Source: Thermobispora bispora DSM 43833
GTDB lineage: Bacteria > Actinomycetota > Actinomycetes > Streptosporangiales > Streptosporangiaceae
Direction: 5' to 3'
DNA: 64,000 bases
NCBI RefSeq assembly: GCF_000092645.1
Contig: NC_014165.1
Span: forward strand, 3,534,001 to 3,598,000
Position 1 is the stretch's first letter, and each line of letters begins with the position of its first letter. The notes under the pieces are model-generated. The model ran no database searches. It was not told the DNA's origin and saw nothing but the letters and a program-made list of their open reading frames with translations. Shown here in pieces: positions 1-64,000 of the stretch. The translations under genes were made by a program, and so were the position numbers.

Positions 1-1
1 C

Positions 2-1126
2 GTGATCGCCCTGCGCGGCAGGCTGCCCCCGCGGGTGCACGGCTTCGTGGTCGAGGTGCTCCCCCGCCGCAGGGTGTTCCTGCCGATCACCCGGATCACC
101 AGCATCGAGGCGGGCGCGGTGATCTTCACCGGGAAGCTCAACGTCCGCCGCTTCGAGCGCCGGGCGATGGAGACCCTCGCGATCGGCGAGCTGCTCGACC
201 GCCACGTCGAGTACCGGGGCGAGCGGGTGATCGTCCAGGACCTCGCCATGGAGGAGCAGCACCCCTCCGAGTGGCTGATCACCAAGGTGGCGATCCGGCG
301 CGGCACCCGCCGCCGGGGTGAGACGCTCATCGTCAACTGGGACGAGGTGAGCGGCTTCGAGAGCGTCCCGGAGGATCAGGGCGCCGCCTACCTGCTCGCC
401 GCCTTCGAGGAGATGCCCCCGGCCGACCTGGCGAACATGCTCCACGACCTGCCGGGCAAGCGGATGGCCGAGATCGCGGCCGCGCTCAGCGACGACCGGC
501 TCGCCGACGTGCTCGAGGAGCTCCCCGAACGGGACCAGGTGCTCGTGCTGAGCCGGCTGCGCGAGGACCGGGCGGCGAACGTGCTCGAGCAGATGGGCCC
601 GGACGACGCGGCCGACCTGCTCCAGGAGCTCCCGCCCGACCAGGCCGAGCTGCTGCTGAAGCTGATGGTCCCCGAGGAGGCGGAGCCCGTTCGGCGGCTG
701 CTCACCTACAGCGGGAACACCGCGGGCGGCATGATGACCACCGAGCCGGTGATCCTCCCGCCGACCGCGACGGTCGCCGAGGCCCTCGCCCACATCCGGA
801 TCGAGGAGCAGACCCCCGCGATCGCCGCCCAGGTGTTCGTGACCCGCCCGCCCACCGAGACACCGACCGGGAAGTTCCTCGGCACGGCCCACTTCCAGCG
901 GCTGCTCCGGGAACCCCCGTCCACCCTGCTCGGCAAGGTGCTCGACGTCAGCGTCGACCCGATCGGGCCCGACCTCACGGTCCTGGAGGTGGCGCGCTAC
1001 CTCGCCACCTACAACCTGGTCGCGGTCCCCGTCGTGGACGACCTGGGCCGCCTGATCGGCGCGGTTACCGTGGACGACGTACTCGACCACATGTTGCCGA
1101 AGGATTGGCGGGAGAGAAATGACTGA
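2..1126 (+). CDS. MgtE N-terminal / CBS domain protein (5' end probably outside window)
   Basis: The protein has an N-terminal beta-rich segment (about residues 1-125, PRC-barrel-like), then a helical MgtE intracellular N-domain (about 130-235, with repeats such as LADVLEELPERD and AADLLQELPPDQ), then a CBS pair (about 240-370, ending GRLIGAVTVDDVLDHML). It lacks the transmembrane MgtE channel, so it is more likely a cytosolic regulator or magnesium-sensing relative than a transporter. The first in-frame GTG is at base 2 and the frame is open to the window edge, so the true start may lie upstream. Its stop overlaps the next gene by 8 bp, which suggests co-transcription with the DUF1003 membrane protein. 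Confidence 0.8.
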   Translation: MIALRGRLPPRVHGFVVEVLPRRRVFLPITRITSIEAGAVIFTGKLNVRRFERRAMETLAIGELLDRHVEYRGERVIVQDLAMEEQHPSEWLITKVAIRRGTRRRGETLIVNWDEVSGFESVPEDQGAAYLLAAFEEMPPADLANMLHDLPGKRMAEIAAALSDDRLADVLEELPERDQVLVLSRLREDRAANVLEQMGPDDAADLLQELPPDQAELLLKLMVPEEAEPVRRLLTYSGNTAGGMMTTEPVILPPTATVAEALAHIRIEEQTPAIAAQVFVTRPPTETPTGKFLGTAHFQRLLREPPSTLLGKVLDVSVDPIGPDLTVLEVARYLATYNLVAVPVVDDLGRLIGAVTVDDVLDHMLPKDWRERND

Positions 1127-1589
1127 TCGGCTCGATCAGCCACGCGAGCTGGCCCCGGTCCGCCTGCGCATCCACTACGACCCCGAGGCCTTCGGGCAGC
1201 TCTCCGAACGGATCGCCCGGTTCCTCGGCACCGCGCGGTTCATCGTTTACATGACCGTGTTCATCGCCATATGGCTGGTGTGGAACACCGTCTTCCCCGC
1301 CAGGTTCGACCCGTACCCCTTCATCTTCCTCACTCTGATGCTCTCCCTCCAGGCCTCGTACTCCGCGCCGCTCATCCTGCTCGCGCAGAACCGGCAGGCC
1401 GACCGCGACCGCGTCCAGTACGAGCAGGACCGGATCGCGGCCGCGCGGACCCAGGCCGAGATCGATTACCTCACCCGGGAGATCGCCGACCTGCGCCTCG
1501 CCATCCGCGAGATGGCGACCCGGGACTACATCCGCGCCGAGTTCCAGCGGCTCCGGGAGGAGTTGAACGAGCGGGGTTCGGGATCCTGA
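1119..1589 (+). CDS. DUF1003 membrane protein
   Basis: This 156-residue protein carries two hydrophobic segments (about residues 43-63 and 68-90) followed by a charged helical C-terminus with coiled-coil character (about 95-150). This is the layout of the DUF1003 family. The ATG lies in a GAGAGAAATG context and overlaps the end of the MgtE-N/CBS gene by 8 bp. The linkage fits a role at the membrane together with that protein, possibly in ion homeostasis, but the family has no established biochemical function. Family assignment is by pattern recognition. Confidence 0.8.
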   Translation: MTDRLDQPRELAPVRLRIHYDPEAFGQLSERIARFLGTARFIVYMTVFIAIWLVWNTVFPARFDPYPFIFLTLMLSLQASYSAPLILLAQNRQADRDRVQYEQDRIAAARTQAEIDYLTREIADLRLAIREMATRDYIRAEFQRLREELNERGSGS

Positions 1590-1636
1590 CCGCCCCGGGT
1601 GTCTCCGCACGCCCGCCGAGTCCATAGCATGGAGGC

Positions 1637-2773
1637 ATGGCACCATCCCTTGAACAGATCAAGGCCGCGCTGGCCACGGTTCAGGATCCGGAAATTCGCC
1701 GGCCGATCACCGACCTCGGCATGGTCAAGAGCGTCGATGTCGCGCCGGACGGGGTGGTGCGCGTAGGCGTCTACCTCACGGTCGCCGGATGCCCGCTCCG
1801 CGACCGGATCACCCGGGACGTGACGGCCGCGGTCTCCAAGGTCGAGGGCGTGACCAAGGTCCACGTCGACCTCGACGTGATGAGCGAGGAGCAGCGCAAG
1901 GAGCTGCAGGCCAAACTCCGCGGCTCGCGCGGACCGGAGAAGGAGATCCCGTTCGCCAAGCCGAACTCGACCACCCGCGTGCTGGCGGTGGCGAGCGGGA
2001 AGGGCGGCGTCGGCAAGTCGTCGATCACCGTCAACCTCGCCGCCGCGATGGCCGCCTCCGGGCTGAAGGTCGGGCTCATCGACGCCGACATCTACGGCCA
2101 CTCGGTGCCGCGGATGCTGGGCGTCACCGACCGCCCCACCAAGGTCGAGGACATGATCATGCCGCCGGTGGCGCATGACATCAAGGTGATCTCGGTGGGG
2201 ATGTTCAAGGCGGGCAACAGCCCGGTGATCTGGCGGGGCCCGATGCTCGACCGGGCGCTCTACCAGTTCCTCACCGACGTCTACTGGGGCGATCTCGACG
2301 TCCTGCTGCTCGACCTGCCGCCGGGGACCGGCGACATCGCGATCTCGGTGGCGCAGCGGATCCCGACCGCCGAGATCCTCGTCGTCACGACCCCGCAGCT
2401 CGCCGCGGCCGAGGTGGCGGAGCGCGCCGGTTCGATCGCCGCGCAGACCCACCAGCACATCGTCGGCGTGATCGAGAACATGGCGTGGCTGCCCTGCCCG
2501 CACTGCGACGAGCGGATCGCGGTCTTCGGCGAGGGCGGCGGCCAGGCCGTGGCGGACGCGCTCGGCCGCACCCTCGGGTACGAGGTGCCGCTGCTCGGCC
2601 AGGTGCCGATCGACATGCGGCTCCGCGCGGGCGGCGACGAGGGCAAGCCGGTGGTGCTCTCCGACCCCGACGCCCCGGTCTCCGCGGAGCTGCGCCGGAT
2701 CGCCGCCGGGCTCGGCAAGCGGCGGACCGGCCTCAAGGGCCTGCGGCTCGACGTGAGCCCGGTGCGGCGCTGA
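1637..2773 (+). CDS. mrp: Mrp/NBP35-family P-loop ATPase, iron-sulfur carrier type
   Basis: The 378-residue protein has an N-terminal MIP18/DUF59 domain (about residues 5-85) and a MinD-like ATPase domain with the deviant P-loop GKGGVGKSS near residue 120, the switch sequence LDLPPGTGD, and a CPHC pair near residue 286. Mrp/ApbC proteins bind and transfer Fe-S clusters to apoproteins, and the CxxC pair is the usual cluster ligand at a dimer interface. The ATG follows GGAGGC. The gene follows DUF1003 by 47 bp and converges on tatB across a 546-bp repeat-bearing gap. Confidence 0.93.
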   Translation: MAPSLEQIKAALATVQDPEIRRPITDLGMVKSVDVAPDGVVRVGVYLTVAGCPLRDRITRDVTAAVSKVEGVTKVHVDLDVMSEEQRKELQAKLRGSRGPEKEIPFAKPNSTTRVLAVASGKGGVGKSSITVNLAAAMAASGLKVGLIDADIYGHSVPRMLGVTDRPTKVEDMIMPPVAHDIKVISVGMFKAGNSPVIWRGPMLDRALYQFLTDVYWGDLDVLLLDLPPGTGDIAISVAQRIPTAEILVVTTPQLAAAEVAERAGSIAAQTHQHIVGVIENMAWLPCPHCDERIAVFGEGGGQAVADALGRTLGYEVPLLGQVPIDMRLRAGGDEGKPVVLSDPDAPVSAELRRIAAGLGKRRTGLKGLRLDVSPVRR

Positions 2774-2932
2774 GCGGCCAGGGCCAGGTCGCCGCACGGC
2801 CGCACGGAGCGCGATCCCGGCCGGCTCGCCACGGTCACACCACGGCATTCCCGGCCGGGCCGGTACGGGCGTCCGGTGTTCCGGCCCGCGCGTGCCGCGC
2901 CTGATCGCCTCACGGTCGTATAGCGCGACCCG

Positions 2933-3290
2933 ATCACGCCGGCCTCAGGGGCTATGCATGGCCGGACCGCGTCGGCTACATGGATCGTCGGACCGCCGGC
3001 CCTCGTGGTGGTACGGAACGTCCCGGCACGGTCGCACGGAGCCACCCCATCACGTCGGTCTCAGGGGCGCATGGATCGCCGGGATCGTCCGGCCTTAAGG
3101 CCACATGGTCGCCGGGACCGCGTCCGGTCTCAGAGTCGTACGGAACGTCTCGGTGGCCTCGCGGTCGACCGAGCCACTCGATCACGCCGGCCTAAGGGGC
3201 ATATGTTTGGCCGGACCACGTCGGCTCACATGGACGCCGGGACCGCGCCCGGGCCCCTCAGGGCCTACGGAACGTCCCGGTGGGCTCGCC
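2933..3290. repeat. Three imperfect ~127-bp intergenic repeats
   Basis: The space between the convergent mrp and tatB genes (2774-3319) has no convincing gene. The motif TACGGAACGTC followed by YCGG occurs at 3012, 3139 and 3266, exactly 127 bp apart. A second motif, ATCACGYCGGYCT, occurs at 2933, 3049 and 3181. Between them lie variable stretches with several CATGG and CCGGGACCG words. The copies are diverged. No open frame with a recognisable product spans them. Confidence 0.7.
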
Positions 3291-3319
3291 CGAAGGCTCG
3301 TCCGGAAGAGCGCGCCCGG

Positions 3320-3682
3320 TCAGGTCGCCTCGGGGTCGTACGGCGGGATCTCGCCCACCCCCAGCTCGGGCTTCGCGGGCTGCGGATTCGGCACGGCGGT
3401 CGCGGTGGCCGCGGTGGCCGGGGTGGCGTTCCAGTCCCGTTCCAGGTCGTCGAGCAGGTGCTTGCGGACGAAGTTCCGCGGATGCAGGTCCGCCGGGTCG
3501 AAGTCGGCGAACTCCGGCCCGAGGTTCGAGCGCAGATCGGCCTTGGCGTTGTTCGCCAACCGCCGCAGCTCCCGGAGCGCGCGGGCGGCCTGCTGTGCCG
3601 CCTGGGGGAGCTTCTCCGGTCCGAACACCAGCAAGGCGATCACCACGAGCATCAGGATCTCGGGCCAGCCCAGTCCGAACAC
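3320..3682 (-). CDS. tatB: Sec-independent protein translocase TatB
   Basis: The protein starts MFGLGWPEILMLVVIALLVF, a single N-terminal membrane helix, followed by the FGPEKLP hinge and an amphipathic helix rich in Arg, Lys and Ala (about residues 22-50). The tail, about 70 residues, is Pro/Ala-rich. This is the TatB plan: TatB binds twin-arginine precursors together with TatC. I start it at the GTG ending at 3682, because GGAGGAG lies 7 bases upstream and the TTG at 3703 would place extra residues before the conserved MFGLG. It follows sigE and the anti-sigma gene in the same direction, as in other actinobacteria. Confidence 0.9.
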   Translation of the reverse strand: MFGLGWPEILMLVVIALLVFGPEKLPQAAQQAARALRELRRLANNAKADLRSNLGPEFADFDPADLHPRNFVRKHLLDDLERDWNATPATAATATAVPNPQPAKPELGVGEIPPYDPEAT

Positions 3683-3819
3683 GGTGAACTCCTCCTGCGG
3701 CAACGTCTGGCTTCAGACTAACGCCACCCGCCGGGGCTCCGGACGCCGCCGGAGCGCCTCCGGGCGGCGGCCCGCCGGAACGGGGGCGCTCGCCGGTGAC
3801 ACCGCCCACCCGGGCCGGT

Positions 3820-4398
3820 TCAGCGGGACTGGGTGGGCGTGGCGCTGGGCGACGGGCTGGGCGACGGAAGGACCGCGGGAGTGGTCTGCACCCGCTGGAA
3901 CGGGGACTGGTGCACCGGCGGGACGAACATCTCGCCCGGGGCCGGAGCCGGGTGGGAGCCCGCGCCGTTCACCAGGAACAGCGCGCCGAGCGCCATGGCC
4001 GCCGAGGCCATGCCCACCGCGACGTACGCGGCACGCCGATGCCGCGCCGGCCGGCCCGGGCCGTAGCCACCGGCGCCGCGCGCCGGGCGGTTGTCGAGCG
4101 GCCCCGGTCCGTGCATTCCAGGAAGCCCGGTGGTGCCGAAGACCGGGCGTCCGGGAAAGGGCCGCACTCTGGGCGGCAGTGGATCACCCGGCTCGGCCAT
4201 CCGCAGCAGTGACATCGTGAGGTCCGCCGGCATGGCCGGCGGTTCGAGGGAACGGAGCCGGTTCTTCAGCATCCGCATCGACTCGACCTCGGCACGGCAT
4301 TCCGCGCAGAAGGTGAGGTGCGCCAGCGCCCGTTCCCGCTCCGCATGGCTCAGCTCTCCGTCGATGAGCGCGGAGACGCGTTCGCCGAGATGACTCAT
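3820..4398 (-). CDS. Zinc-binding anti-sigma factor paired with SigE
   Basis: The N-terminus has the zinc-finger anti-sigma signature [12 protein letters not shown] (H-x3-C-x2-C) at about residues 26-37, preceded by the helix [19 protein letters not shown]. One membrane helix follows at about residues 127-145 ([19 protein letters not shown]) and a Pro/Ser/Thr-rich extracytoplasmic tail ends the protein. Such proteins hold a cognate ECF sigma factor inactive until stress. The start overlaps the sigE stop by 4 bp (ATGA), which indicates translational coupling and supports SigE as the partner. Equivalent genes are called rseA or cseE in relatives. Confidence 0.9.
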
Positions 4399-5030
4399 CG
4401 TCCCTCCCTGCTGACCGTAGGGGGGGTCTGGTCGCCTTTTCGGTTCTCGGACGGCGCCCGGTGCTCGAGAGCCTCCCGAAGCTGGGCGCGGCCGCGGTGG
4501 ATCCGGCTGCGCACGGTGCCGAGCTTCACGCCGAGCGTCGCGGCGATCTCCTCGTAGGAGAGCCCTTCGATGTCACAGAGCACCACGGCCGCCCGGAACT
4601 CGGGTGCCAGGGCATCGAGCGCCGCCTGGATATCTGGTTCGAACTGTGCGTCATGGTATGCCTGCGCCGGGGATGGTTCGCGGCCGTGCAGGCGCTCGGC
4701 CGCCTCGTCGGCCAGCCCTTCGAACCGGATGCGCTGCTTGCGCCGGGCCATGTCGAGGAACAGGTTGGTCGTGATCCGGTGCAACCAGCCCTCGAACGTG
4801 CCCGGGGTGTAGTTCGACAGCGAACGGAACACCCGGACGAAGACCTCCTGGGTGAGGTCCTCGGCGTCGTGCACGTTCCCGGTCAGACGGTAGGCGAGCC
4901 GGTACACCCGGGCGGAATGCGTACGCACGATCTCTTCCCAGGTCGGGGGGGTCCAACCTGGCAAGGCCGCCGCCTCAGCCTGGTGGTCGTCCACCGGCAT
5001 TCCTCTCTGCACGGTCGTCGCTACCGCCAT
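4395..5030 (-). CDS. sigE: ECF RNA polymerase sigma factor SigE
   Basis: This 211-residue ECF sigma factor has region 2 (about residues 38-105, with [20 protein letters not shown] and [15 protein letters not shown]) and region 4 (about 140-195, with [20 protein letters not shown] as the helix-turn-helix). SigE directs envelope and oxidative stress transcription in actinobacteria. The order sigE, anti-sigma, (htrA), tatB, with a methyltransferase divergent from sigE, is conserved in mycobacteria and relatives and supports this assignment. The htrA protease gene usually found before tatB is absent here. Confidence 0.92.
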
Positions 5031-5186
5031 AGTGCCTGGTTCCGTCCCCTCCTGCGCGCCCCGGCCCGATAGTGACCCGATCGAAACCGTTCATTGCGTG
5101 CAACGCTTCCCGTGGGCCCTCTGGTTCCCGATCCGTCCGGTCTCCCCTAGGCTGCACGGCAGATGAGGCAGGGGAGGGAGAGGCCG

Positions 5187-5816
5187 ATGGTGACACCGGC
5201 CAGCCTGGAATTCGCGGAAAGGTTCGTCCCGGAGGACGAGATCCTGCTGTCCGCCCGGCAGCGCGCCAACGAGGTCGGGGCGTACCCGGTCATGCCGGGG
5301 TGCGGGGCGGCGCTCTGCTTCCTCGCGACCGTGCTGGACGCCCGCGCGGTGGTGGAGATCGGCACCGGTTGCGGCGTCTCGGGCCTGTGGCTGCTCCGGG
5401 GCATGCGCCCGGACGGCACGCTCACCAGCGTGGACGTGGAACCCGAACTCCAGCGCATGGCGCGGCAGACGTTCGCGCAGGCCGGGTTCACCGGCAGCCG
5501 GGTCCGCCTGATCGGCGGGCGCGCGCTCGACGTGCTGCCCCGGCTCGCCGACGGCGGGTACGACATGGTCTTCTGCGACGCCGCGAGGTCCGAGTACCTC
5601 GCCTACCTGGGCGAGTCGCTGCGGCTGCTCCGGCGGGGCGGGGTGGTCGCCTTCAACGGCCCCTTCTACCACGACCAGGACCTCGAGCCGATCCGCCGCG
5701 ACCCCGACACCCTGGTCATGCGGGAGCTCACCAAGCACATCCGGAACGAGGAGCGGCTCCGGCCGCTGCTGCTGCCGCTCGGGGAAGGGCTGCTCGCCGC
5801 GGTCAAGGTGGCCTGA
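5187..5816 (+). CDS. SAM-dependent O-methyltransferase (Rv1220c-like)
   Basis: The protein shows the Rossmann SAM-binding motif VVEIGTGCGVSGLWLLRGM, the acidic residue in LTSVDVEPE, and YDMVFCDAARSEY, which is typical of class I O-methyltransferases of the COMT/caffeoyl-CoA type. I prefer the ATG at 5187 because AGGGAGAGG lies just upstream; the ATG at 5163 would add eight residues. It is transcribed divergently from sigE, the same arrangement as Rv1220c and sigE in Mycobacterium. Substrate unknown. Confidence 0.85.
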   Translation: MVTPASLEFAERFVPEDEILLSARQRANEVGAYPVMPGCGAALCFLATVLDARAVVEIGTGCGVSGLWLLRGMRPDGTLTSVDVEPELQRMARQTFAQAGFTGSRVRLIGGRALDVLPRLADGGYDMVFCDAARSEYLAYLGESLRLLRRGGVVAFNGPFYHDQDLEPIRRDPDTLVMRELTKHIRNEERLRPLLLPLGEGLLAAVKVA

Positions 5817-5851
5817 GCGTCCGGGACTGGGCACCGTCCCCCGCCCCCGGC

Positions 5852-7291
5852 TCACCTGGACGCGGGCGCGGCCGGCCCCGTGCCCCATGCGGCGAGGTAG
5901 CGCAGGAGCAGCCGCACCCCGAAGCCGGTGCCGCCCTTGGTGATCTCGGCCTCGTCCGCCGCCGACCGGGCCGGTCCGGCGATGTCGAGGTGGGCCCAGG
6001 GCCGCCCACCGGTGAACTCGCGCAGGAACAGCGCGGCGGTGATCGAACCGGCCGAGCCCGTCTCGTCGCGGTCGACGTTGGCGAGGTCGGCGATGTCGGA
6101 GTCGAGCATCCCCCGGTAGTCCTCGACCAGCGGCATCCGCCAGAGCCGCTCCCCGCTCTCCTCCGCGGCGTGGAGCAGCCCGCGGGCGACCGCGTCGTCG
6201 GTGGCGTAGAGCGCGGCGTGGGTCTGCCCGAGCGCCACCCGGGCCGCGCCGGTGAGCGTGGCGATGTCGATCATCACGTCGGGGTCGAGCTCCCGGTGCG
6301 CGTACGCCAGCGCGTCGGCGAGCACGAGCCGCCCCTCGGCGTCCGTGTTGAGCACCTCGACCGTGCGCCCGCCGTACTGGGTGATGACGTCGCCGGGGCG
6401 CTGCGCCGAGCCGGAGAAGGCGTTCTCCGCGCAGGCGACGAGCCCGGTGACCTTGACCGGCGCCTCCAACGCCGGCAGGGCGCTCAGCACCCCGAGCACG
6501 GCCCCGCCGCCCGCCATGTCGGTCTTCATCAGCTTCATGTTGTCGGTGGGCTTGAGCGAGAGCCCGCCGCTGTCGAAGGTGATGCCCTTTCCGGCGAGCA
6601 CGACGTGGCCGCGCGCCCCGGGCGGCGCGTAGCTCAGCTCGATCAGGCAGGGCGGGTGGACCGACCCCTGCGCCACCGCCCGGATCCCGCCGAACGGGGC
6701 GAGCTCGTCCCCCTCCCACACGCGTACGGCGAGGCCGGCGTCGGCGGCGATCTCCCTGGCCTGTTCGGCGAGCCAGGCCGGCGTCTTCACCGACGACGGG
6801 GTGTTGATCAGATCCCGGGCGAGGCCGGTGGCCCGGGCGATCACCTCGCCCCGGCGCACCGCCCGCTCGTCCGCGCCGACCAGCTCGATCCGGCGCACCG
6901 GGGCGGTACGGCTCGCGCCGATGGTGAACGTGTACCCGGCGAGCAGGGCGCCCTCGGCGAGCGCCGCGCCGTCGTCATGGTCCGGCAGGGTGATCTGGAG
7001 CCGCTCGCGGTCCTTCGCCTTCCGCGCCAGGGCGGCCCCCGCCTTGCGCAGCTCGGCGGCCGAGCCCGCGCCGATCCCGTAGAGCAGGACCCGGCCCACG
7101 CCGTCGCCGCGGGGGACGGGCACCTCGACCACCTCACCGGCCTCGCCCTTGGCCTGGTAGTGGTCGAGCAGCGCGGTCACCGGCACCGGTAAGTCGATCT
7201 TCGGGGGCGAGTCCGGCCCGAACGGCACGGCGACCAGCTCCGCGTCACCGCCGGGACCGTGGACGACGGCCAGTGTGGTGGCGATGGGCAC
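5852..7291 (-). CDS. pepA: Leucyl aminopeptidase (M17)
   Basis: A 479-residue M17 cytosolic aminopeptidase that removes N-terminal residues from peptides. The C-terminal catalytic domain holds the metal-ligand stretches KGITFDSGGLSLKP, MKTDMAGGGAVLG and NTDAEGRLVLADAL (about residues 240-325). The N-terminal 160 residues form the non-catalytic domain. I start at the GTG ending at 7291 because GGGAGG sits 5 bases upstream; ten further in-frame residues upstream look non-conserved. It converges on the methyltransferase with only 35 bp between the stops. Confidence 0.93.
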   Translation of the reverse strand: MPIATTLAVVHGPGGDAELVAVPFGPDSPPKIDLPVPVTALLDHYQAKGEAGEVVEVPVPRGDGVGRVLLYGIGAGSAAELRKAGAALARKAKDRERLQITLPDHDDGAALAEGALLAGYTFTIGASRTAPVRRIELVGADERAVRRGEVIARATGLARDLINTPSSVKTPAWLAEQAREIAADAGLAVRVWEGDELAPFGGIRAVAQGSVHPPCLIELSYAPPGARGHVVLAGKGITFDSGGLSLKPTDNMKLMKTDMAGGGAVLGVLSALPALEAPVKVTGLVACAENAFSGSAQRPGDVITQYGGRTVEVLNTDAEGRLVLADALAYAHRELDPDVMIDIATLTGAARVALGQTHAALYATDDAVARGLLHAAEESGERLWRMPLVEDYRGMLDSDIADLANVDRDETGSAGSITAALFLREFTGGRPWAHLDIAGPARSAADEAEITKGGTGFGVRLLLRYLAAWGTGPAAPASR

Positions 7292-7375
7292 GAAGACCTC
7301 CCAAGAAAACGGCCCCGGCACGGAGGGGCATCCCCGTCGCCAGGGCCCGAAGCATCATCTGGCCGGCCGAAGGGT

Positions 7376-7543
7376 TCAGCCGACCGCGTTCTTCAGCGCG
7401 TCACCGAGAGCGTTGGCCTCTTCCGGCGAAAGCTCCACGACCAGGCGGCCTCCACCCTCAAGGGGGACCCGCATGACGATGCCCCGTCCTTCTTTGGTGA
7501 CCTCCAGCGGACCGTCACCGGTCCGCGGCTTCATCGCCGCCAT
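7376..7543 (-). CDS. DUF3117 protein, 55 residues
   Basis: The ATG at 7543 opens a 55-residue frame starting MAAMKPRTGDGPLEVTKEGR and ending ALGDALKNAVG. This is the conserved small actinobacterial DUF3117 protein, the same family as Rv1211. AAGGGA lies upstream of the start. The family is nearly invariant across actinobacteria; its function is not established. It sits 84 bp upstream of pepA on the same strand. The AT-richer 7544-7690 stretch upstream is the likely promoter region. Confidence 0.93.
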   Translation of the reverse strand: MAAMKPRTGDGPLEVTKEGRGIVMRVPLEGGGRLVVELSPEEANALGDALKNAVG

Positions 7544-7786
7544 GCGTGTATCCCTTCCCGCGTAGTCGGCTGCCCCGAAGGGTAACCGGCGTATTCACGT
7601 TTCTGTGATGTCTTATTATCCCGCCTCCGGACGCAAAAGGGTAACGGACCGGCTGCGTTCAGCCGATCATCGTCCGGAAAATCACCCCTGTCCTAGGTCG
7701 GCGAAGCGGTGGATCGTACCGTTGTCGAGTGGGAGGCGGCTTCGCCGCCGCAGTGTCCGTGACCCCCGCGACCCGAATGGAGCCAC

Positions 7787-8608
7787 ATGACTGCCTCCAC
7801 CGGTCAGACCGCCGGCACGCCGACCCGCCCGCTCGTCCGGTACGAGGTCGGCGAGGCCGTCGCCACCATCACCCTCGACCGCCCCGAGGCGATGAACGCG
7901 CTCACCGACCGGCTCAGGGGTGAGCTGCACGCCGCCCTGCGCCGGGCGGCCGAGGACCGCTCGGTCCGGGCCGTGGTGCTCACCGGGACCGGGCGGGCGT
8001 TCTGCGCCGGCCAGGACCTGCGCGAGCTCAGCGGCGCGGTGGAGCAGGGGCAGGGCATCGGGGACCTGGTGCGCGAGCACTACAACCCCCTGGTGCTCAC
8101 CATCACCGGCATGCCGAAGCCGGTCGTGGCCGCGGTCAACGGGGTGGCCGCCGGCGCCGGCGCGGCGCTCGCCTTCGCCTGCGACTTCCGGGTCGCCGCG
8201 GACACCGCCAGGTTCGTCATGGCGTTCACCGGGATCGGCCTCGCCCCCGACTCCGGCGCCTCGTGGACGCTGCAGCGGCTGGTCGGCCCGGCCCGGGCCA
8301 GGGAGATGCTGCTGCTCGGCGACCCGGTGGACGCGGCCCGGGCGCTGGAGATCGGCCTGGTGACCCGGGTGGTCCCCGCCGATGAGCTGCCGGCCGCGGC
8401 CCGGGAGCTCGCGCTGCGGCTCGCCCAGGGCCCGACCCTCGCCTACGCCGCGACCAAGCGGTTGCTGGACCACGCCGCCGCCAGCACGCTCGAGGCGGCG
8501 CTGGACCGCGAGGCGGAGCTGCAGGAGGGGCTCGTGCGCACGGCCGACCACGCGGCCGCGCGCAAGGCGTTCCTCAACAAGGAAAGGCCGCGCTTCGAAG
8601 GGCGTTGA
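7787..8608 (+). CDS. Enoyl-CoA hydratase/isomerase, PaaG-like
   Basis: A 273-residue crotonase-fold protein. The oxyanion-hole regions are FCAGQDLREL (about residues 66-75) and VNGVAAGAGAALAFACDF (about 118-135). The stretch FTGIGLAPDSGASWTLQRLVG, with Asp in the catalytic loop rather than the hydratase Glu, matches PaaG-type ring-epoxide isomerases of phenylacetate degradation more than short-chain hydratases. No other paa gene is nearby, so the substrate is uncertain. GGAGCC lies 3 bases before the ATG. The 3' end overlaps the convergent tag gene by 35 bp. Confidence 0.85.
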   Translation: MTASTGQTAGTPTRPLVRYEVGEAVATITLDRPEAMNALTDRLRGELHAALRRAAEDRSVRAVVLTGTGRAFCAGQDLRELSGAVEQGQGIGDLVREHYNPLVLTITGMPKPVVAAVNGVAAGAGAALAFACDFRVAADTARFVMAFTGIGLAPDSGASWTLQRLVGPARAREMLLLGDPVDAARALEIGLVTRVVPADELPAAARELALRLAQGPTLAYAATKRLLDHAAASTLEAALDREAELQEGLVRTADHAAARKAFLNKERPRFEGR

Positions 8609-9149
8609 CCTCCTCGCGCACCCAGCACCCGGCGACGTGGTCGTTGACGATGCCGATCGCCTGCATGAGCGCGTAAACGGTGGTCGGGCCGACGAACCGG
8701 AAGCCGTGCCGCTTCAGCTCCTTGGCGAGGGCCCGGGAGGCCGGGGTCTGCGACGGGACGTCGGCGAGGGACGCGGGCGCGCGGGAGACCGGCTCGGCGT
8801 ACTTCCAGACCAGCGCGGACAGGCCGCCGGGGAGCTCGAGGGCGGCGCGGGCGTTGACGATCGCCGCCTCGATCTTGGCGCGGTTCCGGATGATCCCGGG
8901 GTCGGCCAGCAGCCGCTCGACGTCCCGCTCGCCGAAGGCGGCCACCGCGGGGATGGAGAACCCGGCGAAGGCGGCGCGGAAGTTCTCCCGTTTGCGGAGG
9001 ATGGTGAGCCACGACAGGCCGGACTGGAACGCCTCCAGGGTGAGCCGCTCGAACACGCGGTCGTCGCCGTGGACCGGCCGCCCCCACTCCTCGTCGTGGT
9101 AGGCGAGGTAGTCCGGTGCCGAGGTGGCCCAGGCGCAGCGGGTCACCAT
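8574..9149 (-). CDS. tag: DNA-3-methyladenine glycosylase I
   Basis: A 191-residue Tag-family base-excision enzyme that removes 3-methyladenine. It starts MVTRCAWATSAPDYLAYHDE, giving the zinc ligands Cys and His, and has the second pair in NDHVAGCWVREE near residue 175-183. EEWGRPVHGDDRVFERLTLE and the aromatic FVGPTTVYALMQAIG region match the family. Its ATG overlaps the end of the upstream DivIVA-like gene by 7 bp, so the two are probably co-transcribed. The C-terminal end overlaps the convergent enoyl-CoA hydratase gene. Confidence 0.93.
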   Translation of the reverse strand: MVTRCAWATSAPDYLAYHDEEWGRPVHGDDRVFERLTLEAFQSGLSWLTILRKRENFRAAFAGFSIPAVAAFGERDVERLLADPGIIRNRAKIEAAIVNARAALELPGGLSALVWKYAEPVSRAPASLADVPSQTPASRALAKELKRHGFRFVGPTTVYALMQAIGIVNDHVAGCWVREEVNALRSAAFPC

Positions 9150-9553
9150 GACTCTTCCGCGTCCGCCCGGTCGTCGGACCAGCGCTCCGCCGCGGGCTCC
9201 CCGGCCTGCTGCGGCACCCCGCCCGGGGCGGAGAAGACCCGTGGCCGGTTGCGCGACCGCTCGGCGAGCAGGTCCGCCACCCGCCGTTCCAATAGCGCGA
9301 TCCGCTCGTCGCGCTCCCGGAGCGCGACGGCGACCCGGCGCAGGGTCTCGTCGACGTGGTTCGTCTGGTATCCGACCAGGCTGATCGGTAACCGCAGCGC
9401 GGCCACGTCGGCCGCGGTGAGCCGGTCGGCGCCGGGGAGGTCGAGCGTGGGCTCGTCGGGCGGGAACACGGCGAGCTCGCCGCCGTGCCCCAGCGAGACC
9501 GCCACCACGCAGCCGATGACGGCGAGCCCGGCGACGATGAGGAGAACCAGCAT
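9143..9553 (-). CDS. DivIVA-domain small membrane protein
   Basis: The 136-residue protein starts with a membrane helix (MLVLLIVAGLAVIGCVVAVS), followed by a short DivIVA-type segment: LTAADVAALRLPISLVGYQ (about residues 47-65), then TNHVDETLRRVAVALRERD with coiled-coil heptads to about residue 100. DivIVA-domain proteins scaffold polar growth or division. The gene lies immediately upstream of tag, as in other actinobacteria. I use the ATG at 9553; a GTG at 9571 would add six residues and neither has a good Shine-Dalgarno sequence. Confidence 0.75.
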   Translation of the reverse strand: MLVLLIVAGLAVIGCVVAVSLGHGGELAVFPPDEPTLDLPGADRLTAADVAALRLPISLVGYQTNHVDETLRRVAVALRERDERIALLERRVADLLAERSRNRPRVFSAPGGVPQQAGEPAAERWSDDRADAEESW

Positions 9554-9598
9554 GATAGGGAATCGTGCCACAGCGGCCGGGGATGCGAGCATGGAACC

Positions 9599-9874
9599 AT
9601 GAGCCAGGTCATCGGCCCTGACGTGGAGCTCGACCCGGGGTGGGTGGAGGCCGGGTCGCTCGCCGAGGCGTCCGAGCTCGCCCGGGCGGGCCGTACCGTC
9701 GCCGTCACGCTCCCCGAGGACGAGACCGAGGCGATCGCGACCGCGGTCGCGTACGCCTGGGCGGGCGCGACCGTGTTCCGCACCTCCCATCCCGCGGTAC
9801 GGCAGGCGCTCGACATGACCGAGGTGCTGCTCGGCCGGCGGCCGCCCGCCCTCGCCCGGCGCGGGCTCGCCTGA
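9599..9874 (+). CDS. Small protein resembling the C-terminal tail of dihydropteroate synthase
   Basis: The 91-residue frame from the ATG at 9599 ends with YAWAGATVFRTSHPAVRQAL and DMTEVLLGRRPPALARRGLA. This resembles the last part of FolP-type dihydropteroate synthases, where an Ala-rich helix, TVFR, an Arg-x-Ala-x-DM helix and an RPPA tail occur. The catalytic TIM-barrel part is missing, and the divergent DivIVA-like gene starts only 46 bp away, so no room for a complete folP exists. Related actinobacteria carry folP2 near tag and the DivIVA-like gene. It could be a decayed folP or a stand-alone regulator; the frame itself looks intact. Confidence 0.6.
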   Translation: MSQVIGPDVELDPGWVEAGSLAEASELARAGRTVAVTLPEDETEAIATAVAYAWAGATVFRTSHPAVRQALDMTEVLLGRRPPALARRGLA

Positions 9875-10088
9875 GGCCGCGCCCACGCGCCCGGTCCTCG
9901 CGGCCGCAAGACCGCCGTGGGCACCGCGCCCGCGCGCGCCCCCGGTCCGGCGGGAGAGACCCGCCTCCTCGGCACGCGCATCACCCCTGCCCCGCCTGCG
10001 CCCCTGGTCCCGCGGTGCGCGCGATGGCCGCCCCGGGTGCCGCCCAGGTGGTACGGCATGGCGCCGGCGGGCGCTAGGGTCAGGAGCC

Positions 10089-11144
10089 ATGCGGCTTGAC
10101 CTTGCCCAGGACGTGGGCGCGCTGACGGCGCGGCTGGTGGACATCGAGTCGGTGAGCGGCGCCGAGGAGGAGCTCGCCGACGCGATCGAGGAGGCGCTCC
10201 GCTCGCTCGGGCACCTGAGGGTGCTGCGGGACGGCAACAGCGTCGTGGCCCGGACCGAGCTGGGCCGCGCCGAGCGGGTGGTGATCGCCGGGCACATCGA
10301 CACCGTGCCGGTGGCGGGCAACCTGCCCAGCCGGCTCGAGGGCGACCTGCTCTACGGCTGCGGCGCGGCGGACATGAAGAGCGGGCTCGCCGTCCAGCTC
10401 AAGCTCTGCCTGCTCACCGAGCCCAACCGCGACCTCACCTTCGTGTTCTACGACTGCGAGGAGGTCGAGGCCGAGCGCAACGGGCTGCTGCGGCTCACCC
10501 GCCGCCACCCCGACTGGATCACCGGCGACTTCGCCGTGGTGATGGAGCCGACGGACGGGGAGATCGAGGGCGGCTGCCAGGGCAGCCTGCGGGTCGAGAT
10601 CGTGGTGCCGGGCGCCCGGGCGCACAGCGCCCGGTCCTGGGAGGGCGTGAACGCCATCCACGCGGCCGAGCCGATCCTCCGGATCCTCAACGAGTACGAG
10701 CCCCGGCGCCCGGTCGTCGACGGCCTGCAGTTCCGCGAGGGCCTCAACGCGGTCGGCATCCGGGGTGGCGTGGCCGGCAACGTGATCCCCGACGAGTGCG
10801 TGGTGACGGTGAACTACCGGTTCGCGCCGGACCGGACCCTGGAGGAGGCGTTCGGCCACGTCAAGGAGCTGTTCGGCGGCTTCGAGGTCCGGCTCACCGA
10901 CGGGGCGCCCGGCGCCCGGCCGGGGCTCGACCACCCGGCCGCCGCCGCGTTCGTCGCGGCGATGGGCGGCACGCCGCGGGCGAAGCTCGGCTGGACCGAC
11001 GTGGCGAGGTTCTCCATGCTCGGCATGCCGGCGGTCAACTGCGGGCCGGGTGACCCCAACCTCGCCCACACCGTCGGGGAGCACGTGAGCCTGGCGAAGA
11101 TCGCCGACTGCGAGCGCCGGATGCTCGCCTGGCTGACCTCCTGA
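10089..11144 (+). CDS. dapE: Succinyl-diaminopimelate desuccinylase
   Basis: A 351-residue M20-family amidohydrolase of lysine and meso-diaminopimelate synthesis. Metal and catalytic motifs are AGHIDTVPV (His and Asp, about residue 66-74), GCGAADMKSG (bridging Asp, about 95-104) and YDCEEVEAERNG (catalytic Glu pair, about 121-132), with LAHTVGEH near the C-terminus as the last His ligand. The dimerisation domain is residues 165-285. It shares the diaminopimelate pathway with dapC at 14581-15660. The 9875-10088 gap upstream shows no gene. Confidence 0.92.
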   Translation: MRLDLAQDVGALTARLVDIESVSGAEEELADAIEEALRSLGHLRVLRDGNSVVARTELGRAERVVIAGHIDTVPVAGNLPSRLEGDLLYGCGAADMKSGLAVQLKLCLLTEPNRDLTFVFYDCEEVEAERNGLLRLTRRHPDWITGDFAVVMEPTDGEIEGGCQGSLRVEIVVPGARAHSARSWEGVNAIHAAEPILRILNEYEPRRPVVDGLQFREGLNAVGIRGGVAGNVIPDECVVTVNYRFAPDRTLEEAFGHVKELFGGFEVRLTDGAPGARPGLDHPAAAAFVAAMGGTPRAKLGWTDVARFSMLGMPAVNCGPGDPNLAHTVGEHVSLAKIADCERRMLAWLTS

Positions 11145-11210
11145 GCCCCCGCCGCGGACGCGGCGCGGCGATGGGACGGGAAAGCGGCTCTCCACGCCGG
11201 GCCGTCGAAC

Positions 11211-11227
11211 GGGAAAGCCGCTTTCCC
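11211..11227. terminator. Palindrome GGGAAAGC-C-GCTTTCCC after dapE
   Basis: A perfect 8+8 palindrome with one central base. A related word, GGGAAAGCGGCT, lies at 11178-11189. It is 67 bp beyond the dapE stop and 227 bp before the LOG gene, so it may end the dapE transcript or serve as a binding site. There is no T-tract. The rest of the 309-bp gap (11145-11453) is GC-rich with repeated GGCGGAGCGCCG words, and an AAAGGAGGAGG sequence at 11400-11410 that has no start codon at a suitable distance. Confidence 0.4.
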
Positions 11228-11453
11228 TCCCGAGCAGCACCCTCACCCATTGGACGCGGCCGTCCGCCGCCGCGGTTCCGCGTGTCCGCGGCGGGCCGGA
11301 TCGCCGCCCGGCGGGCCAAGGGCGGAGCGCCGCCCGGCGGCACCGCGGCCCGGGGCGGAGCGCCGCGTCACCCGATCCCCCCGTATCGCGCTCGTCACGG
11401 AAAGGAGGAGGCGCGCCCGGGCCGCACCGCGGCACCGGCGCGCCGGTGATGTC

Positions 11454-12200
11454 ATGGCCGATCGCCGCATCGAACGCCGGCCCGGTCAGCTGCTGCTCCG
11501 CGGCGACATGGTCCCCCCGACCACCTACGACCAGCGGCTGCTCGATCGCCGCGGCCGGACCGACTGGCTCCACGAGGACCCCTGGCGGGTGCTGCGGATC
11601 CAGTCGGAGTTCGTCGAGGGCTTCGGCGCGCTCGCCGAGCTGCCGAAGGCGGTGACCGTGTTCGGCTCCGCCCGGACCCCGCAGGACCACCCCGACTACG
11701 AGCTCGGCGTGCGGCTGGGCGCCGCGCTGGTCAAGGCGGGCTACGCGGTCATCACCGGGGGCGGACCGGGTTTGATGGAGGCGGCGAACCGGGGCGCCTA
11801 CGAGGCCGGCGGCATCTCCGTGGGGCTCGGCATCGAGCTCCCCCACGAGCAGCGGCTGAACGACTACATCAACCTCGGCATCGAGTTCCGGTACTTCTTC
11901 GTCCGGAAGACGATGTTCATCAAATACGCCTGCGGGTTCGTCGCCCTCCCCGGTGGGTTCGGCACGCTGGACGAGCTGTTCGAGGCGCTCACCCTGGTGC
12001 AGACCCGGAAGGTGACCTCGTTCCCGGTCATCCTGATGGGCTCAAAGTTCTGGTCCCCGCTCATCGACTGGGTCCGCACCACGCTGGTGGACACCGGCAA
12101 GCTCACCGAGGAGGAGGCCGGCCTGATCTCGCTGACCGACGACCCCGACGAGGCCGTGCGGATCATCATCGCGGCCGAGCGCCGGAACAACGGTCAGTAG
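11454..12200 (+). CDS. LOG-family (TIGR00730) nucleotide phosphoribohydrolase, copy 1
   Basis: The 248-residue protein has a Rossmann-like fold with FGSARTPQDHPDY near residue 66, ITGGGPGLMEAANRGA near residue 100 and the LOG signature PGGFGTLDELFE near residue 164. LOG proteins cleave nucleoside 5'-monophosphates such as cytokinin ribotides to free base and ribose phosphate; in bacteria the true substrate is often unknown. An N-terminal extension of about 55 residues before the Rossmann core distinguishes it from copy 2. The ATG at 11454 is the only suitable in-frame start. Confidence 0.85.
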   Translation: MADRRIERRPGQLLLRGDMVPPTTYDQRLLDRRGRTDWLHEDPWRVLRIQSEFVEGFGALAELPKAVTVFGSARTPQDHPDYELGVRLGAALVKAGYAVITGGGPGLMEAANRGAYEAGGISVGLGIELPHEQRLNDYINLGIEFRYFFVRKTMFIKYACGFVALPGGFGTLDELFEALTLVQTRKVTSFPVILMGSKFWSPLIDWVRTTLVDTGKLTEEEAGLISLTDDPDEAVRIIIAAERRNNGQ

Positions 12201-12209
12201 GGTTGCATC

Positions 12210-12785
12210 GTGTACGTCTGCGTGTACTGCTCCTCCAGCGAGAAGATCGATCAGAAGTACCGGGACCTCGCGCGGGACGCGGGCACCGAGCTGGCCCGGC
12301 GCGGCCACACCCTGGTGAGCGGCGGCGCGAAGGTCTCCTGCATGGGGGAGATCGCCCGGGCGGTGCGCGCCGCGGGCGGCCGCACGATCGGCGTGATCCC
12401 CCGGGCGCTGGTCGACGTGGAGATCGCCGACACCGATGCCGACGAGCTGATCGTCACGGCCGACATGCGGGAGCGCAAGGGCGTGATGGACGCCCGCTCC
12501 GACGCCTTCCTGGTGCTGCCCGGCGGCATCGGCACGCTGGAGGAGCTCTTCGAGATCTGGACCACCCGGGTGCTCGGCCTCCATGACCGCCCGCTGGTGG
12601 TGCTCGATCCGTGGGGGTTCTTCGCGCCGCTGCGCGAGCTCGTCGCCCGGATGCACGCGGAGGGGTTCACCCGGCCCAACGTGTTCGACGTGATCGCCTG
12701 GGCGGCAACGATCGAGGAGGCCTTCGAGCTGCTGGAGAAGGGGGCGCGGGAGACGGCGGGCGGCGTGGCCGGGCGAACCCCCTGA
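12210..12785 (+). CDS. LOG-family (TIGR00730) nucleotide phosphoribohydrolase, copy 2
   Basis: This 191-residue protein begins MYVCVYCSSSEKID, has LVSGGAKVSCMGEIARAV (about residues 36-53) and the catalytic PGGIGTLEELFE near residue 104. It is the short, canonical LOG form. The GTG start lies 9 bp after copy 1's stop, so the two form an operon. The pair may act as a hetero-oligomer or have split substrates; this is inference from the tandem arrangement. Confidence 0.87.
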   Translation: MYVCVYCSSSEKIDQKYRDLARDAGTELARRGHTLVSGGAKVSCMGEIARAVRAAGGRTIGVIPRALVDVEIADTDADELIVTADMRERKGVMDARSDAFLVLPGGIGTLEELFEIWTTRVLGLHDRPLVVLDPWGFFAPLRELVARMHAEGFTRPNVFDVIAWAATIEEAFELLEKGARETAGGVAGRTP

Positions 12786-13103
12786 CCGGGTGCTTTCCGG
12801 CCGGGCGGCCCACCCGGCCCGAGGGCGTTCCCGACGGGCGGCCCGCCGCACCGGCGACTGCGCTGACCGGGTGAGCCCTCTTGACCGGGCGGTCCTCCGA
12901 CCGGGCCGGCCCTGATGACCGGCGGTCCCCCGACCGGGCCGGCCCCGATGCCCGGGCCGTCCCCCGACCGGGCGCTCCTCCCGGCCGGGCGAGCCCACCT
13001 GACCGGGCCGGGGCTGCTGACCGGGCGGGCTCTCGCACCGGGTGGGCTCCAGAGCGGGCTCCGGTGCGGCCGGCGCCTCCGGGCGCCGGCGCTCCGCCCG
13101 GGG
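12786..13103. repeat. GC-rich intergenic tract of degenerate GACCGGGC repeats
   Basis: The gap between the convergent LOG gene and the transglycosylase-like gene has no convincing coding frame. The words GACCGGGC, GACCGGGT or CGGCCGGGCG recur every 15-40 bases, for example near 12784, 12868, 12888, 12898, 12935, 12965, 13000 and 13018. Spacing is irregular. It could be a diverged repeat array or a run of weak hairpins acting in termination. Confidence 0.5.
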
Positions 13104-13907
13104 TCAGGCGATCTGGACCATCCGGGGGGCCTTGCCGTCGGCCTCGATCCAGCCGTCCCGCCCGGACTCCGCGGTCCAGGTGACCCCGTCGTACCGGACC
13201 TCGCGCAGGCCGTACTTCTGCGCGTGGGTGACGTACCAGGTGGCGATCAGCCAGCCGTGCTTCGGCGCCCAGTCGGTGCCCAGTGCCCGGATGAGCTCGC
13301 GGCGCGCCTCGTCGGGGCGCGGGGTGACCGGCTCGTCCGGCGGCGGGTACCAGCAGTGCACCGCCCTGGGGATGCGGCCGCTCAGCGCGGCGGCCAGGAT
13401 CTTCGCCGCCTTCTCGTGCTGCGCGTAGGCGGAGCCGTCCGCGGACCGCTGCACGGCCTGGGCCGCCTCGTGCAGCGGCATGCTCTGGTAGTTCGGGACC
13501 TTCTCCAGGGCGGCGAAGAACTTCCGCGTCGCGTAGACGGGGTCCAGGAGCTGCTCGACCGTGCCCCACCCCTGCGAGGGCCGCTGCTGGAACACCCCCA
13601 CCGAGTCGCGGTCGCCGTAGGGCAGGTTCGCGAGCTTCGACTCCTGGAGCGCGGTCGCGTAGGCGATCTGCAGCGCCCGCTCGGGCAGCTTCCGCCGGGC
13701 GGCGACCGCGGCGATCGTGGCGGCGATCTGCGCCTGCTCGAGATCGAGATCCAGGGTGCCGTCCGGTGTGGTGACCAGGCAGTGTTCACCCACCGCGAAC
13801 GGCCGGATCCGCTGGAGGAGCTGGTACGCGCCGTAGAACATACCCGTCCCGAGCAGGACGACGATGACCAGGACGGTCACGGCGGTACGAGAGAGGCGCC
13901 ACGTCAC
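13104..13907 (-). CDS. Membrane-anchored protein resembling lytic transglycosylases
   Basis: The 267-residue protein has a membrane helix at the N-terminus (RTAVTVLVIVVLLGTGMFYG) and a helical ectodomain with ALQIAYATALQESKLANLPY then DRDSVGVFQQRPSQGWGTVE, resembling a Glu-containing transglycosylase/lysozyme-like fold (ATALQES, GVFQQRPSQGWG). It may act on peptidoglycan, but substrate and activity are unproven. I start at the GTG ending at 13907 because the stop of the upstream gene is at 13919; a weak TGGGGC precedes it. It pairs with the upstream DUF4178 gene in one operon. Confidence 0.6.
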   Translation of the reverse strand: MTWRLSRTAVTVLVIVVLLGTGMFYGAYQLLQRIRPFAVGEHCLVTTPDGTLDLDLEQAQIAATIAAVAARRKLPERALQIAYATALQESKLANLPYGDRDSVGVFQQRPSQGWGTVEQLLDPVYATRKFFAALEKVPNYQSMPLHEAAQAVQRSADGSAYAQHEKAAKILAAALSGRIPRAVHCWYPPPDEPVTPRPDEARRELIRALGTDWAPKHGWLIATWYVTHAQKYGLREVRYDGVTWTAESGRDGWIEADGKAPRMVQIA

Positions 13908-13918
13908 GCCCCAGAAAT

Positions 13919-14569
13919 CTACCCTCCGGGCCGGGTGGCTCGTTCTACGGTGATCGTTCCCGGGGGCAGCGGCTGGGCGTAGCACGCCTCCCACCTGCCG
14001 CCCTGCGCCCGCTGGAAGGAGAGCATCCGCCCGTCCGCGGACCGGTAGTCGGCGAAGTCGAGCAGGCCCCGGTCCGGGAAGCCGGTGATCCCCTCGGAGC
14101 GGAACGCGGCAGTGCCACGTTCCACGGGATGGAACTCCACCCCGTCCACGATCAGCATGCGCTTCGCCGGGATCATGCCCTCGGTGGGGATCGGGGTCCA
14201 GAGGATGACGGCGAGGTGGCTGACGTCGCCCCCGTCACCGCCGCGCCGCTCCTCGACGGTGAGCGACCGGACGCGCCGGTCGGCGTCCTCGAGGAAGTAC
14301 TCCGTCCAGTTCTCGCCCTGCCAGGTCACGGTGAGCGCCCCGATGCACCGGTACCGCGTCCCCTGGACGCCGACCGTGTCACCCACCCTGATCGTCCGGG
14401 GATCGAGGTATCCGGGCTCCCCGGCAGGGGCCGCCGCACCCGGGGCGGCCGGCTTGCCGGAGGGCTTGGGGGGTGCCGCGAGAGAACGCCCGATGCTGGC
14501 GATCATGAGGAACGCGCCCAGCACGACGATCAGGGTGACGGCCACCGCGATCACGACCGCTGCCACCAT
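13919..14569 (-). CDS. DUF4178-like membrane-anchored protein
   Basis: A 216-residue protein with an N-terminal membrane helix (about residues 2-28), a Pro/Ala-rich linker, and a beta-rich domain: IRVGDTVGVQGTRYRCIG then NWTEYFLEDADRRVRSLTVE, and later FADYRSADGRMLSFQR. This pattern (VGD, RY-V, W-EY-L, F-DY-S-DG-LS) matches DUF4178 domains. The function is unknown. It lies 11 bp upstream of the transglycosylase-like gene and 12 bp downstream of dapC, all on the minus strand, so a shared transcript with dapC is possible. Confidence 0.65.
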   Translation of the reverse strand: MVAAVVIAVAVTLIVVLGAFLMIASIGRSLAAPPKPSGKPAAPGAAAPAGEPGYLDPRTIRVGDTVGVQGTRYRCIGALTVTWQGENWTEYFLEDADRRVRSLTVEERRGGDGGDVSHLAVILWTPIPTEGMIPAKRMLIVDGVEFHPVERGTAAFRSEGITGFPDRGLLDFADYRSADGRMLSFQRAQGGRWEACYAQPLPPGTITVERATRPGG

Positions 14570-14580
14570 GGCGGGGGATA

Positions 14581-15660
14581 CTACTTCAAACGGTCCACCG
14601 CCGCTGCAATGCGCTCGTCGCTCGCGGTGACGGCGATGCGGACATAACGGCGGCCGGCCGGGCCGTAGAACTCACCGGGCGCCACGAGGATCCCCCGTTC
14701 GGCGAGCGCCCGGACCTGCTCCCAGCAGTCCGTGCCGTTCGTGGCCCACAGGTAGAGCCCGGCGACCGAGTGCTCGATGATCCATCCGGCCCGCTCCAGG
14801 GCCGGGCGCAGCGCGGCCCTGCGCCGCGCGTACCGCTCCCGCTGCTCTTCGGCGTGCCGGTCGTCGTCGAGCACGGCCACCATGGCCGCCTGGACCGGGG
14901 CGGGCACCATCATGCCCGCGTGCTTGCGGATCTCCAGGAGGCGCCGCACCAGCTCCGGGTCCCCGGCGATGAACCCCGCCCGGTATCCGGCGAGGTTCGA
15001 CCGCTTGGAGAGCGAGTGCACGGCGAGCAGCCCTTCGTGGGAGCCGCCGCAGACCTCGGGGTGGAGGATCGAGACCGGGCGCTCCTCCCAGCCGAGCTCG
15101 ATGTAGCACTCGTCGGACGCCACCACGGCGCCCCGCTCCCGCGCCCACGCGACGACCTTGCGCAGGTGCTCGGGGGGCAGCACCCGGCCGGTCGGGTTCG
15201 ACGGCGAGTTCACCCAGACCAGCGCCGCCCGTTCCGGTCCCAGGGCGAGCAGGCCGTCCGCCGGGTACGGCTCGGCCCCGGCCAGCCGCGCCCCGACGTC
15301 GTAGGTCGGGTACGCGAGCTCCGGGAAGATCACCCGCTGGCCCGGGCCCACCCCGAGCAGGGTGGGCAGCCAGGCGACCAGCTCCTTGGAGCCGATCGTG
15401 GGGAGAACCGCCGCCGGGTCGACGGTGACCCCGTGCCGGCGTCGCAGCCACCGTGCCGCCGCCTCGCGCAGCCGCGCCGTGCCGTACGTCTGCGGATAGC
15501 CGGGGCTGTTCGCCGCCTCGGCGAGCGCGCTGCGGGCGACCTCGGGTACCGGATCCACCGGGGTGCCGACCGAGAGGTCGACGATTCCTCCGGGATGCGC
15601 GCTCGCCAGCTCCTTGTAGGGCGCGAGCCGATCCCACGGGAAATCCGGCAACGCGATCAC
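14581..15660 (-). CDS. dapC: Succinyldiaminopimelate transaminase
   Basis: A 359-residue class I/II aminotransferase. The PLP lysine lies in SLSKRSNLAGYRAGFIAG (about residue 219), the Asn-Pro stretch is NSPSNPTGRVLPPEHL and the PLP-contact Asp is ASDECYIELGWEE. The N-terminus FPWDRLAPYKELASAHPGG is typical for actinobacterial DapC. It converts N-succinyl-2-amino-6-oxopimelate to succinyl-diaminopimelate, the substrate of DapE. The GTG at 15660 is used. The ferredoxin gene lies 119 bp upstream on the same strand, the usual actinobacterial pairing. Confidence 0.92.
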   Translation of the reverse strand: MIALPDFPWDRLAPYKELASAHPGGIVDLSVGTPVDPVPEVARSALAEAANSPGYPQTYGTARLREAAARWLRRRHGVTVDPAAVLPTIGSKELVAWLPTLLGVGPGQRVIFPELAYPTYDVGARLAGAEPYPADGLLALGPERAALVWVNSPSNPTGRVLPPEHLRKVVAWARERGAVVASDECYIELGWEERPVSILHPEVCGGSHEGLLAVHSLSKRSNLAGYRAGFIAGDPELVRRLLEIRKHAGMMVPAPVQAAMVAVLDDDRHAEEQRERYARRRAALRPALERAGWIIEHSVAGLYLWATNGTDCWEQVRALAERGILVAPGEFYGPAGRRYVRIAVTASDERIAAAVDRLK

Positions 15661-15779
15661 GTGGTCCCCCAGTCAGTGCACGGTGACGACGACCGGCCCA
15701 TGGCCGCGGCATGGGCCGTGCTACCGCGGGGTCACCGCGGGCTCAGGTGAGCGCGGCGAGCGTGCGGAGACCCCGGCGG

Positions 15780-16106
15780 TCAGTGCTCCCCGCCCTGCGG
15801 CGGGAGCGCGGCGACGATGGGGTGATCTTTGTTGATCTTGCCCAGCTTCGAGGCGCCGCCGGGTGACCCGAGGTCGTCGAAGAACTCGACGTTCGCCTTG
15901 TAGAAGTCCTTCCACTGCTCGGGCAGGTCGTCCTCGTAGTAGATCGCCTCTACCGGGCAGACCGGCTCACACGCCCCGCAGTCCACGCACTCGTCGGGGT
16001 GGATGTAGAGCATGCGCTCGCCCTCATAGATGCAGTCGACAGGGCACTCCTCGACGCATGCCTTGTCCAGGACATCGACGCAGGGCTGCGCGATGACGTA
16101 CGTCAC
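15780..16106 (-). CDS. fdxA: Seven-iron ferredoxin
   Basis: The 108-residue protein starts MTYVIAQPCVDVLDKACVEE, giving Cys ligands at C-x7-C-x3-CP for a mixed 3Fe/4Fe arrangement, and has CVDCGACEPVCPVEAIY for the second cluster. The C-terminal tail of about 45 residues, with WKDFYKANVEFFDDLG and HPIVAALP, is typical of FdxA-type ferredoxins. I start at the GTG ending at 16106 because AAGGAG lies 8 bases upstream; the frame continues upstream without conserved residues. It donates electrons to redox enzymes; partner not shown by sequence. Confidence 0.93.
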   Translation of the reverse strand: MTYVIAQPCVDVLDKACVEECPVDCIYEGERMLYIHPDECVDCGACEPVCPVEAIYYEDDLPEQWKDFYKANVEFFDDLGSPGGASKLGKINKDHPIVAALPPQGGEH

Positions 16107-16226
16107 AACGGGCTCCTTCTCGGGTGGCGCGACTCGACCTCGGTCGCTAGCCCTAGTATTGCCCTTCCCTGTTTCATGCCGGAACAGTAGGGGTCCTTCC
16201 GGGCGCGTCGCAGATCTTTCACCACG

Positions 16227-16545
16227 GCGCCCGGAATTCGATGTGCGCCGGCGTGCGGCGATCGCGGCGGGCTTTCCGGGCACGCCCGGAATCCCATGTT
16301 CCCCACCTCGGCCGGCGGCAGGGTCCGTCGAGCGCGCCGGGAACCCGGACCCGGCCTGGCGATCCTCGGCCGGCACCGGGCGCCTCCGGGCATCGGCGGG
16401 AATCCCGGCGCACGAGGCGGCGGCCGCCCCCGGTCACCGCCGGCCGTCCGCGGACGCGCCGGGGATCCCGGCATGCCCGCCCTGGAGGGCGCGACGCCGG
16501 CCCTTCCGGGAGCTCACCGAGGGCATGCGCCGGGATGTCATCGGT
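16227..16545. repeat. Six spaced CCGGRAT-type repeats, about 60 bp apart
   Basis: The 618-bp gap between fdxA and the lipoprotein gene (16107-16724) holds no convincing gene. A motif of the form CGCCCGGAATCCC / CGCCGGGAATCCCGG recurs at about 16227, 16284, 16335, 16394, 16457 and 16528. Spacing is 51-71 bp. Several copies are near-palindromic around GGRATCC. The right part (16560-16724) carries the promoter region of the lipoprotein gene but no clear -10/-35 pair could be assigned. Confidence 0.6.
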
Positions 16546-16724
16546 GGGGTGCCGCCGGGAGCGCGCCGGGCGACGGCCGGTCGCGCGGAGGCCGGCACGG
16601 CGAACGGCCGTGGGAGAACCATGGGGGAACCGTGGCCGGGACGGGGAACGGGTGAGTGCCGGCTCGGTAATCCCCCCGCGCGCCTCCTCGACCATGAGGT
16701 GAGACCGCCCCGACGATACGCTGC

Positions 16725-17807
16725 GTGACCATACCCGTGCGCATCGTAGTGACCGTCCTCGCCGCGGTGGCCGTGTGCTCGGCCGCGTGCTCGTCCCAGC
16801 CGCCCAAGGAGGAGCGGCCCAAGCCGGTGAACCCGCGGGCCGCGAGCCTGCGCGAAGGGTTCGGCAGCATGGACCGGCTGGTGGAGGCGGCGAAGCGGGA
16901 GGGCACGCTCAACGTCATCGGGCTCCCCGAGCACTGGGTGGGGTACGGCGAGCTCCTCGACCGCTTCGCCAAGAAGTACGGCATCACCGTCGTGCGGCTC
17001 GAACCGGAGGCGAGCAGCGCCCGGCAGATCGAGACCGCCGCCCAGCGGAAGGGCGCCGGCAACGCCCCGGACGTGTTCGACCTCAGCCTCGAGGTGGCGG
17101 TGGCGAACGCCGGGCGCTTCGCGCCGTACAAGGTGACCACCTGGCAGGACATCCCCGACGACCTCAAGGACCCCTCGGGGCGCTGGTACGCGGCCTACGG
17201 CGGGTACATGTCGATCGCCTACGACTCCGCCCGGATGCGCCGGCCGGGCTCGTACGCGGCGCTGCTGTCGCCCGGCGTCCGGGTGGCGCTGCCCGGCGAC
17301 CCGCTCACCTCGGCGTCGGCGTTCAACGGGGTCATGGCGGCGTCCCTGCGGAACGGGGTGCCCGACCCGGCGCGCGCGGTCGACTTCTTCACCCGGCTCA
17401 AGCGGGACGGCATGCTCGGCCGGCCGGAGCAGGCCACGGCCGTGATCGACTGGGACTTCCTCAACGTCGCCCGGGCGGCGGCCCGCGGCGGCGGGTGGCG
17501 GGTGACCGTGCCGGAGAACGCGGTCCTCGCCGCCTACTACCACCAGGCGATCAACAAGGACGCCCCGCACCCGGCCGCGGCCCGGCTGTGGCAGGAGTTC
17601 CTCTTCTCCGACGAGGCGCAGAACATCTTCCTCCGGGCGCACGCCCGCCCGGCGCGGATGGAGGCCATGGAGATGCGCGGCACGCTCGACCGGGGGGCGG
17701 CCGAGCGGCTCCCCGCCGTCTCCGGCGCCCCGGTGACGCTCACCATCCCGCAGCAGGACGAGGCGAAGGCCTACCTGCAGCGGCACTGGGCGCGGGCGAT
17801 GGGGTAG
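16725..17807 (+). CDS. Orphan ABC-type substrate-binding lipoprotein
   Basis: The 360-residue protein has a signal peptide (about residues 1-21) ending in the lipobox SAAC, then SSQPPKEERP. The body resembles family 1 periplasmic binding proteins for iron or polyamines: MDRLVEAAKREGTLNVIGLP, NAPDVFDLSLEVAVANAGRF, YGGYMSIAYDS and AARLWQEFLFSDEAQNIFLR. It should be anchored outside the membrane and bind a small ligand. No permease or ATPase gene adjoins it, so it must use a transporter encoded elsewhere or act alone. GTG start at 16725. Confidence 0.85.
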   Translation: MTIPVRIVVTVLAAVAVCSAACSSQPPKEERPKPVNPRAASLREGFGSMDRLVEAAKREGTLNVIGLPEHWVGYGELLDRFAKKYGITVVRLEPEASSARQIETAAQRKGAGNAPDVFDLSLEVAVANAGRFAPYKVTTWQDIPDDLKDPSGRWYAAYGGYMSIAYDSARMRRPGSYAALLSPGVRVALPGDPLTSASAFNGVMAASLRNGVPDPARAVDFFTRLKRDGMLGRPEQATAVIDWDFLNVARAAARGGGWRVTVPENAVLAAYYHQAINKDAPHPAAARLWQEFLFSDEAQNIFLRAHARPARMEAMEMRGTLDRGAAERLPAVSGAPVTLTIPQQDEAKAYLQRHWARAMG

Positions 17808-17919
17808 CGCACGCTCGCATGTAGCGCATGCTCGTATAAATCATGAAGAAGTACGGCATAAGGCCTTAAAGTGGGACGTCGTCTTAAAGATCAGGCCTTG
17901 TGCCAGAAGGCGAGCCAGC

Positions 17920-18696
17920 GTGCGCTACGAGATCCCCGGCACCATGCGGTGGAACGCCCAGGCCTACGACAGCTCCTTCGGATACGTCTCCGCGCATGGC
18001 GCCCCGCTCCTCGACCTCCTCGACCCCAAGCCGGGTGAGCGGGTGCTCGACCTCGGCTGCGGGACCGGGGTGCTCACCGCGGAGATCGCCGCGCGCGGTG
18101 CCCATGTCCTCGGGATCGACGCCTCCCGGGCCATGATCGAAGCGGCGATGGCCAAGTACCCGGGCCTGGAGTTCACCGTCGGCGACGCCCACGACTTCAC
18201 CGTGGCCCATCCGTACGACGCGGTGTTCTCCAACGCCGCGCTCCATTGGATGAGCCGCGACCCGGACGCCGTGATCTCCTGCGTCCGGATGGCGCTGCGG
18301 CCGGGCGGCCGGTTCATCGCCGAGATGGGCGGCGCCGGGAACTGCGCCTCGCTCATCTCCGCGATGAAGACCGCCTGGCGGGAGTACGGCCTGCCCGAGC
18401 CGGAGCTGCCCTGGTACTTCCCCACCCCGGCCGAGTACGCGCTCCGGCTCGAGCGGGGAGGCTTCACGGTCCGGCTGCTCGAGTACTTCGACCGTCCCAC
18501 GCCGCTCACCGAGTGCCCCAACGGCGCAGCCGACTGGGTGCGGATGTTCGCCGGCCCGCTGCTCCAGCGGGTGCCGCCCGAGCTGGTGGACCCGCTGCTC
18601 CGGCGGGTGAACGAGCTCGCCGCTCCGGCGCTCAGGCACGAGTCCGGCTGGATGGCCGACTACGTCCGGCTCCGCTTCGCCGCCCAGCGGCGCTGA
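17920..18696 (+). CDS. Class I SAM-dependent methyltransferase
   Basis: The 258-residue protein has motif I VLDLGCGTGVLTAEIAARG (about residues 42-60), the acidic residue in VLGIDASRAMIEAA, and the motif FSNAALHWMSRDPDAVI, resembling trans-aconitate/ubiquinone-type small-molecule methyltransferases. Substrate unknown. The GTG start lies after AAGGCGAGCCAGC. It is followed by a 101-bp gap with a palindrome and then the four-gene helicase operon, so it is probably not part of that operon. Confidence 0.85.
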   Translation: MRYEIPGTMRWNAQAYDSSFGYVSAHGAPLLDLLDPKPGERVLDLGCGTGVLTAEIAARGAHVLGIDASRAMIEAAMAKYPGLEFTVGDAHDFTVAHPYDAVFSNAALHWMSRDPDAVISCVRMALRPGGRFIAEMGGAGNCASLISAMKTAWREYGLPEPELPWYFPTPAEYALRLERGGFTVRLLEYFDRPTPLTECPNGAADWVRMFAGPLLQRVPPELVDPLLRRVNELAAPALRHESGWMADYVRLRFAAQRR

Positions 18697-18757
18697 CGGT
18701 ATGGTGCGTGCCTCATCTAGTGGTCTGTGGGCACTCCTCGCACACTGACCACATTTG

Positions 18758-18774
18758 CCAGACTATGAGTCTGG
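18758..18774. promoter_or_regulatory. Perfect palindrome upstream of the helicase operon
   Basis: CCAGACT-ATG-AGTCTGG is a 7+7 perfect inverted repeat with a 3-base centre, ending 23 bp before the ATG of the first operon gene. It has no T-tract, so an operator is more likely than a terminator. The surrounding bases (GACCACATTTGCCAGACTATGAG) are unusually AT-rich for this window, as expected for a promoter. Confidence 0.55.
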
Positions 18775-18797
18775 TCTCGTGAAGTGATGGGGAACGC

Positions 18798-21311
18798 ATG
18801 AACTTCTGCCTGAGTGACCTGGTGCCACCCCTGCGCTGGAGTGACACCTCCCGCATCGAACTTCTCGTTGACCAGACCGGCCTCCCTCCCGCCTGGTGGC
18901 GCTCCCTGCCGCTGGAGCGGGTGCTCGCGGTGTTCGACGCGGACGCGCTCGCCGAGCTCCTCACCGAGCTCGCGCTGGAGCACTGGCCGGCGGCCACGAT
19001 CGGTGACGTGCTGCCCGCGCTGTACGTGCTCGATCCGGAGGAGGCCGACGACCCGCAGGTGGCGATCGCGCTCGACCGCGCCGGGTCCTGGCCGGGGCTG
19101 CTCTCGCTCACCGGCCGGGAGCTCGCCGACCAGCCGTTCATCAAGGCGCGGCCGGTCCTGAACGCGCTGTTCGCCGCGGTCTTCCACCGGTTCTCCCCCG
19201 TGGAGGGGCGGGACGAGGAGCCGCGCGACGGGCACCGCGTGCCGGCCGCCGGACCGGTGGAACGGCGGGACGAGCCCGTGGCGCGGGCCGCGGCGGCCCC
19301 CATGCCATCCGGCCCCGCAGCGGCGGCCGGCCCCATCACCCCCATCCGAGACCAGGAGCCAGCGGCCGTGCCCGCCGCCTCCCCGGAGGCCGCCGGACAC
19401 CCCCAGGCCGGTCCCGCCGTGCCCCCGCACCCCGGTGGGCCGCAGCCGCTCGCCCCGGCGGCCGGGCCGGCGCAGGCCGCACCGCAGCCGGTCGCCGCCG
19501 AACCGGCACCGGCCGCGGCCCAGCGGCCGCCCGCGGAAGCGCCGCAGGCCGCACCGCAGGCGGTTCCCGCCGAAGAGCCGCAGGCCGTACCGCAGGCGGT
19601 TCCCACCGACGGACCGCAGGCGGCACCGCACCAGGTCCCGGCCGAGGCGCCCCTGGCCGGGCCGCAGCAGGCGCCCGCCGAGCCACCGCAGGTCCCGCAG
19701 CACGTTCCGGCCGAACCGTCCTCAGCCGGGCCGCAGCACATGCCCGCGGAACCGCCTCCCGCCGCACCGCAGCAGGTCCCCGCCGGGCCGCAGGCGCCCG
19801 CCGCCCCGCCGCAGGCGGCCGGGCCATCGCCGGCCGTGCCGCAGCAGCCCGCCGCGGAGCATCCGCCCGCCCAGCCACCGGATCACGCGGGCGTGGCTCC
19901 GGCGGCCGCCGCGGGTGAGCACGCGCCCGACGCCGCGGCCGTGTCGGGCGAGGCCGGCGCACCGGCCCACGCCGAACCGGCCGTCCCCGCGCAGACCGGC
20001 CCGGACCTGCTCGCCCTGATCGACGCCGCGTTCGCCGACCTCGACGACTGCACCTGGATGGTCGCGCAGAACGTGGTCTTCACCGACGCGCCCACCGCCC
20101 CCGAGGAGCTCGCCAAGCTGCTCGCGGTCCCGCCCGACGCGATCCACACCATCGAGATCGGGCTCCGCGTCCGGCTGTCGGACTGGCTCGCGCTCCCCGA
20201 GGCCGTGCCGTACCGCGAGCACCTCAACCGGGTGGTCGAGTACCTCGGCAAGGCGGCGCCCAAGCGGCGGCTGATCGAGGCGGCCGACTGGCACAAGCGC
20301 CGGCTCCGCTCGCTCGACGTGCCCGCCTGGCACTTCGTGCTCGCCACGCTCCCGGGCTACCGGGTCCACGGCGACTGGCTGGTCTCCGGCGACCTCGCCG
20401 AGCTGCGCGAGCAGACCCTGCGCCTGATCGCCGAGGTGGGCGGGCCGGTCCCCGCCTCCCGCGCGGTCGAACTCGTCAGCACCCTCGGCATCCGCCCCGA
20501 GGTGGCCAAGGAGTGGCTCGACACCGTACCCCAGCTCAGGGTCCAGCGCCCGGCCGGGCAGCCCGCCCCGAACGCGCAGCCGGTCCCGGAGGGCGCTCCG
20601 GCGGCCGGGAACGGGGCGACGCCGCCCGGGAACGGTGTCCCGGCCCCCGGGGCTCCGGTGCCGGGGGACGCTCCTCCGGCTCCTGGGAACGCTCCGCCGG
20701 TGGCAGGCGAGGGCGCGCCTCCGGAGCCCGTGCCCGAGGCCGGGGAGGGGGCCGTGCCGGGCCCTGAGGCCGCCGACGCACCGGAGCGCGGCCGGGGCCC
20801 GCTCAAGGACGTGGCGCTCACCCGGCGGTGCTTCCGGGACCCGGACGGGCACTGGTGGCTCCGGGTCGACGTCACCGCCGAGCACCTCCAGGGCGAGGAG
20901 GTCGCGCTCCCCACCGGGTTCGCCGCCTACCTCGGCCTCTCCCCGGGCGAGAGCCGTACCGTGCGGAGCGCGTTCGGCGACCTCACCCTCTCCTGGCAGA
21001 ACGGCCCGACCCTCGGCTCGCTCGAGCGCATCCTCGCCGAGGAGTCCGCCGAGGTCGGCGGGCACCTCTTCCTCACCGTCTCCGGCGAGGGCATGCTCCG
21101 GGTCCGGTACCTCGCCCCGGCCGCCAACGGCGAGCCGACCGCCCGCGCGCTCCGGCTCGCCGGGTACACCGCCCCCGGCAGCACCGAGGAGCAGGCGATG
21201 CGGGTGATCGCGACCAGGATCGGGCTCACCGGCGGCCCGGTCGGCCGGGACGAGGTGCTCGCCCGGCTGCGTGAGCGCGGAGACCGCGACCTGCTCTCCC
21301 TGCTGGGCTAA
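18798..21311 (+). CDS. Multidomain protein A of the helicase operon, with two disordered linkers
   Basis: An 837-residue protein with an N-terminal module (residues 1 to about 130, with LVPPLRWSDTSRIE, LPPAWWRSLPLERV), a Pro/Ala/Gln-rich linker (about 135-398) of AAPQAVPAE-type repeats, a middle module (about 398-590, ending RPEVAKEWLDTVPQLRV), a Pro/Gly-rich linker (about 590-665), and a C-terminal module (VALTRRCFRDPDGHWWLRVD through LRERGDRDLLSLLG). The N, middle and C modules are clearly paralogous to the protein at 23428-25293. The helix-turn-helix of the paralog is degenerate here (APEELAKLLAVPPDAIHTIE), and the HARE-type domain is absent. I do not recognise a published name. It begins the operon; the helicase start follows 3 bp after its stop. 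Confidence 0.8.
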   Translation: MNFCLSDLVPPLRWSDTSRIELLVDQTGLPPAWWRSLPLERVLAVFDADALAELLTELALEHWPAATIGDVLPALYVLDPEEADDPQVAIALDRAGSWPGLLSLTGRELADQPFIKARPVLNALFAAVFHRFSPVEGRDEEPRDGHRVPAAGPVERRDEPVARAAAAPMPSGPAAAAGPITPIRDQEPAAVPAASPEAAGHPQAGPAVPPHPGGPQPLAPAAGPAQAAPQPVAAEPAPAAAQRPPAEAPQAAPQAVPAEEPQAVPQAVPTDGPQAAPHQVPAEAPLAGPQQAPAEPPQVPQHVPAEPSSAGPQHMPAEPPPAAPQQVPAGPQAPAAPPQAAGPSPAVPQQPAAEHPPAQPPDHAGVAPAAAAGEHAPDAAAVSGEAGAPAHAEPAVPAQTGPDLLALIDAAFADLDDCTWMVAQNVVFTDAPTAPEELAKLLAVPPDAIHTIEIGLRVRLSDWLALPEAVPYREHLNRVVEYLGKAAPKRRLIEAADWHKRRLRSLDVPAWHFVLATLPGYRVHGDWLVSGDLAELREQTLRLIAEVGGPVPASRAVELVSTLGIRPEVAKEWLDTVPQLRVQRPAGQPAPNAQPVPEGAPAAGNGATPPGNGVPAPGAPVPGDAPPAPGNAPPVAGEGAPPEPVPEAGEGAVPGPEAADAPERGRGPLKDVALTRRCFRDPDGHWWLRVDVTAEHLQGEEVALPTGFAAYLGLSPGESRTVRSAFGDLTLSWQNGPTLGSLERILAEESAEVGGHLFLTVSGEGMLRVRYLAPAANGEPTARALRLAGYTAPGSTEEQAMRVIATRIGLTGGPVGRDEVLARLRERGDRDLLSLLG

Positions 21312-21314
21312 CTC

Positions 21315-23378
21315 GTGCCTCGGCTCGCGATCTCCCCGCGGTTCGCCGAAGGGTTCCATGCCCTGCCCGAGCGGATCTGCCAGGAGGCGCTCGTCGCACT
21401 GCGGCGGTTCCTCTGCAACGCCCCCACCGCGCCGTACCCGGAGAAGGTGCGGGGCGGCCGGGACGCGAAGGTCGCCACGCTGCGGCTCGCCGAGGACCAC
21501 CGCGCCGTGGCGGTACGGCAGGGCGACCTCCACTGGCTCGTCTCCGTCGGCACGGACGCCGAGGCGTGGTCCTTCGCCCGGCGGCACCGGTTCCGGGTGA
21601 ACCCCGCGATCGGGGTCGTGGAGACGTGGGACGCCGAGGGCCTGGAACGGATCGAGCCCGCCCTGCGCCGGGCGGCCGAGGCCTCGGACGAGCGGCTGTT
21701 CGCCGGCTTCTGCGACACGGACCTGCTCGCCATCGGCATCGATCACCGGCTGCTCCCGCTGCTGCGGCTGATGACCGCCCAGTACCACCTCACCGCCATC
21801 GAGCCGCTGCTGCCAGTGAGCCAGTACGCGCCGCTCGCCGTGCTCGCCGAGGGCGGGTCGCTCGCCGCGGCCTGGCGGGCGCTCGACTGCTGCCGGACGC
21901 CGGTGACCGGGGAGATCGACCCCGACGACCTCGCCGCGGCCCTGCGGCGCACCCCCGGGGAGGCGGCGTTCGCCGCCGACCCCCGCGACCTGGAGCGGAT
22001 CCTCACCCTCCCGCTCTGGGCCACGTTCCTCCACCCGCAGCAGTACACGTACGCCACGTGGCCCCGGTATGACACCCCGGTGCTCGTCACCGGCGGCGCG
22101 GGCAGCGGGAAGAGCGTCACCGCGCTCCACCGGGCGGCCGTCCTCGCCCGCGCCGGCGCCGGCCCGGTGCTCCTCGTCACGTTCTCCCAAGGGCTCGCCG
22201 CGGAGATGTCCCGGCGGCTCGACATGATCCTCGGCGGCGACGACGCGGCGCGGAGCCGGGTCGAGGTGATGAACGTCGACCGGCTCGCCCACCGCATCGT
22301 GGCCGAGGCCGAGGGCCGGCCGCCCAAGGTGGTCGGCGCCGCCGACTACGCGGGCCTGTGGCAGGAGGCCCGGGCGGGCGACCGGTTCGGCGCCGCCTTC
22401 CTGGTGCGCGAGTGGGAGCAGGTCATCCTCGCCCAGGACCTGCGCACGCTCGAGGAGTACCAGGCGGCGCCCCGGCCGGGGCGGAGCGTGCCGCTCGACG
22501 CGGACGACCGGGAGCTGGTGTGGAACGCGATCCAGCACGTGGCCGGCCGCCTCCGCGACTCCGGCCGGCGGACCCTGCTCCAGCTCGCCTCCGACGCGGC
22601 GAACCTGCTCGGCCGCGCGGTCGGCGACCTGCTCGGCGAGGAGCAGCCGGAGCGCCGGCCGTACCGGCACATCGTGGTCGACGAGGCGCAGGACCTCCAC
22701 CCGGCGCAGTGGCGGCTGCTGCGGGCGGCCGTCCCGGAGGCGCCGAACGACCTGTTCATCGTCGGCGATCCGCACCAGCGGATGTTCGACACCCGGATCG
22801 CCCTCACCGACATCGGCATCCCGGTGCGGAGGTTCCGGCTCAAGCTCTCCTACCGGCTCTCGCACGAGGTCCTCTCCTGGAGCGCGCGGCTCCGCGGCGG
22901 CCTCGCCGACGGTCTCGTCCCCAGCCACGCCGACCTGGGCGGCTTCCGCGCGCTGCGACACGGCCCGCGCCCGATCGTGCGCGGGTACGTCTCCCCCGAG
23001 GCGGAGATCGCCGGGCTCGTCTCCCTGGTCGCCGAGTGGATCGACGAGGGCGTGCCCGAGGACGAGATCGCCGTCACCGCGCGCACCCCGCAGCTCGTCG
23101 CCACCGCGCGTTCGGCCCTCCGCGAAGCGGGCATCACCGTAAGAGTGATGGTGCTCCACGGCATGAAGGGGCTGGAGTTCCGCCGGGTCGCCGTGATCGG
23201 CGTGGCGGATGGGGTCATCCCTGCGCCGGACGCGCTGACCCCGGCCGAGGAGGATCCGGTGGCGAGGGCACACGACATGCAACGCGAACGCGGACTGCTC
23301 TACGTGGCATGTACCAGGGCGAGCGAGATGCTCTATGTGTCCTACTCGGGCGTGCCCAGTCCCTTCCTGCCCCTATGA
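21315..23378 (+). CDS. UvrD/Rep-type helicase with RelE-like N-terminal domain
   Basis: The 687-residue protein begins with about 100 residues resembling the RelE/ParE fold: FAEGFHALPERICQEALVAL, then LHWLVSVGTDAEAWSFARRH and FRVNPAIGVVE, as seen in some helicases with a fused toxin-like domain. The helicase core has the P-loop VTGGAGSGKSVTALHRA (about residue 260), HIVVDEAQDLHPAQWRLLRA (Walker B, about 455), YRLSHEVLSW, and HGMKGLEFRRVAVIG (about 615) followed by RERGLLYVACTRASEMLYVS (motif VI). The enzyme should move on or unwind nucleic acid with ATP. The GTG start lies 3 bp after protein A, indicating coupled translation. Confidence 0.88.
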   Translation: MPRLAISPRFAEGFHALPERICQEALVALRRFLCNAPTAPYPEKVRGGRDAKVATLRLAEDHRAVAVRQGDLHWLVSVGTDAEAWSFARRHRFRVNPAIGVVETWDAEGLERIEPALRRAAEASDERLFAGFCDTDLLAIGIDHRLLPLLRLMTAQYHLTAIEPLLPVSQYAPLAVLAEGGSLAAAWRALDCCRTPVTGEIDPDDLAAALRRTPGEAAFAADPRDLERILTLPLWATFLHPQQYTYATWPRYDTPVLVTGGAGSGKSVTALHRAAVLARAGAGPVLLVTFSQGLAAEMSRRLDMILGGDDAARSRVEVMNVDRLAHRIVAEAEGRPPKVVGAADYAGLWQEARAGDRFGAAFLVREWEQVILAQDLRTLEEYQAAPRPGRSVPLDADDRELVWNAIQHVAGRLRDSGRRTLLQLASDAANLLGRAVGDLLGEEQPERRPYRHIVVDEAQDLHPAQWRLLRAAVPEAPNDLFIVGDPHQRMFDTRIALTDIGIPVRRFRLKLSYRLSHEVLSWSARLRGGLADGLVPSHADLGGFRALRHGPRPIVRGYVSPEAEIAGLVSLVAEWIDEGVPEDEIAVTARTPQLVATARSALREAGITVRVMVLHGMKGLEFRRVAVIGVADGVIPAPDALTPAEEDPVARAHDMQRERGLLYVACTRASEMLYVSYSGVPSPFLPL

Positions 23379-23427
23379 TCGCCTAGGCTGAACAGCGGAT
23401 GCACAAGCCCCTTGCGGTTGGACCCGG

Positions 23428-25293
23428 ATGAACCTGAGCCTTTGCGACATCGTGCCTCCCCTGCGCTGGACCGCCCCCAGCCAGGTCGAGCCGATCGCGA
23501 GCGACCCTGGGCTCCCCGACGCATGGTGGCAGGCGCTCCCGATCGACCGGGCGTGTGCGGCGGTCGGAACCGCGCAGGTGGCCTCCCGGCTCGCGGACCT
23601 CACCGCCGCCTGCTGGTCGCACCTGATCCTCGGCGACATCCTCCCCCTGCTCAGGTTCACCCATCCCCGGGAGAGCCTGCAGACACCCGGTCAGCGGGAG
23701 CGGGTCCACGCCATCTTCACCGAGGTGCTCGAGCGGCTGCTCGCCACGGAACACCAGCCCGAGCAGGCCCCCGCCGCGGCGGTGCCGCCCGCCGTGCCGG
23801 AACGCCCCCTCCCCGAGATCATTGATGAGATCTTCGCCGAGCTGGACGACCGGCAGCGGGCCATCGCGCGGGACCGGCTCTACGCGGACCCGTCCCAGCC
23901 CGGGGAGGCCGGCCAGCGGGCCACCCTCGACGAGCTCGCCCAGCGGTTCTCCGTCACCAGGGAGCGGATCCGGCAGATCGAGCGCGATCTGCGCGAGCAC
24001 GTCGAGCAGTGGCTCACCACTCCCCAGGCCGCCCCGCTCACCGCGCACCTGTCCTGGCTGCGCTCCCGGCTCGGCTCGGCCGCGCCGATCGACGACCTCG
24101 CCGCCGCAGTGCCGTGGCACCGCACCGAGCTCACCACGCTCGGCATCCCGGCCTGGCGGTTCGTGCGCAGCCTGCTCACCGGGTACGAGCAGGTGGACGG
24201 CTGGCTGGTGGCGGGCGGCGCCGAGGAGCTGCGGGAGAAGACCCGGCAGCTCTTCGCCGACGGCCCCAAGCCGCTGGAGGAGGCCGTCTCCATGGTCGCC
24301 CAGCTCGGCATCCGCGAGGACGTGGCCGAGCGCTGGCTCGGCTCCATCCCCCAGCTCCGGGTGCTCGGCGGGCACGTCGTCCCCTGGCCGCGCAACCTCG
24401 CCGACAAGGTGGAGGCGGTGCTCTCCGTGGCCGGCGCCCCGCTCAGCCCGGAGGAGATCCAGGAGCGGATCGGCGAGGACCACAGCGCGGCCGGCATCCG
24501 CACCCAGCTCACCTCCGACCAGCGGTTCATCCGCCTCGACCGCAACAAGTACGGCCTGCGCCGCTGGGGCGGGGAGGAGTACCTCGGCATCCGGGAGATG
24601 ATCGTCCGGGAGATCGAGCGGGCCGGCGGGGAGGCGCCGGTGAACGCGATCGTGGACCGCATCACCTCCCGCTACGACGTGAGCGAGAGCTCCGTCCGCG
24701 CCTACGCCGGCGGCCCCGGGTTCGAGCGCACCCAGCGCGGCTGGATCCGGGTCGCCCAGCAGGAGCCGGCCGAGCCGTACCACCCGCGCCGGGACGTCTC
24801 GCTGACCCGCCGGTGCTTCCGCAGCCGGGACGGCCGGTGGTGGCACCGGATCGACGTCAACGCCGAGCACCTGCGCGGGTCGGGGTCCCCGCTCCCCACC
24901 GGCTTCGCCGCGTACCTGGGGATGTCCCCCGGCGGGCAGCTCACCGCGGCGGCCGCCTGGGGCGGGGTCGTGATCAGCTGGCACAACCAGCCCACGATCG
25001 GATCGATCCGGCCGCTGCTCGCCGAATGCCGGGCCAAGGAGGGCGACCACGTCTTCCTCACCGTGAGCGACGGCAAGCTCCTCACCCGGTTCCTGCCGGC
25101 CGCCGCGCCGACGCTCCCCCCGCTCAACCAGGCGCTCCACCTCATCGGGTACACGGCACCGGTCGCCTCCGAGGCGGACGGGCTCCGGCTGATCGGCGCC
25201 CGGATCGGGCTCCCCGAGGGCGCCACCCGGGAGCAGATCCTCGAACGGCTCCGCGAACGCGGCGACCGCGACATCCTCCAGCACTTCACATAG
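23428..25293 (+). CDS. Multidomain protein B: sigma-70 region-4-like HTH and HARE-HTH-like domain
   Basis: This 621-residue protein has the N-terminal module shared with protein A (IVPPLRWTAPSQVE, LPDAWWQALPIDRA), a sigma region 4-like helix-turn-helix (LDELAQRFSVTRERIRQIER, about residues 168-190), a middle module (PWHRTELTTLGIPAWRFVRS), then a HARE-HTH-like winged helix (about 323-387: KVEAVLSVAGAPLSPEEIQE, TSDQRFIRLDRNKYGLRRW), a second winged-helix-like stretch (about 390-440), and the C-terminal module (SLTRRCFRSRDGRWWHRID, LPTGFAAYLGMSPG, LRERGDRDILQHF). It probably binds DNA. It lacks sigma region 2, so it is not a working sigma factor by itself. It starts 49 bp after the helicase stop. 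Confidence 0.83.
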   Translation: MNLSLCDIVPPLRWTAPSQVEPIASDPGLPDAWWQALPIDRACAAVGTAQVASRLADLTAACWSHLILGDILPLLRFTHPRESLQTPGQRERVHAIFTEVLERLLATEHQPEQAPAAAVPPAVPERPLPEIIDEIFAELDDRQRAIARDRLYADPSQPGEAGQRATLDELAQRFSVTRERIRQIERDLREHVEQWLTTPQAAPLTAHLSWLRSRLGSAAPIDDLAAAVPWHRTELTTLGIPAWRFVRSLLTGYEQVDGWLVAGGAEELREKTRQLFADGPKPLEEAVSMVAQLGIREDVAERWLGSIPQLRVLGGHVVPWPRNLADKVEAVLSVAGAPLSPEEIQERIGEDHSAAGIRTQLTSDQRFIRLDRNKYGLRRWGGEEYLGIREMIVREIERAGGEAPVNAIVDRITSRYDVSESSVRAYAGGPGFERTQRGWIRVAQQEPAEPYHPRRDVSLTRRCFRSRDGRWWHRIDVNAEHLRGSGSPLPTGFAAYLGMSPGGQLTAAAAWGGVVISWHNQPTIGSIRPLLAECRAKEGDHVFLTVSDGKLLTRFLPAAAPTLPPLNQALHLIGYTAPVASEADGLRLIGARIGLPEGATREQILERLRERGDRDILQHFT

Positions 25294-25304
25294 GGGTTCG
25301 GGCC

Positions 25305-26018
25305 ATGCTGCGGTTGCACGACGATCGGGCCGCCGAGCCGCTCACGCTCGCCGGGCCCGGCACCCTGCGGATCCGCGTCCACGACCCGGTGGGCCTCGCC
25401 GGGCTGCGCCCCCTCCTCCTCGCCGACCTGGTGCGCCGGTCGGCCGAACGCCGCCGCATCCGGGCGCTGGTCTTCTGCGACGATCCGGGCGAGGAGCTCC
25501 GCACGGCCGCGCTCACCGTCAACATCCCCCCGCCGGCGCCCTGGGACGGCGCGGCGGGCCCGCGGATCGACCTGCACATCACCGGCCCCGGCGCGGACTG
25601 CGACGGGGAGGGCCGATGGATCCGCTGCGGGGAGCTGCGCGCCGCGATCGCCTCCCCCGCCGAGCTCACCGCGGCCGGCCTCGACCCGCTCGCGGTACGG
25701 CTCGCCCTCCTCGCCCACGGCCACCGGCCGCCGGTCGACCTCACTGACGAGGCGCTCCGCGACGCCGCGGCCGAGCTCGCCCGGTGGCGGCGGCGGGTCG
25801 CCGAGTGGGCCGAGTCCCCCAGCCATCCGATCGACCAGGGGCACGCCGAGCGCATCCAGCGGGCCCTCGACGACGACCTTGACACGGCGGCCGCGCTCCG
25901 GCTGCTGCGCGAGCTCGAGCACGACGAGTCCGTGCCGCCCGGGTCGCGGTTCGAGACCTTCATCCACTTCGACCGGGTGCTCGGCCTCGACCTCCCGGCC
26001 GAGATCGGCAAGATCTGA
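25305..26018 (+). CDS. Truncated cysteinyl-tRNA synthetase / MshC-like protein without catalytic motifs
   Basis: The 237-residue protein ends like CysRS: LDPLAVRLALLAHGHRPPVD matches the post-KMSKS helix (GYDPLALRYLLLSAHYR type), and then IQRALDDDLDTAAALRLLRE matches the DDLNTPAAL anticodon-side helices, finishing with VLGLDLPAEIGK. The N-terminal part (RIRVHDPVGLAGLRPLLLAD) resembles the first Rossmann strand and helix, but HIGH reads LAGL, the zinc cysteines are gone, most of the catalytic half is deleted and KMSKS is replaced by RAAIASPAE. It cannot activate cysteine by the usual route. It is 11 bp after protein B and ends the operon. MshC, a CysRS relative, is the alternative family; mshB lies 461 bp away. 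Confidence 0.7.
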   Translation: MLRLHDDRAAEPLTLAGPGTLRIRVHDPVGLAGLRPLLLADLVRRSAERRRIRALVFCDDPGEELRTAALTVNIPPPAPWDGAAGPRIDLHITGPGADCDGEGRWIRCGELRAAIASPAELTAAGLDPLAVRLALLAHGHRPPVDLTDEALRDAAAELARWRRRVAEWAESPSHPIDQGHAERIQRALDDDLDTAAALRLLRELEHDESVPPGSRFETFIHFDRVLGLDLPAEIGKI

Positions 26019-26024
26019 CCCGGG

Positions 26025-26468
26025 CTACGACCGGCCCGCCCGCAGGAGCCACGACCCCGACGAGGGGGCCAGCGCCACGGCCAGCGCCATCACGACCGCC
26101 CCGCCGTACAGGTAGAGGTAGCCGGCGAGGTCCGCGGCGATGACGAAGTCGCCCGCGCGGTGCTTCGTCGCCAGCGCGAACGTGGCGATGAACCACCCCA
26201 CGGCGGGCACCGCGGCCGCGATCTTCCCGCGGTTCAGCCTGCCCATGGCGTACGGCACGGCGAACAGGACCACCAGCCAGCCCAGCGCGGCGACCGGCAC
26301 GTCGCCCAGGTACCAGGAGTGGTGGAACGCGCCGACCACGCCGAGCGCCAGGCCGAGCAGCGCGAGCATGCCGTACGCCGCACCGGCCAGCGCGCCCGCG
26401 GCCGGGCCCGGCGGGGCCGGGGTGGCCGCGTCGCCGCCGGCCGCCACCGGCGCCGTCTCCTCGGTCAT
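26025..26468 (-). CDS. Four-helix membrane protein, DUF6113-like
   Basis: A 147-residue integral membrane protein with four predicted helices (about residues 25-47, 58-78, 84-104, 111-135). The family is DUF6113 by pattern, as found next to mshB in other actinobacteria. Function unknown. It shares the strand with mshB and starts 11 bp after it, and its 3' end meets the CysRS-like gene from the other strand with 6 bp between stops. Confidence 0.7.
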   Translation of the reverse strand: MTEETAPVAAGGDAATPAPPGPAAGALAGAAYGMLALLGLALGVVGAFHHSWYLGDVPVAALGWLVVLFAVPYAMGRLNRGKIAAAVPAVGWFIATFALATKHRAGDFVIAADLAGYLYLYGGAVVMALAVALAPSSGSWLLRAGRS

Positions 26469-26478
26469 GCGGCCGAGG

Positions 26479-27387
26479 TTAGCCGATGCCGGCGAACAGG
26501 TCGGTCTCCAGGAGGCGCGGTCCGCCCAGACCGCCCTCCCCGGCGGGCACGCCCGCCACCCGCGGGCCCGGCGTGCCCGCCTTCAGGGTGAAGAACTCGA
26601 CGCCGAGGACCTCCCGCCCGATGCCGTTGGAGAGCGCGAACCACGGCTCGTGCACCATGACCTGCGTGGCGTGCGCCCGCAGCGCGGCGAACTTCGCCGG
26701 CAGGTGCGCCCGGGCGTCGATCTCGGTCGTGACCTGCGCGTCGTCGCAGCCGAACGGCAGCTCGTCCACGCTCGCCACCCGGGTGAACGGCATGTCCGCC
26801 CCGCGCATCGCCTCGACCCCCCGCCGCAGCACCGACCTCGGCTGCGCGGTGTGGTACACCTTGGCGATCCGCCACGGCTCGCCCCCGGGGAAGGCCGGAT
26901 CCGCGGCGAGCTCGTAGGCCCGCCAGGAGACCCGGTGCGCCTTGATGTGGTCCGGGTGCCCGTAGGTGCCGTTCTCGTCGTAGGTGACCAGGACCTGCGG
27001 CCGCACCTCGCGGATCACCTTCACCAGCTCGGCCGCCGCCTCGTCGAGGTCCGCCTGCCAGAAGCAGTCCGGCCGCAGGTTGGACGGGGCCCCCATCATC
27101 CCGGAGTCGCGCCACCGGCCCACCCCGCCGAGGAACCGATGGTCGGTGACCCCGAGCGCGGCGCACGCCGCGGCGAGCTCACCGATCCGGTACCGGCCGA
27201 GGGTGTCATCCCGGTCCGCGGCGTGGTGCGCCAGCTCGGGCGGGATGATCTCCCCCTCCTCGCCGAGGGTGCAGGTCACCAGCGTCACGTGCGCGCCCTC
27301 GGCCGCGTACCGGGCGATCGTCGCCCCGGTCTCGATGGACTCGTCGTCCGGGTGGGCGTGCACGAACAGCACACGACGGTCGGCCAT
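26479..27387 (-). CDS. mshB: Mycothiol pathway GlcNAc-Ins deacetylase
   Basis: The 302-residue protein has the metal site [20 protein letters not shown] near residue 11 (Pro-Asp-Asp-Glu) and the third ligand region [20 protein letters not shown], as in the LmbE/PIG-L family. MshB removes acetate from N-acetylglucosaminyl-inositol in mycothiol synthesis; the next step is cysteine ligation by Msh[14 protein letters not shown] fits with a start at the ATG ending at 27387; upstream in-frame residues are not conserved. Length equals the mycobacterial enzyme. Its presence is a strong actinobacterial marker. Confidence 0.92.
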
Positions 27388-27439
27388 GCGCCCGAGCCTA
27401 ACCGGGGGGGAGTCACGCGGAACGCAGGGGGCCGGGAGC

Positions 27440-27880
27440 GACCGATCGGGTCCCCCGGCTCGCCGTCCTCGCCCGGAGGACCCGCACGTCATGCGAGGGG
27501 CCGAGGCGGCCGGTCGTCCCCGCCGTCCCCGCTGTGAGAGAGCGCGGACACGCGGGGCCCGGACGGCCGGTCACGTCCGGGCTCGCCCTTCTCGCCCCCA
27601 AGGAGAGCCGCACGGTGCGCGAGGGCCGGGTGGCCGGTCGTCCCCGCCCCGCGTGGGCGCCACACGCCGAAAGCCGGGATGGCCGATCGGGTCCGGGCTC
27701 GCCTACCTCCCCCTAGGGGAAACCGCGCGGCATGCGGGGAGCCAGAGGGGCCGGTCGTTCCGCCGTCCCACCCGCGTGGGAGCCGATGCGGCACGCCAGG
27801 AGCCGGGATGACCGGGCGCGTCCGCCGAGCTCGCCGTCCCGGCCGCGGGGGGAGCCGCGCGGCACGCCGGGCGGTCACCC
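27440..27880. repeat. Four imperfect ~120-bp intergenic repeats
   Basis: The 512-bp space between divergent mshB and the S9 peptidase has no convincing gene. The motif GRCCGATCGGGTCCGGGCTCGCC (variants) starts at about 27440, 27564, 27680 and 27809, and GGCCGGTCGTYCC occurs at 27508, 27632 and 27749. Period is about 116-129 bp. Because the flanking genes are divergent, both promoters must lie in or beside this array. Confidence 0.65.
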
Positions 27881-27899
27881 GGTGGCAGTATGGGGTGAC

Positions 27900-29957
27900 A
27901 TGACGGAGAGCTTCCCGCGGCTGCACGCGAAGACCAGGCGGTTCACGCTCGGAGTCCCCCGGGACTTCACCATCTCCCCGGCCGGCGACCGGGTGCTCTT
28001 CCTGAGAACGAGATCCGGCACCGACCCCGTGACCTGCCTGTGGGAGCTCGACGTCGCGACCGGGGAGGAGCGGCTGATCGCCGACCCGCGCACGCTCGGC
28101 GCCGACGAGGAGAACCTGCCGCCGGAGGAGCGGGCCCGCCGCGAGCGCAAGCGGGAGGCGGCCGGCGGCGTGGTGGCCTACGCCACGGACGAGCGGGCCG
28201 GCAAGGCCGTCTTCGCCCTCTCCGGGGAGATCCACCTCGCCGACCTGGCCACCGGCGAGGTCCGCCGCCTCGCCACCGCCGGGCCGGCCGTCGACCCGCG
28301 CCTCGACCCGCAGGGCACCCGGGTCTCCTACGTCACCGGCGGCGCCCTCCACGTCATCGACCTCGCGACCGGCGCGGACACCGTGCTCGCCGAGCCGGAG
28401 AGCGACACGGTGACCTACGGCCTCGCCGAGTTCATCGCCGCCGAGGAGATGAACCGGATGCGCGGGTACTGGTGGTCGCCCACCGGCGACCGCCTGCTCG
28501 TGGCCCGGGTGGACGAGTCACCGGTCGCGCTCTGGCACATCGCCGACCCGGCCAACCCCGACCGGCCGCCCGTCCCCCAGCGCTACCCCGCGGCCGGCAC
28601 GGCGAACGCCGAGGTCACGCTCTTCGTGATCGGGCTGGACGGATCCCGGGTCGCCGTGCCGTACGAGCAGGAGTACCTGGTGACCGCCCGCTGGGACCGG
28701 CACGGCCTGGTGATCGTGACCCTCTCCCGGGACCAGCGGAGCATGCGCCTGCTCGCCGTGGACCCGGCGACCGGGGCGACCACCCTGCTCCGCGAGGACA
28801 CCGATCCCGCCTGGGTGGAGATCATCCCCGGCGTCCCGGCCCGGCTCGATGACGGCCGGCTCGTCTGGGTGGCCGACGCCGAGGGCGGCCGCCGCCTGAT
28901 CATCGGCTCCGAGCCGGTGACCCCGCCGTCGCTCCAGGTGCGCGCGGTGGTGGACGTGGACGGCGACACGGTCCTGTTCCAGGCGAGCGGCGAGCCGACC
29001 GAGATCCAGCTCTGGCTCTACTCCGGTGGGCGCATCAGCCCGCTCACCACCGAGCCGGGTGTGCACGCGGGCCGCCGCACGGGCGGGGTGAGCGTGATCA
29101 GCCGGCAGAGCCTCGACACCGAGGGCGTCTCCGTGACCGTGGTGCGGCCGGACGGCTCCACGGTGCCGGTGCGGTCCGTGGCCGAGCGCCCCGGCATCGA
29201 GCCGCGGGTGACCCTGCTGCGGGCCGGCGACCGCGAGCTCACCACCGCCGTCCTGTTCCCCTCGTGGCATGTGCCCGGATCGAAGCGGCTCCCGGTCCTC
29301 ATGGACCCGTACGGCGGACCGCACGCCCAGCGGGTGCTCGCCGCCCAGCGGATGTTCCTGGAGCCGCAGTGGTGGGCCGAGCAGGGCTTCGCCGTGGTGG
29401 TCGCCGACGGCCGGGGGACGCCCGGGCGCGGCCCCGCGTTCGAGCGGGAGATCCGGCACGACTTCACCATCGCGCTCGAGGACCAGGTGGACGCCCTCCG
29501 CGGGGTGGCCGAGCGCTACCCGGACGACCTGGACCTCTCCCGGGTCGCCATCCGCGGCTGGTCGTTCGGGGGGTACCTCGCCGCGCTGGCCGTGCTGCGC
29601 CGCCCGGACGTGTTCCACGCCGCGGTCGCGGGAGCGCCGGTCACCGACTGGCGGCTCTACGACACGTGCTACACCGAGCGGTACCTCGGCCACCCGGACG
29701 AGGGGCACTACGAGCGGTCCTCGCTGCTCGGCGACGCCGAGAAGCTGGAGCGGCCGCTGCTGCTCATCCACGGCCTCGCCGACGACAACGTGGTGGCCGC
29801 GCACACGCTGCGGCTCTCCTCCGCGCTGCTCGCCGCGGGCCGGCCCCACACGGTGCTGCCTCTGTCCGGGGTCACCCACATGACCCCGCAGGAGGTGGTC
29901 GCGGAGAACCTGCTCCTGCTCCAGCTCGACTTCCTCAAGCGCGCCCTCGGCCTCTGA
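27900..29957 (+). CDS. S9 family peptidase, dipeptidyl-peptidase IV type
   Basis: A 685-residue serine peptidase with an N-terminal beta-propeller (about residues 30-430), which includes the double Glu of FIAAEEMNRMRGYWWSP that anchors substrate N-termini in DPP-IV enzymes, and an alpha/beta-hydrolase domain. Catalytic Ser is in RGWSFGGYLAALAV (about residue 556), with Asp in LADDNV and His in GVTHMTPQE. It should release dipeptides from peptides, often after proline. No signal peptide, so it is likely cytoplasmic. The ATG is preceded by GGGGTGAC. A strong hairpin follows the gene. Confidence 0.92.
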   Translation: MTESFPRLHAKTRRFTLGVPRDFTISPAGDRVLFLRTRSGTDPVTCLWELDVATGEERLIADPRTLGADEENLPPEERARRERKREAAGGVVAYATDERAGKAVFALSGEIHLADLATGEVRRLATAGPAVDPRLDPQGTRVSYVTGGALHVIDLATGADTVLAEPESDTVTYGLAEFIAAEEMNRMRGYWWSPTGDRLLVARVDESPVALWHIADPANPDRPPVPQRYPAAGTANAEVTLFVIGLDGSRVAVPYEQEYLVTARWDRHGLVIVTLSRDQRSMRLLAVDPATGATTLLREDTDPAWVEIIPGVPARLDDGRLVWVADAEGGRRLIIGSEPVTPPSLQVRAVVDVDGDTVLFQASGEPTEIQLWLYSGGRISPLTTEPGVHAGRRTGGVSVISRQSLDTEGVSVTVVRPDGSTVPVRSVAERPGIEPRVTLLRAGDRELTTAVLFPSWHVPGSKRLPVLMDPYGGPHAQRVLAAQRMFLEPQWWAEQGFAVVVADGRGTPGRGPAFEREIRHDFTIALEDQVDALRGVAERYPDDLDLSRVAIRGWSFGGYLAALAVLRRPDVFHAAVAGAPVTDWRLYDTCYTERYLGHPDEGHYERSSLLGDAEKLERPLLLIHGLADDNVVAAHTLRLSSALLAAGRPHTVLPLSGVTHMTPQEVVAENLLLLQLDFLKRALGL

Positions 29958-29975
29958 CCATTCGGCGCGCTCGAC

Positions 29976-30010
29976 CGGCCCGGTCCGGGGTCCTTCCCCG
30001 GACCGGGCCG
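29976..30010 (+). terminator. 15-bp stem hairpin after the S9 peptidase gene
   Basis: CGGCCCGGTCCGGGG, loop TCCTT, then CCCCGGACCGGGCCG form a perfect 15-bp stem starting 18 bp after the stop codon. There is no long T-tract (TATCGCTCCT follows), as is common for terminators in GC-rich actinobacteria. Confidence 0.75.
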
Positions 30011-30146
30011 TATCGCTCCTGGGGCCTGGGCGCAGCGGTGCCGGCGCCCGGAGCCCGCTCAGGCGGCGGGACCGGCGCATCGGTCCGGGACGGCCGATTA
30101 CCCCATGCCGGCCAGACGGAAATCTGGAGACCCGCCCCTCGGACAC

Positions 30147-30190
30147 GTCAACCTAGGTTGACATCCGGAGGCGCGTCAACCTAAGTTGAC
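30147..30190 (+). promoter_or_regulatory. Twin palindromic operators and promoter of the HTH / Clp-N operon
   Basis: GTCAACCTAGGTTGAC (30147-30162, perfect palindrome) and GTCAACCTAAGTTGAC (30175-30190, one mismatch) lie 28 bp apart centre to centre, just before the ATG at 30194. The first contains a TTGACA box at 30158-30163, and 17 bp later CTAAGT could serve as the -10, which would put the transcript start near or at the ATG, giving a leaderless message. The repeated operators suggest autoregulation by the HTH protein. Confidence 0.7.
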
Positions 30191-30193
30191 AGC

Positions 30194-30427
30194 ATGGACG
30201 AGACGGTGAAACTCGCCGGGGAGGCGAGCAGCCGCGACCCTGCGGTGGGGCTGCGCGCGGTACGGGCGCTGCGCACGCTGGTGGAGCGGCTGGAGGCGCT
30301 GCAGGTGGCGAACGCCCGGGAGGCGGGATGGTCCTGGCAGGACATCGCCTCGGTGCTGGGCGTCTCCCGTCAGGCGGTGCACAAGAAATACGCGGGCAAG
30401 TCGGGTTTGCTGAGGCGGGAGAGGTAG
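30194..30427 (+). CDS. Small HTH DNA-binding protein
   Basis: A 77-residue protein with a helix-turn-helix (NAREAGWSWQDIASVLGVSRQ, written as 37-57) following a long N-terminal helix (GLRAVRALRTLVERLEALQ). The HTH resembles those of small regulators found directly before Clp N-domain genes in actinobacteria. It stops immediately before the Clp-N ATG, so the two are one operon. It is the natural candidate to bind the twin palindromes upstream. Confidence 0.85.
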   Translation: MDETVKLAGEASSRDPAVGLRAVRALRTLVERLEALQVANAREAGWSWQDIASVLGVSRQAVHKKYAGKSGLLRRER

Positions 30428-31002
30428 ATGTTCGAGCGGTTCACCAAGGAAGCTCGGCAGGTGGTGATCAGCGCGCAGGAGGAGGCCAAGCGGCTGCGCC
30501 ACGACCACATCGGCACCGAGCACCTGCTGCTCGGCCTGCTCCGCCAGACCGGGACGCTCTCGGCAGAGCTGCTCAACCGGCACGGGCTCGACCACGACCG
30601 GGCCTCCCAGGCGGTCGTCCGGCTGCTCGGACCGGGCAGGAGCTCGACGCCGACGCCCTGAGATCGATCGGGATCGACCTGGACGCGGTACGGGAGAAGG
30701 TCGAGGCCGCCTTCGGCCCGGGTGCGCTCGAACGCCGTCCCCCCGAGCCGGGACGGCGGCGCGGCATCGGCCTCATCATCCCCTGGTTGAAGACCCAACA
30801 CCTCCCCTTCAGCGGCCGGGCGAAGAAGGTCCTGGAGCTGTCGCTGCGCGAGGCGATCGCGCTCGACTCCACGGCGATCCGCGACGGGCACATCCTGCTC
30901 GGCCTGCTGCGGGAGCGGACCGGCATGGGCGCGCGGATCATCGCCGGCGCCGGGATCGACCTGGACTCGTTCCATCAGGAGGTCCGGTCCCGGCTCCGCT
31001 GA
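30428..31002 (+). pseudogene. Clp N-domain protein, frameshifted
   Basis: Frame 1 starts MFERFTKEARQVVISAQEEA and gives HIGTEHLLLGLLRQTG, the first Clp repeat, but runs out at codon 78 (VRLLGPGRSSTPTP then stop). The continuation is in the next frame: QELDADALRSIGIDLDAVRE, then SGRAKKVLELSLREAIALDS and DGHILLGLLRERTGMG, the second Clp repeat, ending at 31002. The break is at GGACCGGGC (30629-30637), where one missing base would restore a single frame of about 190 residues. Either a real single-base deletion, a sequencing error in the G-run, or programmed -1 slippage. Clp-N proteins are adaptors of ClpC-type systems. Confidence 0.8.
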
Positions 31003-31171
31003 CGCCTCGGGCGTCAGCCGCGTCCGAGGACCTGGCGTGCCGGGTGCCGGAGGGGAGACGTCACTTGCGGCGCTCATCACCGGCGGCACGACCTTGTCGC
31101 AGCCGGGGGCGGCCGCCGTGACCGCGCGTGGGCCGGCCCGGGATGTGCCGGGGCGGATACCGCCGTTGGCG

Positions 31172-32041
31172 TCACACTCCACCGTGCTCCCCCGGTTCGC
31201 TCATCACCTGGGCCACCCGGTCGCGCCAGTCCGCCTCACCCGCGACGCAGGCGGCCGGCGGGAGGAGCGAGAGGCAGCCGGCCCATGCGTCGTGCCGGAG
31301 CCGGACCCACGCCGCACCAGGCAGCGCCGCATCCGCCGGAACCGCGGCGGAGACTTCCGGCCCGGGCACCGGGATCTCGGCGGGCACGGCGTGGGCGCCG
31401 CCCCGCGGCCGCAGGCGCTCATCGGCGAGCACGCGCCGGACCAGCACGCCAGCGAGGCCGATCACCAGATGGAACCACCCGGGAACGTGATGCTCCCGCA
31501 GGTCACCGGCGCGCAGCTCGGGCAGCCCGAACCGGGACAGCCCCGCGGTGCACATGAGGTACCGCCCCTCGCCGTCGCCGCTGATCGTCACGCTCACCCA
31601 GTCCTCGACGCGGAGGTCCGTCGGCCCGCGAGGGTGGTCCGGGCGCCACGGCTCGGGCAGGAGGATGGATCGTTCCACATCGATGGCGATGCCGCCGGTG
31701 AGGCCCCTGATCCGCTCGATCGCCTCGGCGCAGACCCACAGGTGGTCGGGCGCCCAGCCGGGCGGGGCCGTACAGGTGACGGACAGATGGCCGCGCGTGC
31801 GCTCCAGGAGCACGGGGACCAGCGGATCGACGCCCGGCGAGCAGTGGGGGCAGGACAGCCGGGAGATGACCGGGGCGAGGGACGGATCGCGTCCGTCGAT
31901 CTCCTCGACGCGGCAGTCGACGCCGTCGGGGAGGTCGCGGGGCCGCGGGACCACCGCCTCGGTGAGCGGCCGCTCGGGCGCCGCCACCACGCAGGTGATG
32001 CTCACCCGCGATGGGATGGATAAGAGGATCAGCTCGGCCAT
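31172..32041 (-). CDS. Hypothetical protein in accessory island
   Basis: A 289-residue frame starting MAELILLSIPSRVSITCVVA, with the pair CPHC (in SRLSCPHCSPGVDPLVPVLL) and a strand-rich body (IAIDVERSILLPEPWRP, VEDWVSVTISGDGEGRYLMC). No family recognised. The ATG follows AAGGCAGGAC and the start overlaps the upstream winged-helix gene by 13 bp, so the two are translationally linked. Good coding appearance (high third-position GC) and this linkage argue that it is real. Confidence 0.55.
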   Translation of the reverse strand: MAELILLSIPSRVSITCVVAAPERPLTEAVVPRPRDLPDGVDCRVEEIDGRDPSLAPVISRLSCPHCSPGVDPLVPVLLERTRGHLSVTCTAPPGWAPDHLWVCAEAIERIRGLTGGIAIDVERSILLPEPWRPDHPRGPTDLRVEDWVSVTISGDGEGRYLMCTAGLSRFGLPELRAGDLREHHVPGWFHLVIGLAGVLVRRVLADERLRPRGGAHAVPAEIPVPGPEVSAAVPADAALPGAAWVRLRHDAWAGCLSLLPPAACVAGEADWRDRVAQVMSEPGEHGGV

Positions 32042-32712
32042 GTCCTGCCTTCCCCGTGGTGCGCGGTGGTGTACCCCCACGCGGTGCCGTCCGGGCGGTA
32101 GTCGAGCGCGTGCAGCACATCCGCCGGCGTCCACCCCGCGCGGAACCACGGCGTCAGCAGGCGGGCCAACCGGTCGGCGCGTATGCGGCGCAACACCAGC
32201 GACCGTGCTCGCATTTGCTCCAACGCCAGGGTTACCCCTTTCGCCCCTTTTGGGGTCACCCCCAGTGGCCACAGCGTGTCCCGGGTGACGTGCGGTGGTG
32301 CGAGCGTGCCGGGGCGCGCCCGGGACGGGGAAGGTTTTTCATCTGTGAGGACTCTGGTGGGGGTCCGAGTTTCCTCCACAGCACAAGGCGTGGCGAGCAC
32401 GTACTCGGCCGCGCGGTTTCCCGTGGTGTCGTCGCCGGCGGGCCGGTAGCGGGGGGTGGACCCGTGCTCGACGATGCCGAGCAGCCGGTGGTGGACGAGG
32501 GAGGCGATCCACCGGGCGACGGTGGAACGTGACAGGCCGGTCAGGGTTTGGATGCGCGCCCACGTGGGCCGGGTGGTCATGGACGCCCACGATGCGTGCC
32601 GGGCGAGCACCCACGCGATGGCGAGCACGTTGCGGTGGGCGTCGGCGCGCAGCCGGGCGGTCGCCGGGTGCGCTTGGACCGCGCGAATCCATCCTGCCCT
32701 GCGACGATGCAC
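32029..32712 (-). CDS. Winged-helix protein, possibly a plasmid-type replication or transfer regulator
   Basis: The protein carries a winged helix around HRNVLAIAWVLARHASW, TWARIQTLTGLSRSTVARWI and LVHHRLLGIVEHGSTPRYRP. This arrangement is seen in small replication or partition regulators of actinobacterial plasmids and integrative elements. The C-terminal half (LLTPWFRAGWTPADVLHALD, TAWGYTTAHHGE) resembles primase/rep-associated tails. I use the GTG ending at 32712, preceded by GAGGGG at 7 bases; a GTG ending at 32760 would add 16 residues. It overlaps the next gene by 13 bp. Confidence 0.6.
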   Translation of the reverse strand: MHRRRAGWIRAVQAHPATARLRADAHRNVLAIAWVLARHASWASMTTRPTWARIQTLTGLSRSTVARWIASLVHHRLLGIVEHGSTPRYRPAGDDTTGNRAAEYVLATPCAVEETRTPTRVLTDEKPSPSRARPGTLAPPHVTRDTLWPLGVTPKGAKGVTLALEQMRARSLVLRRIRADRLARLLTPWFRAGWTPADVLHALDYRPDGTAWGYTTAHHGEGRTWPS

Positions 32713-32940
32713 GCCGTGACCCCTCGGGCACGGCCTGTAGCACCGTGAGGCGTCGATCACTGATGCCGGGCACGGCCGACACGCCGACCGAATTGGGCGT
32801 GACTAGCCGCCCCGGGAGCAAAGCGCTTATGATGGCTCCCAGGCATACGAGCCGGCACGGCGGCCGACCGCTAGGACGCCACCCACGAGAAGGGCCAGGG
32901 GGTGGCACCACGGCAGTCCGCCGGGCCGGGATGGCTTGTC

Positions 32941-32983
32941 AGGGTCTCCGCGCGAGTGCTTGCCGGCAGAGCGCGGGGACCCT
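32941..32983. terminator. 13-bp arm inverted repeat in accessory island
   Basis: AGGGTCTCCGCGC (32941-32953) pairs with GCGCGGGGACCCT (32971-32983) with one mismatch and a 17-base loop. It lies in the 330-bp gap between two minus-strand genes (32713-33042), where no gene is apparent. On the plus strand a T-containing tail (TAAGGCTTTCTTA) follows. It could end transcription or be a replication or control hairpin of the island. Confidence 0.45.
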
Positions 32984-33042
32984 AAGGCTTTCTTATGGGG
33001 TTGTGGGGTTCCGCCACCCGCCCCCGGATGGCCGTCCTCCTC

Positions 33043-33324
33043 TTACGCGGCTACGTGAGCACCATCGAGCAGCGGAAGCGGCTCCTGCTCACCCGCCTTG
33101 CCGCCCGGTGGGGCGTCCAAGGGTGGCAGGTCGTAACCCATCGCCTCGGCAAGCCGGGCCACGAGCACGTCGTTGACCGACCAGCCAAGCCTCCGGGCCT
33201 CAGCCTCTAGACGGGCTCTCATGCCCTCCGGCAGCCTCGACGGGAACCGGACGAGCGGTTCCCCCCACTTCGGCGCCGGCCCAGGCTTTCCTCGGCCTCG
33301 TCTCAGCCGTCCACTGCCTCTCAT
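33043..33324 (-). CDS. Ribbon-helix-helix protein
   Basis: The 93-residue protein has VRFPSRLPEGMRARLEAEAR followed by RLGWSVNDVLVARLAEAMG, a short strand and two helices typical of Arc-type ribbon-helix-helix DNA-binding or HicB-like proteins. The N-terminus is Arg/Gly/Lys-rich. No toxin partner lies beside it on the same strand. Function unknown; a regulator of the island is likely. Confidence 0.65.
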   Translation of the reverse strand: MRGSGRLRRGRGKPGPAPKWGEPLVRFPSRLPEGMRARLEAEARRLGWSVNDVLVARLAEAMGYDLPPLDAPPGGKAGEQEPLPLLDGAHVAA

Positions 33325-33453
33325 GGCACCAAATTATGGCGATCCCTGATTCACAATGCCAGTCGAACACGCCGACGGAATCAAACGCGTGTGACTCGGC
33401 CTTGTCCGCCGAACCACTGCCAAACCCTGGTATGGCGCGGGTACCCTCTCGGT

Positions 33454-33726
33454 ATGGCCGATAGCACGAGAAGTGGGCGCACGAGGAAAGTCACGATCAC
33501 CCTGCCCACCGAAGCCGTCGAAGCGCTTGAACAGGCGCGCGCCGCCGGCACCATCCCGTCGGTGTCCGAGTACGTCGCCGAAACCGTGTGCGCCCGGCTC
33601 GACCGCGAGCGGTGGCTCGCCGAGTGGCGCAAGCTCACCGGTGAACCGGACCCCAAGGCCGCCGCGTGGGCTGACCAGGTCATCGCCAAGCACTGCCTGC
33701 CGGGGAGGATGCGCAAAGCCTCGTGA
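33454..33726 (+). CDS. Antitoxin-like ribbon-helix-helix protein
   Basis: A 90-residue protein starting MADSTRSGRTRKVTITLPTE, with VEALEQARAAGTIPSVSEYV and an acidic/amphipathic C-terminal part, as in ParD/VapB-like antitoxins that bind DNA as dimers. The ATG at 33454 is chosen because the RHH strand (VTITLP) falls close to the N-terminus; a start at 33391 would add 21 residues. Its stop overlaps the next start by 4 bp (GTGA), the usual antitoxin-toxin coupling. Confidence 0.75.
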   Translation: MADSTRSGRTRKVTITLPTEAVEALEQARAAGTIPSVSEYVAETVCARLDRERWLAEWRKLTGEPDPKAAAWADQVIAKHCLPGRMRKAS

Positions 33727-34160
33727 CCACCAACCCCCCAGACCAGCTCACCGGGATGGTCCTCGACGCCGCCGTCCTAGTCGATCTCGTCACCACACCC
33801 CTGTACACGGCCGCCTTCGCACACCGGGCGGCCGTCCACGGCGTCACCCTGCTCGTCCCCGCGGCCGCACTCGCCGAAGCGTGGCAGACCATCCACGGCC
33901 ACGCCAACACCGACCACGCCGGCATCGAACGGCTGAACCTGTTCCTCGCCAGCCCCCTGGTCGTGGTCGAACCCCTTGACGAGACCACCGCCCGGCGCAT
34001 CGGCGAACTCGCGGCCGGCCGCACCATCACCCCGGACGTGCCCGCCGCGCACGTCGCGCTCGCGTGCCGCACCCGAGGCTGGTCGGCGCTCGCCGGGGAA
34101 CCGGCCCGCGTGCGCGCAATCGACCCCACCGTGGAGGTGGTCACACTCCCCGGCACCTAA
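33723..34160 (+). CDS. PIN-domain toxin-like protein
   Basis: The 145-residue protein shows PIN-like acidic residues: MVLDAAVLVDLVTTPLYTAA (first Asp), VPAAALAEAWQTIHG (Glu), ITPDVPAAHVALACRTRGWS (second Asp) and LAGEPARVRAIDP at the C-terminal end. PIN toxins (VapC-type) cleave RNA. The GTG overlaps the antitoxin stop by 4 bp. The sequence is diverged from well-known VapC proteins, so activity is inferred from layout. Confidence 0.72.
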   Translation: MTTNPPDQLTGMVLDAAVLVDLVTTPLYTAAFAHRAAVHGVTLLVPAAALAEAWQTIHGHANTDHAGIERLNLFLASPLVVVEPLDETTARRIGELAAGRTITPDVPAAHVALACRTRGWSALAGEPARVRAIDPTVEVVTLPGT

Positions 34161-34183
34161 CACACCCCCCTGGGAGGCACCCC

Positions 34184-35404
34184 ATGACCGGTTACGACGA
34201 CCCAGGCGCCCAGTTGCGTGCACTCCGGCAGCAGCTCGGCTGGAGCCAGGAGGAGCTTGCCAACCGGGCAGGGCTGAGCACCGGCGTCATCAAGAAGATC
34301 GAGGGCGGGGGCACCGCCCGCATGGAAACCCTGCGGGCGCTCGCCAGGGCGCTCGGCGTGCACACCGTGTGGTTCGTCCGCCCCGGCAGCCCGGCACCGA
34401 CCGTGGACAACGGCAATGACGCGGTTCTGGCGGACATGCGCGCCGCGATCCTGCCCCCGGTCGGGCTCGACGGGCGCCCCCTCGGCACCGCCGACCACGA
34501 CGACGTGCACCTGCCCCGCCTCGCCGACGCGGCCACCGAGGCCAACCACATCTACCACGCCGACCGGTACGACGACCTGGCCCGCCTGCTACCCGGGCTG
34601 ATCCAATCCGCCCACTACCACGTGAGCGCGCTCGACGGGCCCGACCACCAGCGGGCACGCCGGGTCCGCTCCGCGCTCCTCGGCCTCGCCGGCCGGTACC
34701 TGATCCAGGTCCGCGCCCACGACCTGGCCATGACCGCGTTGCAGCGGGCGGCCGAAGACGCGGCCGCCATCGGCGACACCCCCCTAGCCGCGGCCGCGGT
34801 CACCTGCCAGGCGTGGGCCATGCTCCGCCAGGGCCGGTTCGCCGAGGTCGAGAACCTCTGCGCGCGCACCGCCGACACCGTGGAGCCGCGCATGTCCAAA
34901 GCCACCCCCGACGAGCTCGCCGCGTGGGGGTGGCTCCTCATGCGAGCAAGCTCCGCCGCGATCCGCAACAACCGGTCGGAGGAGGCGAGCGAGTACCTCG
35001 CCCTCGCCGAAACGGCGGCAACCCGGCTCGGCCGCGAACACGACCTAGCCGGCCAGTACCGGTTCGGCCCGGTCACCGTCGCCCTGCTCCACCCGGAGAA
35101 CGCCATGATCGAGGGCCGCCCGGACCTGGCGTTGCAAGCGCTCACCCGTATACCCAAGGGCGCCGGCCGGACGAACCCCTCATCGTGGAACCGGGCATCC
35201 CTCGAGCGCGCCCGGGCACTCGTCCGCGTAGGTGACCTCGACAAGGCCACCGAAGTCCTCACCAGGTTGCGCCGCCAACACGGGCAGTGGCTCCGCTACC
35301 AGCAGGCCGCCCGGGACGTCACCACCGAGCTCGTGCAAGCACGCACGCGGCCGCTCACCCCCGCGCAACGCGACCTTGTGGACTTCCTCAACCTGACCAT
35401 TTAG
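34184..35404 (+). CDS. XRE-family regulator with TPR-like C-terminal region
   Basis: The 406-residue protein begins with an XRE helix-turn-helix (LRALRQQLGWSQEELANRAG, LSTGVIKKIEGGGTARMETL, about residues 10-55). The rest is helical with TPR-like repeats (LAMTALQRAAEDAAAIGDTP, ASEYLALAETAATRLGREHD, ASLERARALVRVGDLDKATE). Such regulators sense peptides or small ligands in actinobacteria. The ATG follows GGGAGGCACCCC. It lies 23 bp after the PIN gene, with a hairpin after its stop. Confidence 0.85.
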   Translation: MTGYDDPGAQLRALRQQLGWSQEELANRAGLSTGVIKKIEGGGTARMETLRALARALGVHTVWFVRPGSPAPTVDNGNDAVLADMRAAILPPVGLDGRPLGTADHDDVHLPRLADAATEANHIYHADRYDDLARLLPGLIQSAHYHVSALDGPDHQRARRVRSALLGLAGRYLIQVRAHDLAMTALQRAAEDAAAIGDTPLAAAAVTCQAWAMLRQGRFAEVENLCARTADTVEPRMSKATPDELAAWGWLLMRASSAAIRNNRSEEASEYLALAETAATRLGREHDLAGQYRFGPVTVALLHPENAMIEGRPDLALQALTRIPKGAGRTNPSSWNRASLERARALVRVGDLDKATEVLTRLRRQHGQWLRYQQAARDVTTELVQARTRPLTPAQRDLVDFLNLTI

Positions 35405-35416
35405 GCCAACCCATGT

Positions 35417-35449
35417 AGGTGGGGGACACGTAACGTGCCCCTTCCACCT
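35417..35449. terminator. Long imperfect inverted repeat after the XRE gene
   Basis: AGGTGG (35417-35422) pairs with CCACCT (35444-35449), and inside it GGG with CCC and CACGT (35427-35431) with ACGTG. The centre is CACGT-A-ACGTG. It is 12 bp beyond the XRE stop and 22 bp before the next start, so it may stop the XRE transcript or be an operator for the following genes. Confidence 0.5.
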
Positions 35450-35471
35450 CCACGAAGGCGAAACGGTCACG

Positions 35472-35831
35472 GTGCGCATCTGGCCCCCCACCCGGGGCGC
35501 GCCTACGGTGGCATGCGTGCACAACCCACCCGCACCCGGGGGCGACCCCGGCTTATGGCCAACGTGTGCCGAGATCACCCAAGCCGACTTCTTCCCCGGC
35601 TGGGTGATCTACCGGGAACTTCTCCCCGGCGGCCGGCACGGCGTCTGGGTAGCCGAGCACACCACCGGGCGCGCACTCCGCGCCCCGGACATCACCGAGT
35701 TACGCATGCTCCTACTCGTGGAGGAGGGCGATGACCGCACCGACCATCACAGCCCCGGCGGGCGCACCGGCGCAGTCACGGCGAACACCCACGGTGGTGG
35801 ACGTCGCTCGCACGCTGTTGGGCATCCTTGA
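35472..35831 (+). CDS. Hypothetical protein downstream of XRE regulator
   Basis: A 119-residue frame starting at a GTG, with a core ITQADFFPGWVIYRELLPGG and HGVWVAEHTTGRALRAPDIT, which looks like a small beta-rich domain. Its last 34 residues overlap the next gene in another frame by 101 bp; the downstream ATG has a strong GGAGGAGGGCG site, so the overlap is probably real but one frame may be shorter in life. No family recognised. Confidence 0.5.
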   Translation: MRIWPPTRGAPTVACVHNPPAPGGDPGLWPTCAEITQADFFPGWVIYRELLPGGRHGVWVAEHTTGRALRAPDITELRMLLLVEEGDDRTDHHSPGGRTGAVTANTHGGGRRSHAVGHP

Positions 35832-36084
35832 GCGCACCCACCACATCACGGGCCGCCTCCACACCAACCCGGGCGCCCCCGGGGTCGCCCTGCTCACCCT
35901 CGGCGAGGTCAACGTCTGGGTCTACCCCCACGAAGTCCGGTGGGACTCCGGGCACCGTGACCCGCGCACCGGGCGCCCAAGCTGCGTCACCATGCCCCAC
36001 ACCAACCTGGCCCTGGTGGCGGCGCAGGTCGCAGCACGCTACAAGCTCCAGGCCGGGACGGCGGCCACCACCGGGCAGCGGTGA
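35731..36084 (+). CDS. Hypothetical protein in accessory island
   Basis: A 117-residue protein with VVDVARTLLGILERTHHITG then GVALLTLGEVNVWVYPHEVR, and a hydrophobic C-terminal helix. The ATG follows GGAGGAGGGCG. It ends with a 4-bp GTGA overlap onto the next gene, so the three small genes after XRE are one transcription unit. No family recognised. Confidence 0.55.
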   Translation: MTAPTITAPAGAPAQSRRTPTVVDVARTLLGILERTHHITGRLHTNPGAPGVALLTLGEVNVWVYPHEVRWDSGHRDPRTGRPSCVTMPHTNLALVAAQVAARYKLQAGTAATTGQR

Positions 36085-36359
36085 CCGCCCGCGCCCGGTT
36101 ACTCGGCGCGCTCGGGCTACTCCACCACCCGCGCACACGATCTACCTGGCGGTACACCCACCCCCAGCACGGCGTGTGGGAGATCACCATCACCGGCCTG
36201 CTCGCCACCCAAACCCACCACCCCACCAACGGCAAGGTCACCCGCACCCGCCACCTAGTCACCCGCCGGCGAGCAGCCGACTGGCTCACCCACCGCCACA
36301 CCGCACTCCACAAAGCGGGTTGGCAGCTCGACACCATCCAAGCCTCGACCACCATCTAG
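36081..36359 (+). CDS. Hypothetical protein, adjoining TnpB remnant
   Basis: A 92-residue basic protein with WRYTHPQHGVWEITITGLLA and LVTRRRAADWLTHRHTALHK, a strand-strand-helix pattern. It starts with a GTGA overlap of the previous stop. Its stop codon lies right at the point where TnpB homology begins, so the 3' end may be the insertion or deletion boundary of the remnant. Confidence 0.5.
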   Translation: MTARARLLGALGLLHHPRTRSTWRYTHPQHGVWEITITGLLATQTHHPTNGKVTRTRHLVTRRRAADWLTHRHTALHKAGWQLDTIQASTTI

Positions 36360-36369
36360 CCCGGCCGCC

Positions 36370-36705
36370 CCACAAGCACGGCTTGTTCGCGAGAACCAAG
36401 TGATCGCCGTGGAAGACCTGACCGTCCGCAACATGGTCAGAAACGGGCGGCTGGCCCGCGCCATCTCCGATGCGGCCTGGCGGGAATTCCGCTCGATACT
36501 GGAGTACAAAGCGGCCTGGTATGGCCGCGAGGTGATCGCGGTGGACCGCTGGTTCCCCAGCAGCAAGCTGTGCAGCGCGTGCGGTGCCCTGCAAGACGCC
36601 ATGCCGCTGAACGTCCGGCAGTGGACCTGCCCCTGCGGGGCAACCCACGACCGGGACGTTAATGCTGCAAGGAACATCCTCGCCGCTGGGCTGGCGGAGA
36701 GGTAA
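36370..36705 (+). pseudogene. TnpB (IS200/IS605 OrfB) C-terminal remnant
   Basis: The frame reads QARLVRENQVIAVEDLTVRN, then REFRSILEYKAAWYGREVIA, the zinc ribbon LCSACGALQ and CPCGATHDRDVNAARNILAA. These are the last part of RuvC-like TnpB, including the zinc fingers (Cys at CSAC and CPC) and the final Asp of DRDVNAA. About 280 N-terminal residues, including the first catalytic Asp, are missing. The GTG at 36400 could still begin a 101-residue peptide. TnpB is an RNA-guided nuclease; this copy cannot be functional. Confidence 0.85.
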
Positions 36706-36828
36706 AACGCCTGTGGAGCTGGTGTAAGACCTCAAGGGCTCAAGCCCGGCGGGCGACCGGCTGTGAAGCAGGAAACCCAACCCGTGAGGGTTGGAATCCC
36801 CTCCCTTCAGGGAGGGGAGGAAGTCAAT
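36706..36828 (+). mobile_element. IS200/IS605-like right end with two hairpins
   Basis: After the TnpB stop come CCAACCC-GTGA-GGGTTGG (36778-36795) and CCCCTCCC-TTCA-GGGAGGGG (36799-36818), then GGAAGTCAA ending in TCAA at 36825-36828. Perfect hairpins followed by a TCAA-type cleavage site are the hallmark of IS605-family right ends, and the same stretch is where the guide-RNA scaffold of TnpB systems lies. No left end or TnpA gene was found in the window. Confidence 0.7.
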
Positions 36829-37972
36829 AGGGGAGCGTGATGCTGCGGAGTACGGCGTCGTCGGTGCGGTTCACGGCATGAGCCTGGCGGCTCTGCGGGC
36901 ACCCACCGGAAACCGAACGTGATTCTGTGGAAACTCGGTTTCCCCTCCGGCCTCACGCGGCGCAATGTTTTCCACAATCACGCCTGATAGTTATTGATTC
37001 GATAGCGAACGGCTATCGAAAACGCTCCAGGCGATTTCCGGCATCACCCCTCCACCCGTGCGATGAATATCACACCGAGGAACCAGGGAATTCGCCGATC
37101 TTCACCGTACGCCGCTTAATCCCGCCCGGCGAACAATCTCCATCGCCGGGCGTATCGCGCAACACCCCGCGCATCCCGCCGATCGGGGACGCGCTCCCAT
37201 CCACAGGCCCCACCCCCACACGAGATCGCCGACATCGCTGGCTCTACGCTTGGTGGACATGCGGCTCCAGGGATCCCTCGGCATGGTGCGGGCAGAGCGC
37301 CGGGCGCCCCGATCCCTGGCCCGGAGCGGGCGCCTCCCCGGCCCCGGTCGTCCGATGACGGCCCGGCCGGACCAGGATCGCGCCGCCGGCCGTCGGGCCG
37401 CCCGGCACGGTGCCGATGTGCCATCCGGACTCCGCGGCGGCGTGGGATCCCAGGTGAAAGAGCCGGCGCCCCGGTCCGGGCGTCACGGGTACGAGGGTGC
37501 GGCGGGCCATGCCACCGCGATCGCCCACCCCTCCCCCGGCGCGAATTCGATCATGCGAGACAATGAGACGCCCACCCCGGCTCCGGCCCGCAGGGTGGAC
37601 GTGGACCGGGGAACGCGGCCGGCGATCGCGGATCACGCTTCCGGGGAAGCGACGATCGGGCGGCACCGGCGCGGTGGCGCGGCGGCACCGCCGCACCGGG
37701 GCGGGACACCCCAGGCCGTTCGCACGGCACCCGGACATGCACAAGTGGATTTGAGGAGTTCACCCGGGTAGTACTGTGGACCCACGGAGCGATAACCGCG
37801 AGAAGAAAAGAGAGCCATTCAACGAAAAGTGACAGGAATCACACTGAGGAGCGGTGACCTGCTTCACGGTTCGTGATTCGCTCGTCGTAACGTTTCCCCA
37901 CAAAAGACGCGCACCACGGAAGAGTGCGATATTTCCGGCGCGCGTGCAGTCAGTGAGGGTGAGAGGTCTCCG
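36829..37972. other. Gene-poor gap between island and sdh operon
   Basis: No convincing gene in about 1.1 kb. The stretch 36910-37080 is AT-richer than the rest and holds TTCGATAGC-gaacg-GCTATCGAA (36998-37020), a 9-bp arm inverted repeat. A minus-strand frame at 37244-37510 (GC-rich codons, MARRTLVPVTPGPGRRLFHL) is possible but unsupported. The right end (37780-37972) contains AT-rich sequence and GAGAGG before the sdhC ATG, and should hold the sdh promoter. Confidence 0.5.
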
Positions 37973-38773
37973 ATGCCCCAGACAACGGCCGAGAGCCCGG
38001 TCAGAAGACAACGTGCACAGCTACGGGTGCGCACCCTGCGTACGGACAGGTGGTGGCTCGCACCAGCCGCTTCGTTCACCGGCATCCTGGCGTTCTTGAT
38101 CTACGGCTTCTGGGCGATGTTCGACCCCAGCTACTACGCGGCGCCGTACATCGCCCCGTTCGCCTCACCGTGTCTCGCGACCTCGTGCCCCGAGGGCGCG
38201 ACCTTCCTGGGCTGGACTCCGGTGGGCGACTGGTTCGGGCTGTCGCCGAGCCTGCTGATCCTCGCCTTCCCCGCGGGCTTCCGGTTCACCTGCTACTACT
38301 ACCGGAAGGCCTACTACCGTTCGTACTGGCTCTCCCCGCCCGCCTGCGCGGTGCAGGAGCCGCACAAGAAGTACACCGGTGAGACCAGGTTCCCGCTGAT
38401 CATGCAGAACATCCACCGGTACTTCTTCTACGTCGCCGCCATCATCGGTCTGATCCTCTTCTACGACGCGATCCTGGCGTTCCGCGACGCGGACGGCAAT
38501 TGGGGCCACGTGGGGCTCGGCTCGATCATCCTGCTGGTCAACGCGATCCTGATCCTGGCGTACACGTTCGGGTGCCACTCCTGCCGGCACATCACGGCGG
38601 GCCGCCTGAACAACTTCTCCAAGCACCCGCTGCGGTACAAGCTCTGGACCTTCGTGTCCAAGCTCAACGCCCGGCATCAGCAGTTCGCGTGGGCGTCGCT
38701 GTTCTCCATCATGATCGCCGACTTCTACGTCCGGCTGGTCGCCAAGGGCATCATCAACTTCCCGTTCGCATAA
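37973..38773 (+). CDS. sdhC: Succinate dehydrogenase membrane subunit (Sdh1 type)
   Basis: A 266-residue membrane protein with about five helices (for example WWLAPAASFTGILAFLIYGF, YFFYVAAIIGLILFYDAILA, GSIILLVNAILILAYTFGCH). It anchors the flavoprotein and iron-sulfur subunits and passes electrons to menaquinone. Length and sequence (ITAGRLNNFSKHPLRYKLWT) match the single large anchor of actinobacterial Sdh1 (Rv0249c-like) rather than the SdhC/SdhD pair. The ATG follows GAGAGGTCTCCG. sdhA starts 9 bp after the stop. Confidence 0.9.
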   Translation: MPQTTAESPVRRQRAQLRVRTLRTDRWWLAPAASFTGILAFLIYGFWAMFDPSYYAAPYIAPFASPCLATSCPEGATFLGWTPVGDWFGLSPSLLILAFPAGFRFTCYYYRKAYYRSYWLSPPACAVQEPHKKYTGETRFPLIMQNIHRYFFYVAAIIGLILFYDAILAFRDADGNWGHVGLGSIILLVNAILILAYTFGCHSCRHITAGRLNNFSKHPLRYKLWTFVSKLNARHQQFAWASLFSIMIADFYVRLVAKGIINFPFA

Positions 38774-38782
38774 GGATTCACC

Positions 38783-40684
38783 GTGGAGCGTCACGAATAC
38801 GACGTCGTCGTCATCGGAGCCGGCGGAGCAGGACTCCGTGCGGCGATCGAGGCGCGGCAGCAGGGCAAGCGGACGGCGATCGTCTGTAAGTCCCTCTTCG
38901 GCAAGGCCCACACGGTCATGGCCGAAGGCGGTGCCGCCGCCGCGATGGGCAACGTCAACCCGAACGACAACTGGATGGTCCACTTCCGCGACACCATGCG
39001 CGGAGGTAAGTTCCTCAACAACTGGCGGATGGCCGAGCTGCACGCCAAGGAGGCTCCCGAGCGCGTGTGGGAGCTGGAGGCGTGGGGTGCGCTCTTCGAC
39101 CGCACCAAGGACGGCAAGATCAGCCAGCGGAACTTCGGTGGCCACGAGTACCCTCGCCTCGCCCACGTCGGTGACCGCACCGGCCTGGAGCTGATCCGGA
39201 CCCTCCAGCAGCGGGTCGTCGCCCTGCAGCAGGAGGACCAGCGGCTGCACGGCGACCCCGAGGCGTACATCAAGGTCTTCCCCGAGACCACGATCACCCG
39301 GCTGCTCAAGGACGGGGACCGGATCGCCGGCGCGTTCGGCTACCGGCGGCAGACCGGCGAGTTCATCGTGTTCGAGGCGCCGGCCGTGGTGCTCGCCACC
39401 GGCGGCATCGGCAAGTCGTACGCGGTCACCTCGAACTCCTGGGAGTACACCGGCGACGGGCACGCGCTCGCGCTGCTCGCCGGCGCCGGCCTCATCAACA
39501 TGGAGTTCATCCAGTTCCACCCGACCGGCATGGTCTGGCCGCCGTCGGTGCGGGGCATCCTGGTGACCGAGTCCGTCCGGGGTGACGGTGGTGTCCTGCG
39601 GAACTCCGAGGGCCGCCGGTTCATGTTCGACTACATCCCGGAGGTCTTCAAGGACAAGTACGCCACCACCGAGGAGGAGGCGGACCGCTGGTACACCGAC
39701 CAGGCGAACAACCGCCGGCCTCCGGAGCTGCTGCCCCGGGACGAGGTGGCCCGGGCGATCAACGCCGAGGTGAAGGCCGGCCGCGGCTCCGAGCACGGTG
39801 GCGTGTACCTCGACGTCTCCACCCGGCTCTCCCCGGAGGAGATCAAGCGGCGGCTGCCGTCGATGTACCACCAGTTCAAGGAGCTCGCCGACGTCGACAT
39901 CACCAAGCAGCCGATGGAGGTCGGCCCGACCTGCCACTACGTCATGGGCGGCGTGGAGGTCGACCCCGACACCGCGGCGGCGTCGGTGCCCGGCCTGTTC
40001 GCGGCCGGTGAGGTCGCCGGCGGCATGCACGGCTCCAACCGCCTCGGCGGCAACTCGCTCTCCGACCTGCTCGTCTTCGGCTGCCGGGCCGGCGCGGGCG
40101 CGGCCGCGTACGTCGACAAGCTCGACAAGCGGCCCAAGGTCTCCGAGGAGAGCATCGAGGCGGCCAAGGCCGAGGCGCTCGCTCCGCTGGAGCGGAAGAC
40201 CGGGGAGAACCCGTACGAGGTCCACCAGGAGCTCCAGCGCACCATGAACGACCTCGTCGGCATCATCCGGCGCGCCGACGAGATGACCGAGGCCCTCCAG
40301 GCCATCGAGAAGCTCAAGGAGCGGGCCAAGAACACCGCCCCGGCCGGTGGCCGGGTCTACAACCCGAGCTGGCACCTCGCCCTCGACCTGCGCAACATGC
40401 TGCTGGTCAGCGAGTGCATCGCCCGGGCCGCGCTGATGCGGGAGGAGAGCCGCGGCGGCCACACCCGCGACGACTTCCCGAAGATGTCGCCCGAGTGGCG
40501 GCGTCGCCTGCTCGTCTGCACCGCCGACCCGGACGGTTCCAACGTCAAGATCGAGGTCAAGATCCAGCCGTCGATGCGTCCCGACCTGCTCCTCCTGTTC
40601 GAGCGGTCCGAGCTGGAGAAGTACCTCACCGAGGAAGAGCTGGCTGAGTACGACGCCGCGGTCGCCGCGGCCAAGGAGTCGTGA
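38783..40684 (+). CDS. sdhA: Succinate dehydrogenase flavoprotein subunit
   Basis: The 633-residue subunit binds FAD (DVVVIGAGGAGLRAAIEARQ near the N-terminus) and carries the flavin-histidine region KAHTVMAEGGAAAAMGN. Substrate and catalytic regions are FIQFHPTGMVWPPSV, GVYLDVSTRL and HGSNRLGGNSLSDLLVFG. It oxidises succinate to fumarate on the inner face of the membrane. GTG start at 38783 after AAGGATTCACC. The TGA overlaps the sdhB start, so the operon is translationally coupled. Confidence 0.95.
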   Translation: MERHEYDVVVIGAGGAGLRAAIEARQQGKRTAIVCKSLFGKAHTVMAEGGAAAAMGNVNPNDNWMVHFRDTMRGGKFLNNWRMAELHAKEAPERVWELEAWGALFDRTKDGKISQRNFGGHEYPRLAHVGDRTGLELIRTLQQRVVALQQEDQRLHGDPEAYIKVFPETTITRLLKDGDRIAGAFGYRRQTGEFIVFEAPAVVLATGGIGKSYAVTSNSWEYTGDGHALALLAGAGLINMEFIQFHPTGMVWPPSVRGILVTESVRGDGGVLRNSEGRRFMFDYIPEVFKDKYATTEEEADRWYTDQANNRRPPELLPRDEVARAINAEVKAGRGSEHGGVYLDVSTRLSPEEIKRRLPSMYHQFKELADVDITKQPMEVGPTCHYVMGGVEVDPDTAAASVPGLFAAGEVAGGMHGSNRLGGNSLSDLLVFGCRAGAGAAAYVDKLDKRPKVSEESIEAAKAEALAPLERKTGENPYEVHQELQRTMNDLVGIIRRADEMTEALQAIEKLKERAKNTAPAGGRVYNPSWHLALDLRNMLLVSECIARAALMREESRGGHTRDDFPKMSPEWRRRLLVCTADPDGSNVKIEVKIQPSMRPDLLLLFERSELEKYLTEEELAEYDAAVAAAKES

Positions 40685-41439
40685 TGGGACACAAGGCGAA
40701 GTTCCGCGTCTGGCGCGGCGAAGGTGGGGAAGGCCAGCTGGAGGACTACACCGTCGAGGTGAACGAGGGCGAGGTCGTCCTCGATGTGATCCACCGGCTG
40801 CAGGCCACCCAGGCCCCGGACCTCGCGGTCCGCTGGAACTGCAAGGCGGGCAAGTGCGGCTCGTGCTCCATGGAGATCAACGGGCGGCCGCGGCTCGCCT
40901 GCATGACCCGGATGTCGACCTTCGACCCGAACGAGACGATCACCGTCACGCCGCTGCGGACCTTCCCGGTGATCAAGGACCTGGTCACCGACGTCTCGTT
41001 CAACTACGAGAAGGCGCTGCAGATCCCGTCGTTCACCCCGCCGTCGAACGTCAAGCCGGGCGAGTTCCGGATGCAGCAGGTCGACGTCGAGCGGTCGCAG
41101 GAATTCCGGAAGTGCATCGAGTGCTTCCTGTGCCAGAACGTCTGCCACGTGATCCGCGACCACGAGGAGAACAAGCCGGCCTTCGCCGGTCCGCGCTTCC
41201 TCATGCGGATCGCCGAGCTCGACATGCACCCGTACGACACGCTCGATCGCAAGAACGCGGCGCAGGAGGAGTTCGGCCTCGGCTACTGCAACATCACCAA
41301 GTGCTGCACCGAGGTCTGCCCTGAGGGCATCAAGATCACAGACAACGCGCTGATCCCGCTGAAGGAGCGCGTGGTCGACCGGAAGTACGACCCGCTGGTC
41401 TGGCTGGGCTCGAAGATCTTCAAGCGTTCCTCGAGCTGA
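40684..41439 (+). CDS. sdhB: Succinate dehydrogenase iron-sulfur subunit
   Basis: The 251-residue protein has the 2Fe-2S ligands in NCKAGKCGSCSMEINGRPRL, and the 4Fe-4S and 3Fe-4S ligands in CIECFLCQNVCHVIRD and CCTEVCPEGI. It transfers electrons from FAD to the membrane subunit. I use the ATG at 40684 with AAGGAG 5 bases upstream (a GTG at 40681 is the alternative). The sdhA stop overlaps this ATG. A perfect hairpin terminator follows the gene. Confidence 0.93.
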   Translation: MGHKAKFRVWRGEGGEGQLEDYTVEVNEGEVVLDVIHRLQATQAPDLAVRWNCKAGKCGSCSMEINGRPRLACMTRMSTFDPNETITVTPLRTFPVIKDLVTDVSFNYEKALQIPSFTPPSNVKPGEFRMQQVDVERSQEFRKCIECFLCQNVCHVIRDHEENKPAFAGPRFLMRIAELDMHPYDTLDRKNAAQEEFGLGYCNITKCCTEVCPEGIKITDNALIPLKERVVDRKYDPLVWLGSKIFKRSSS

Positions 41440-41453
41440 GCGAGGCCCTTGTG

Positions 41454-41494
41454 GAAGGCGCCGGCCGGGTACGGCCGGCGCCTTCTGCCGTTTT
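41454..41494 (+). terminator. Rho-independent-like terminator after sdhB
   Basis: GAAGGCGCCGGCCG, loop GGTA, CGGCCGGCGCCTTC (41454-41485) is a perfect 14-bp stem starting 14 bp after the sdhB stop, followed by TGCCGTTTT. It ends the sdhCAB transcript. Confidence 0.85.
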
Positions 41495-41699
41495 CGGCGA
41501 CCACTACGCGGCCATCGATGAGGCGGCCGTCGCGGGCGTTGCCCGGCCGGTCTTCCCGCCGATCGCGTCCACCCCGCGGGCCGCTCTCCCCAGTGCCCGC
41601 CGACCGGGCCGGCCCCGTGCCCTTTCGCCGGCCACCGTCCCGTGCGCCGGTCCGGCCGCACCGCGCGCGAGGGGGTCCACGGGCGAACCGAGCTCTGAT

Positions 41700-42060
41700 C
41701 GTCCGCGGTCGCGCCGCACACGCGAGGGACCGACGAAAGTCCAAGGCCAGTCGCCATGAAGCCCTTCAGCCGCGCGCCGCACACGTGAGGAACCCACGAA
41801 AGTCCTAGGCCGGTCGCTGTGGCCGCGCCGCCGCGCTCAAGGACCCAGGGCGCCATGAACGGCGAGCGGAAAACCCATCACACCACGCCGCATACGCAAG
41901 AGACCCACGAAAGTCCAAGCCCATCGCCGTCAAGCCCCACGGCCACGCCGCACGCGCTCAAAGACCCAGGGCGCCATGAAGGCGAACGGAAAGCCCCATC
42001 GGGCCGCGCCGCACATCAAGCCCCGACCACCGCGCCGCGCCACGCATGAGAGGTCCACGA
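41700..42060. repeat. Diverged ~111-121-bp repeats between sdh and a membrane protein gene
   Basis: The 685-bp gap 41440-42124 has no convincing gene apart from the terminator. The word CCNACGAAAGTCC occurs at about 41730, 41794 and 41905, and CAARGACCCAGGGCGCCATG-type sequence occurs at 41838 and 41959, 121 bp apart. CGCCGCAYACG words also recur (41713, 41777, 41887, 41947). The copies are imperfect and include many ATG triplets. Confidence 0.6.
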
Positions 42061-42124
42061 CAACCGCTCTGCGGGCCCGCTCGGCACACGCGGCGTCCCC
42101 ACCGTGGGAGTGCCGGACGGCCGC

Positions 42125-43081
42125 TCAGCGGGTGGGCTCGGCGGGGTGCCGGGGCTCGTCCGGGTCAGGGCCGTCGAGCTGCTCCACCGGGGCGACGATC
42201 GTCTCGTCTCCCGCCGTGCCGTACGCCTGTGGGCGCTGATCCCCGTACGCCGGGTACCCCGGCTGGTACGCCTGCGGGTGGCCCTGGTAGGCCTGCGGGT
42301 ACGCCTGCGACGCCTGCGGGTACCCCTGCGGCGGCATCGGGCCGTACCACTGCGCCACCGGGTAGACGATCGGATAGGGCTGCACCGGGACGTAACCGAT
42401 CACCGGTGAGTACATCTGCCCCGCCGGATGCCCGGCCGCGGCGTCGGGCCGCGCGGGGACCGCGTGCCGGCCCGCGGCGGCGTGCGCCATCCTCCGCAGC
42501 CTTCCCTCCAGGACGAACCAGGCGAACAGCGCGAGCAGCGCGAGGATCGCCGCGGGGATCGCGAGCCGGTGGCTCAGCGTCACCTTGTCGTACTCGGGGG
42601 GCGCGTCCCGGATCTCGACCGCGGCCGTCTGCGGGTTCGGCTCCGCGAACGACACCACCGGGCTCGGCGTGGGCGACGGCTCCGTGGCGGTCGGCAGCGA
42701 GACCGACGGCTGGGGCACCTCCACCGACGGCTCCACCGACGGCGTGGTGATCGCCTGGGTCCGCTCCTCCGGCGTCGGCAGGGCCGGCAGGGTGACGGTG
42801 GCGGTGGGCAGGGGCACCGCGGTCGGCGACGGGGTGATCGTGACGGTCCGGGTCACCACCGGCTCCGGCTCCGGGCTGGTCGGGCCGACCGTGGGGGTGA
42901 TCGTCTGGGTGACGGTCACCGTGACGGCGTCACAGGGCTGGCCCGGGGCGCACGGCTCGATCGGCTCGTTGTCCGCCGCATCCGCCCGGATCATGAACCC
43001 GGCGAGGACCACGATCAGCCCGGCGAGCAGCACGGAGGCGGTCGCCGATAACGCGGCTCGCACCCATGCGCGCCCGTTCAC
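42125..43081 (-). CDS. Two-helix membrane protein with Pro/Thr-rich ectodomain and Tyr/Pro/Gln-rich tail
   Basis: The 318-residue protein has an N-terminal helix (about residues 10-30), a Ser/Thr/Pro-rich extracytoplasmic part (TVTVTQTITPTVGPTSPEPE), a second helix (about 170-190, LAIPAAILALLALFAWFVLE), and a cytoplasmic tail with repeats YPQAYQGHPQAYQPGYPAYG. Unknown function; the Pro-Gln-Ala-Tyr repeats suggest a flexible interaction tail. It starts 91 bp downstream of the NUDIX gene, on the same strand, and could belong to the secretion-like cluster. Confidence 0.6.
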   Translation of the reverse strand: MNGRAWVRAALSATASVLLAGLIVVLAGFMIRADAADNEPIEPCAPGQPCDAVTVTVTQTITPTVGPTSPEPEPVVTRTVTITPSPTAVPLPTATVTLPALPTPEERTQAITTPSVEPSVEVPQPSVSLPTATEPSPTPSPVVSFAEPNPQTAAVEIRDAPPEYDKVTLSHRLAIPAAILALLALFAWFVLEGRLRRMAHAAAGRHAVPARPDAAAGHPAGQMYSPVIGYVPVQPYPIVYPVAQWYGPMPPQGYPQASQAYPQAYQGHPQAYQPGYPAYGDQRPQAYGTAGDETIVAPVEQLDGPDPDEPRHPAEPTR

Positions 43082-43171
43082 CGTTCGCCTCCGCGAAGCC
43101 TCAGGTCCGTCCAGACGAGGATCATCCTAATTGGACCGACCCGCCGTGAAGATCACAGTAAGAATGACATT

Positions 43172-43564
43172 TCAGCTCCAGAGCAGTTCCTCGACCGCCG
43201 CGATCACCGGGCGGTCGGCCGGGAGCCACTCCACGTCGTACAGCTCGTCCCGCGCGAGCCAGCGCAGCGCGAGATGCTCGTGCGGGCGGGGGATGCCCAG
43301 CGTGATACCGGCGAGCCAGACCCGCATGACATAGCCGTTCGGCAGCGGCCAATCGGCCCCCACCTGCCGCCCGAGCGCGATCTCGATGCCGAGCTCTTCC
43401 TCACACTCGCGCGCCAGGGCCTGCTGATCGGTCTCCCCAGGGCCGACCTTGCCGCCCGGGAGCTCCCACGCACCCCGCAGCTCGGGGGGCGCGGATCGCT
43501 GTGCGGCGAGCAGCCTGCCGTCCTGGACGATCGCGGCCCCGACGACCACCTTTCGCATCTTCAC
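43172..43564 (-). CDS. NUDIX hydrolase, MutT-type
   Basis: A 130-residue NUDIX protein. The signature GGKVGPGETDQQALAREC then EEELGIE (about residues 37-60) is complete. The length and KVVVGAAIVQDGRLLAAQRS resemble MutT/CTP-type (deoxy)nucleoside triphosphate pyrophosphohydrolases that sanitise nucleotide pools. GTG start at 43564 (or ATG at 43558). It lies 6 bp downstream of the SLT-NlpC gene, so it shares that operon's transcript. Confidence 0.88.
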   Translation of the reverse strand: MKMRKVVVGAAIVQDGRLLAAQRSAPPELRGAWELPGGKVGPGETDQQALARECEEELGIEIALGRQVGADWPLPNGYVMRVWLAGITLGIPRPHEHLALRWLARDELYDVEWLPADRPVIAAVEELLWS

Positions 43565-43570
43565 CGCCGA

Positions 43571-44716
43571 TCACGTCATCGACCTCTTGAGCTGCGCGAG
43601 CACGTACTCGTTCTCCAGCGGGCGGGTGAAGCCGACGAGGTTCGGCCGGTCGCGATAGGTGGTCACCTTGATCGGCCCGCAGCGCGCGCAGCGGGCCTCG
43701 ACCATCTTGCCCGGCGCGACGACCAGCCCGACGTGCCCGGGACGGTCGATCGACGTGCCCGGACCGGCGTTGAAGAACACCAGGTCGCCCGGCCGTTCGC
43801 TGCCCGGCTCGATCCGGACGCCGAACGGCCACTGCTCGAACGTCGTCCGCGGGATCGTCAGCCCGGCATGCCGGTAGGCCATGTAGACGATGCCCGAGCA
43901 GTCGAAGGCGTCCGGCCCCGTCCCACCCCACCGGTACGGCTTGCCGCGCTGCGCCAGAGCATATTCGAGAATTTTCTTCACTACTTCATCGGTGGCCGCG
44001 TCCAGGTAGCCGGGCTGGCAGAACGGGTCGGCCTCGGGCGGGGCCCCAATGTCCCCGGTGGCCGAGTACCGCCGGGCGATCTCCAGTACCTGGTCGACGT
44101 ACCAGGTGGCCCGGTTGTAGACGAACAACGCCCGCCGCAGGTCGTCGGGGGCGCCGTTGCGCTTGAGCATCCGCGCCGCGCCGAGGATCGCGTCCGCGGG
44201 CTCGTAGACGTCCGCGTACCCGTCGCCGTTGCCGTCCGAGGCGTAGCCGTTGACCTTCTCGGTCATCTTGATCTTCGGCTTGCCGCCCCAGGTGCTGATC
44301 AGGAACTGCATCGGCCCGGCCGCGCCGGCGTAGTTGGTGCCGCTCTTCACCCCGGGCAGCGTGGAGCGGCCGTGATCGGTCTCACGCTTGCCGATGGCGG
44401 CGAGCACGTTCCACTGGACGCCGACCTCCTGCCCGAACTTCTTGTACAGCTCCAGGTAGTCGGGCGGGATGTCCTCCCGGGCGGTGCTGGAGACGTCGGC
44501 GTCCGAGATGGACGTATCCGTGCAGCTCTGCCGCGACCCCCCGCCGAAGAGACCGGAGGGGAGCGGGGTCATGAGGATGAGCGAGGCGAACAGCACCAGG
44601 GGCATCAGCCCGCCGACGACGATCACGAGCCGCCAGGGGATCGCGCTCTCCCGGCGCGGGCCGGGGAACGGCCGGTACCCCGGCCGCAGCGGCGGCAGGC
44701 CCGGTGGTGCGCTCAC
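43571..44716 (-). CDS. Bifunctional lytic transglycosylase / NlpC-P60 peptidase
   Basis: The 381-residue protein has a membrane helix (about residues 28-50), a transglycosylase-like domain with Glu in AAIGKRETDHGRSTLPGV (about 108-125) and PMQFLISTWGG, and an NlpC/P60 domain with catalytic Cys in FDCSGIVYMAYRHAG (about residue 270) and His in RPGHVGLVVAPGK. It should cut both glycan and peptide of the cell wall. In Tcp-type conjugation the equivalent protein is TcpG, which opens the wall for the secretion channel. Its start overlaps the VirB8-like gene stop by 4 bp. Confidence 0.88.
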   Translation of the reverse strand: MSAPPGLPPLRPGYRPFPGPRRESAIPWRLVIVVGGLMPLVLFASLILMTPLPSGLFGGGSRQSCTDTSISDADVSSTAREDIPPDYLELYKKFGQEVGVQWNVLAAIGKRETDHGRSTLPGVKSGTNYAGAAGPMQFLISTWGGKPKIKMTEKVNGYASDGNGDGYADVYEPADAILGAARMLKRNGAPDDLRRALFVYNRATWYVDQVLEIARRYSATGDIGAPPEADPFCQPGYLDAATDEVVKKILEYALAQRGKPYRWGGTGPDAFDCSGIVYMAYRHAGLTIPRTTFEQWPFGVRIEPGSERPGDLVFFNAGPGTSIDRPGHVGLVVAPGKMVEARCARCGPIKVTTYRDRPNLVGFTRPLENEYVLAQLKRSMT

Positions 44717-45360
44717 GGGGCGGAGTCTCCCTCCTGACCGGCGCTCGCGGGCTGGATGTCGTAGACCCGCCAGTCGTCTCCCACCCTGATCACGGTCACC
44801 GCGTAGTCGTCGTTCTCCTCCCGCTGGCCGCGGGTGTCCGTCACCCGCCGGGTCAGCCGTACGACGAAGGTCACCTGCTGCGCGGACATGTCGCGGATCA
44901 GCGACACCTTCGCCGACCCCTGCGAGACCACCTGGTCGGCACGGTTCTGCTGCACCGCCGCCGGGTCGGTCACCGCTCGGGTGAGCTGCTCACCCAGCTC
45001 CTGGGTGGCGAACGCCTTGAGCCGCTCCGCCACGGTCACCGGGTCCTCGTCGTGCCGGAAGGTCCCGTACGCCGCGGTGAACCGGCGGGCGAGATCGGCG
45101 GCTGCGCCGAGCTCCTCCCGCGACAGCGGCAGGTAGGCGTAGACGTCGAAGGTGGGCGGCGTGGTCGCCACCCGGGAGGGGGCCGGGCTCGGCGCGGGGG
45201 TGGACACGGCCGTGGTGGCGCTCACCGCGCGCTCCCCCGGCTCGTCGCGCCCGGCCTGCGGCGGCGGGCTCATCGTGAGGTAGATGCCGGCGGCCGCGAG
45301 CACGGCGACGAGCCCGACGAACGCCGCCACCTTCACCCGGTCGTTGCTCGATGTGGTCAT
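44713..45360 (-). CDS. VirB8/NTF2-like membrane protein
   Basis: A 215-residue protein with an N-terminal membrane helix (about residues 9-29) and a Pro/Ser/Thr-rich spacer, then a compact domain (about 85-210) with RFTAAYGTFRHDEDPVTVAE and TFVVRLTRRVTD, ending DYAVTVIRVGDDWRVYDIQP, like NTF2/VirB8-type secretion subunits. Family placement is inference. It sits 21 bp downstream of the VirB6-like gene and overlaps the hydrolase start. Confidence 0.65.
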   Translation of the reverse strand: MTTSSNDRVKVAAFVGLVAVLAAAGIYLTMSPPPQAGRDEPGERAVSATTAVSTPAPSPAPSRVATTPPTFDVYAYLPLSREELGAAADLARRFTAAYGTFRHDEDPVTVAERLKAFATQELGEQLTRAVTDPAAVQQNRADQVVSQGSAKVSLIRDMSAQQVTFVVRLTRRVTDTRGQREENDDYAVTVIRVGDDWRVYDIQPASAGQEGDSAP

Positions 45361-45381
45361 GGGGCGTCACGTCACCGGCGG

Positions 45382-47355
45382 TCAGTCGCCGGACCTCCGA
45401 TCGGCCTGCTTGGCCCAGAAGAGGGCGGGGGCGTCGCCGGGCGACCTGGCGGCGTCCCGGCGGGGCAGCCACAGCGGGGGCGGGGTGGCGTGCGATCCGC
45501 CGTCGGCCGCGGACCGGCCGCTCCCGCCGGATAAACCGCCGTTCGCGGCGGCGCCGCTCACGGCCGAGGCGCGCCCGCCGACCCGGGACCCGCCGAGGTT
45601 GAGCGGTGGGGCGCTCCCCGGGCGCGGCGCGGTGCCGGCCGCCTTCCGCCGGCCGGGCTGCCCGTCCGCGTCCAGCGGGGCCTGCTGCCCACCGGCCCGG
45701 GCGCCCTGCCCGGGCGCGCCCTCCTCGGCGCGGAGCCGGGACTGCGCCACCGCGGCCGCGGCCGCCCCGCTCGCCGCCATCGCGGTCGCGCCGAGCGCCG
45801 TCTCGGCCTTGCGCAGCCCCCAGCGCCCGGCCCGGGCCGGGGAGATCGGCGGCAGCACCCCGCCCACCCGGCTGAGCGTGGGCGCGGTGGCCGCCTCCCC
45901 CAGCACCCGCGTGGTGATCGTGTGGCCGTCGATCGAGGCGAACAGGTGCTGGAACGGCCGCCGGTAGAAGAAGACCGCGATGGTGAGCAGCGCCATGAAC
46001 AGGATCTGCATCCCCCACGGCAGCCCGGTGGAGATGATCAGGGCGTAGCCGTACACCAGGATGCCGAGCGCGAGGGCGAGCACGGCCTGGCGGAGCAGCG
46101 TGCCGATGAGCATCTCCAGCCATCGCATCGAGATGATCCGCCCGGAGCCCGGGTGCACGCCGATCAGCAGGAACACCGGCCCGAGCATGATGAGGAGCAG
46201 GAAGCCGACCTTGAGCACGAGCAGGGAGACCGCGACCAGGAATATCAGCACGCCGGCGACCATGGCGGCGATGAACGCGCCGATCGCGATGCCGAGGCGG
46301 CTGGTCCAGTCCTTCCCCTGGAGCAGGTAGAACACCGGGGTCTTCTCCAGGGGCTTGACGATCTCCTCCTCGAACCGCTTCTGGTGGGCGTCCCCGGTGG
46401 GGAGCTGCTTGGCCGCCTGCTCCTCCTTGTCGATGGCCTGGATGTCGAGGAGCTTGGCGCCGTACTGGCGCACCAGCGGGTCGTTCGGGTCGGCGGTGCC
46501 GAACTCGCCCATGAGCCAGGGCTTGCACACCAGGGTGGACCAGAGCGCGTCGGCGTTCTGCGCCACCCCGGGCGTGCCGGGCTGGCCGTACCCGCCGCCC
46601 TTCACCTCGGCGGTGGTGTCGCCCTTGACCGGCAGGCAGGAGGTGCCGCTCGCCCCGGGCAGCCCGGCGAAGGCCGAGTTGATGATCTCCCCGGTCTTGT
46701 CGGTCACCGCCTTGCCGAGCCCGGTGAAGTCGCCCGGCCGGCTGAAGAACCAGATCGCCACGGTGACCGCGAGCACCATCCAGATGACGCCCTCGGTCGT
46801 GGTGGTCGCTCGTTTGCGGATCAGCCCGTACCAGGCGAGCCAGATCGCGCCGAGGATCACGATCGGCCGCAGGTACGGCCAGTACATGGCGTTGGCCAGG
46901 TTGACGACGATGTCGTCGACGACCTCTTTGATCGGCTTGAGCGGGCCCTCGGTCGCCGCCGCCTGGTAGGTGGTGATCGTCACCCGGTCGATGGCCTTCG
47001 CCCAGGAGAAGACCGTGTTCGCCCAGGCGTTGCCGAGCACGGCGGCGATGTCGGAGCACCCGAGGTCGTAGGTGTGCCAGAACTGGCCCGCCATGCCGTA
47101 CCGGTCGTAGTTGGTCAGCTGCGCGGTGCCGCCGGGGGTGTCGGTCTCCGGGGGCGGCGGCTGGACCAGGCCGTCCACCCCGCCGCCGACGATCTCGGGG
47201 GCGAGGTCGGACGACAGGTCACAGGGCCCGATCGCGGTGGCGACGCGTGTGGGCAGGGCGATGGGCAGCGCCACGAACGCCGCGATGAGCACGAGGAGCA
47301 CGGCCAGCTTGCGGCGGCCCTTCAGCCGGCCGAGACCCTTCCTGCGCACCCTCAA
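45382..47355 (-). CDS. VirB6/TrbL-like polytopic membrane protein
   Basis: The 657-residue protein has an N-terminal signal or helix (about residues 17-42), an external loop with Cys residues, and several helices (PYLRPIVILGAIWLAWYGLI, VIWMVLAVTVAIWFFSR, then the IGAFIAAMVAGVLIFLVAVS and LLIMLGPVFLLIGV region). The last 130 residues are disordered and Gly/Ala-rich. This is the plan of VirB6/TrbL/TcpH inner-membrane channel subunits. The TTG start follows AGGAGGTGCGGTC and overlaps the VirB4 stop by 4 bp (TTGA). Confidence 0.78.
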   Translation of the reverse strand: MRVRRKGLGRLKGRRKLAVLLVLIAAFVALPIALPTRVATAIGPCDLSSDLAPEIVGGGVDGLVQPPPPETDTPGGTAQLTNYDRYGMAGQFWHTYDLGCSDIAAVLGNAWANTVFSWAKAIDRVTITTYQAAATEGPLKPIKEVVDDIVVNLANAMYWPYLRPIVILGAIWLAWYGLIRKRATTTTEGVIWMVLAVTVAIWFFSRPGDFTGLGKAVTDKTGEIINSAFAGLPGASGTSCLPVKGDTTAEVKGGGYGQPGTPGVAQNADALWSTLVCKPWLMGEFGTADPNDPLVRQYGAKLLDIQAIDKEEQAAKQLPTGDAHQKRFEEEIVKPLEKTPVFYLLQGKDWTSRLGIAIGAFIAAMVAGVLIFLVAVSLLVLKVGFLLLIMLGPVFLLIGVHPGSGRIISMRWLEMLIGTLLRQAVLALALGILVYGYALIISTGLPWGMQILFMALLTIAVFFYRRPFQHLFASIDGHTITTRVLGEAATAPTLSRVGGVLPPISPARAGRWGLRKAETALGATAMAASGAAAAAVAQSRLRAEEGAPGQGARAGGQQAPLDADGQPGRRKAAGTAPRPGSAPPLNLGGSRVGGRASAVSGAAANGGLSGGSGRSAADGGSHATPPPLWLPRRDAARSPGDAPALFWAKQADRRSGD

Positions 47356-49829
47356 GACCGCACCTCCTGCGCGACCTCAGACCGACCACCGGTGCCCCCG
47401 TCAACATGATCATGCCCATCGCCCGGCTTTTCGCGCGTGGGGTTCGTGTCGAACCACCGCAGCAGCTCCTCCGAGATCAGGTCGACCCCGATCCGGCCGG
47501 CCCGGCCGTCAAGATCCCGGAAGATGCACTCCCCGTTGCCCAGCGAGCGCAGCACGGCCTTGTGCTCCTCGGACGGATCCACGCCGAGGAGCTCCATCAC
47601 GTGCTCCACCTCCACCCGTTCGGTCGAGCGGAAGGCGAAGACCGAGGAGAGGCAGTTGGTCACCTGCTCGTTCAGCAGGTCCCCCGCGTTCTGCGAGACC
47701 AGCACCAGCGCGGTGTTCCGCGACCGGCCCATCCGGGAGACCTCGGGCACGAGCTTGGCGCCCTCCGGGGTGGAGGTGATCGCCCACGCCTCGTCCAGGA
47801 AGATCGCCTTCGGTGTCCGCCGGTCGAGCCCGTTCATCAGCCGCCGGGCGAACTGGGACACCAGGTAGAGCAGGGCGACCGAGAGCCGCTGCTCGTAGGA
47901 GTAGTCGTCCCGCGGTGTCACCACGTCGGGGAGGGTCAGCCCGTCCAGGGTGAAGACCGTGGTCCACCCCTCGATGTCGATCCGCTCGCCGCCCGACGGG
48001 TCGAAGCAGAGCCGCGCCAGGTGCATCTCGGACATCGACCGCAGCACCGCGCCGAGGTTCTTCGACGCGGCGTCCGGCGCCCGCTCCAGGTACTCCACGA
48101 CCTTGCCGAGCGACGGAGACGGCTCGGCCGAGACGGCCGCGACCGCCTGGATCATCGCGGACTCCCGCTCCTCCGACATCCGCGGGAGGAGCAGCCGGAG
48201 CGTCTCGGTGGCCATGGTCCGCTTCGCCGCGATGTCGTCGCCGAAGGAGAACGGGTCGAGCAGGCCCGGGGCCGCCGTGCCCAGCGGGATGATCCGCGCC
48301 TTCCGGCCCCGCCGCCGCAGCAGCTCGACCAGCGACTGGGCGTCCCCCTTGGGGTCGATGACCACGATGGTCACCCCGCGCAGCGCCATCTGGTAGATCA
48401 GCAGCATCGCGAGGGTGGTCTTGCCGCCGCCCGGCTCACCGGTGATCGCGATCGCCGTCGGGCGGTTCCGCGCCGCCGCCACCAGCGGGTCGAAGTGGAC
48501 GACGCTCCGCGCCCGCCCCAGCGTCTCCCCGATGTACGGGCCGATCCACCCGGCGTTCGACTCGTCCACCCGGTCGCCGAGCTCCACGGTGGCCGTGGCC
48601 ATGCCGCCGGCGATCGTGCGGAGCGGCTGCCGCTGGGCGTACGCGTTGACCCGCAGCCGCTCCCCCGGCAGGGACTCGCAGAACAGCGAGAACTGGTCGC
48701 CGGTGGAGTTGACCACGTCGATGCCGAGGTCGCGGTAGTGCTCGATCACCGCCTCGACCCGCTGGATGCACATCTCCTCGGTCGGGGCGCTCACGCTCAG
48801 CCGGTGCCAGCCGTACACGAACGGCAGGCGTTCCTTGGTGATGCCGTGCTCCAGCGCCCGGGCGGCGTCGATCTGCTCGGCGAGGGCGAGCGGCGCCTCG
48901 GCCCCCGCCTCCCGGATGTGGATGTCCATGTCCCGGGCGTGCGCGAGCTTGCGCGCCACGTCCTTGCTCGCGCGCACCGGCGGGATCAGCCGCATCCGGC
49001 TCGACACCTCGACCGGGAAGGGGAGCTGGTCGGCGAAGTGCAGCCAGGGTTCGCCGTCCGGGAACGGCATGAGGTCGGGGAACCGGGCGAACGACAGGAA
49101 GGCGACGTACGCCTCGCCGTACGGCTGCTCGATCCGCAGCAGGGAGCGGCCGTTGTGGATCTGGCCCTCGACCAGCGCCTCGATCTCGCCCCTCCCCCAG
49201 CGGCGGCGCGGGGTCGCCGAGGGCCGCTGGTCGCCGAGCCCGCCGGACGCGGCGTGCTGGAACAGCCAGGCGATCTCGTCGGAGGTGGCGTGGCGGGCGT
49301 AGAGCGCGCTCGAGGCGAGCGCCCGGCCGAGCCGCTCGGCGGCCTCGGTCCACCGCTCGATCTCCCGCTCGGGCACGTGGTCGTCCTCGATGCCGAGCGC
49401 CTTCTCCCCCCGCTGGTACAGGCCGAAGAGCTGGGCGAGCACCCCGGTGCCGAGCTGCGCGCCACGCGGGCCGAGCCGGACCCCGAGGTAGACCTCCTTG
49501 GTCCAGAAGTCCTTGGCCCAGACGTGCCGGTACATCTCCTCCAGGTACTCGCGCCAGCCCGGGCCGCCGTCGGAGGTGGCGTCGAGCGCCATCGCCCACT
49601 CGGCGGCCGGGTAGGGCCGGTGGGCCACCCGCAGGTGCACCTCGGCGTCGGGCATCCGGATCGCCGCGAGCGCGATCGTGATGTTGTTCGCGAGGGCCTC
49701 GCGCTCCTCGGGGGTGAGGAACTCGTAGCTCACGGTCGGCAGCCGGAAGTAGGCCCACGCCGCTGAGTCGGTGAGGAGGATGCGGTCGTCGAAGTACCGC
49801 ACGGCGAGCCGGCTCCTGGCCCTGCTCAT
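47352..49829 (-). CDS. VirB4-type conjugation ATPase
   Basis: An 825-residue ATPase with the P-loop AIAITGEPGGGKTTLAMLLI (about residue 465-475) and the Walker B region PKAIFLDEAWAITSTPEGAK (about 672-690), followed by SRMGRSRNTALVLVSQNAGD. The N-terminal 300 residues match the SCO6880-like/VirB4 non-catalytic part. VirB4 (TcpF) powers assembly or substrate movement in type IV secretion. It overlaps the VirB6-like gene by 4 bp and follows the TcpE-MinD gene after 112 bp. Confidence 0.85.
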   Translation of the reverse strand: MSRARSRLAVRYFDDRILLTDSAAWAYFRLPTVSYEFLTPEEREALANNITIALAAIRMPDAEVHLRVAHRPYPAAEWAMALDATSDGGPGWREYLEEMYRHVWAKDFWTKEVYLGVRLGPRGAQLGTGVLAQLFGLYQRGEKALGIEDDHVPEREIERWTEAAERLGRALASSALYARHATSDEIAWLFQHAASGGLGDQRPSATPRRRWGRGEIEALVEGQIHNGRSLLRIEQPYGEAYVAFLSFARFPDLMPFPDGEPWLHFADQLPFPVEVSSRMRLIPPVRASKDVARKLAHARDMDIHIREAGAEAPLALAEQIDAARALEHGITKERLPFVYGWHRLSVSAPTEEMCIQRVEAVIEHYRDLGIDVVNSTGDQFSLFCESLPGERLRVNAYAQRQPLRTIAGGMATATVELGDRVDESNAGWIGPYIGETLGRARSVVHFDPLVAAARNRPTAIAITGEPGGGKTTLAMLLIYQMALRGVTIVVIDPKGDAQSLVELLRRRGRKARIIPLGTAAPGLLDPFSFGDDIAAKRTMATETLRLLLPRMSEERESAMIQAVAAVSAEPSPSLGKVVEYLERAPDAASKNLGAVLRSMSEMHLARLCFDPSGGERIDIEGWTTVFTLDGLTLPDVVTPRDDYSYEQRLSVALLYLVSQFARRLMNGLDRRTPKAIFLDEAWAITSTPEGAKLVPEVSRMGRSRNTALVLVSQNAGDLLNEQVTNCLSSVFAFRSTERVEVEHVMELLGVDPSEEHKAVLRSLGNGECIFRDLDGRAGRIGVDLISEELLRWFDTNPTREKPGDGHDHVDGGTGGRSEVAQEVRS

Positions 49830-49941
49830 CGGTCACCCACCAACTTCCCCGTCCACGGTTGCACGCACCCGTCGCCGCCCGCCCGGCGCGGTCCCCCGCG
49901 CGGTCCGCTCGCACCCGTCGAGCCGGGCACCGCCCCTGGGC

Positions 49942-52722
49942 TCACTTGGCGACCTCCTCCTGGGCCTGGATCGAGGCGAGCGTGCTCACCAGCACGCCCG
50001 CCAGGGCAACGTACGCTCTGCGGCCGCTCATGCGCAGGTGATCGAGATCGACCGGGCCGGGCCGGCCAGGGGCGAGCGCGTCCTCCCAGGGCACCCGGAC
50101 GATCGCCCGGCATCGGCCGCTCGCCACCGCCTCCGCCTGCTCGACGTCGGCGAGGCTGCGCCGGCTCACCCCGTTGACCACCAGCACCGCGCGGCGCCGC
50201 AGCTCCGCGCAGCCGTGCCCGTCGAGCCACTCGAAGGTCATCGCGACCGCGTTCGCCGCGTCCTCGCTCGCCGGGGCGACCAGCACGAGCTGGTCGACGT
50301 ACGGCAGGAGCCGCCCGGCGACCGCGGCCGCCGGGTCGATCACGGTGATCCGGTAGTGCCGGTCGAGCACGGCGAGCGTGCGCCGCCAGTCGGCGAGGAA
50401 GGAGAGGTCGGCGAGGCGCTGCGGCGCGTGCACGTCCGGGTCGGCGCCCACCACCTCCAGCCCGGACTCGCACCGGCTGGTGAACGCCCGGATGCCGAGG
50501 TAGCCGGTGACCGTCTCCGAGCTCTTCAGCAGGGAGGTGAGCGTCTCCGGCGACTCGGCCGCGATCTTGCTGGTGAGCGTCTCCTCACCGCTGTTCGCGT
50601 CGAGGGCGACCACCCGGTCGTCGCGGTAGCGGGCGAGCGTGTGCCCGAGCATGAGCGCGGTGGTCGTCTGCCCGGCGCCTCCCGCGCAGCCCAGCACCAT
50701 GATCCGCCGGCTCTCGGTGAGCGGGGTGCGGGCCCGCTCGATGTCGAGCTCCATCGTGTCGGTACGGCTCCCGCCCACGACCACCTGGGCGAGCCGCCGC
50801 CAGCCGCCCGAGGAGCCGCGCCCCACGACCGCCTCCACCCGGCGGAGCCGGACCGGCTCCTCGGCGGAGCCCCGGCCCTGGGCGACCAGGCCCGGCGGGC
50901 CGCCGGGCGTGACGGGGTCGGTGACCGCCCGGATCGTCACCCCGGGTGCGGGCTCCCGGGGTTCAGCGGAGCCGGGGCCGCGGTGCGGAGCGGTGCCGGA
51001 GGCCGGGCGGCGGGCCGGGGAGTCCTGCGGCCCGAGCGGGCGCGGCCGGCCCTGCCGCTCCTGTGCCCCGGGGCGGGGCGCAGGCGGCGGGTAGGGCCGG
51101 GGCGGGCGGCCCTTCCGGTGCTGCTCCCAGGCCTTCCTCCGCCACTCGGCCGCGTCGTCGCCCGCGTCCTGGGCGGCGGTGTCCTCCGGTTCCGGCCGGG
51201 CGGGATCGGTGGGCTCGGGATCGGACCGGGCGGCCGGTTCGGCGGGCCGGGCCCGCTCCGCCTCGGGGCGGGCATCGGCCCGGTGGGGCCGCTCGCCGTC
51301 GCCGGGGTGGGCCTGCTCGTCGCCGTGGCGCGCGTCATCGCGGTGGGCCGGCTCGCCGCCGGGGCGGGTGTGCTCGTCCCCGCGGGCCGTCTCGCCGCGC
51401 CGCTCCTCGGCGGGACCGGGCGTGCTCCCGAGATCCGCCCGGTCGTCCGCGGTGCTCGCGGCGCGGAGCGGGATGACCGTCCGCTCGGCATCCCTTGGCG
51501 CTGGGTCCGATGCCGTCGGTGCGGGGTGCGGGGCCGGCTCCGCGTCGGCGGCGCCGGTCCGGTGGGTCCGCTCCCGGCCTGCCTTCCCCCGCGGGGATTC
51601 GGCGCTCGCGGCCAGCCTGCGCAGCCGGCGGATGGTCTCGGCGCCCAGGAACGCGGCCTTCCGGCTCGGGACGTCCTCGTCCGGGGAGCTCGGCGCGTCC
51701 TCGTCCGGGGAGCTCGGCGCGTCCTCGTCCGGGGAGCTCGGCGCGTCCTCGGCCACGGACGGCGCCGGCGGTGGCGCGGGCTCGGCGGCCTCCGCATGCG
51801 CCCGTGCCGGAGACGGGGCGGCCGGCTCCACCGGTGCGGGGGCCTGCTCCGCCTGAGGCGGCGCCGCGACCTCGGCCGGTCCGGTGTCCGGAGCCCGGGA
51901 GGAGAGCGCGGCCGCTGCGGCGTCCGTCCGCGCCTCCGCGGGAGCCCCGGCCGCATCGCCGGCCGGCGCGGTGGCCTGCCGAGCCAAGGCGACGACGGCG
52001 GGCCGGGTGGCGCCCGTCTCCACCGGCTCCGCAGCCCCGGCCTCCCGCTCCTCCGGCGCGGAGGGCTCTCCCGAGCGGGACGGTGACGCCACCGGGAGCG
52101 GCAGCGGCGGGGCCGCGTCCGCGGTCCGCCCGGCCGCCCGGCGCGGGGCCGGCCGGACGTCCGCCACCGTCGCCTGCTCTTCGGCGGTCCGGTCACCGGC
52201 CGCCCGGTGCGGGGCGTCCCCGGCGTGCCGTACCTGGTCCACGGTGACGGGCTCGGCGAGCGGTACGGCCGCGGCGCCCTGGAGGAGCGCCCGCGCGGGC
52301 AGGGCGTCGCGCCGGAGCAGCGGGGCCCGCACGGCGCCCCGGGCCGCGACCTGGGCGCGGGAGCGCCAGACCCGCACGGTGAACGCGATCTCGTCGGGCT
52401 CCCGCTTCGGGGCCATCCGGCACCACGTCCGAGGCTCCACCAGGTAGCGGAGCTGGGACTGGAGCAGCTCGGTCAGGCGCTTGCTCTCGATCACCGGCCG
52501 GGTGGAGAGCCAGGTCAGGACGCCGGGCGGCACCAGGTACACCACGTGCCACGGCGCGTCGAACGGCAGCCCGACCAGCCAGAGGAGGAGCCACCAGGGG
52601 ACCGAGACACCCACGAACACCCCGATCCAGACGATCGGAAGCGGCATGGGGAGCCGGAGGTCGTACAGCTTGTACAGCCGCTTCTCGATCCGCCAGATGT
52701 TGGTGTACGTAGGTAGGTCCAC
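49942..52722 (-). CDS. TcpE-like membrane domain fused to a MinD-like ATPase domain by a long disordered linker
   Basis: The 926-residue protein starts with a TcpE-like segment of two helices (about residues 28-75, LPIVWIGVFVGVSVPWWLLL). Residues about 120-640 are Pro/Ala/Glu/Arg-rich and include three tandem DAPSSPDE units. Residues about 665-926 form a MinD/ParA-like domain with MVLGCAGGAGQTTTALMLGH, DANSGEETLTSK and YRITVIDPAAAVAGRLLPYV. The P-loop reads GAGQTT, with Gln in place of the catalytic Lys, so ATPase activity is doubtful. The GTG follows GGAGGGGAGAG. The DNA encoding the tandem units is at 51671-51742. Confidence 0.75.
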   Translation of the reverse strand: MDLPTYTNIWRIEKRLYKLYDLRLPMPLPIVWIGVFVGVSVPWWLLLWLVGLPFDAPWHVVYLVPPGVLTWLSTRPVIESKRLTELLQSQLRYLVEPRTWCRMAPKREPDEIAFTVRVWRSRAQVAARGAVRAPLLRRDALPARALLQGAAAVPLAEPVTVDQVRHAGDAPHRAAGDRTAEEQATVADVRPAPRRAAGRTADAAPPLPLPVASPSRSGEPSAPEEREAGAAEPVETGATRPAVVALARQATAPAGDAAGAPAEARTDAAAAALSSRAPDTGPAEVAAPPQAEQAPAPVEPAAPSPARAHAEAAEPAPPPAPSVAEDAPSSPDEDAPSSPDEDAPSSPDEDVPSRKAAFLGAETIRRLRRLAASAESPRGKAGRERTHRTGAADAEPAPHPAPTASDPAPRDAERTVIPLRAASTADDRADLGSTPGPAEERRGETARGDEHTRPGGEPAHRDDARHGDEQAHPGDGERPHRADARPEAERARPAEPAARSDPEPTDPARPEPEDTAAQDAGDDAAEWRRKAWEQHRKGRPPRPYPPPAPRPGAQERQGRPRPLGPQDSPARRPASGTAPHRGPGSAEPREPAPGVTIRAVTDPVTPGGPPGLVAQGRGSAEEPVRLRRVEAVVGRGSSGGWRRLAQVVVGGSRTDTMELDIERARTPLTESRRIMVLGCAGGAGQTTTALMLGHTLARYRDDRVVALDANSGEETLTSKIAAESPETLTSLLKSSETVTGYLGIRAFTSRCESGLEVVGADPDVHAPQRLADLSFLADWRRTLAVLDRHYRITVIDPAAAVAGRLLPYVDQLVLVAPASEDAANAVAMTFEWLDGHGCAELRRRAVLVVNGVSRRSLADVEQAEAVASGRCRAIVRVPWEDALAPGRPGPVDLDHLRMSGRRAYVALAGVLVSTLASIQAQEEVAK
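51671..51742. repeat. Three 24-bp tandem repeats inside the TcpE-MinD linker
   Basis: The unit GCGTCCTCGTCCGGGGAGCT plus CGGC occurs three times head to tail (51671, 51695, 51719) with a partial fourth at 51743. In the minus-strand reading frame it encodes DAPSSPDE repeats. The near-identity between units points to recent slippage. Confidence 0.9.
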
Positions 52723-52743
52723 CCGACTCTCCCCTCCGCGTGA

Positions 52744-53034
52744 TCACTTGATGCCCAGCGCGGTCGCGATGGCCTTCGCCGTCACCTCGATGATGTTCGG
52801 CACGTAAAAGATCACGCCGATCCCGATCGCGAGCAGGATGAACTGCACGAACTTCGTGATCTCGCGGGTGAAGAGGAAGAAGATGGCCACCACGGAGACG
52901 ACGGCGAGGAAGAGCGGGGCGAAGAACCTCCGCAGGAAGTCGGCGAGGCCCTCGGTGTCGATACCGGGGGTCGGCGGGGGTGACGTGGGCGCGGCCAGGT
53001 CAATGAGGCCGTCCACCAGCGTTTGCAGAATCAA
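52744..53034 (-). CDS. Small two-helix membrane protein, VirB2/TcpD-like position
   Basis: A 96-residue protein with a helix-rich C-terminal part: FFAPLFLAVVSVVAIFFLF and FVQFILLAIGIGVIFYVPNI, preceded by a Pro/Ser/Thr-rich N-terminus. The size and place between TcpC and TcpE suggest a small channel or pilin-like subunit. TTG start with GGGAGGG 7 bases upstream. Assignment is by context. Confidence 0.6.
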   Translation of the reverse strand: MILQTLVDGLIDLAAPTSPPPTPGIDTEGLADFLRRFFAPLFLAVVSVVAIFFLFTREITKFVQFILLAIGIGVIFYVPNIIEVTAKAIATALGIK

Positions 53035-53084
53035 TTCTCGCCCTCCCGGGGGAGTGGAACAGCGATGTCATGATCGAGCATGCG

Positions 53085-54104
53085 CTACCCCGCGGACCGA
53101 TGCGCACCTTGGATGTCCTTGACGAACCACTTGCCACCCTGCTTCTCCATGGTGAGCCGGTAGGCCTGCTCCAGGCTCGCGGGCTCCGTGACCGGGTCGC
53201 CGGGGGTGGCGCTCGGGGCGGGCGTCGCCTGCGACTCGACGGCCCACACGACGACGGCGGTGACCACCCTGCTGTCCTCCGGGCCGGGCGGCACGATGAC
53301 GTCCTTGAGCTGGGCGAGCGTGATCCCGCCGCCGAACCCCTCGATCGGGGCCCCGTTCACCACGTACCGCTGAAGGTCGACCTGGTCGCCTGCGGCGTAC
53401 GCCTTGAAGAACCCCTCGAGCTGCGGGCGGAGCTCCGCCTCGGCGGCCGAGTCGCGGTCCGGCTCCGGGAGCTGCGGCAGCCCCGCCGGGCCCGAGGCCG
53501 GGAGCATCGCCGGCCGGCCCGAGACCACGAACCTGCCCCCGTCGTGGTAGATCGGCACGGAGAGCAGGCCCCGGGTGCCGCCCGACTGGTACATCACGGT
53601 CACCCGGGCGTTGTTGGCGTCGGTCACCTCGATGCCGGCGAACTGGAGGGCGCCCGCCGACATCCGCCCGTACCCGTTCCAGCCGAACTGGGCGTCCGCG
53701 CCTTCGGGGAGGAACGGCCGCAGCCGCTCCGCGCGCTGCTGCGGGTTGGCCGCGTCGTAGTTGAGGTAGACCGCGGCGAACTGAATGGCGAACGCCGCCC
53801 CCTGGGTGACCGGGAACCCGAGATCGCTCGGCGTGGCCGAGGTCGCGGGAGCCCCGGCGTCCCCGCGCATCCGCTCGAACGGCGCCCGCACCCCGTTGAC
53901 GACGATCACTATGATCAGGGCCCACAGGATGGCGCGGCCGATCCAGACCAGCCAGCGCCCTCCACCGCCGCTCCAACCGCCGGCGCGCCGGAACGAGGCG
54001 CCGTGCGCGGCGTCCCCCCGATCAGCGGCGTCGGGAGGATACGACTCGGGGTCGCCAGCGATCCGCCGCGGATTCTGCTGGACCGTTGACCTGCGAGTCA
54101 TCAC
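53085..54104 (-). CDS. TcpC-family conjugation protein
   Basis: A 339-residue protein with an N-terminal basic/disordered stretch, one membrane helix (about residues 50-72, LVWIGRAILWALIIVIVVNG) and two tandem NTF2-like domains (residues about 95-200 and 215-335; QGAAFAIQFAAVYLNYDAAN and RPQLEGFFKAYAAGDQVDLQ). TcpC forms the membrane scaffold in Clostridium Tcp-type transfer and related Tn916 systems. It is the first gene of the minus-strand cluster; GTG at 54104 (ATG at 54101). Confidence 0.8.
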   Translation of the reverse strand: MMTRRSTVQQNPRRIAGDPESYPPDAADRGDAAHGASFRRAGGWSGGGGRWLVWIGRAILWALIIVIVVNGVRAPFERMRGDAGAPATSATPSDLGFPVTQGAAFAIQFAAVYLNYDAANPQQRAERLRPFLPEGADAQFGWNGYGRMSAGALQFAGIEVTDANNARVTVMYQSGGTRGLLSVPIYHDGGRFVVSGRPAMLPASGPAGLPQLPEPDRDSAAEAELRPQLEGFFKAYAAGDQVDLQRYVVNGAPIEGFGGGITLAQLKDVIVPPGPEDSRVVTAVVVWAVESQATPAPSATPGDPVTEPASLEQAYRLTMEKQGGKWFVKDIQGAHRSAG

Positions 54105-55885
54105 GCCTCCGCTCGCGCCTTTCCCCCTTGCCGGCGCGGTGTCTCACTCTCGATCCGGTTAGCCGTATCGAATTATTCACTCTAGCCGTCTGGTCAATTC
54201 TTCCAGGTAAGCCACGCCCATGGTGCAAGCATCGCCGTGAGCGAGCAAACCAGGTCTAGATGCCGTTGAGACGGCCCACTCCTATCCACTCCGGCGGAAA
54301 AGCGCGTTGCGCCTGGCCAGGGCGTTCTCGGATTACCCCACCGCCATGTATTGCTATCCCGGCGTTCCGTCCGGGTGCCGTACGGGCGGCGCGCGCCATC
54401 CCTGCTGCAGGCTCCTCGGGTGCGCGACCTGCGGCGTTCGCCCTGATGGGCCGCCTCTGATGCCGCGCCGTGGCGCTCCCCGTCACCGGGCCGTGCCGCC
54501 GTCCGCCGCGCGGGCGTCCGGTACGGCGATGCCGTACGGCCCGGCACGGGAGCGCGGTGTACCGCGGGCCGGCACGGCCGGGCCTCCGGTGGGCGCGGTC
54601 TCCTCGGCCATGCCTCCGGCGCCCGTCCCGGTGGGCGGCCTGGTGCCCGGCCGTACGCGCCCGGCGAGCCGTACCGCCGCGCCGCGCGAGGCGGCAGCGC
54701 GATCGCAGTGCGCGGCCTGCATCAGGGCCACCGGCGACCGGGCATCACCACCCGCCCGGGACGGCCACACCACTGAAGACACCTTTCATCCCCTATCGGG
54801 TTTCCCACGGTTTCCGCGAGGGTTCTTTCCCAGGAAATGGCCGTTCAATTGCGGTTTAATCAGCCCAGAGACGGGGGAATGGCGCGAAGGGTGATATCCC
54901 AGTGACCCGATAACCGGTTCCATCGGCCGGCGCTCCGGTAATCGCCCGCTCACGGTTCCGTGCCGGCACGTGCACCGCATGCCGGTCATCCGGTATTCGC
55001 GCTTTTCTTCCCGGCCGGATCGGCCCGCCGCCGAGCCCGCCACGGCGTGCATGTTTCCGCGAGGCGTATCGCACGCGGCGCGCCGAATGGCCGGGATCAG
55101 GCGGAAAGGACGAGGTGAGGGCGGTGGCCCCCGGGGAGAGACCGGCCACCGCGGGAGCCCGCGGACCGGCCCGCGGCTCATCCGGGCGCGCGAGGGGTGC
55201 TCGCGCTGACGGCACGGCGCCGTCCGCGGCCGGCCCATCGGGGCGCGCGAGGGTTGCACCGGGCATACCGCCGAGGAGCGCTCGCGCATCACCCGGAGCT
55301 CCACGACGTGGTGGCGCACCACGTGAGCGCGATGACCGTGCCGGGTGAGCGTGATGACCGTGCCGGCCGCGGCCGCGCGCGGTCGGGCGCCCTCCGATCG
55401 GAGATGACGGGGCGGACGCGCACGCGGCCCCACGGCGGCGCCGCCCGCCCCTGACCTTTGCGGACGGCGCACCGGATGGCGGCACAGGGCACGGCCTCCG
55501 GCACGCGAGAGCCCGCGCGCAGCCACGGCATCGACCCCGTGCACAGCACGGCATCGACCGGCTCCGGCCGCGCAGAGAGGACGGCCGCATGCCGGCATCG
55601 CCCCGGCGGCCGGGACGTCCCGGGGATCCCGGTCCGGAGGACGGCTGCGGCCCAGCACGTGACCGCGGCGTCGTTCTGGCCGGTGGAGGCGCCGGGCCGG
55701 CCGGACGCCGGCGCCTTCGGCATCCCCGGCAGCACGGTGGACACGCAGTCCCAGCGGCTCGCGAGAAGACCCGAGACGCCCGGGCGATGATCATCCGCGA
55801 AAAGACCGCCGGAGGGACGGCAGCCGGGGGCGAGCCCGTCAGGCCGCGCGACCGCTCAGAGGTGACCGCTCAGCGGTGCGAGCGC
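54105..55885. other. 1.78-kb gap without convincing genes
   Basis: The stretch 54150-54270 is AT-rich compared with the rest and is the likely promoter region of the TcpC operon. From 54270 to 55885 the sequence is GC-rich. Open frames here have unusual composition (many Pro, Arg, Cys) and no recognisable domain. Short repeated words occur, for example GGGCGCGCGAGG at 55187 and 55245. I found no RNA gene or terminator of note. Confidence 0.5.
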
Positions 55886-56974
<1,089 letters not shown>

Positions 56975-57176
56975 GTAGGCCGAGTCTACGGGCTGCCGAG
57001 CGCATGCCGGACCACGGCCACCCGCCGGCGGGCCCCGGACCGGCCGGAGCGGGCCCCTGATCCGGTACGGCACGGCCGCCCGGCGAGGGCATCGGCACCC
57101 GCGATCCTCGCCCGTACCGCGCCGCCTGCGCGCGCCTCCCGGCAGGGCCGCCGGTTGGCTGAAATCATACGAATCC

Positions 57177-58517
57177 GTGGACGTCATGGCTTTGCTGCTC
57201 GGGCTCGCCATCGGGCTCGCCGCCGGGCTGGTCATCGGCGCCGCGCTCGCCCGGGCGCGCACGGCCGGCGCGGCGGCCGAGGTCGCCGCCCGGATCGCGG
57301 AGGCGGAGGCGCGGCGGCGCGCCGCCGAGGAGAAGGCGGCCTACGTGGAGTCCCAGCTCACCGAGCGCTTCCAGGCGATCTCCGCCCAGGTGCTCGACGC
57401 GAGCAACCGGCGCTTCCTCGAGCTCGCCGAGAGCAGGCTGAACACCACGCGGGCGGAGGTGGCCGGGGACCTCGAGCAGCGCCGCCAGGCGGTCGAGACG
57501 CTGATCACCCCGATCAAGGAGACGCTCGCCAAGGTCGAGAGCCGGCTGCGGGAGAGCGAGGCCGGCGCCCGGGCGGCGCGCGCCGAGCTGACCACGCAGA
57601 TCGAGCTCGTCCGGCGCAGCTCGGAGGAGCTCAAGGCCCAGACGGCCGCGCTGGTCCGGGCGTTGCAGCGGCCCGAGGCGCGCGGCCGGTGGGGCGAGCT
57701 CCAGCTCCGCCGGGTGGCGGAGCTCGCCGGGATGGCCCGGTTCTGCGACTTCGACGAGCAGGCCGGCGCGGCCACCGGGGACGGTGCGGTCCGCCCGGAC
57801 ATGGTGGTACGGCTCAGCGGCGGCAAGAACATCGTCGTCGACGCGAAGGTCCCGCTCAGCGCCTACCTGGAGGCGGCCCAGGCCGCCGACCCGGACGTGG
57901 CCGCCGCCCGGCTCGACGCGCACGCCCGCCACCTGCGCGAGCACGTCGACCGGCTCGCCGCCAAGGCGTACTGGCAGGCGTTCGACCCGGCGCCGGAGTT
58001 CGTGGTGCTGTTCATCCCCGGGGAGGCCTTCCTCGCCCCCGCGCTGGAGCGCGACCCCGAGCTGCTCGAGTACGCCATGCGCAAGCGGGTGCACATCGCC
58101 ACCCCCACCACGCTGATCACGATGCTGCGCACCGCCCAGTACGCCTGGCAGCAGGAGGCGATCAGCGAGCACGCCAAGACGGTCCTCCGGCTCGGCAAGG
58201 AGCTGTACGAGCGGCTCGGCCGGCTCGCCCGGCACCTCGACGAGCTCGGCAGGGCGCTGGGGCGGGCGGTGACCGCGTACAACCGGACGGTCGGGTCGCT
58301 GGAGAGCCGGTTACTGGTGAGCGCGCGGCGGCTGCACGAGCTCGGGCTCACCGACGGCCCGCTCGAGGCGCCGGCCCAGGTGGACCAGGCGCCGCGGCAG
58401 GTCGTGCCCCCCGAGGCCGGCGACGCCGCGCTACCCGCGCTTGACGAAGGTGAAGAGAGCGTAATCTCCCCGCCCCTGTCCCGCCAGAACGGTAAATTGA
58501 CCCGCGACTCGGCCTAA
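57177..58517 (+). CDS. rmuC: DNA recombination protein RmuC
   Basis: The 446-residue protein has an N-terminal membrane helix (about residues 4-26), a long coiled coil (about 30-150) and an endonuclease-like core: RWGELQLRRVAELAGMARFC, VRPDMVVRLSGGKNIVVDAK (Asp and Lys of a PD-(D/E)xK-like site) and FVVLFIPGEAFLAPALERDP. RmuC limits recombination at repeated DNA. GTG start at 57177, divergent from ychF with a 202-bp promoter gap. Confidence 0.9.
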   Translation: MDVMALLLGLAIGLAAGLVIGAALARARTAGAAAEVAARIAEAEARRRAAEEKAAYVESQLTERFQAISAQVLDASNRRFLELAESRLNTTRAEVAGDLEQRRQAVETLITPIKETLAKVESRLRESEAGARAARAELTTQIELVRRSSEELKAQTAALVRALQRPEARGRWGELQLRRVAELAGMARFCDFDEQAGAATGDGAVRPDMVVRLSGGKNIVVDAKVPLSAYLEAAQAADPDVAAARLDAHARHLREHVDRLAAKAYWQAFDPAPEFVVLFIPGEAFLAPALERDPELLEYAMRKRVHIATPTTLITMLRTAQYAWQQEAISEHAKTVLRLGKELYERLGRLARHLDELGRALGRAVTAYNRTVGSLESRLLVSARRLHELGLTDGPLEAPAQVDQAPRQVVPPEAGDAALPALDEGEESVISPPLSRQNGKLTRDSA

Positions 58518-58526
58518 GGGGGCTCG

Positions 58527-59039
58527 ATGACAGGCACCGATCAGCCACGGCTCAGGCTCACGGCCCGCGGGGCGGTCGTCGTGCTCTTCATGATCTCGCT
58601 GCTCGGCCAGTTCCTCGCCCCCGGCCCGGTGTTCGTCATCGGCTGCGTCACCGTGGTGCTGCTGGTCCACCGCCGCGACCTGCTCGCGCTCGCGGTCACG
58701 CCCCCGCTGGTGTTCTTCTGCGCCGCCCTGTTCGTGGAGTTCATCCGGGCGCTCGGCTCGGGCTCGATGCTCCAGGCGCTCGGCCTCGGGCTGTTTACCA
58801 CGCTCTCCTCGGCCGCGCCCTGGCTCTTCCTCGGCTCGGCGCTCACCCTCGTCCTCGCCTGGCCGCGCGGTCTTCCGGCCAACGTGCGGGAGCTGCGCCG
58901 GGAGCTGAGCCGCGGCGCGAACCGGCCCGGGGCCGGGAAGCGGCGCGGGCCGCGCCGCCGGAACCGGCGGAGGGGTTTCGACCCGGAGCCCGAGGGCTAC
59001 TTCGAGCCGCGCCTGTACGGCAGGGCGATCGAGGACTGA
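58527..59039 (+). CDS. DUF6542-like membrane protein
   Basis: A 170-residue protein with three to four helices (about residues 15-35, 40-60, 62-82 and 95-115) and a highly basic C-terminal tail (GKRRGPRRRNRRRGFDPE). The ATG follows AAGGGGGCTCG, 9 bp after rmuC. Function unknown. The neighbourhood with ispH and ychF is conserved in actinobacteria. The 305-bp gap to ispH (59040-59344) shows no gene. Confidence 0.7.
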   Translation: MTGTDQPRLRLTARGAVVVLFMISLLGQFLAPGPVFVIGCVTVVLLVHRRDLLALAVTPPLVFFCAALFVEFIRALGSGSMLQALGLGLFTTLSSAAPWLFLGSALTLVLAWPRGLPANVRELRRELSRGANRPGAGKRRGPRRRNRRRGFDPEPEGYFEPRLYGRAIED

Positions 59040-59344
59040 GCGGGTCACGCCGGCCGGTCCGTGGGCCGTACGCGGCGCCGGCGATGCCGGCCATACATGG
59101 CACGGTCGCCGACGGCCGCAGACGGGTATGGCGGGCAGTCGTGCCGCTCGTACCGCGCCATGAGGCCGGCCGAAAACCGACTCCCCCACATCGGTCCGCG
59201 GCGGCCCGGAGGTCGGCACCGTCGATGGTGACCGGGAACGGCACCGTCCGATCCCGGCGCCCGCCGGGATGCCGACCGGCCGCCGGACTTCAGGTCGCCG
59301 ACCGGGATACCGCCGCCCGTCGGGGATCCGCGCGTCGCCGGCGC

Positions 59345-60316
59345 CTACTTGGCCACCGCGCGCAGGTCGCGGCGCAGCTCGTACGGGAGGGCGAAGCGCA
59401 TGTGCTCCTCGACCGCCTCGACCTCCTCGACGTCGGTGAAGCCGCTCTCGGCGAGCCGCTTGAGCACGCCCTGGACCAGCTCCTCGGGGACCGAGGCGCC
59501 GCTGGTGAGACCGACCGTGGTCACGCCCTCCAGCCACTCCTCGCGGATGTAGGAGGCGTCGTCGACGAGGTGGGCGGCCTTGGCCCCGTAGGCCTTGGCC
59601 ACCTCGACCAGGCGCTTGGAGTTGGAGGAGTTGGCGGAGCCCACCACGAGGACCAGCTCGCACTGCGGGGCGATCCGCTTGACCGCGGCCTGCCGGTTCG
59701 AGGTGGCGTAGCAGATGTCGTCGCTCGGCGGGTCGATCAGGTTCGGGAACCGCTCGCGGAGCCGGGCGACGGTCTCCTTGGTCTCGTCGACGGAGAGCGT
59801 GGTCTGGGAGAGCCAGACCACCTTGTCCGGGTTGCGGACCTGGACCTTGTCCACGCCGTCGAGCCCGTCCACGAGCCGGATGTGGTCCGGGGCCTCACCC
59901 GTGGTGCCCTCGACCTCCTCATGGCCGGCGTGGCCGATGAGCAGGATGTCGTAGTCCTTCGCCGCGAACCGCTTGGCCTCGTTGTGGACCTTGGTGACGA
60001 GCGGGCACGTGGCGTCGATCGTCTTCAGCCCGCGCGCGGCGGCCTCCTGGTGGACGGTGGGCGCCACCCCGTGGGCCGAGAAGATCACGATGGCGCCGTC
60101 GGGGACCTCGTCGAGCTCGTCGACGAAGATGGCGCCCCGCTCCTCGAGACGCTTCACCACGTGGGTGTTGTGCACGATCTGCTTGCGCACGTAGATGGGG
60201 GCGCCGTAGCGGTCGAGGGCCAGTTCGACCGTCTGCACCGCCCGATCCACCCCGGCGCAGTACCCCCGCGGCTTGGCGAGGAGGACACGGCGGGGTGCGG
60301 GGCTCGGTGACTCCAT
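59345..60316 (-). CDS. ispH: 4-hydroxy-3-methylbut-2-enyl diphosphate reductase
   Basis: The 323-residue enzyme makes IPP and DMAPP in the MEP isoprenoid pathway with a 4Fe-4S cluster. The three Cys ligands lie in [13 protein letters not shown] (Cys20), [15 protein letters not shown] and [15 protein letters not shown]. The E-containing [12 protein letters not shown] loop and [11 protein letters not shown] match the family. ATG at 60316 is preceded by AGGACC; upstream in-frame residues look non-conserved. It is divergent from the lipid-droplet-type gene. Confidence 0.94.
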
Positions 60317-60423
60317 GGTCCTAATGGTATGGGTTCCTATGCTATGGGGAGCGTCACCCGCCTCTTGACCATGGTCTTGCGACACTGGATGTGCGAAACC
60401 GATCTTCTGCCCCAGGAGCCGCG

Positions 60424-61074
60424 ATGTCCGTCCTCAGAGACATAGCCAAGCAGGTCCGCGACGCGATGGAGAACCGCGAGCGGCTGCTGGAGAAGGCGAA
60501 GGATCTGCCGGTTCTCGTACTCCAGGCCGTCCTCGTGGCCGTCGGGCGGGCGCTGCAGTTCGGTGACGGGGTCAAGTCCCAGCTCAAGCGCTTCACCGGT
60601 GAGAGCCCGGACGGCGTCCGGCCGGCCGAGACCGAGCCGGCCGCACCGGAGGCGGAGGAGCCCAAGGCGGCCCGCCGGGAGCCGGTGATCTTCGCTCCGC
60701 CGCCGTCGCAGCCCAAGGAGCCTCGCCCGGAGACGCCGACGGTGACCGTGGCGCCGCCGAAGGAGCGCCCGGCCGAGGAGCGGGTGGCCGAGGAGCCGGC
60801 CGCCGCCGCGCCCGAGCCCGAGGCTGAGCGGCCCGCGCCGGCCGGGAAGGCCGAGGCACCGGCCGAGGGCGCCGCACCGGCCCCCGCCGCGGAGGTGGCC
60901 GAGCCGTTCCCCGGCTTCAGCGAGATGTCGCTCCCCTCACTGCGCGCGCGGCTGCGCGGCACCACGGCCGAGCAGGTGCAGGCGTTCCTCGACTACGAGC
61001 GGGCGCACGCGAACCGGCCCGACGTGGTCGGCATGTTCGAACGCCGCCTGGCGAAGCTGCGCGCCCAGGGCTGA
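60424..61074 (+). CDS. Lipid-droplet-associated-like protein (Rv1109c type)
   Basis: The 216-residue protein starts [20 protein letters not shown] with amphipathic helices ([20 protein letters not shown]), a long Pro/Glu/Ala-rich middle, and a small C-terminal domain ([20 protein letters not shown] then [20 protein letters not shown]). Rv1109c in the equivalent place between ispH and xseA is of the same type. The ATG at 60424 follows AGGAG at 7 bases. The C-terminal part may bind DNA or protein; role unknown. Confidence 0.75.
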
Positions 61075-61161
61075 CGGGCCCGGAATCGTCGGGGCGAGCG
61101 GTTAGCCTCCCGGGGGTGACCCGCCCCCGGGCGGGCCGCGAGCGTCGAGCGAGGAGGGCAC

Positions 61162-62370
61162 GTGACCGCGAAGACGTCCCCCGAGTCACCGTTGCCGATC
61201 CGGTCGGTGCTGCAGATGGTGGCCCAGTGGATCGGCCGGCTCGGCACCGTGTGGGTGGAGGGGCAGATCACCGAGCTCACCGCCCGGGGCGGCACGGTGT
61301 TCCTGACCCTGCGCGACCCGGTGGCGAACGTCTCGGCGCGGGTCCTCTGCTCCCGTTCCGTCTACGAGGCGACGGTGCCGCGGCCCGTGGACGGGGCGCG
61401 GGTGGTCATGCACGTCAAGGCGGACTTCTACGTCAACAAGGGATCGTTCGCCTTCACCGCCCTCGAGATCCGGCCGGTGGGCATCGGGGAGCTGCTGGCC
61501 CGCCTGGAGCGGCTGCGCCAGACGCTCGCCGCCGAGGGGCTGTTCAACGTGGAGCGCAAGCGCCGCCTGCCGTTCCTGCCGCGGAACATCGGGCTGATCT
61601 GCGGGCGGGGCTCCGCGGCCGAGCGGGACGTGCTGGAGAACGCCCGGCGGCGCTGGCCCGCCGTCCGCTTCACGGTGGAGCCGGTGGCCGTGCAGGGGCC
61701 GTACGCGGTGGCGGAGATCATCGAGGCGCTGCGCAAGCTCGACGCCGACCCGGGGATCGATGTGATCATCATCGCGCGGGGCGGCGGCTCGCTCGAGGAC
61801 CTGCTGCCGTTCTCCGACGAGGCCCTGGTCCGCGCGGTCGCGGCCTGCCGTACCCCGGTGGTGAGCGCGATCGGCCACGAGCAGGACACCCCGTTGCTCG
61901 ACCTCGTCGCCGACCTGCGGGCCTCCACGCCGACCGACGCCGCCAAGAAGGTCGTGCCGGACGTCGGTGAGGAGCTCGCCCTGATCCACCAGCTCAGGGA
62001 GCGGGGCCGCCGGGTCATCGGCGGGTGGATCGCCCGGGAGAGCGCGTGGCTCGAGGCGGTGCGCTCCCGGCCGTCCCTCGCCGACCCGCTCCGGGAGATC
62101 GACCGGCGGGCCGAGCAGATCGACTCGCTGCGCGACCGCTCCCGGCGCTGCCTGGCCGGCATGCTCGACCGCGCGGCCGACTCGCTCGAGCACCTGCGCG
62201 CCCGCCTGGTGGCGCTCTCGCCCGCCGCGACCCTGCAGCGCGGCTACGCGATCGTCCAGCGCCCGTCCGGTGAGGTGGTACGGCTGGCCGGGGAGGTGCG
62301 CCCGGGCGACGAGCTCAGCGTCCGGTTCTCCGACGACCGCGTCACGGTGATCGCCTCGGATCAGGGGTGA
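61162..62370 (+). CDS. xseA: Exodeoxyribonuclease VII large subunit
   Basis: The 402-residue protein has an OB-fold (about residues 10-105: [20 protein letters not shown]), a catalytic domain with [20 protein letters not shown] (about 196-215) and [20 protein letters not shown], and a C-terminal coiled coil ending [20 protein letters not shown]. With XseB it degrades single-stranded DNA. GTG start at 61162 after GGAGGGCAC. No xseB follows, though that is its usual place. Confidence 0.93.
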
Positions 62371-62613
62371 GGCAAGGCGCCCGCCCCGAGGCCGCCGTGC
62401 TCGCCTCCGGAGTCGCCGTGGCGCTCCCCTCGGGCCGGCCGCGGCGCGCACCGCGGTGTTCACGCCGGAGCAGGAGTGATCGGCCAGGGGACGGCCTGAG
62501 CAGGCCCCGCCCGCGGCACCGGCGCGGGATCGGCCCGGCCCGCGGGGAACGGTCCGGAGCGGTGGCCGCGATGGAAGGCCGGGTCGCCGGATCGGCCCGG
62601 CCCATGGGGACGG

Positions 62614-64000
62614 TCAGAACAGGACGCGCGCCCGGTAGCGGCCGAGCCAGGCGTTGAACTGCAGGAACCACTCCAGCGGCGCCCGGGCGCCGTTCCCGGC
62701 CGGGCGCTCGCCGAGCACCCGCCGGATCTTCGCCACGTCCACGAACGGCTCCGCCGGGAAGCTCCCCTCCGCGAGCAGCTCGGCCGCCCGCTCGCGCAGC
62801 CGGTGTTCGTAGCCGGGATCCTGGATCGAGGGGTAGGGCACCTTGCCGCGCTCGAGCACCGAGCGCGGCAGCAGGTCGGCCACGGCGGCGCGCAGCAGGC
62901 TCTTCTCCCGGTGGTCGAAGGTCTTCATCGACCACGGGGCGTTGAACACGTACTCGACGAGCCGGTGGTCGCAGAACGGCACCCGCACCTCGAGGCCGAC
63001 GGCCATGCTCATCCGGTCCTTGCGGTCGAGCAGGAGCTGCAGGAACCGGGTGAGGTGGAGGTGGCTCAGCTCCCGCATCCGCCGCTGCACGCCGTGCTCG
63101 CCGGGGAGCACGGGCACCTCGGCCAGGGCGGTGCGGTATTCATCGCGCTGATAGGCGGCGATGTCGAGGGCGCGGAGCAGCCCGTCGTCGAGGAAGGCGC
63201 CCCAGTCCCACTGCCGCCTGAGCTCGGGGAGCGCGAGCCAGGGGAAGGTCTCCGCGCCGACGGCACGGGGGTCGTGGAACCACCGGTACCCGCCGAACAC
63301 CTCGTCGGCCGACTCCCCGGAGAGGGCGACGGTGGAGTGCCGCCGGATGGCGGCGAAGAGCAGGTAGAGCGAGGTGTCCAGGTCTCCGGTGCCGACCGGC
63401 AGGTCGCGGGCCCGGAGCACCGCGGCCCGCGCCCGGGGGTCCATGAGCTCGGCCGAGCTCAGCACGATGTCGGTGTGACAGGTGCCGGCGTGCCGTACGA
63501 CCTCGTGGACGAACGGGGCGTCCGGGGTGTCGCGCATCGCATCCGGCCGGAAGTGCTCGGCGTACCCCACGAAGTCGACCGCGAACGAGCGGACCTTCCC
63601 CCGCTCCCCGGAGAGGCGGGCGGCGAGCGCGGTGACCGCGCTGGAGTCGAGGCCGCCGGAGAGCAGCGTGCAGAGCGGCACGTCCGCGATGAGCTGGCGG
63701 GCGATGATGTCCTCCAGCAGCTCGCGCACGGTGCGGACGGTGGTGTCCAGGTCGTCGCGGTGCTCCCGGGCCTCCAGGCGCCAGTACCGGTGGGTGCGCA
63801 CCCCGGTGCGGCCCACGGTGACCAGCGAGCCGGGGAGGACCTCGTGCATGCCGCGGAAGATCCCGTGCCCCGGGGTCTTCACCACGGCGAGCAGCTCCCG
63901 GAGCCCGTCGAGGTCGAGGACCGGTTCGGCGAGCGGGTTGGCGAGGATCGCCTTGGGTTCGGAGCCGAACAGCACCCCGTCGGGCGTCGGGAAGTAGTAG
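62614..64000 (-). CDS. asnB: Asparagine synthase (glutamine-hydrolysing), 3' part
   Basis: Only the C-terminal about 460 residues are in the window; the glutaminase N-terminus lies beyond base 64000. The synthetase domain has the PP-loop LCTLLSGGLDSSAVTALAAR (about 115 residues into the visible part), ALSGESADEVFGGYRWF, and RKDRMSMAVGLEVRVPFCDH, which are standard class II AsnB motifs. The enzyme amidates aspartate using glutamine and ATP. The frame stays open to the window edge (YYFPTPDGVLFGSEPKAILA). It converges on xseA across a 243-bp gap with no gene. Confidence 0.92.
   Translation of the reverse strand, partial: YYFPTPDGVLFGSEPKAILANPLAEPVLDLDGLRELLAVVKTPGHGIFRGMHEVLPGSLVTVGRTGVRTHRYWRLEAREHRDDLDTTVRTVRELLEDIIARQLIADVPLCTLLSGGLDSSAVTALAARLSGERGKVRSFAVDFVGYAEHFRPDAMRDTPDAPFVHEVVRHAGTCHTDIVLSSAELMDPRARAAVLRARDLPVGTGDLDTSLYLLFAAIRRHSTVALSGESADEVFGGYRWFHDPRAVGAETFPWLALPELRRQWDWGAFLDDGLLRALDIAAYQRDEYRTALAEVPVLPGEHGVQRRMRELSHLHLTRFLQLLLDRKDRMSMAVGLEVRVPFCDHRLVEYVFNAPWSMKTFDHREKSLLRAAVADLLPRSVLERGKVPYPSIQDPGYEHRLRERAAELLAEGSFPAEPFVDVAKIRRVLGERPAGNGARAPLEWFLQFNAWLGRYRARVLF

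Follow-up and report, generated by a model that had tools for sequence, protein, structure and literature searches.

A Tcp-type secretion channel, probably domesticated, at a conserved chromosomal place in the Streptosporangiales

Here we describe a cluster of seven same-strand genes on the chromosome of Thermobispora bispora DSM 43833 that encodes a Tcp-type (MPF-FA) type IV secretion system (T4SS) channel. The cluster is very probably domesticated rather than mobile, because its VirB4 ATPase is near-universal in the order Streptosporangiales, its gene order and place are constant, its dN/dS values are low, and the relaxase and VirD4 families tested are absent from this genome. A T4SS channel is here part of the core equipment of nearly all members of a bacterial order, with a VirB4 as conserved as a subunit of a respiratory enzyme. 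If it moves DNA, these bacteria would have a housekeeping DNA-exchange system; if it moves proteins, an order-wide T4SS exporter of monoderms. The order is rich in antibiotic gene clusters. A literature search by titles and abstracts yielded no published account of such a cluster among the matches listed.

Composition of the channel cluster

The window, a 64,000-nucleotide stretch of contig NC_014165.1 (positions 3,534,001 to 3,598,000), carries the cluster at 43571-54104 on the minus strand. From the first gene of the run onwards, its parts are:

53085..54104, minus strand: TcpC (VirB8-like), first gene of the run; PF12642, E 1.6e-15
52744..53034, minus strand: 96-aa membrane protein in TcpD-like position; open reading frame
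49942..52722, minus strand: TcpE (VirB3-like, residues 5-103) fused to a MinD-like domain; PF12648, E 5.6e-21
47352..49829, minus strand: VirB4 ATPase; PF12846, E 1.7e-69
45382..47355, minus strand: VirB6-like polytopic membrane protein; PF04610 (TrbL), E 3.9e-06, over the cut-off
44713..45360, minus strand: second VirB8-like protein, 215 aa; predicted structure of one N-terminal helix and an NTF2 fold
43571..44716, minus strand: SLT lytic transglycosylase and NlpC/P60 wall hydrolase (VirB1-like); PF00877, E 7e-19, and PF13406, E 7.6e-06

A sequence-only reading had placed seven genes here in one direction and taken them for the channel part of Tcp conjugation. All seven lie where it put them, and its assignment is borne out by the family matches and by the same gene order in Bacillus plasmid modules; the 4-bp overlaps that it saw between several genes come down to two exact ones (nlpC/virB8-like and virB6/virB4). 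The MPF-FA channel set of TcpF-like VirB4, VirB6, TcpC, TcpE and SLT-NlpC is encoded together, and the family E-values, together with the order conserved in relatives, exclude a chance origin of the set.

TcpC is the sole PF12642 match in the genome and resembles a Bacillus plasmid TcpC (E 1.4e-17). Over 31 residues, the 96-aa membrane protein is similar to a 72-aa protein whose gene has the corresponding position on a Bacillus plasmid (E 2.7e-05); it is 60% identical to its counterpart on a Nocardiopsis plasmid. In VirB4, which is invariant at 425 of 825 residues across 21 sequences, the P-loop GEPGGGKTT and the Walker B motif read as intact; the score against the NCBIfam TcpF model is 250.8 bits, below that model's own cut-off of 1100. 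The VirB6-like protein matches CD3337/EF1877 at E 1.9e-22, under the cut-off of that family. No Pfam family over cut-off was found for the 215-aa protein, which resembles a 211-aa Bacillus plasmid protein (E 2.9e-09); its AlphaFold2 model (pLDDT 84.7), an N-terminal helix followed by an NTF2 fold, has DotI, IcmL-like proteins, the PrgL VirB8 domain and CagV as its best Foldseek matches, and by this predicted fold it is a second VirB8. The SLT-NlpC protein keeps its Cys and His motifs, DCSG and GH being invariant in 21 sequences.

The new feature is an apparent pseudo-MinD fused to a channel protein, whereas Nocardiopsis plasmids keep MinD separate. A long Pro/Ala/Glu-rich linker joins TcpE to the MinD-like domain (about residues 655-926), whose predicted structure (pLDDT 91.6) has the MinD/ParA fold of the positioning ATPases Soj, MinD and FlhG, with best Z scores of 22 to 24 in matches that span some 220 to 240 residues; Soj and MinD score about 23. 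Unlike them, it is linker-fused to a T4SS pore protein, and its P-loop, GCAGGAGQT, has lost both lysines of the deviant Walker A motif (KGGxGKT); GAGQ occurs in 20 of 20 aligned rows and in 18 of 18 of a second set. The domain is dispensable in places, since one genome (G014) lacks it and another (G013) has it reduced. The fusion offers an unusual lead on the positioning of a secretion machine.

Distribution, position and flanks

VirB4 is not sporadic in the Streptosporangiales: it was found in 339 of 345 genomes, namely in 338 of the 341 genomes of family f1, that of T. bispora (the three misses are 67-74% complete), in the one genome of a second family and in none of three genomes of a third. 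Second VirB4 matches are present in a number of genomes of this survey. Across a sample of the class, 57 of 394 genomes match VirB4; 41 f1 genomes do so at an identity of at least 78%, and the remaining 16 matches all have an identity of 33% or less. Gene order is constant in 20 regions from 20 genera, except where one contig ends and where MinD is lost in one region, and is kept in all 55 full named loci of the near clade.

The sequence-only reading had named sdh and ychF as core flanks. The ychF side stands, with ychF in 13 of 20 broad-sample regions and 46 of 55 near-clade named loci; sdhB is found in 5 of 20 and 46 of 55, respectively, so ychF is the better anchor and sdh is a neighbour chiefly within the near clade. 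A fixed position across the order had been set beforehand as the test of domestication, and the presence in 339 of 345 genomes, the constant order and the ychF side speak for it. The third family keeps ychF-rmuC-ispH-xseA and has no cluster beside ychF. The cluster was probably fixed beside ychF before its two carrier families split.

Purifying selection is measured by median dN/dS values of 0.07 to 0.35 over seven parts, TcpE excluded. VirB4, at 0.074, lies below sdhA (0.161) and sdhB (0.142), and all parts but VirB4, MinD and the small protein are faster than sdhA, from tcpC (0.214) to the VirB8-like gene (0.352). The ychF value of 0.230, from four sequences, was not taken as a yardstick.

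The elements that border the cluster are:

55886..57262, minus strand: ychF, neighbour outside the cluster boundary; PF06071 and MMR_HSR1
54105..54265, minus strand: conserved non-coding leader, candidate cis-regulatory element, directly upstream of tcpC
43172..43564, minus strand: Nudix hydrolase, outside the boundary beyond nlpC; PF00293, E 3.8e-18
42125..43081, minus strand: signal/TM protein with a Pro-Thr-rich middle, no family; open reading frame

In two outgroup genomes (G045 and G123), ychF and a Nudix homologue are 2 to 7 kb apart, and the stretches between them gave no match to cluster genes. The protein at 42125-43081 occurs in 7 of the 20 broad-sample regions, in the near clade only, and has a dN/dS of 0.50; this protein, of doubtful membership in the cluster, was set aside as a core part.

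No integrase or att repeat had been seen near the cluster, and this holds. A Pfam scan of 24 window open reading frames outside the cluster, at least three of which are probably not genes, found no integrase or relaxase; it covered the flanks from 26 kb onwards, except for 26025-26468, 30176-30595, 35731-36084 and sdhA. The flanks share no word longer than 12 bp; 50 shuffles gave a mean of 12.4, so the shared word is not above chance. No tRNA was found in the window. A transposase remnant (the C-terminal part of TnpB) lies at 36400-36705, beyond sdh, about 7 kb from the cluster.

The leader was aligned across 59 non-identical near-clade rows, and its alifold energy lies below those of all 100 column shuffles. 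It has no Rfam match up to E 1. Its motif, searched genome-wide at up to 3 mismatches, has its own site only, and therefore no common regulon is seen and the notion of one built on a shared upstream motif was rejected. A Trp-rich leader peptide was likewise rejected, as by our own reading the short frame stops early both in the window and in another locus (L040).

DNA-processing genes and plasmid relatives

That no DNA-processing gene is in view, as claimed before, agrees with the flank scan and extends to the complete genome for the families searched: no match was obtained for the relaxases PF03432, PF08751 and PF02486 (PF13814 and other MOB families lay outside the search) or for the VirD4-type coupling protein PF12696. 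The genome does have, unlinked to the cluster, DUF87/HerA proteins and an open frame of 592 aa that matches FtsK/SpoIIIE (G000:C1:99801), and such FtsK-like and HerA/DUF87 ATPases leave room for a divergent coupling protein. The 592-aa frame itself is unsupported as a universal partner, since one relative (G376) has only FtsK- and EccC-sized matches, judging by frame size.

VirD4-type matches, two of them weak, occur in all eight other complete or near-complete genomes of the same family that were tried. A conserved VirD4-type partner was nevertheless rejected: the genes are unlinked to virB4 except on the chromosome of G021, where one lies about 4.5 kb beyond nlpC, and in a comparison that left out the matches of G012, G188 and G275, only that of G023 is clearly related to the G021 gene (74%), the other compared genes being 26-30% identical. 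Those of G198, G406 and G376 lie in clusters that we read as another kind.

The nearest plasmid relatives are three Nocardiopsis plasmids (NZ_CP099838.1, NZ_CP080600.1 and NZ_CP074136.1), whose VirB4 proteins are 71-74% identical to that of the window and all of which carry a VirD4-type gene. NZ_CP099838.1, the one compared gene by gene, has homologous TcpC, TcpE, small membrane protein, VirB6, SLT and MinD; unlike the cluster, it has TcpE and MinD as separate genes, a broken-up gene order and an SLT protein that does not match NlpC, and the 215-aa protein found no counterpart on it. In the two plasmids whose MinD was inspected (NZ_CP099838.1 and NZ_CP080600.1), KGGVGKT is intact, in contrast to the cluster's P-loop. 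NZ_CP099838.1 also carries a MobF relaxase and a tyrosine recombinase; PLSDB types the MobF-bearing Nocardiopsis plasmid as non-mobilizable. A relaxase and coupling protein linked to the same locus in relatives had been named as evidence for mobility. It is borne out in part: on that Nocardiopsis plasmid both genes share a replicon with virB4, though this is not at the chromosomal locus. The plasmids and the G021 gene show kinship with a DNA-transfer system, and the fixed order-wide distribution stands. In the best tree, plasmid VirB4 proteins branch inside the chromosomal set but chromosomal monophyly is not rejected (p-AU 0.166); for the rooting of the plasmid copies, p-AU values of 0.166 and 0.165 favour no single placement. 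A first VirB4 tree was set aside for its very long branches, and NZ_LT559118.1 (87% VirB4 identity, 11.85 Mb) was dropped as a fourth plasmid, being chromosome-sized.

More distantly, a B. subtilis MH-1 plasmid and pBM69 share the order TcpC, small membrane protein, TcpE, VirB4, a protein in VirB6 position, VirB8-like protein and SLT-NlpC, and all seven cluster proteins are detectably similar to these counterparts, with the hydrolase compared to that of pBM69 and the other six to those of the MH-1 plasmid. Unlike the cluster, the Bacillus plasmids have a 144-aa gene between virB4 and virB6 and, upstream, genes for a replication-relaxation protein, which we take for a relaxase, and a DUF87 protein, presumably a coupling protein; the cluster differs in its chromosomal, fixed state and in the MinD domain on TcpE. 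Both plasmids are typed as non-mobilizable in PLSDB. By its component families, the cluster is also akin to the MPF-FA systems of the ICEBs1/pCW3 type.

Possible function of the channel

We propose that an ancient conjugative element of Gram-positive type left behind its whole channel half, which spans the envelope and has been retained as a core cellular machine. The SLT-NlpC protein would open the wall, TcpC and the second VirB8 would line the path, VirB6, TcpE and the small membrane protein would form the membrane pore, and VirB4 would power it. The MinD-like domain, flexibly tethered to the pore, may be locked and probably does not hydrolyse ATP; as an adaptor it would direct the channel to particular sites, such as hyphal tips or septa, or dock it to a partner. 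The cargo may be DNA passed between neighbouring hyphae or taken into the cell, as in archaeal Ced, rather than a plasmid of its own. Taken as a whole, with DNA as cargo and a locked adaptor, this explanation stands at about an even chance.

For DNA as cargo by itself, we put the chance slightly short of even, and we slightly favour DNA exchange over protein export, because one of the nearest plasmid relatives has MobF and VirD4-type genes and chromosomal, relaxase-less T4SS derivatives of archaea are described as importing DNA (PMC9905601). The archaeal Ced and Ted systems are chromosomal, have VirB4 and VirB6 homologues and no recognised relaxase, and Ted loci count a VirC1/ParA-like gene among their conserved genes, according to the parts of PMC9905601 on which we draw. 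They differ in having a VirB2-type pilin and in that DNA import is demonstrated for them, whereas for the cluster it is a proposal. A fuller parallel, in which the channel is a bacterial counterpart of Ced that serves, across the order and with no relaxase belonging to it, the transfer of cellular DNA between hyphae, sited by the pseudo-MinD and with some plasmids plugging into it by means of their own relaxase and coupling protein, is somewhat unlikely. The T4SSs of Patescibacteria, as far as the extracts of PMC12102498 used here describe them, are likewise monoderm-type, chromosomal and mostly without relaxase; they differ in their MPF-FATA kinship, with VirB3/PrgI-like, TrsD and VirB2-like parts, and those extracts mention no TcpE-MinD fusion.

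Coupling-protein-independent protein export, in which effectors or wall proteins would arrive by Sec or another route and be released by the channel outward or into neighbours, is less likely than not. In a survey of 1,124 genomes, partly drawn on here, T4SSs without relaxase are usually taken as protein exporters, T4SSs are few in Actinobacteria and other modes of transfer are suggested for mycelia (PMC3158045), and T4SSs without coupling protein are exemplified by Ptl and Brucella VirB (PMC12102498, in part). The run, however, holds no conserved effector-like gene, the fast-evolving protein at 42125-43081 being confined to the near clade, and one near plasmid relative bears DNA-transfer genes.

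That the host owns a mating channel used in trans by mobilisable plasmids with their own relaxase and coupling protein is unlikely. The one case in its favour is a genome (G012) with a chromosomal VirB4 that shares 90% identity with that of the window. On a 62-kb contig of this genome, MobF-type and VirD4-type matches are akin to those of a Nocardiopsis plasmid, and VirB4, VirB6 and TcpC have no match there. However, the contig seems to be about 22 kb assembled repeatedly, and its VirD4-type matches are spread over several frames. A similar VirD4-type protein is encoded on the three Nocardiopsis plasmids, which bear their own VirB4, and the host's reason for keeping such a channel is left unexplained.

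The order is mostly mycelial and sporulating, and domains of the MinD/ParA type often position machinery at poles or septa. Together with the near-universal presence, this would suit a channel with a structural part in hyphal growth or sporulation, linking compartments across septa without cell-to-cell exchange, which we hold to be quite unlikely, as nothing in the sequence ties the run to development and the single genomic site of the leader motif reveals no shared regulon. That the cluster is an ICE remnant, whether immobilised or decaying, or a mobile element that is still active, as the homology to conjugation genes and the TnpB fragment might suggest, is very improbable given the intact catalytic motifs, the range of dN/dS and the chance-level flank repeats, and is refuted by the order-wide presence at a constant place and in constant order, barring systematic misassembly of the deposited genomes of the order.

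Gene content and descent of the channel cluster

The genome is a single contig of 4,189,976 bases, and the seven genes of the cluster lie on the minus strand, from window position 54104 to 43571, in the order TcpC, a 96-aa membrane protein, a TcpE-MinD fusion, VirB4, VirB6, a 215-aa protein and an SLT-NlpC protein (component roles after excerpts of PMC12857230 on MPF-FA systems). The single direction noticed in the sequence-only reading is thus borne out, but the 4-bp overlaps it described between several genes are limited to two adjacent pairs, where they measure exactly 4 bp. The predicted structure of the 215-aa protein (pLDDT 84.7) has VirB8-type proteins as its top PDB matches, so that the run contains two VirB8-like subunits.

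The C-terminal domain of the TcpE fusion has a confidently predicted MinD/ParA fold (pLDDT 91.6, Z ~23 to Soj and MinD). Its P-loop motif is GAGQ[TS] in 20/20 rows possessing the domain, hence both lysines of KGGxGKT are gone, and we infer that the domain may act as a locked adaptor. The whole fused protein ranges from 770 to 1729 aa, mostly due to the linker. At one locus (L056 in genome G014), a TcpE of 255 aa (11227-11994) lacks the MinD domain, which we read as natural loss of the fusion partner. On Nocardiopsis plasmids, in contrast, MinD is a separate gene with an intact KGGVGKTT (two plasmids looked at) and TcpE is a separate 169-aa protein (one plasmid scanned).

A comparable gene order was found on two Bacillus plasmids, beginning with a DUF87 protein and a replication-relaxation protein, taken for coupling protein and relaxase, respectively, and continuing with one or two small genes, TcpC, a small protein, TcpE, VirB4, a ~144-aa protein, a VirB6-sized protein (annotated as 'transposase' on pBM69) and a ~211-aa protein, followed on pBM69 by a lytic transglycosylase/C40 protein. 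Both plasmids are typed non-mobilizable in PLSDB. All seven window proteins match the plasmid protein at the same position: VirB4 at ~30% identity over 96%, and the others with E-values of 1.4e-17 (TcpC), 2.7e-05 (small protein), 6.3e-09 (TcpE), 5.8e-10 (VirB6), 2.9e-09 (VirB8-like) and 4e-32 (SLT-NlpC). The cluster appears to be a complete channel half whose DNA-processing half is gone.

Elsewhere in the window, at 33-34 kb, there are an Arc-like gene and another with a weak PIN-domain match; a transposon-related fragment lies further along:

36400-36705, plus strand, C-terminal part of a TnpB-type protein (PF07282, E 4e-27), within a patch of lower GC

Distribution, chromosomal site and selection

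Domestication of the cluster, as first proposed, is well supported by genome comparison. The window VirB4 has a match in 339 of 345 Streptosporangiales genomes, comprising 338/341 of its own family, the single genome of a second family and none of three from a third. Completeness is 67-74% in the three same-family genomes without a match and reaches at least 97% in two of the three from the third family. Of 283 named relatives identified with a VirB4 alignment, the best 80 belong to Microbispora, Sphaerimonospora, Planotetraspora, Nonomuraea, Streptosporangium and similar genera. In a sample of the class, 57 of 394 genomes gave a match (E 1e-20), 41 of them from the same family at identities of at least 78% and the remaining 16 at no more than 33%. 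Gene order is constant in 20 regions from 20 genera with two gaps, the missing MinD of L056 and one in L042, where the first three genes are absent at a contig end; all 55 full-length named loci, every one of them from the near clade, carry every part in order on a single strand.

The proposed fixed position between sdh and ychF holds better on the ychF side, the sdh neighbour being mainly a near-clade feature. The ychF gene adjoins the tcpC end in 13/20 broad-sample regions and 46/55 named loci (some loci without a visible ychF end inside the fetched stretch or contig); sdhB is nearby in 5/20 and 46/55, respectively. In the third family, ychF-rmuC-ispH-xseA is kept and the cluster is absent in three stretches, one of just 6.3 kb; in an outgroup genome (G123), a Nudix gene and sdhB-sdhA lie within ~8 kb after ychF. 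This arrangement fits a single insertion event that separated ychF from the Nudix gene and predates the divergence of the two carrying families.

Median dN/dS among Microbispora species (15 to 21 pairs per gene, simple counting method, TcpE left out) rises from virB4 (0.074) through the MinD domain (0.106), the small protein (0.150), tcpC (0.214), nlpC (0.238) and virB6 (0.282) to the VirB8-like gene (0.352), compared with 0.142 for sdhB and 0.161 for sdhA. The motor is thus more constrained than a core enzyme, and the wall-side parts less. Across 21 sequences, VirB4 is invariant at 425 of 825 residues, its P-loop and Walker B among them, and the NlpC motifs do not vary either; median identity to the window in the named loci is 87.3% for VirB4, close to the 87.1% of SdhB.

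Other clusters were seen in several genomes. G275, of the same family, has a second VirB4 copy (29% identical) in a separate, divergent Tcp-type cluster (L094) with SLT-NlpC and an unfused TcpE under the Pfam cut-off. In a different family, two genomes (L088 in G223, L089 in G123) share, in like surroundings, a cluster that comprises a 32% identical VirB4, a 120-aa protein without a Pfam match, read as PrgI-like, and, in L088, an M23 peptidase; it is possibly a second, independent domestication. Three same-family loci (L103 in G198, L104 in G406, L105 in G376) hold another T4SS-like cluster, presumably SCO6880-like, with a VirD4-type protein and ~490- and ~516-aa proteins.

DNA-processing genes, plasmid relatives and cargo

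The lack of a relaxase and coupling protein, part of the sequence-only reading of the window, extends to the whole genome for the families searched, with no match to PF03432, PF12696, PF08751 or PF02486. The genome does have FtsK-like, EccC-like and HerA/DUF87 proteins, as well as a 592-aa frame matching FtsK/SpoIIIE, all unlinked to the cluster. Among eight further same-family genomes that are complete or nearly so, PF03432 and PF08751 are both absent in five (G021, G188, G198, G023, G275). All eight have VirD4-type matches, two of them weak, and these lie apart from virB4 except in G021:

L083:5150-6907, plus strand, VirD4-type gene of G021 (PF02534, E 5.6e-27), ~4.5 kb past nlpC of the chromosomal cluster

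A 74% relative of this gene in G023 is unlinked to virB4.

Three Nocardiopsis plasmids encode VirB4 proteins 71-74% identical to that of the window. NZ_CP099838.1, on which alone a relaxase was looked for, carries a MobF relaxase, a VirD4-type gene and a tyrosine recombinase, despite being typed non-mobilizable in PLSDB; the other two each have a VirD4-type gene. With Bacillus plasmid VirB4s as outgroup, a Nocardiopsis plasmid pair branches among the chromosomal copies, and a tree uniting the latter is not rejected (p-AU 0.166). On this phylogeny these plasmids may either have acquired their channel from the chromosome or have kept an older form of it; the intact MinD favours the second possibility.

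Relaxase-less T4SSs are generally viewed as protein exporters in the part of PMC3158045 considered, a view that argues against DNA exchange and makes protein export the main alternative. We nevertheless slightly favour DNA exchange as a candidate function, because the module is by descent a DNA-transfer channel, one of its nearest plasmid cousins has DNA-transfer genes, and the archaeal Ced/Ted systems, described in an excerpt of PMC9905601 as chromosomal, relaxase-less and DNA-moving, provide a precedent. On a 62-kb plasmid-like contig of G012 (C1; L203-L206) there are matches of MobF type and VirD4 type but none to channel genes; its ~22-kb unit is seemingly repeated. This one poorly assembled case hints that plasmids could make use of the chromosomal channel in trans.

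A conserved leader upstream of tcpC

Near-clade conservation extends ~160 bases ahead of tcpC:

54105-54265, minus strand, conserved leader

The leader occurs once in the genome and has no Rfam match. Of 110 loci searched, which include far relatives, incomplete loci and outgroups, 64 contain its core motif. Modelling shows fold potential, short of proof of an RNA: the predicted consensus fold of 51 rows (-20.6) lies below all 100 column shuffles (-5.8, sd 3.0).
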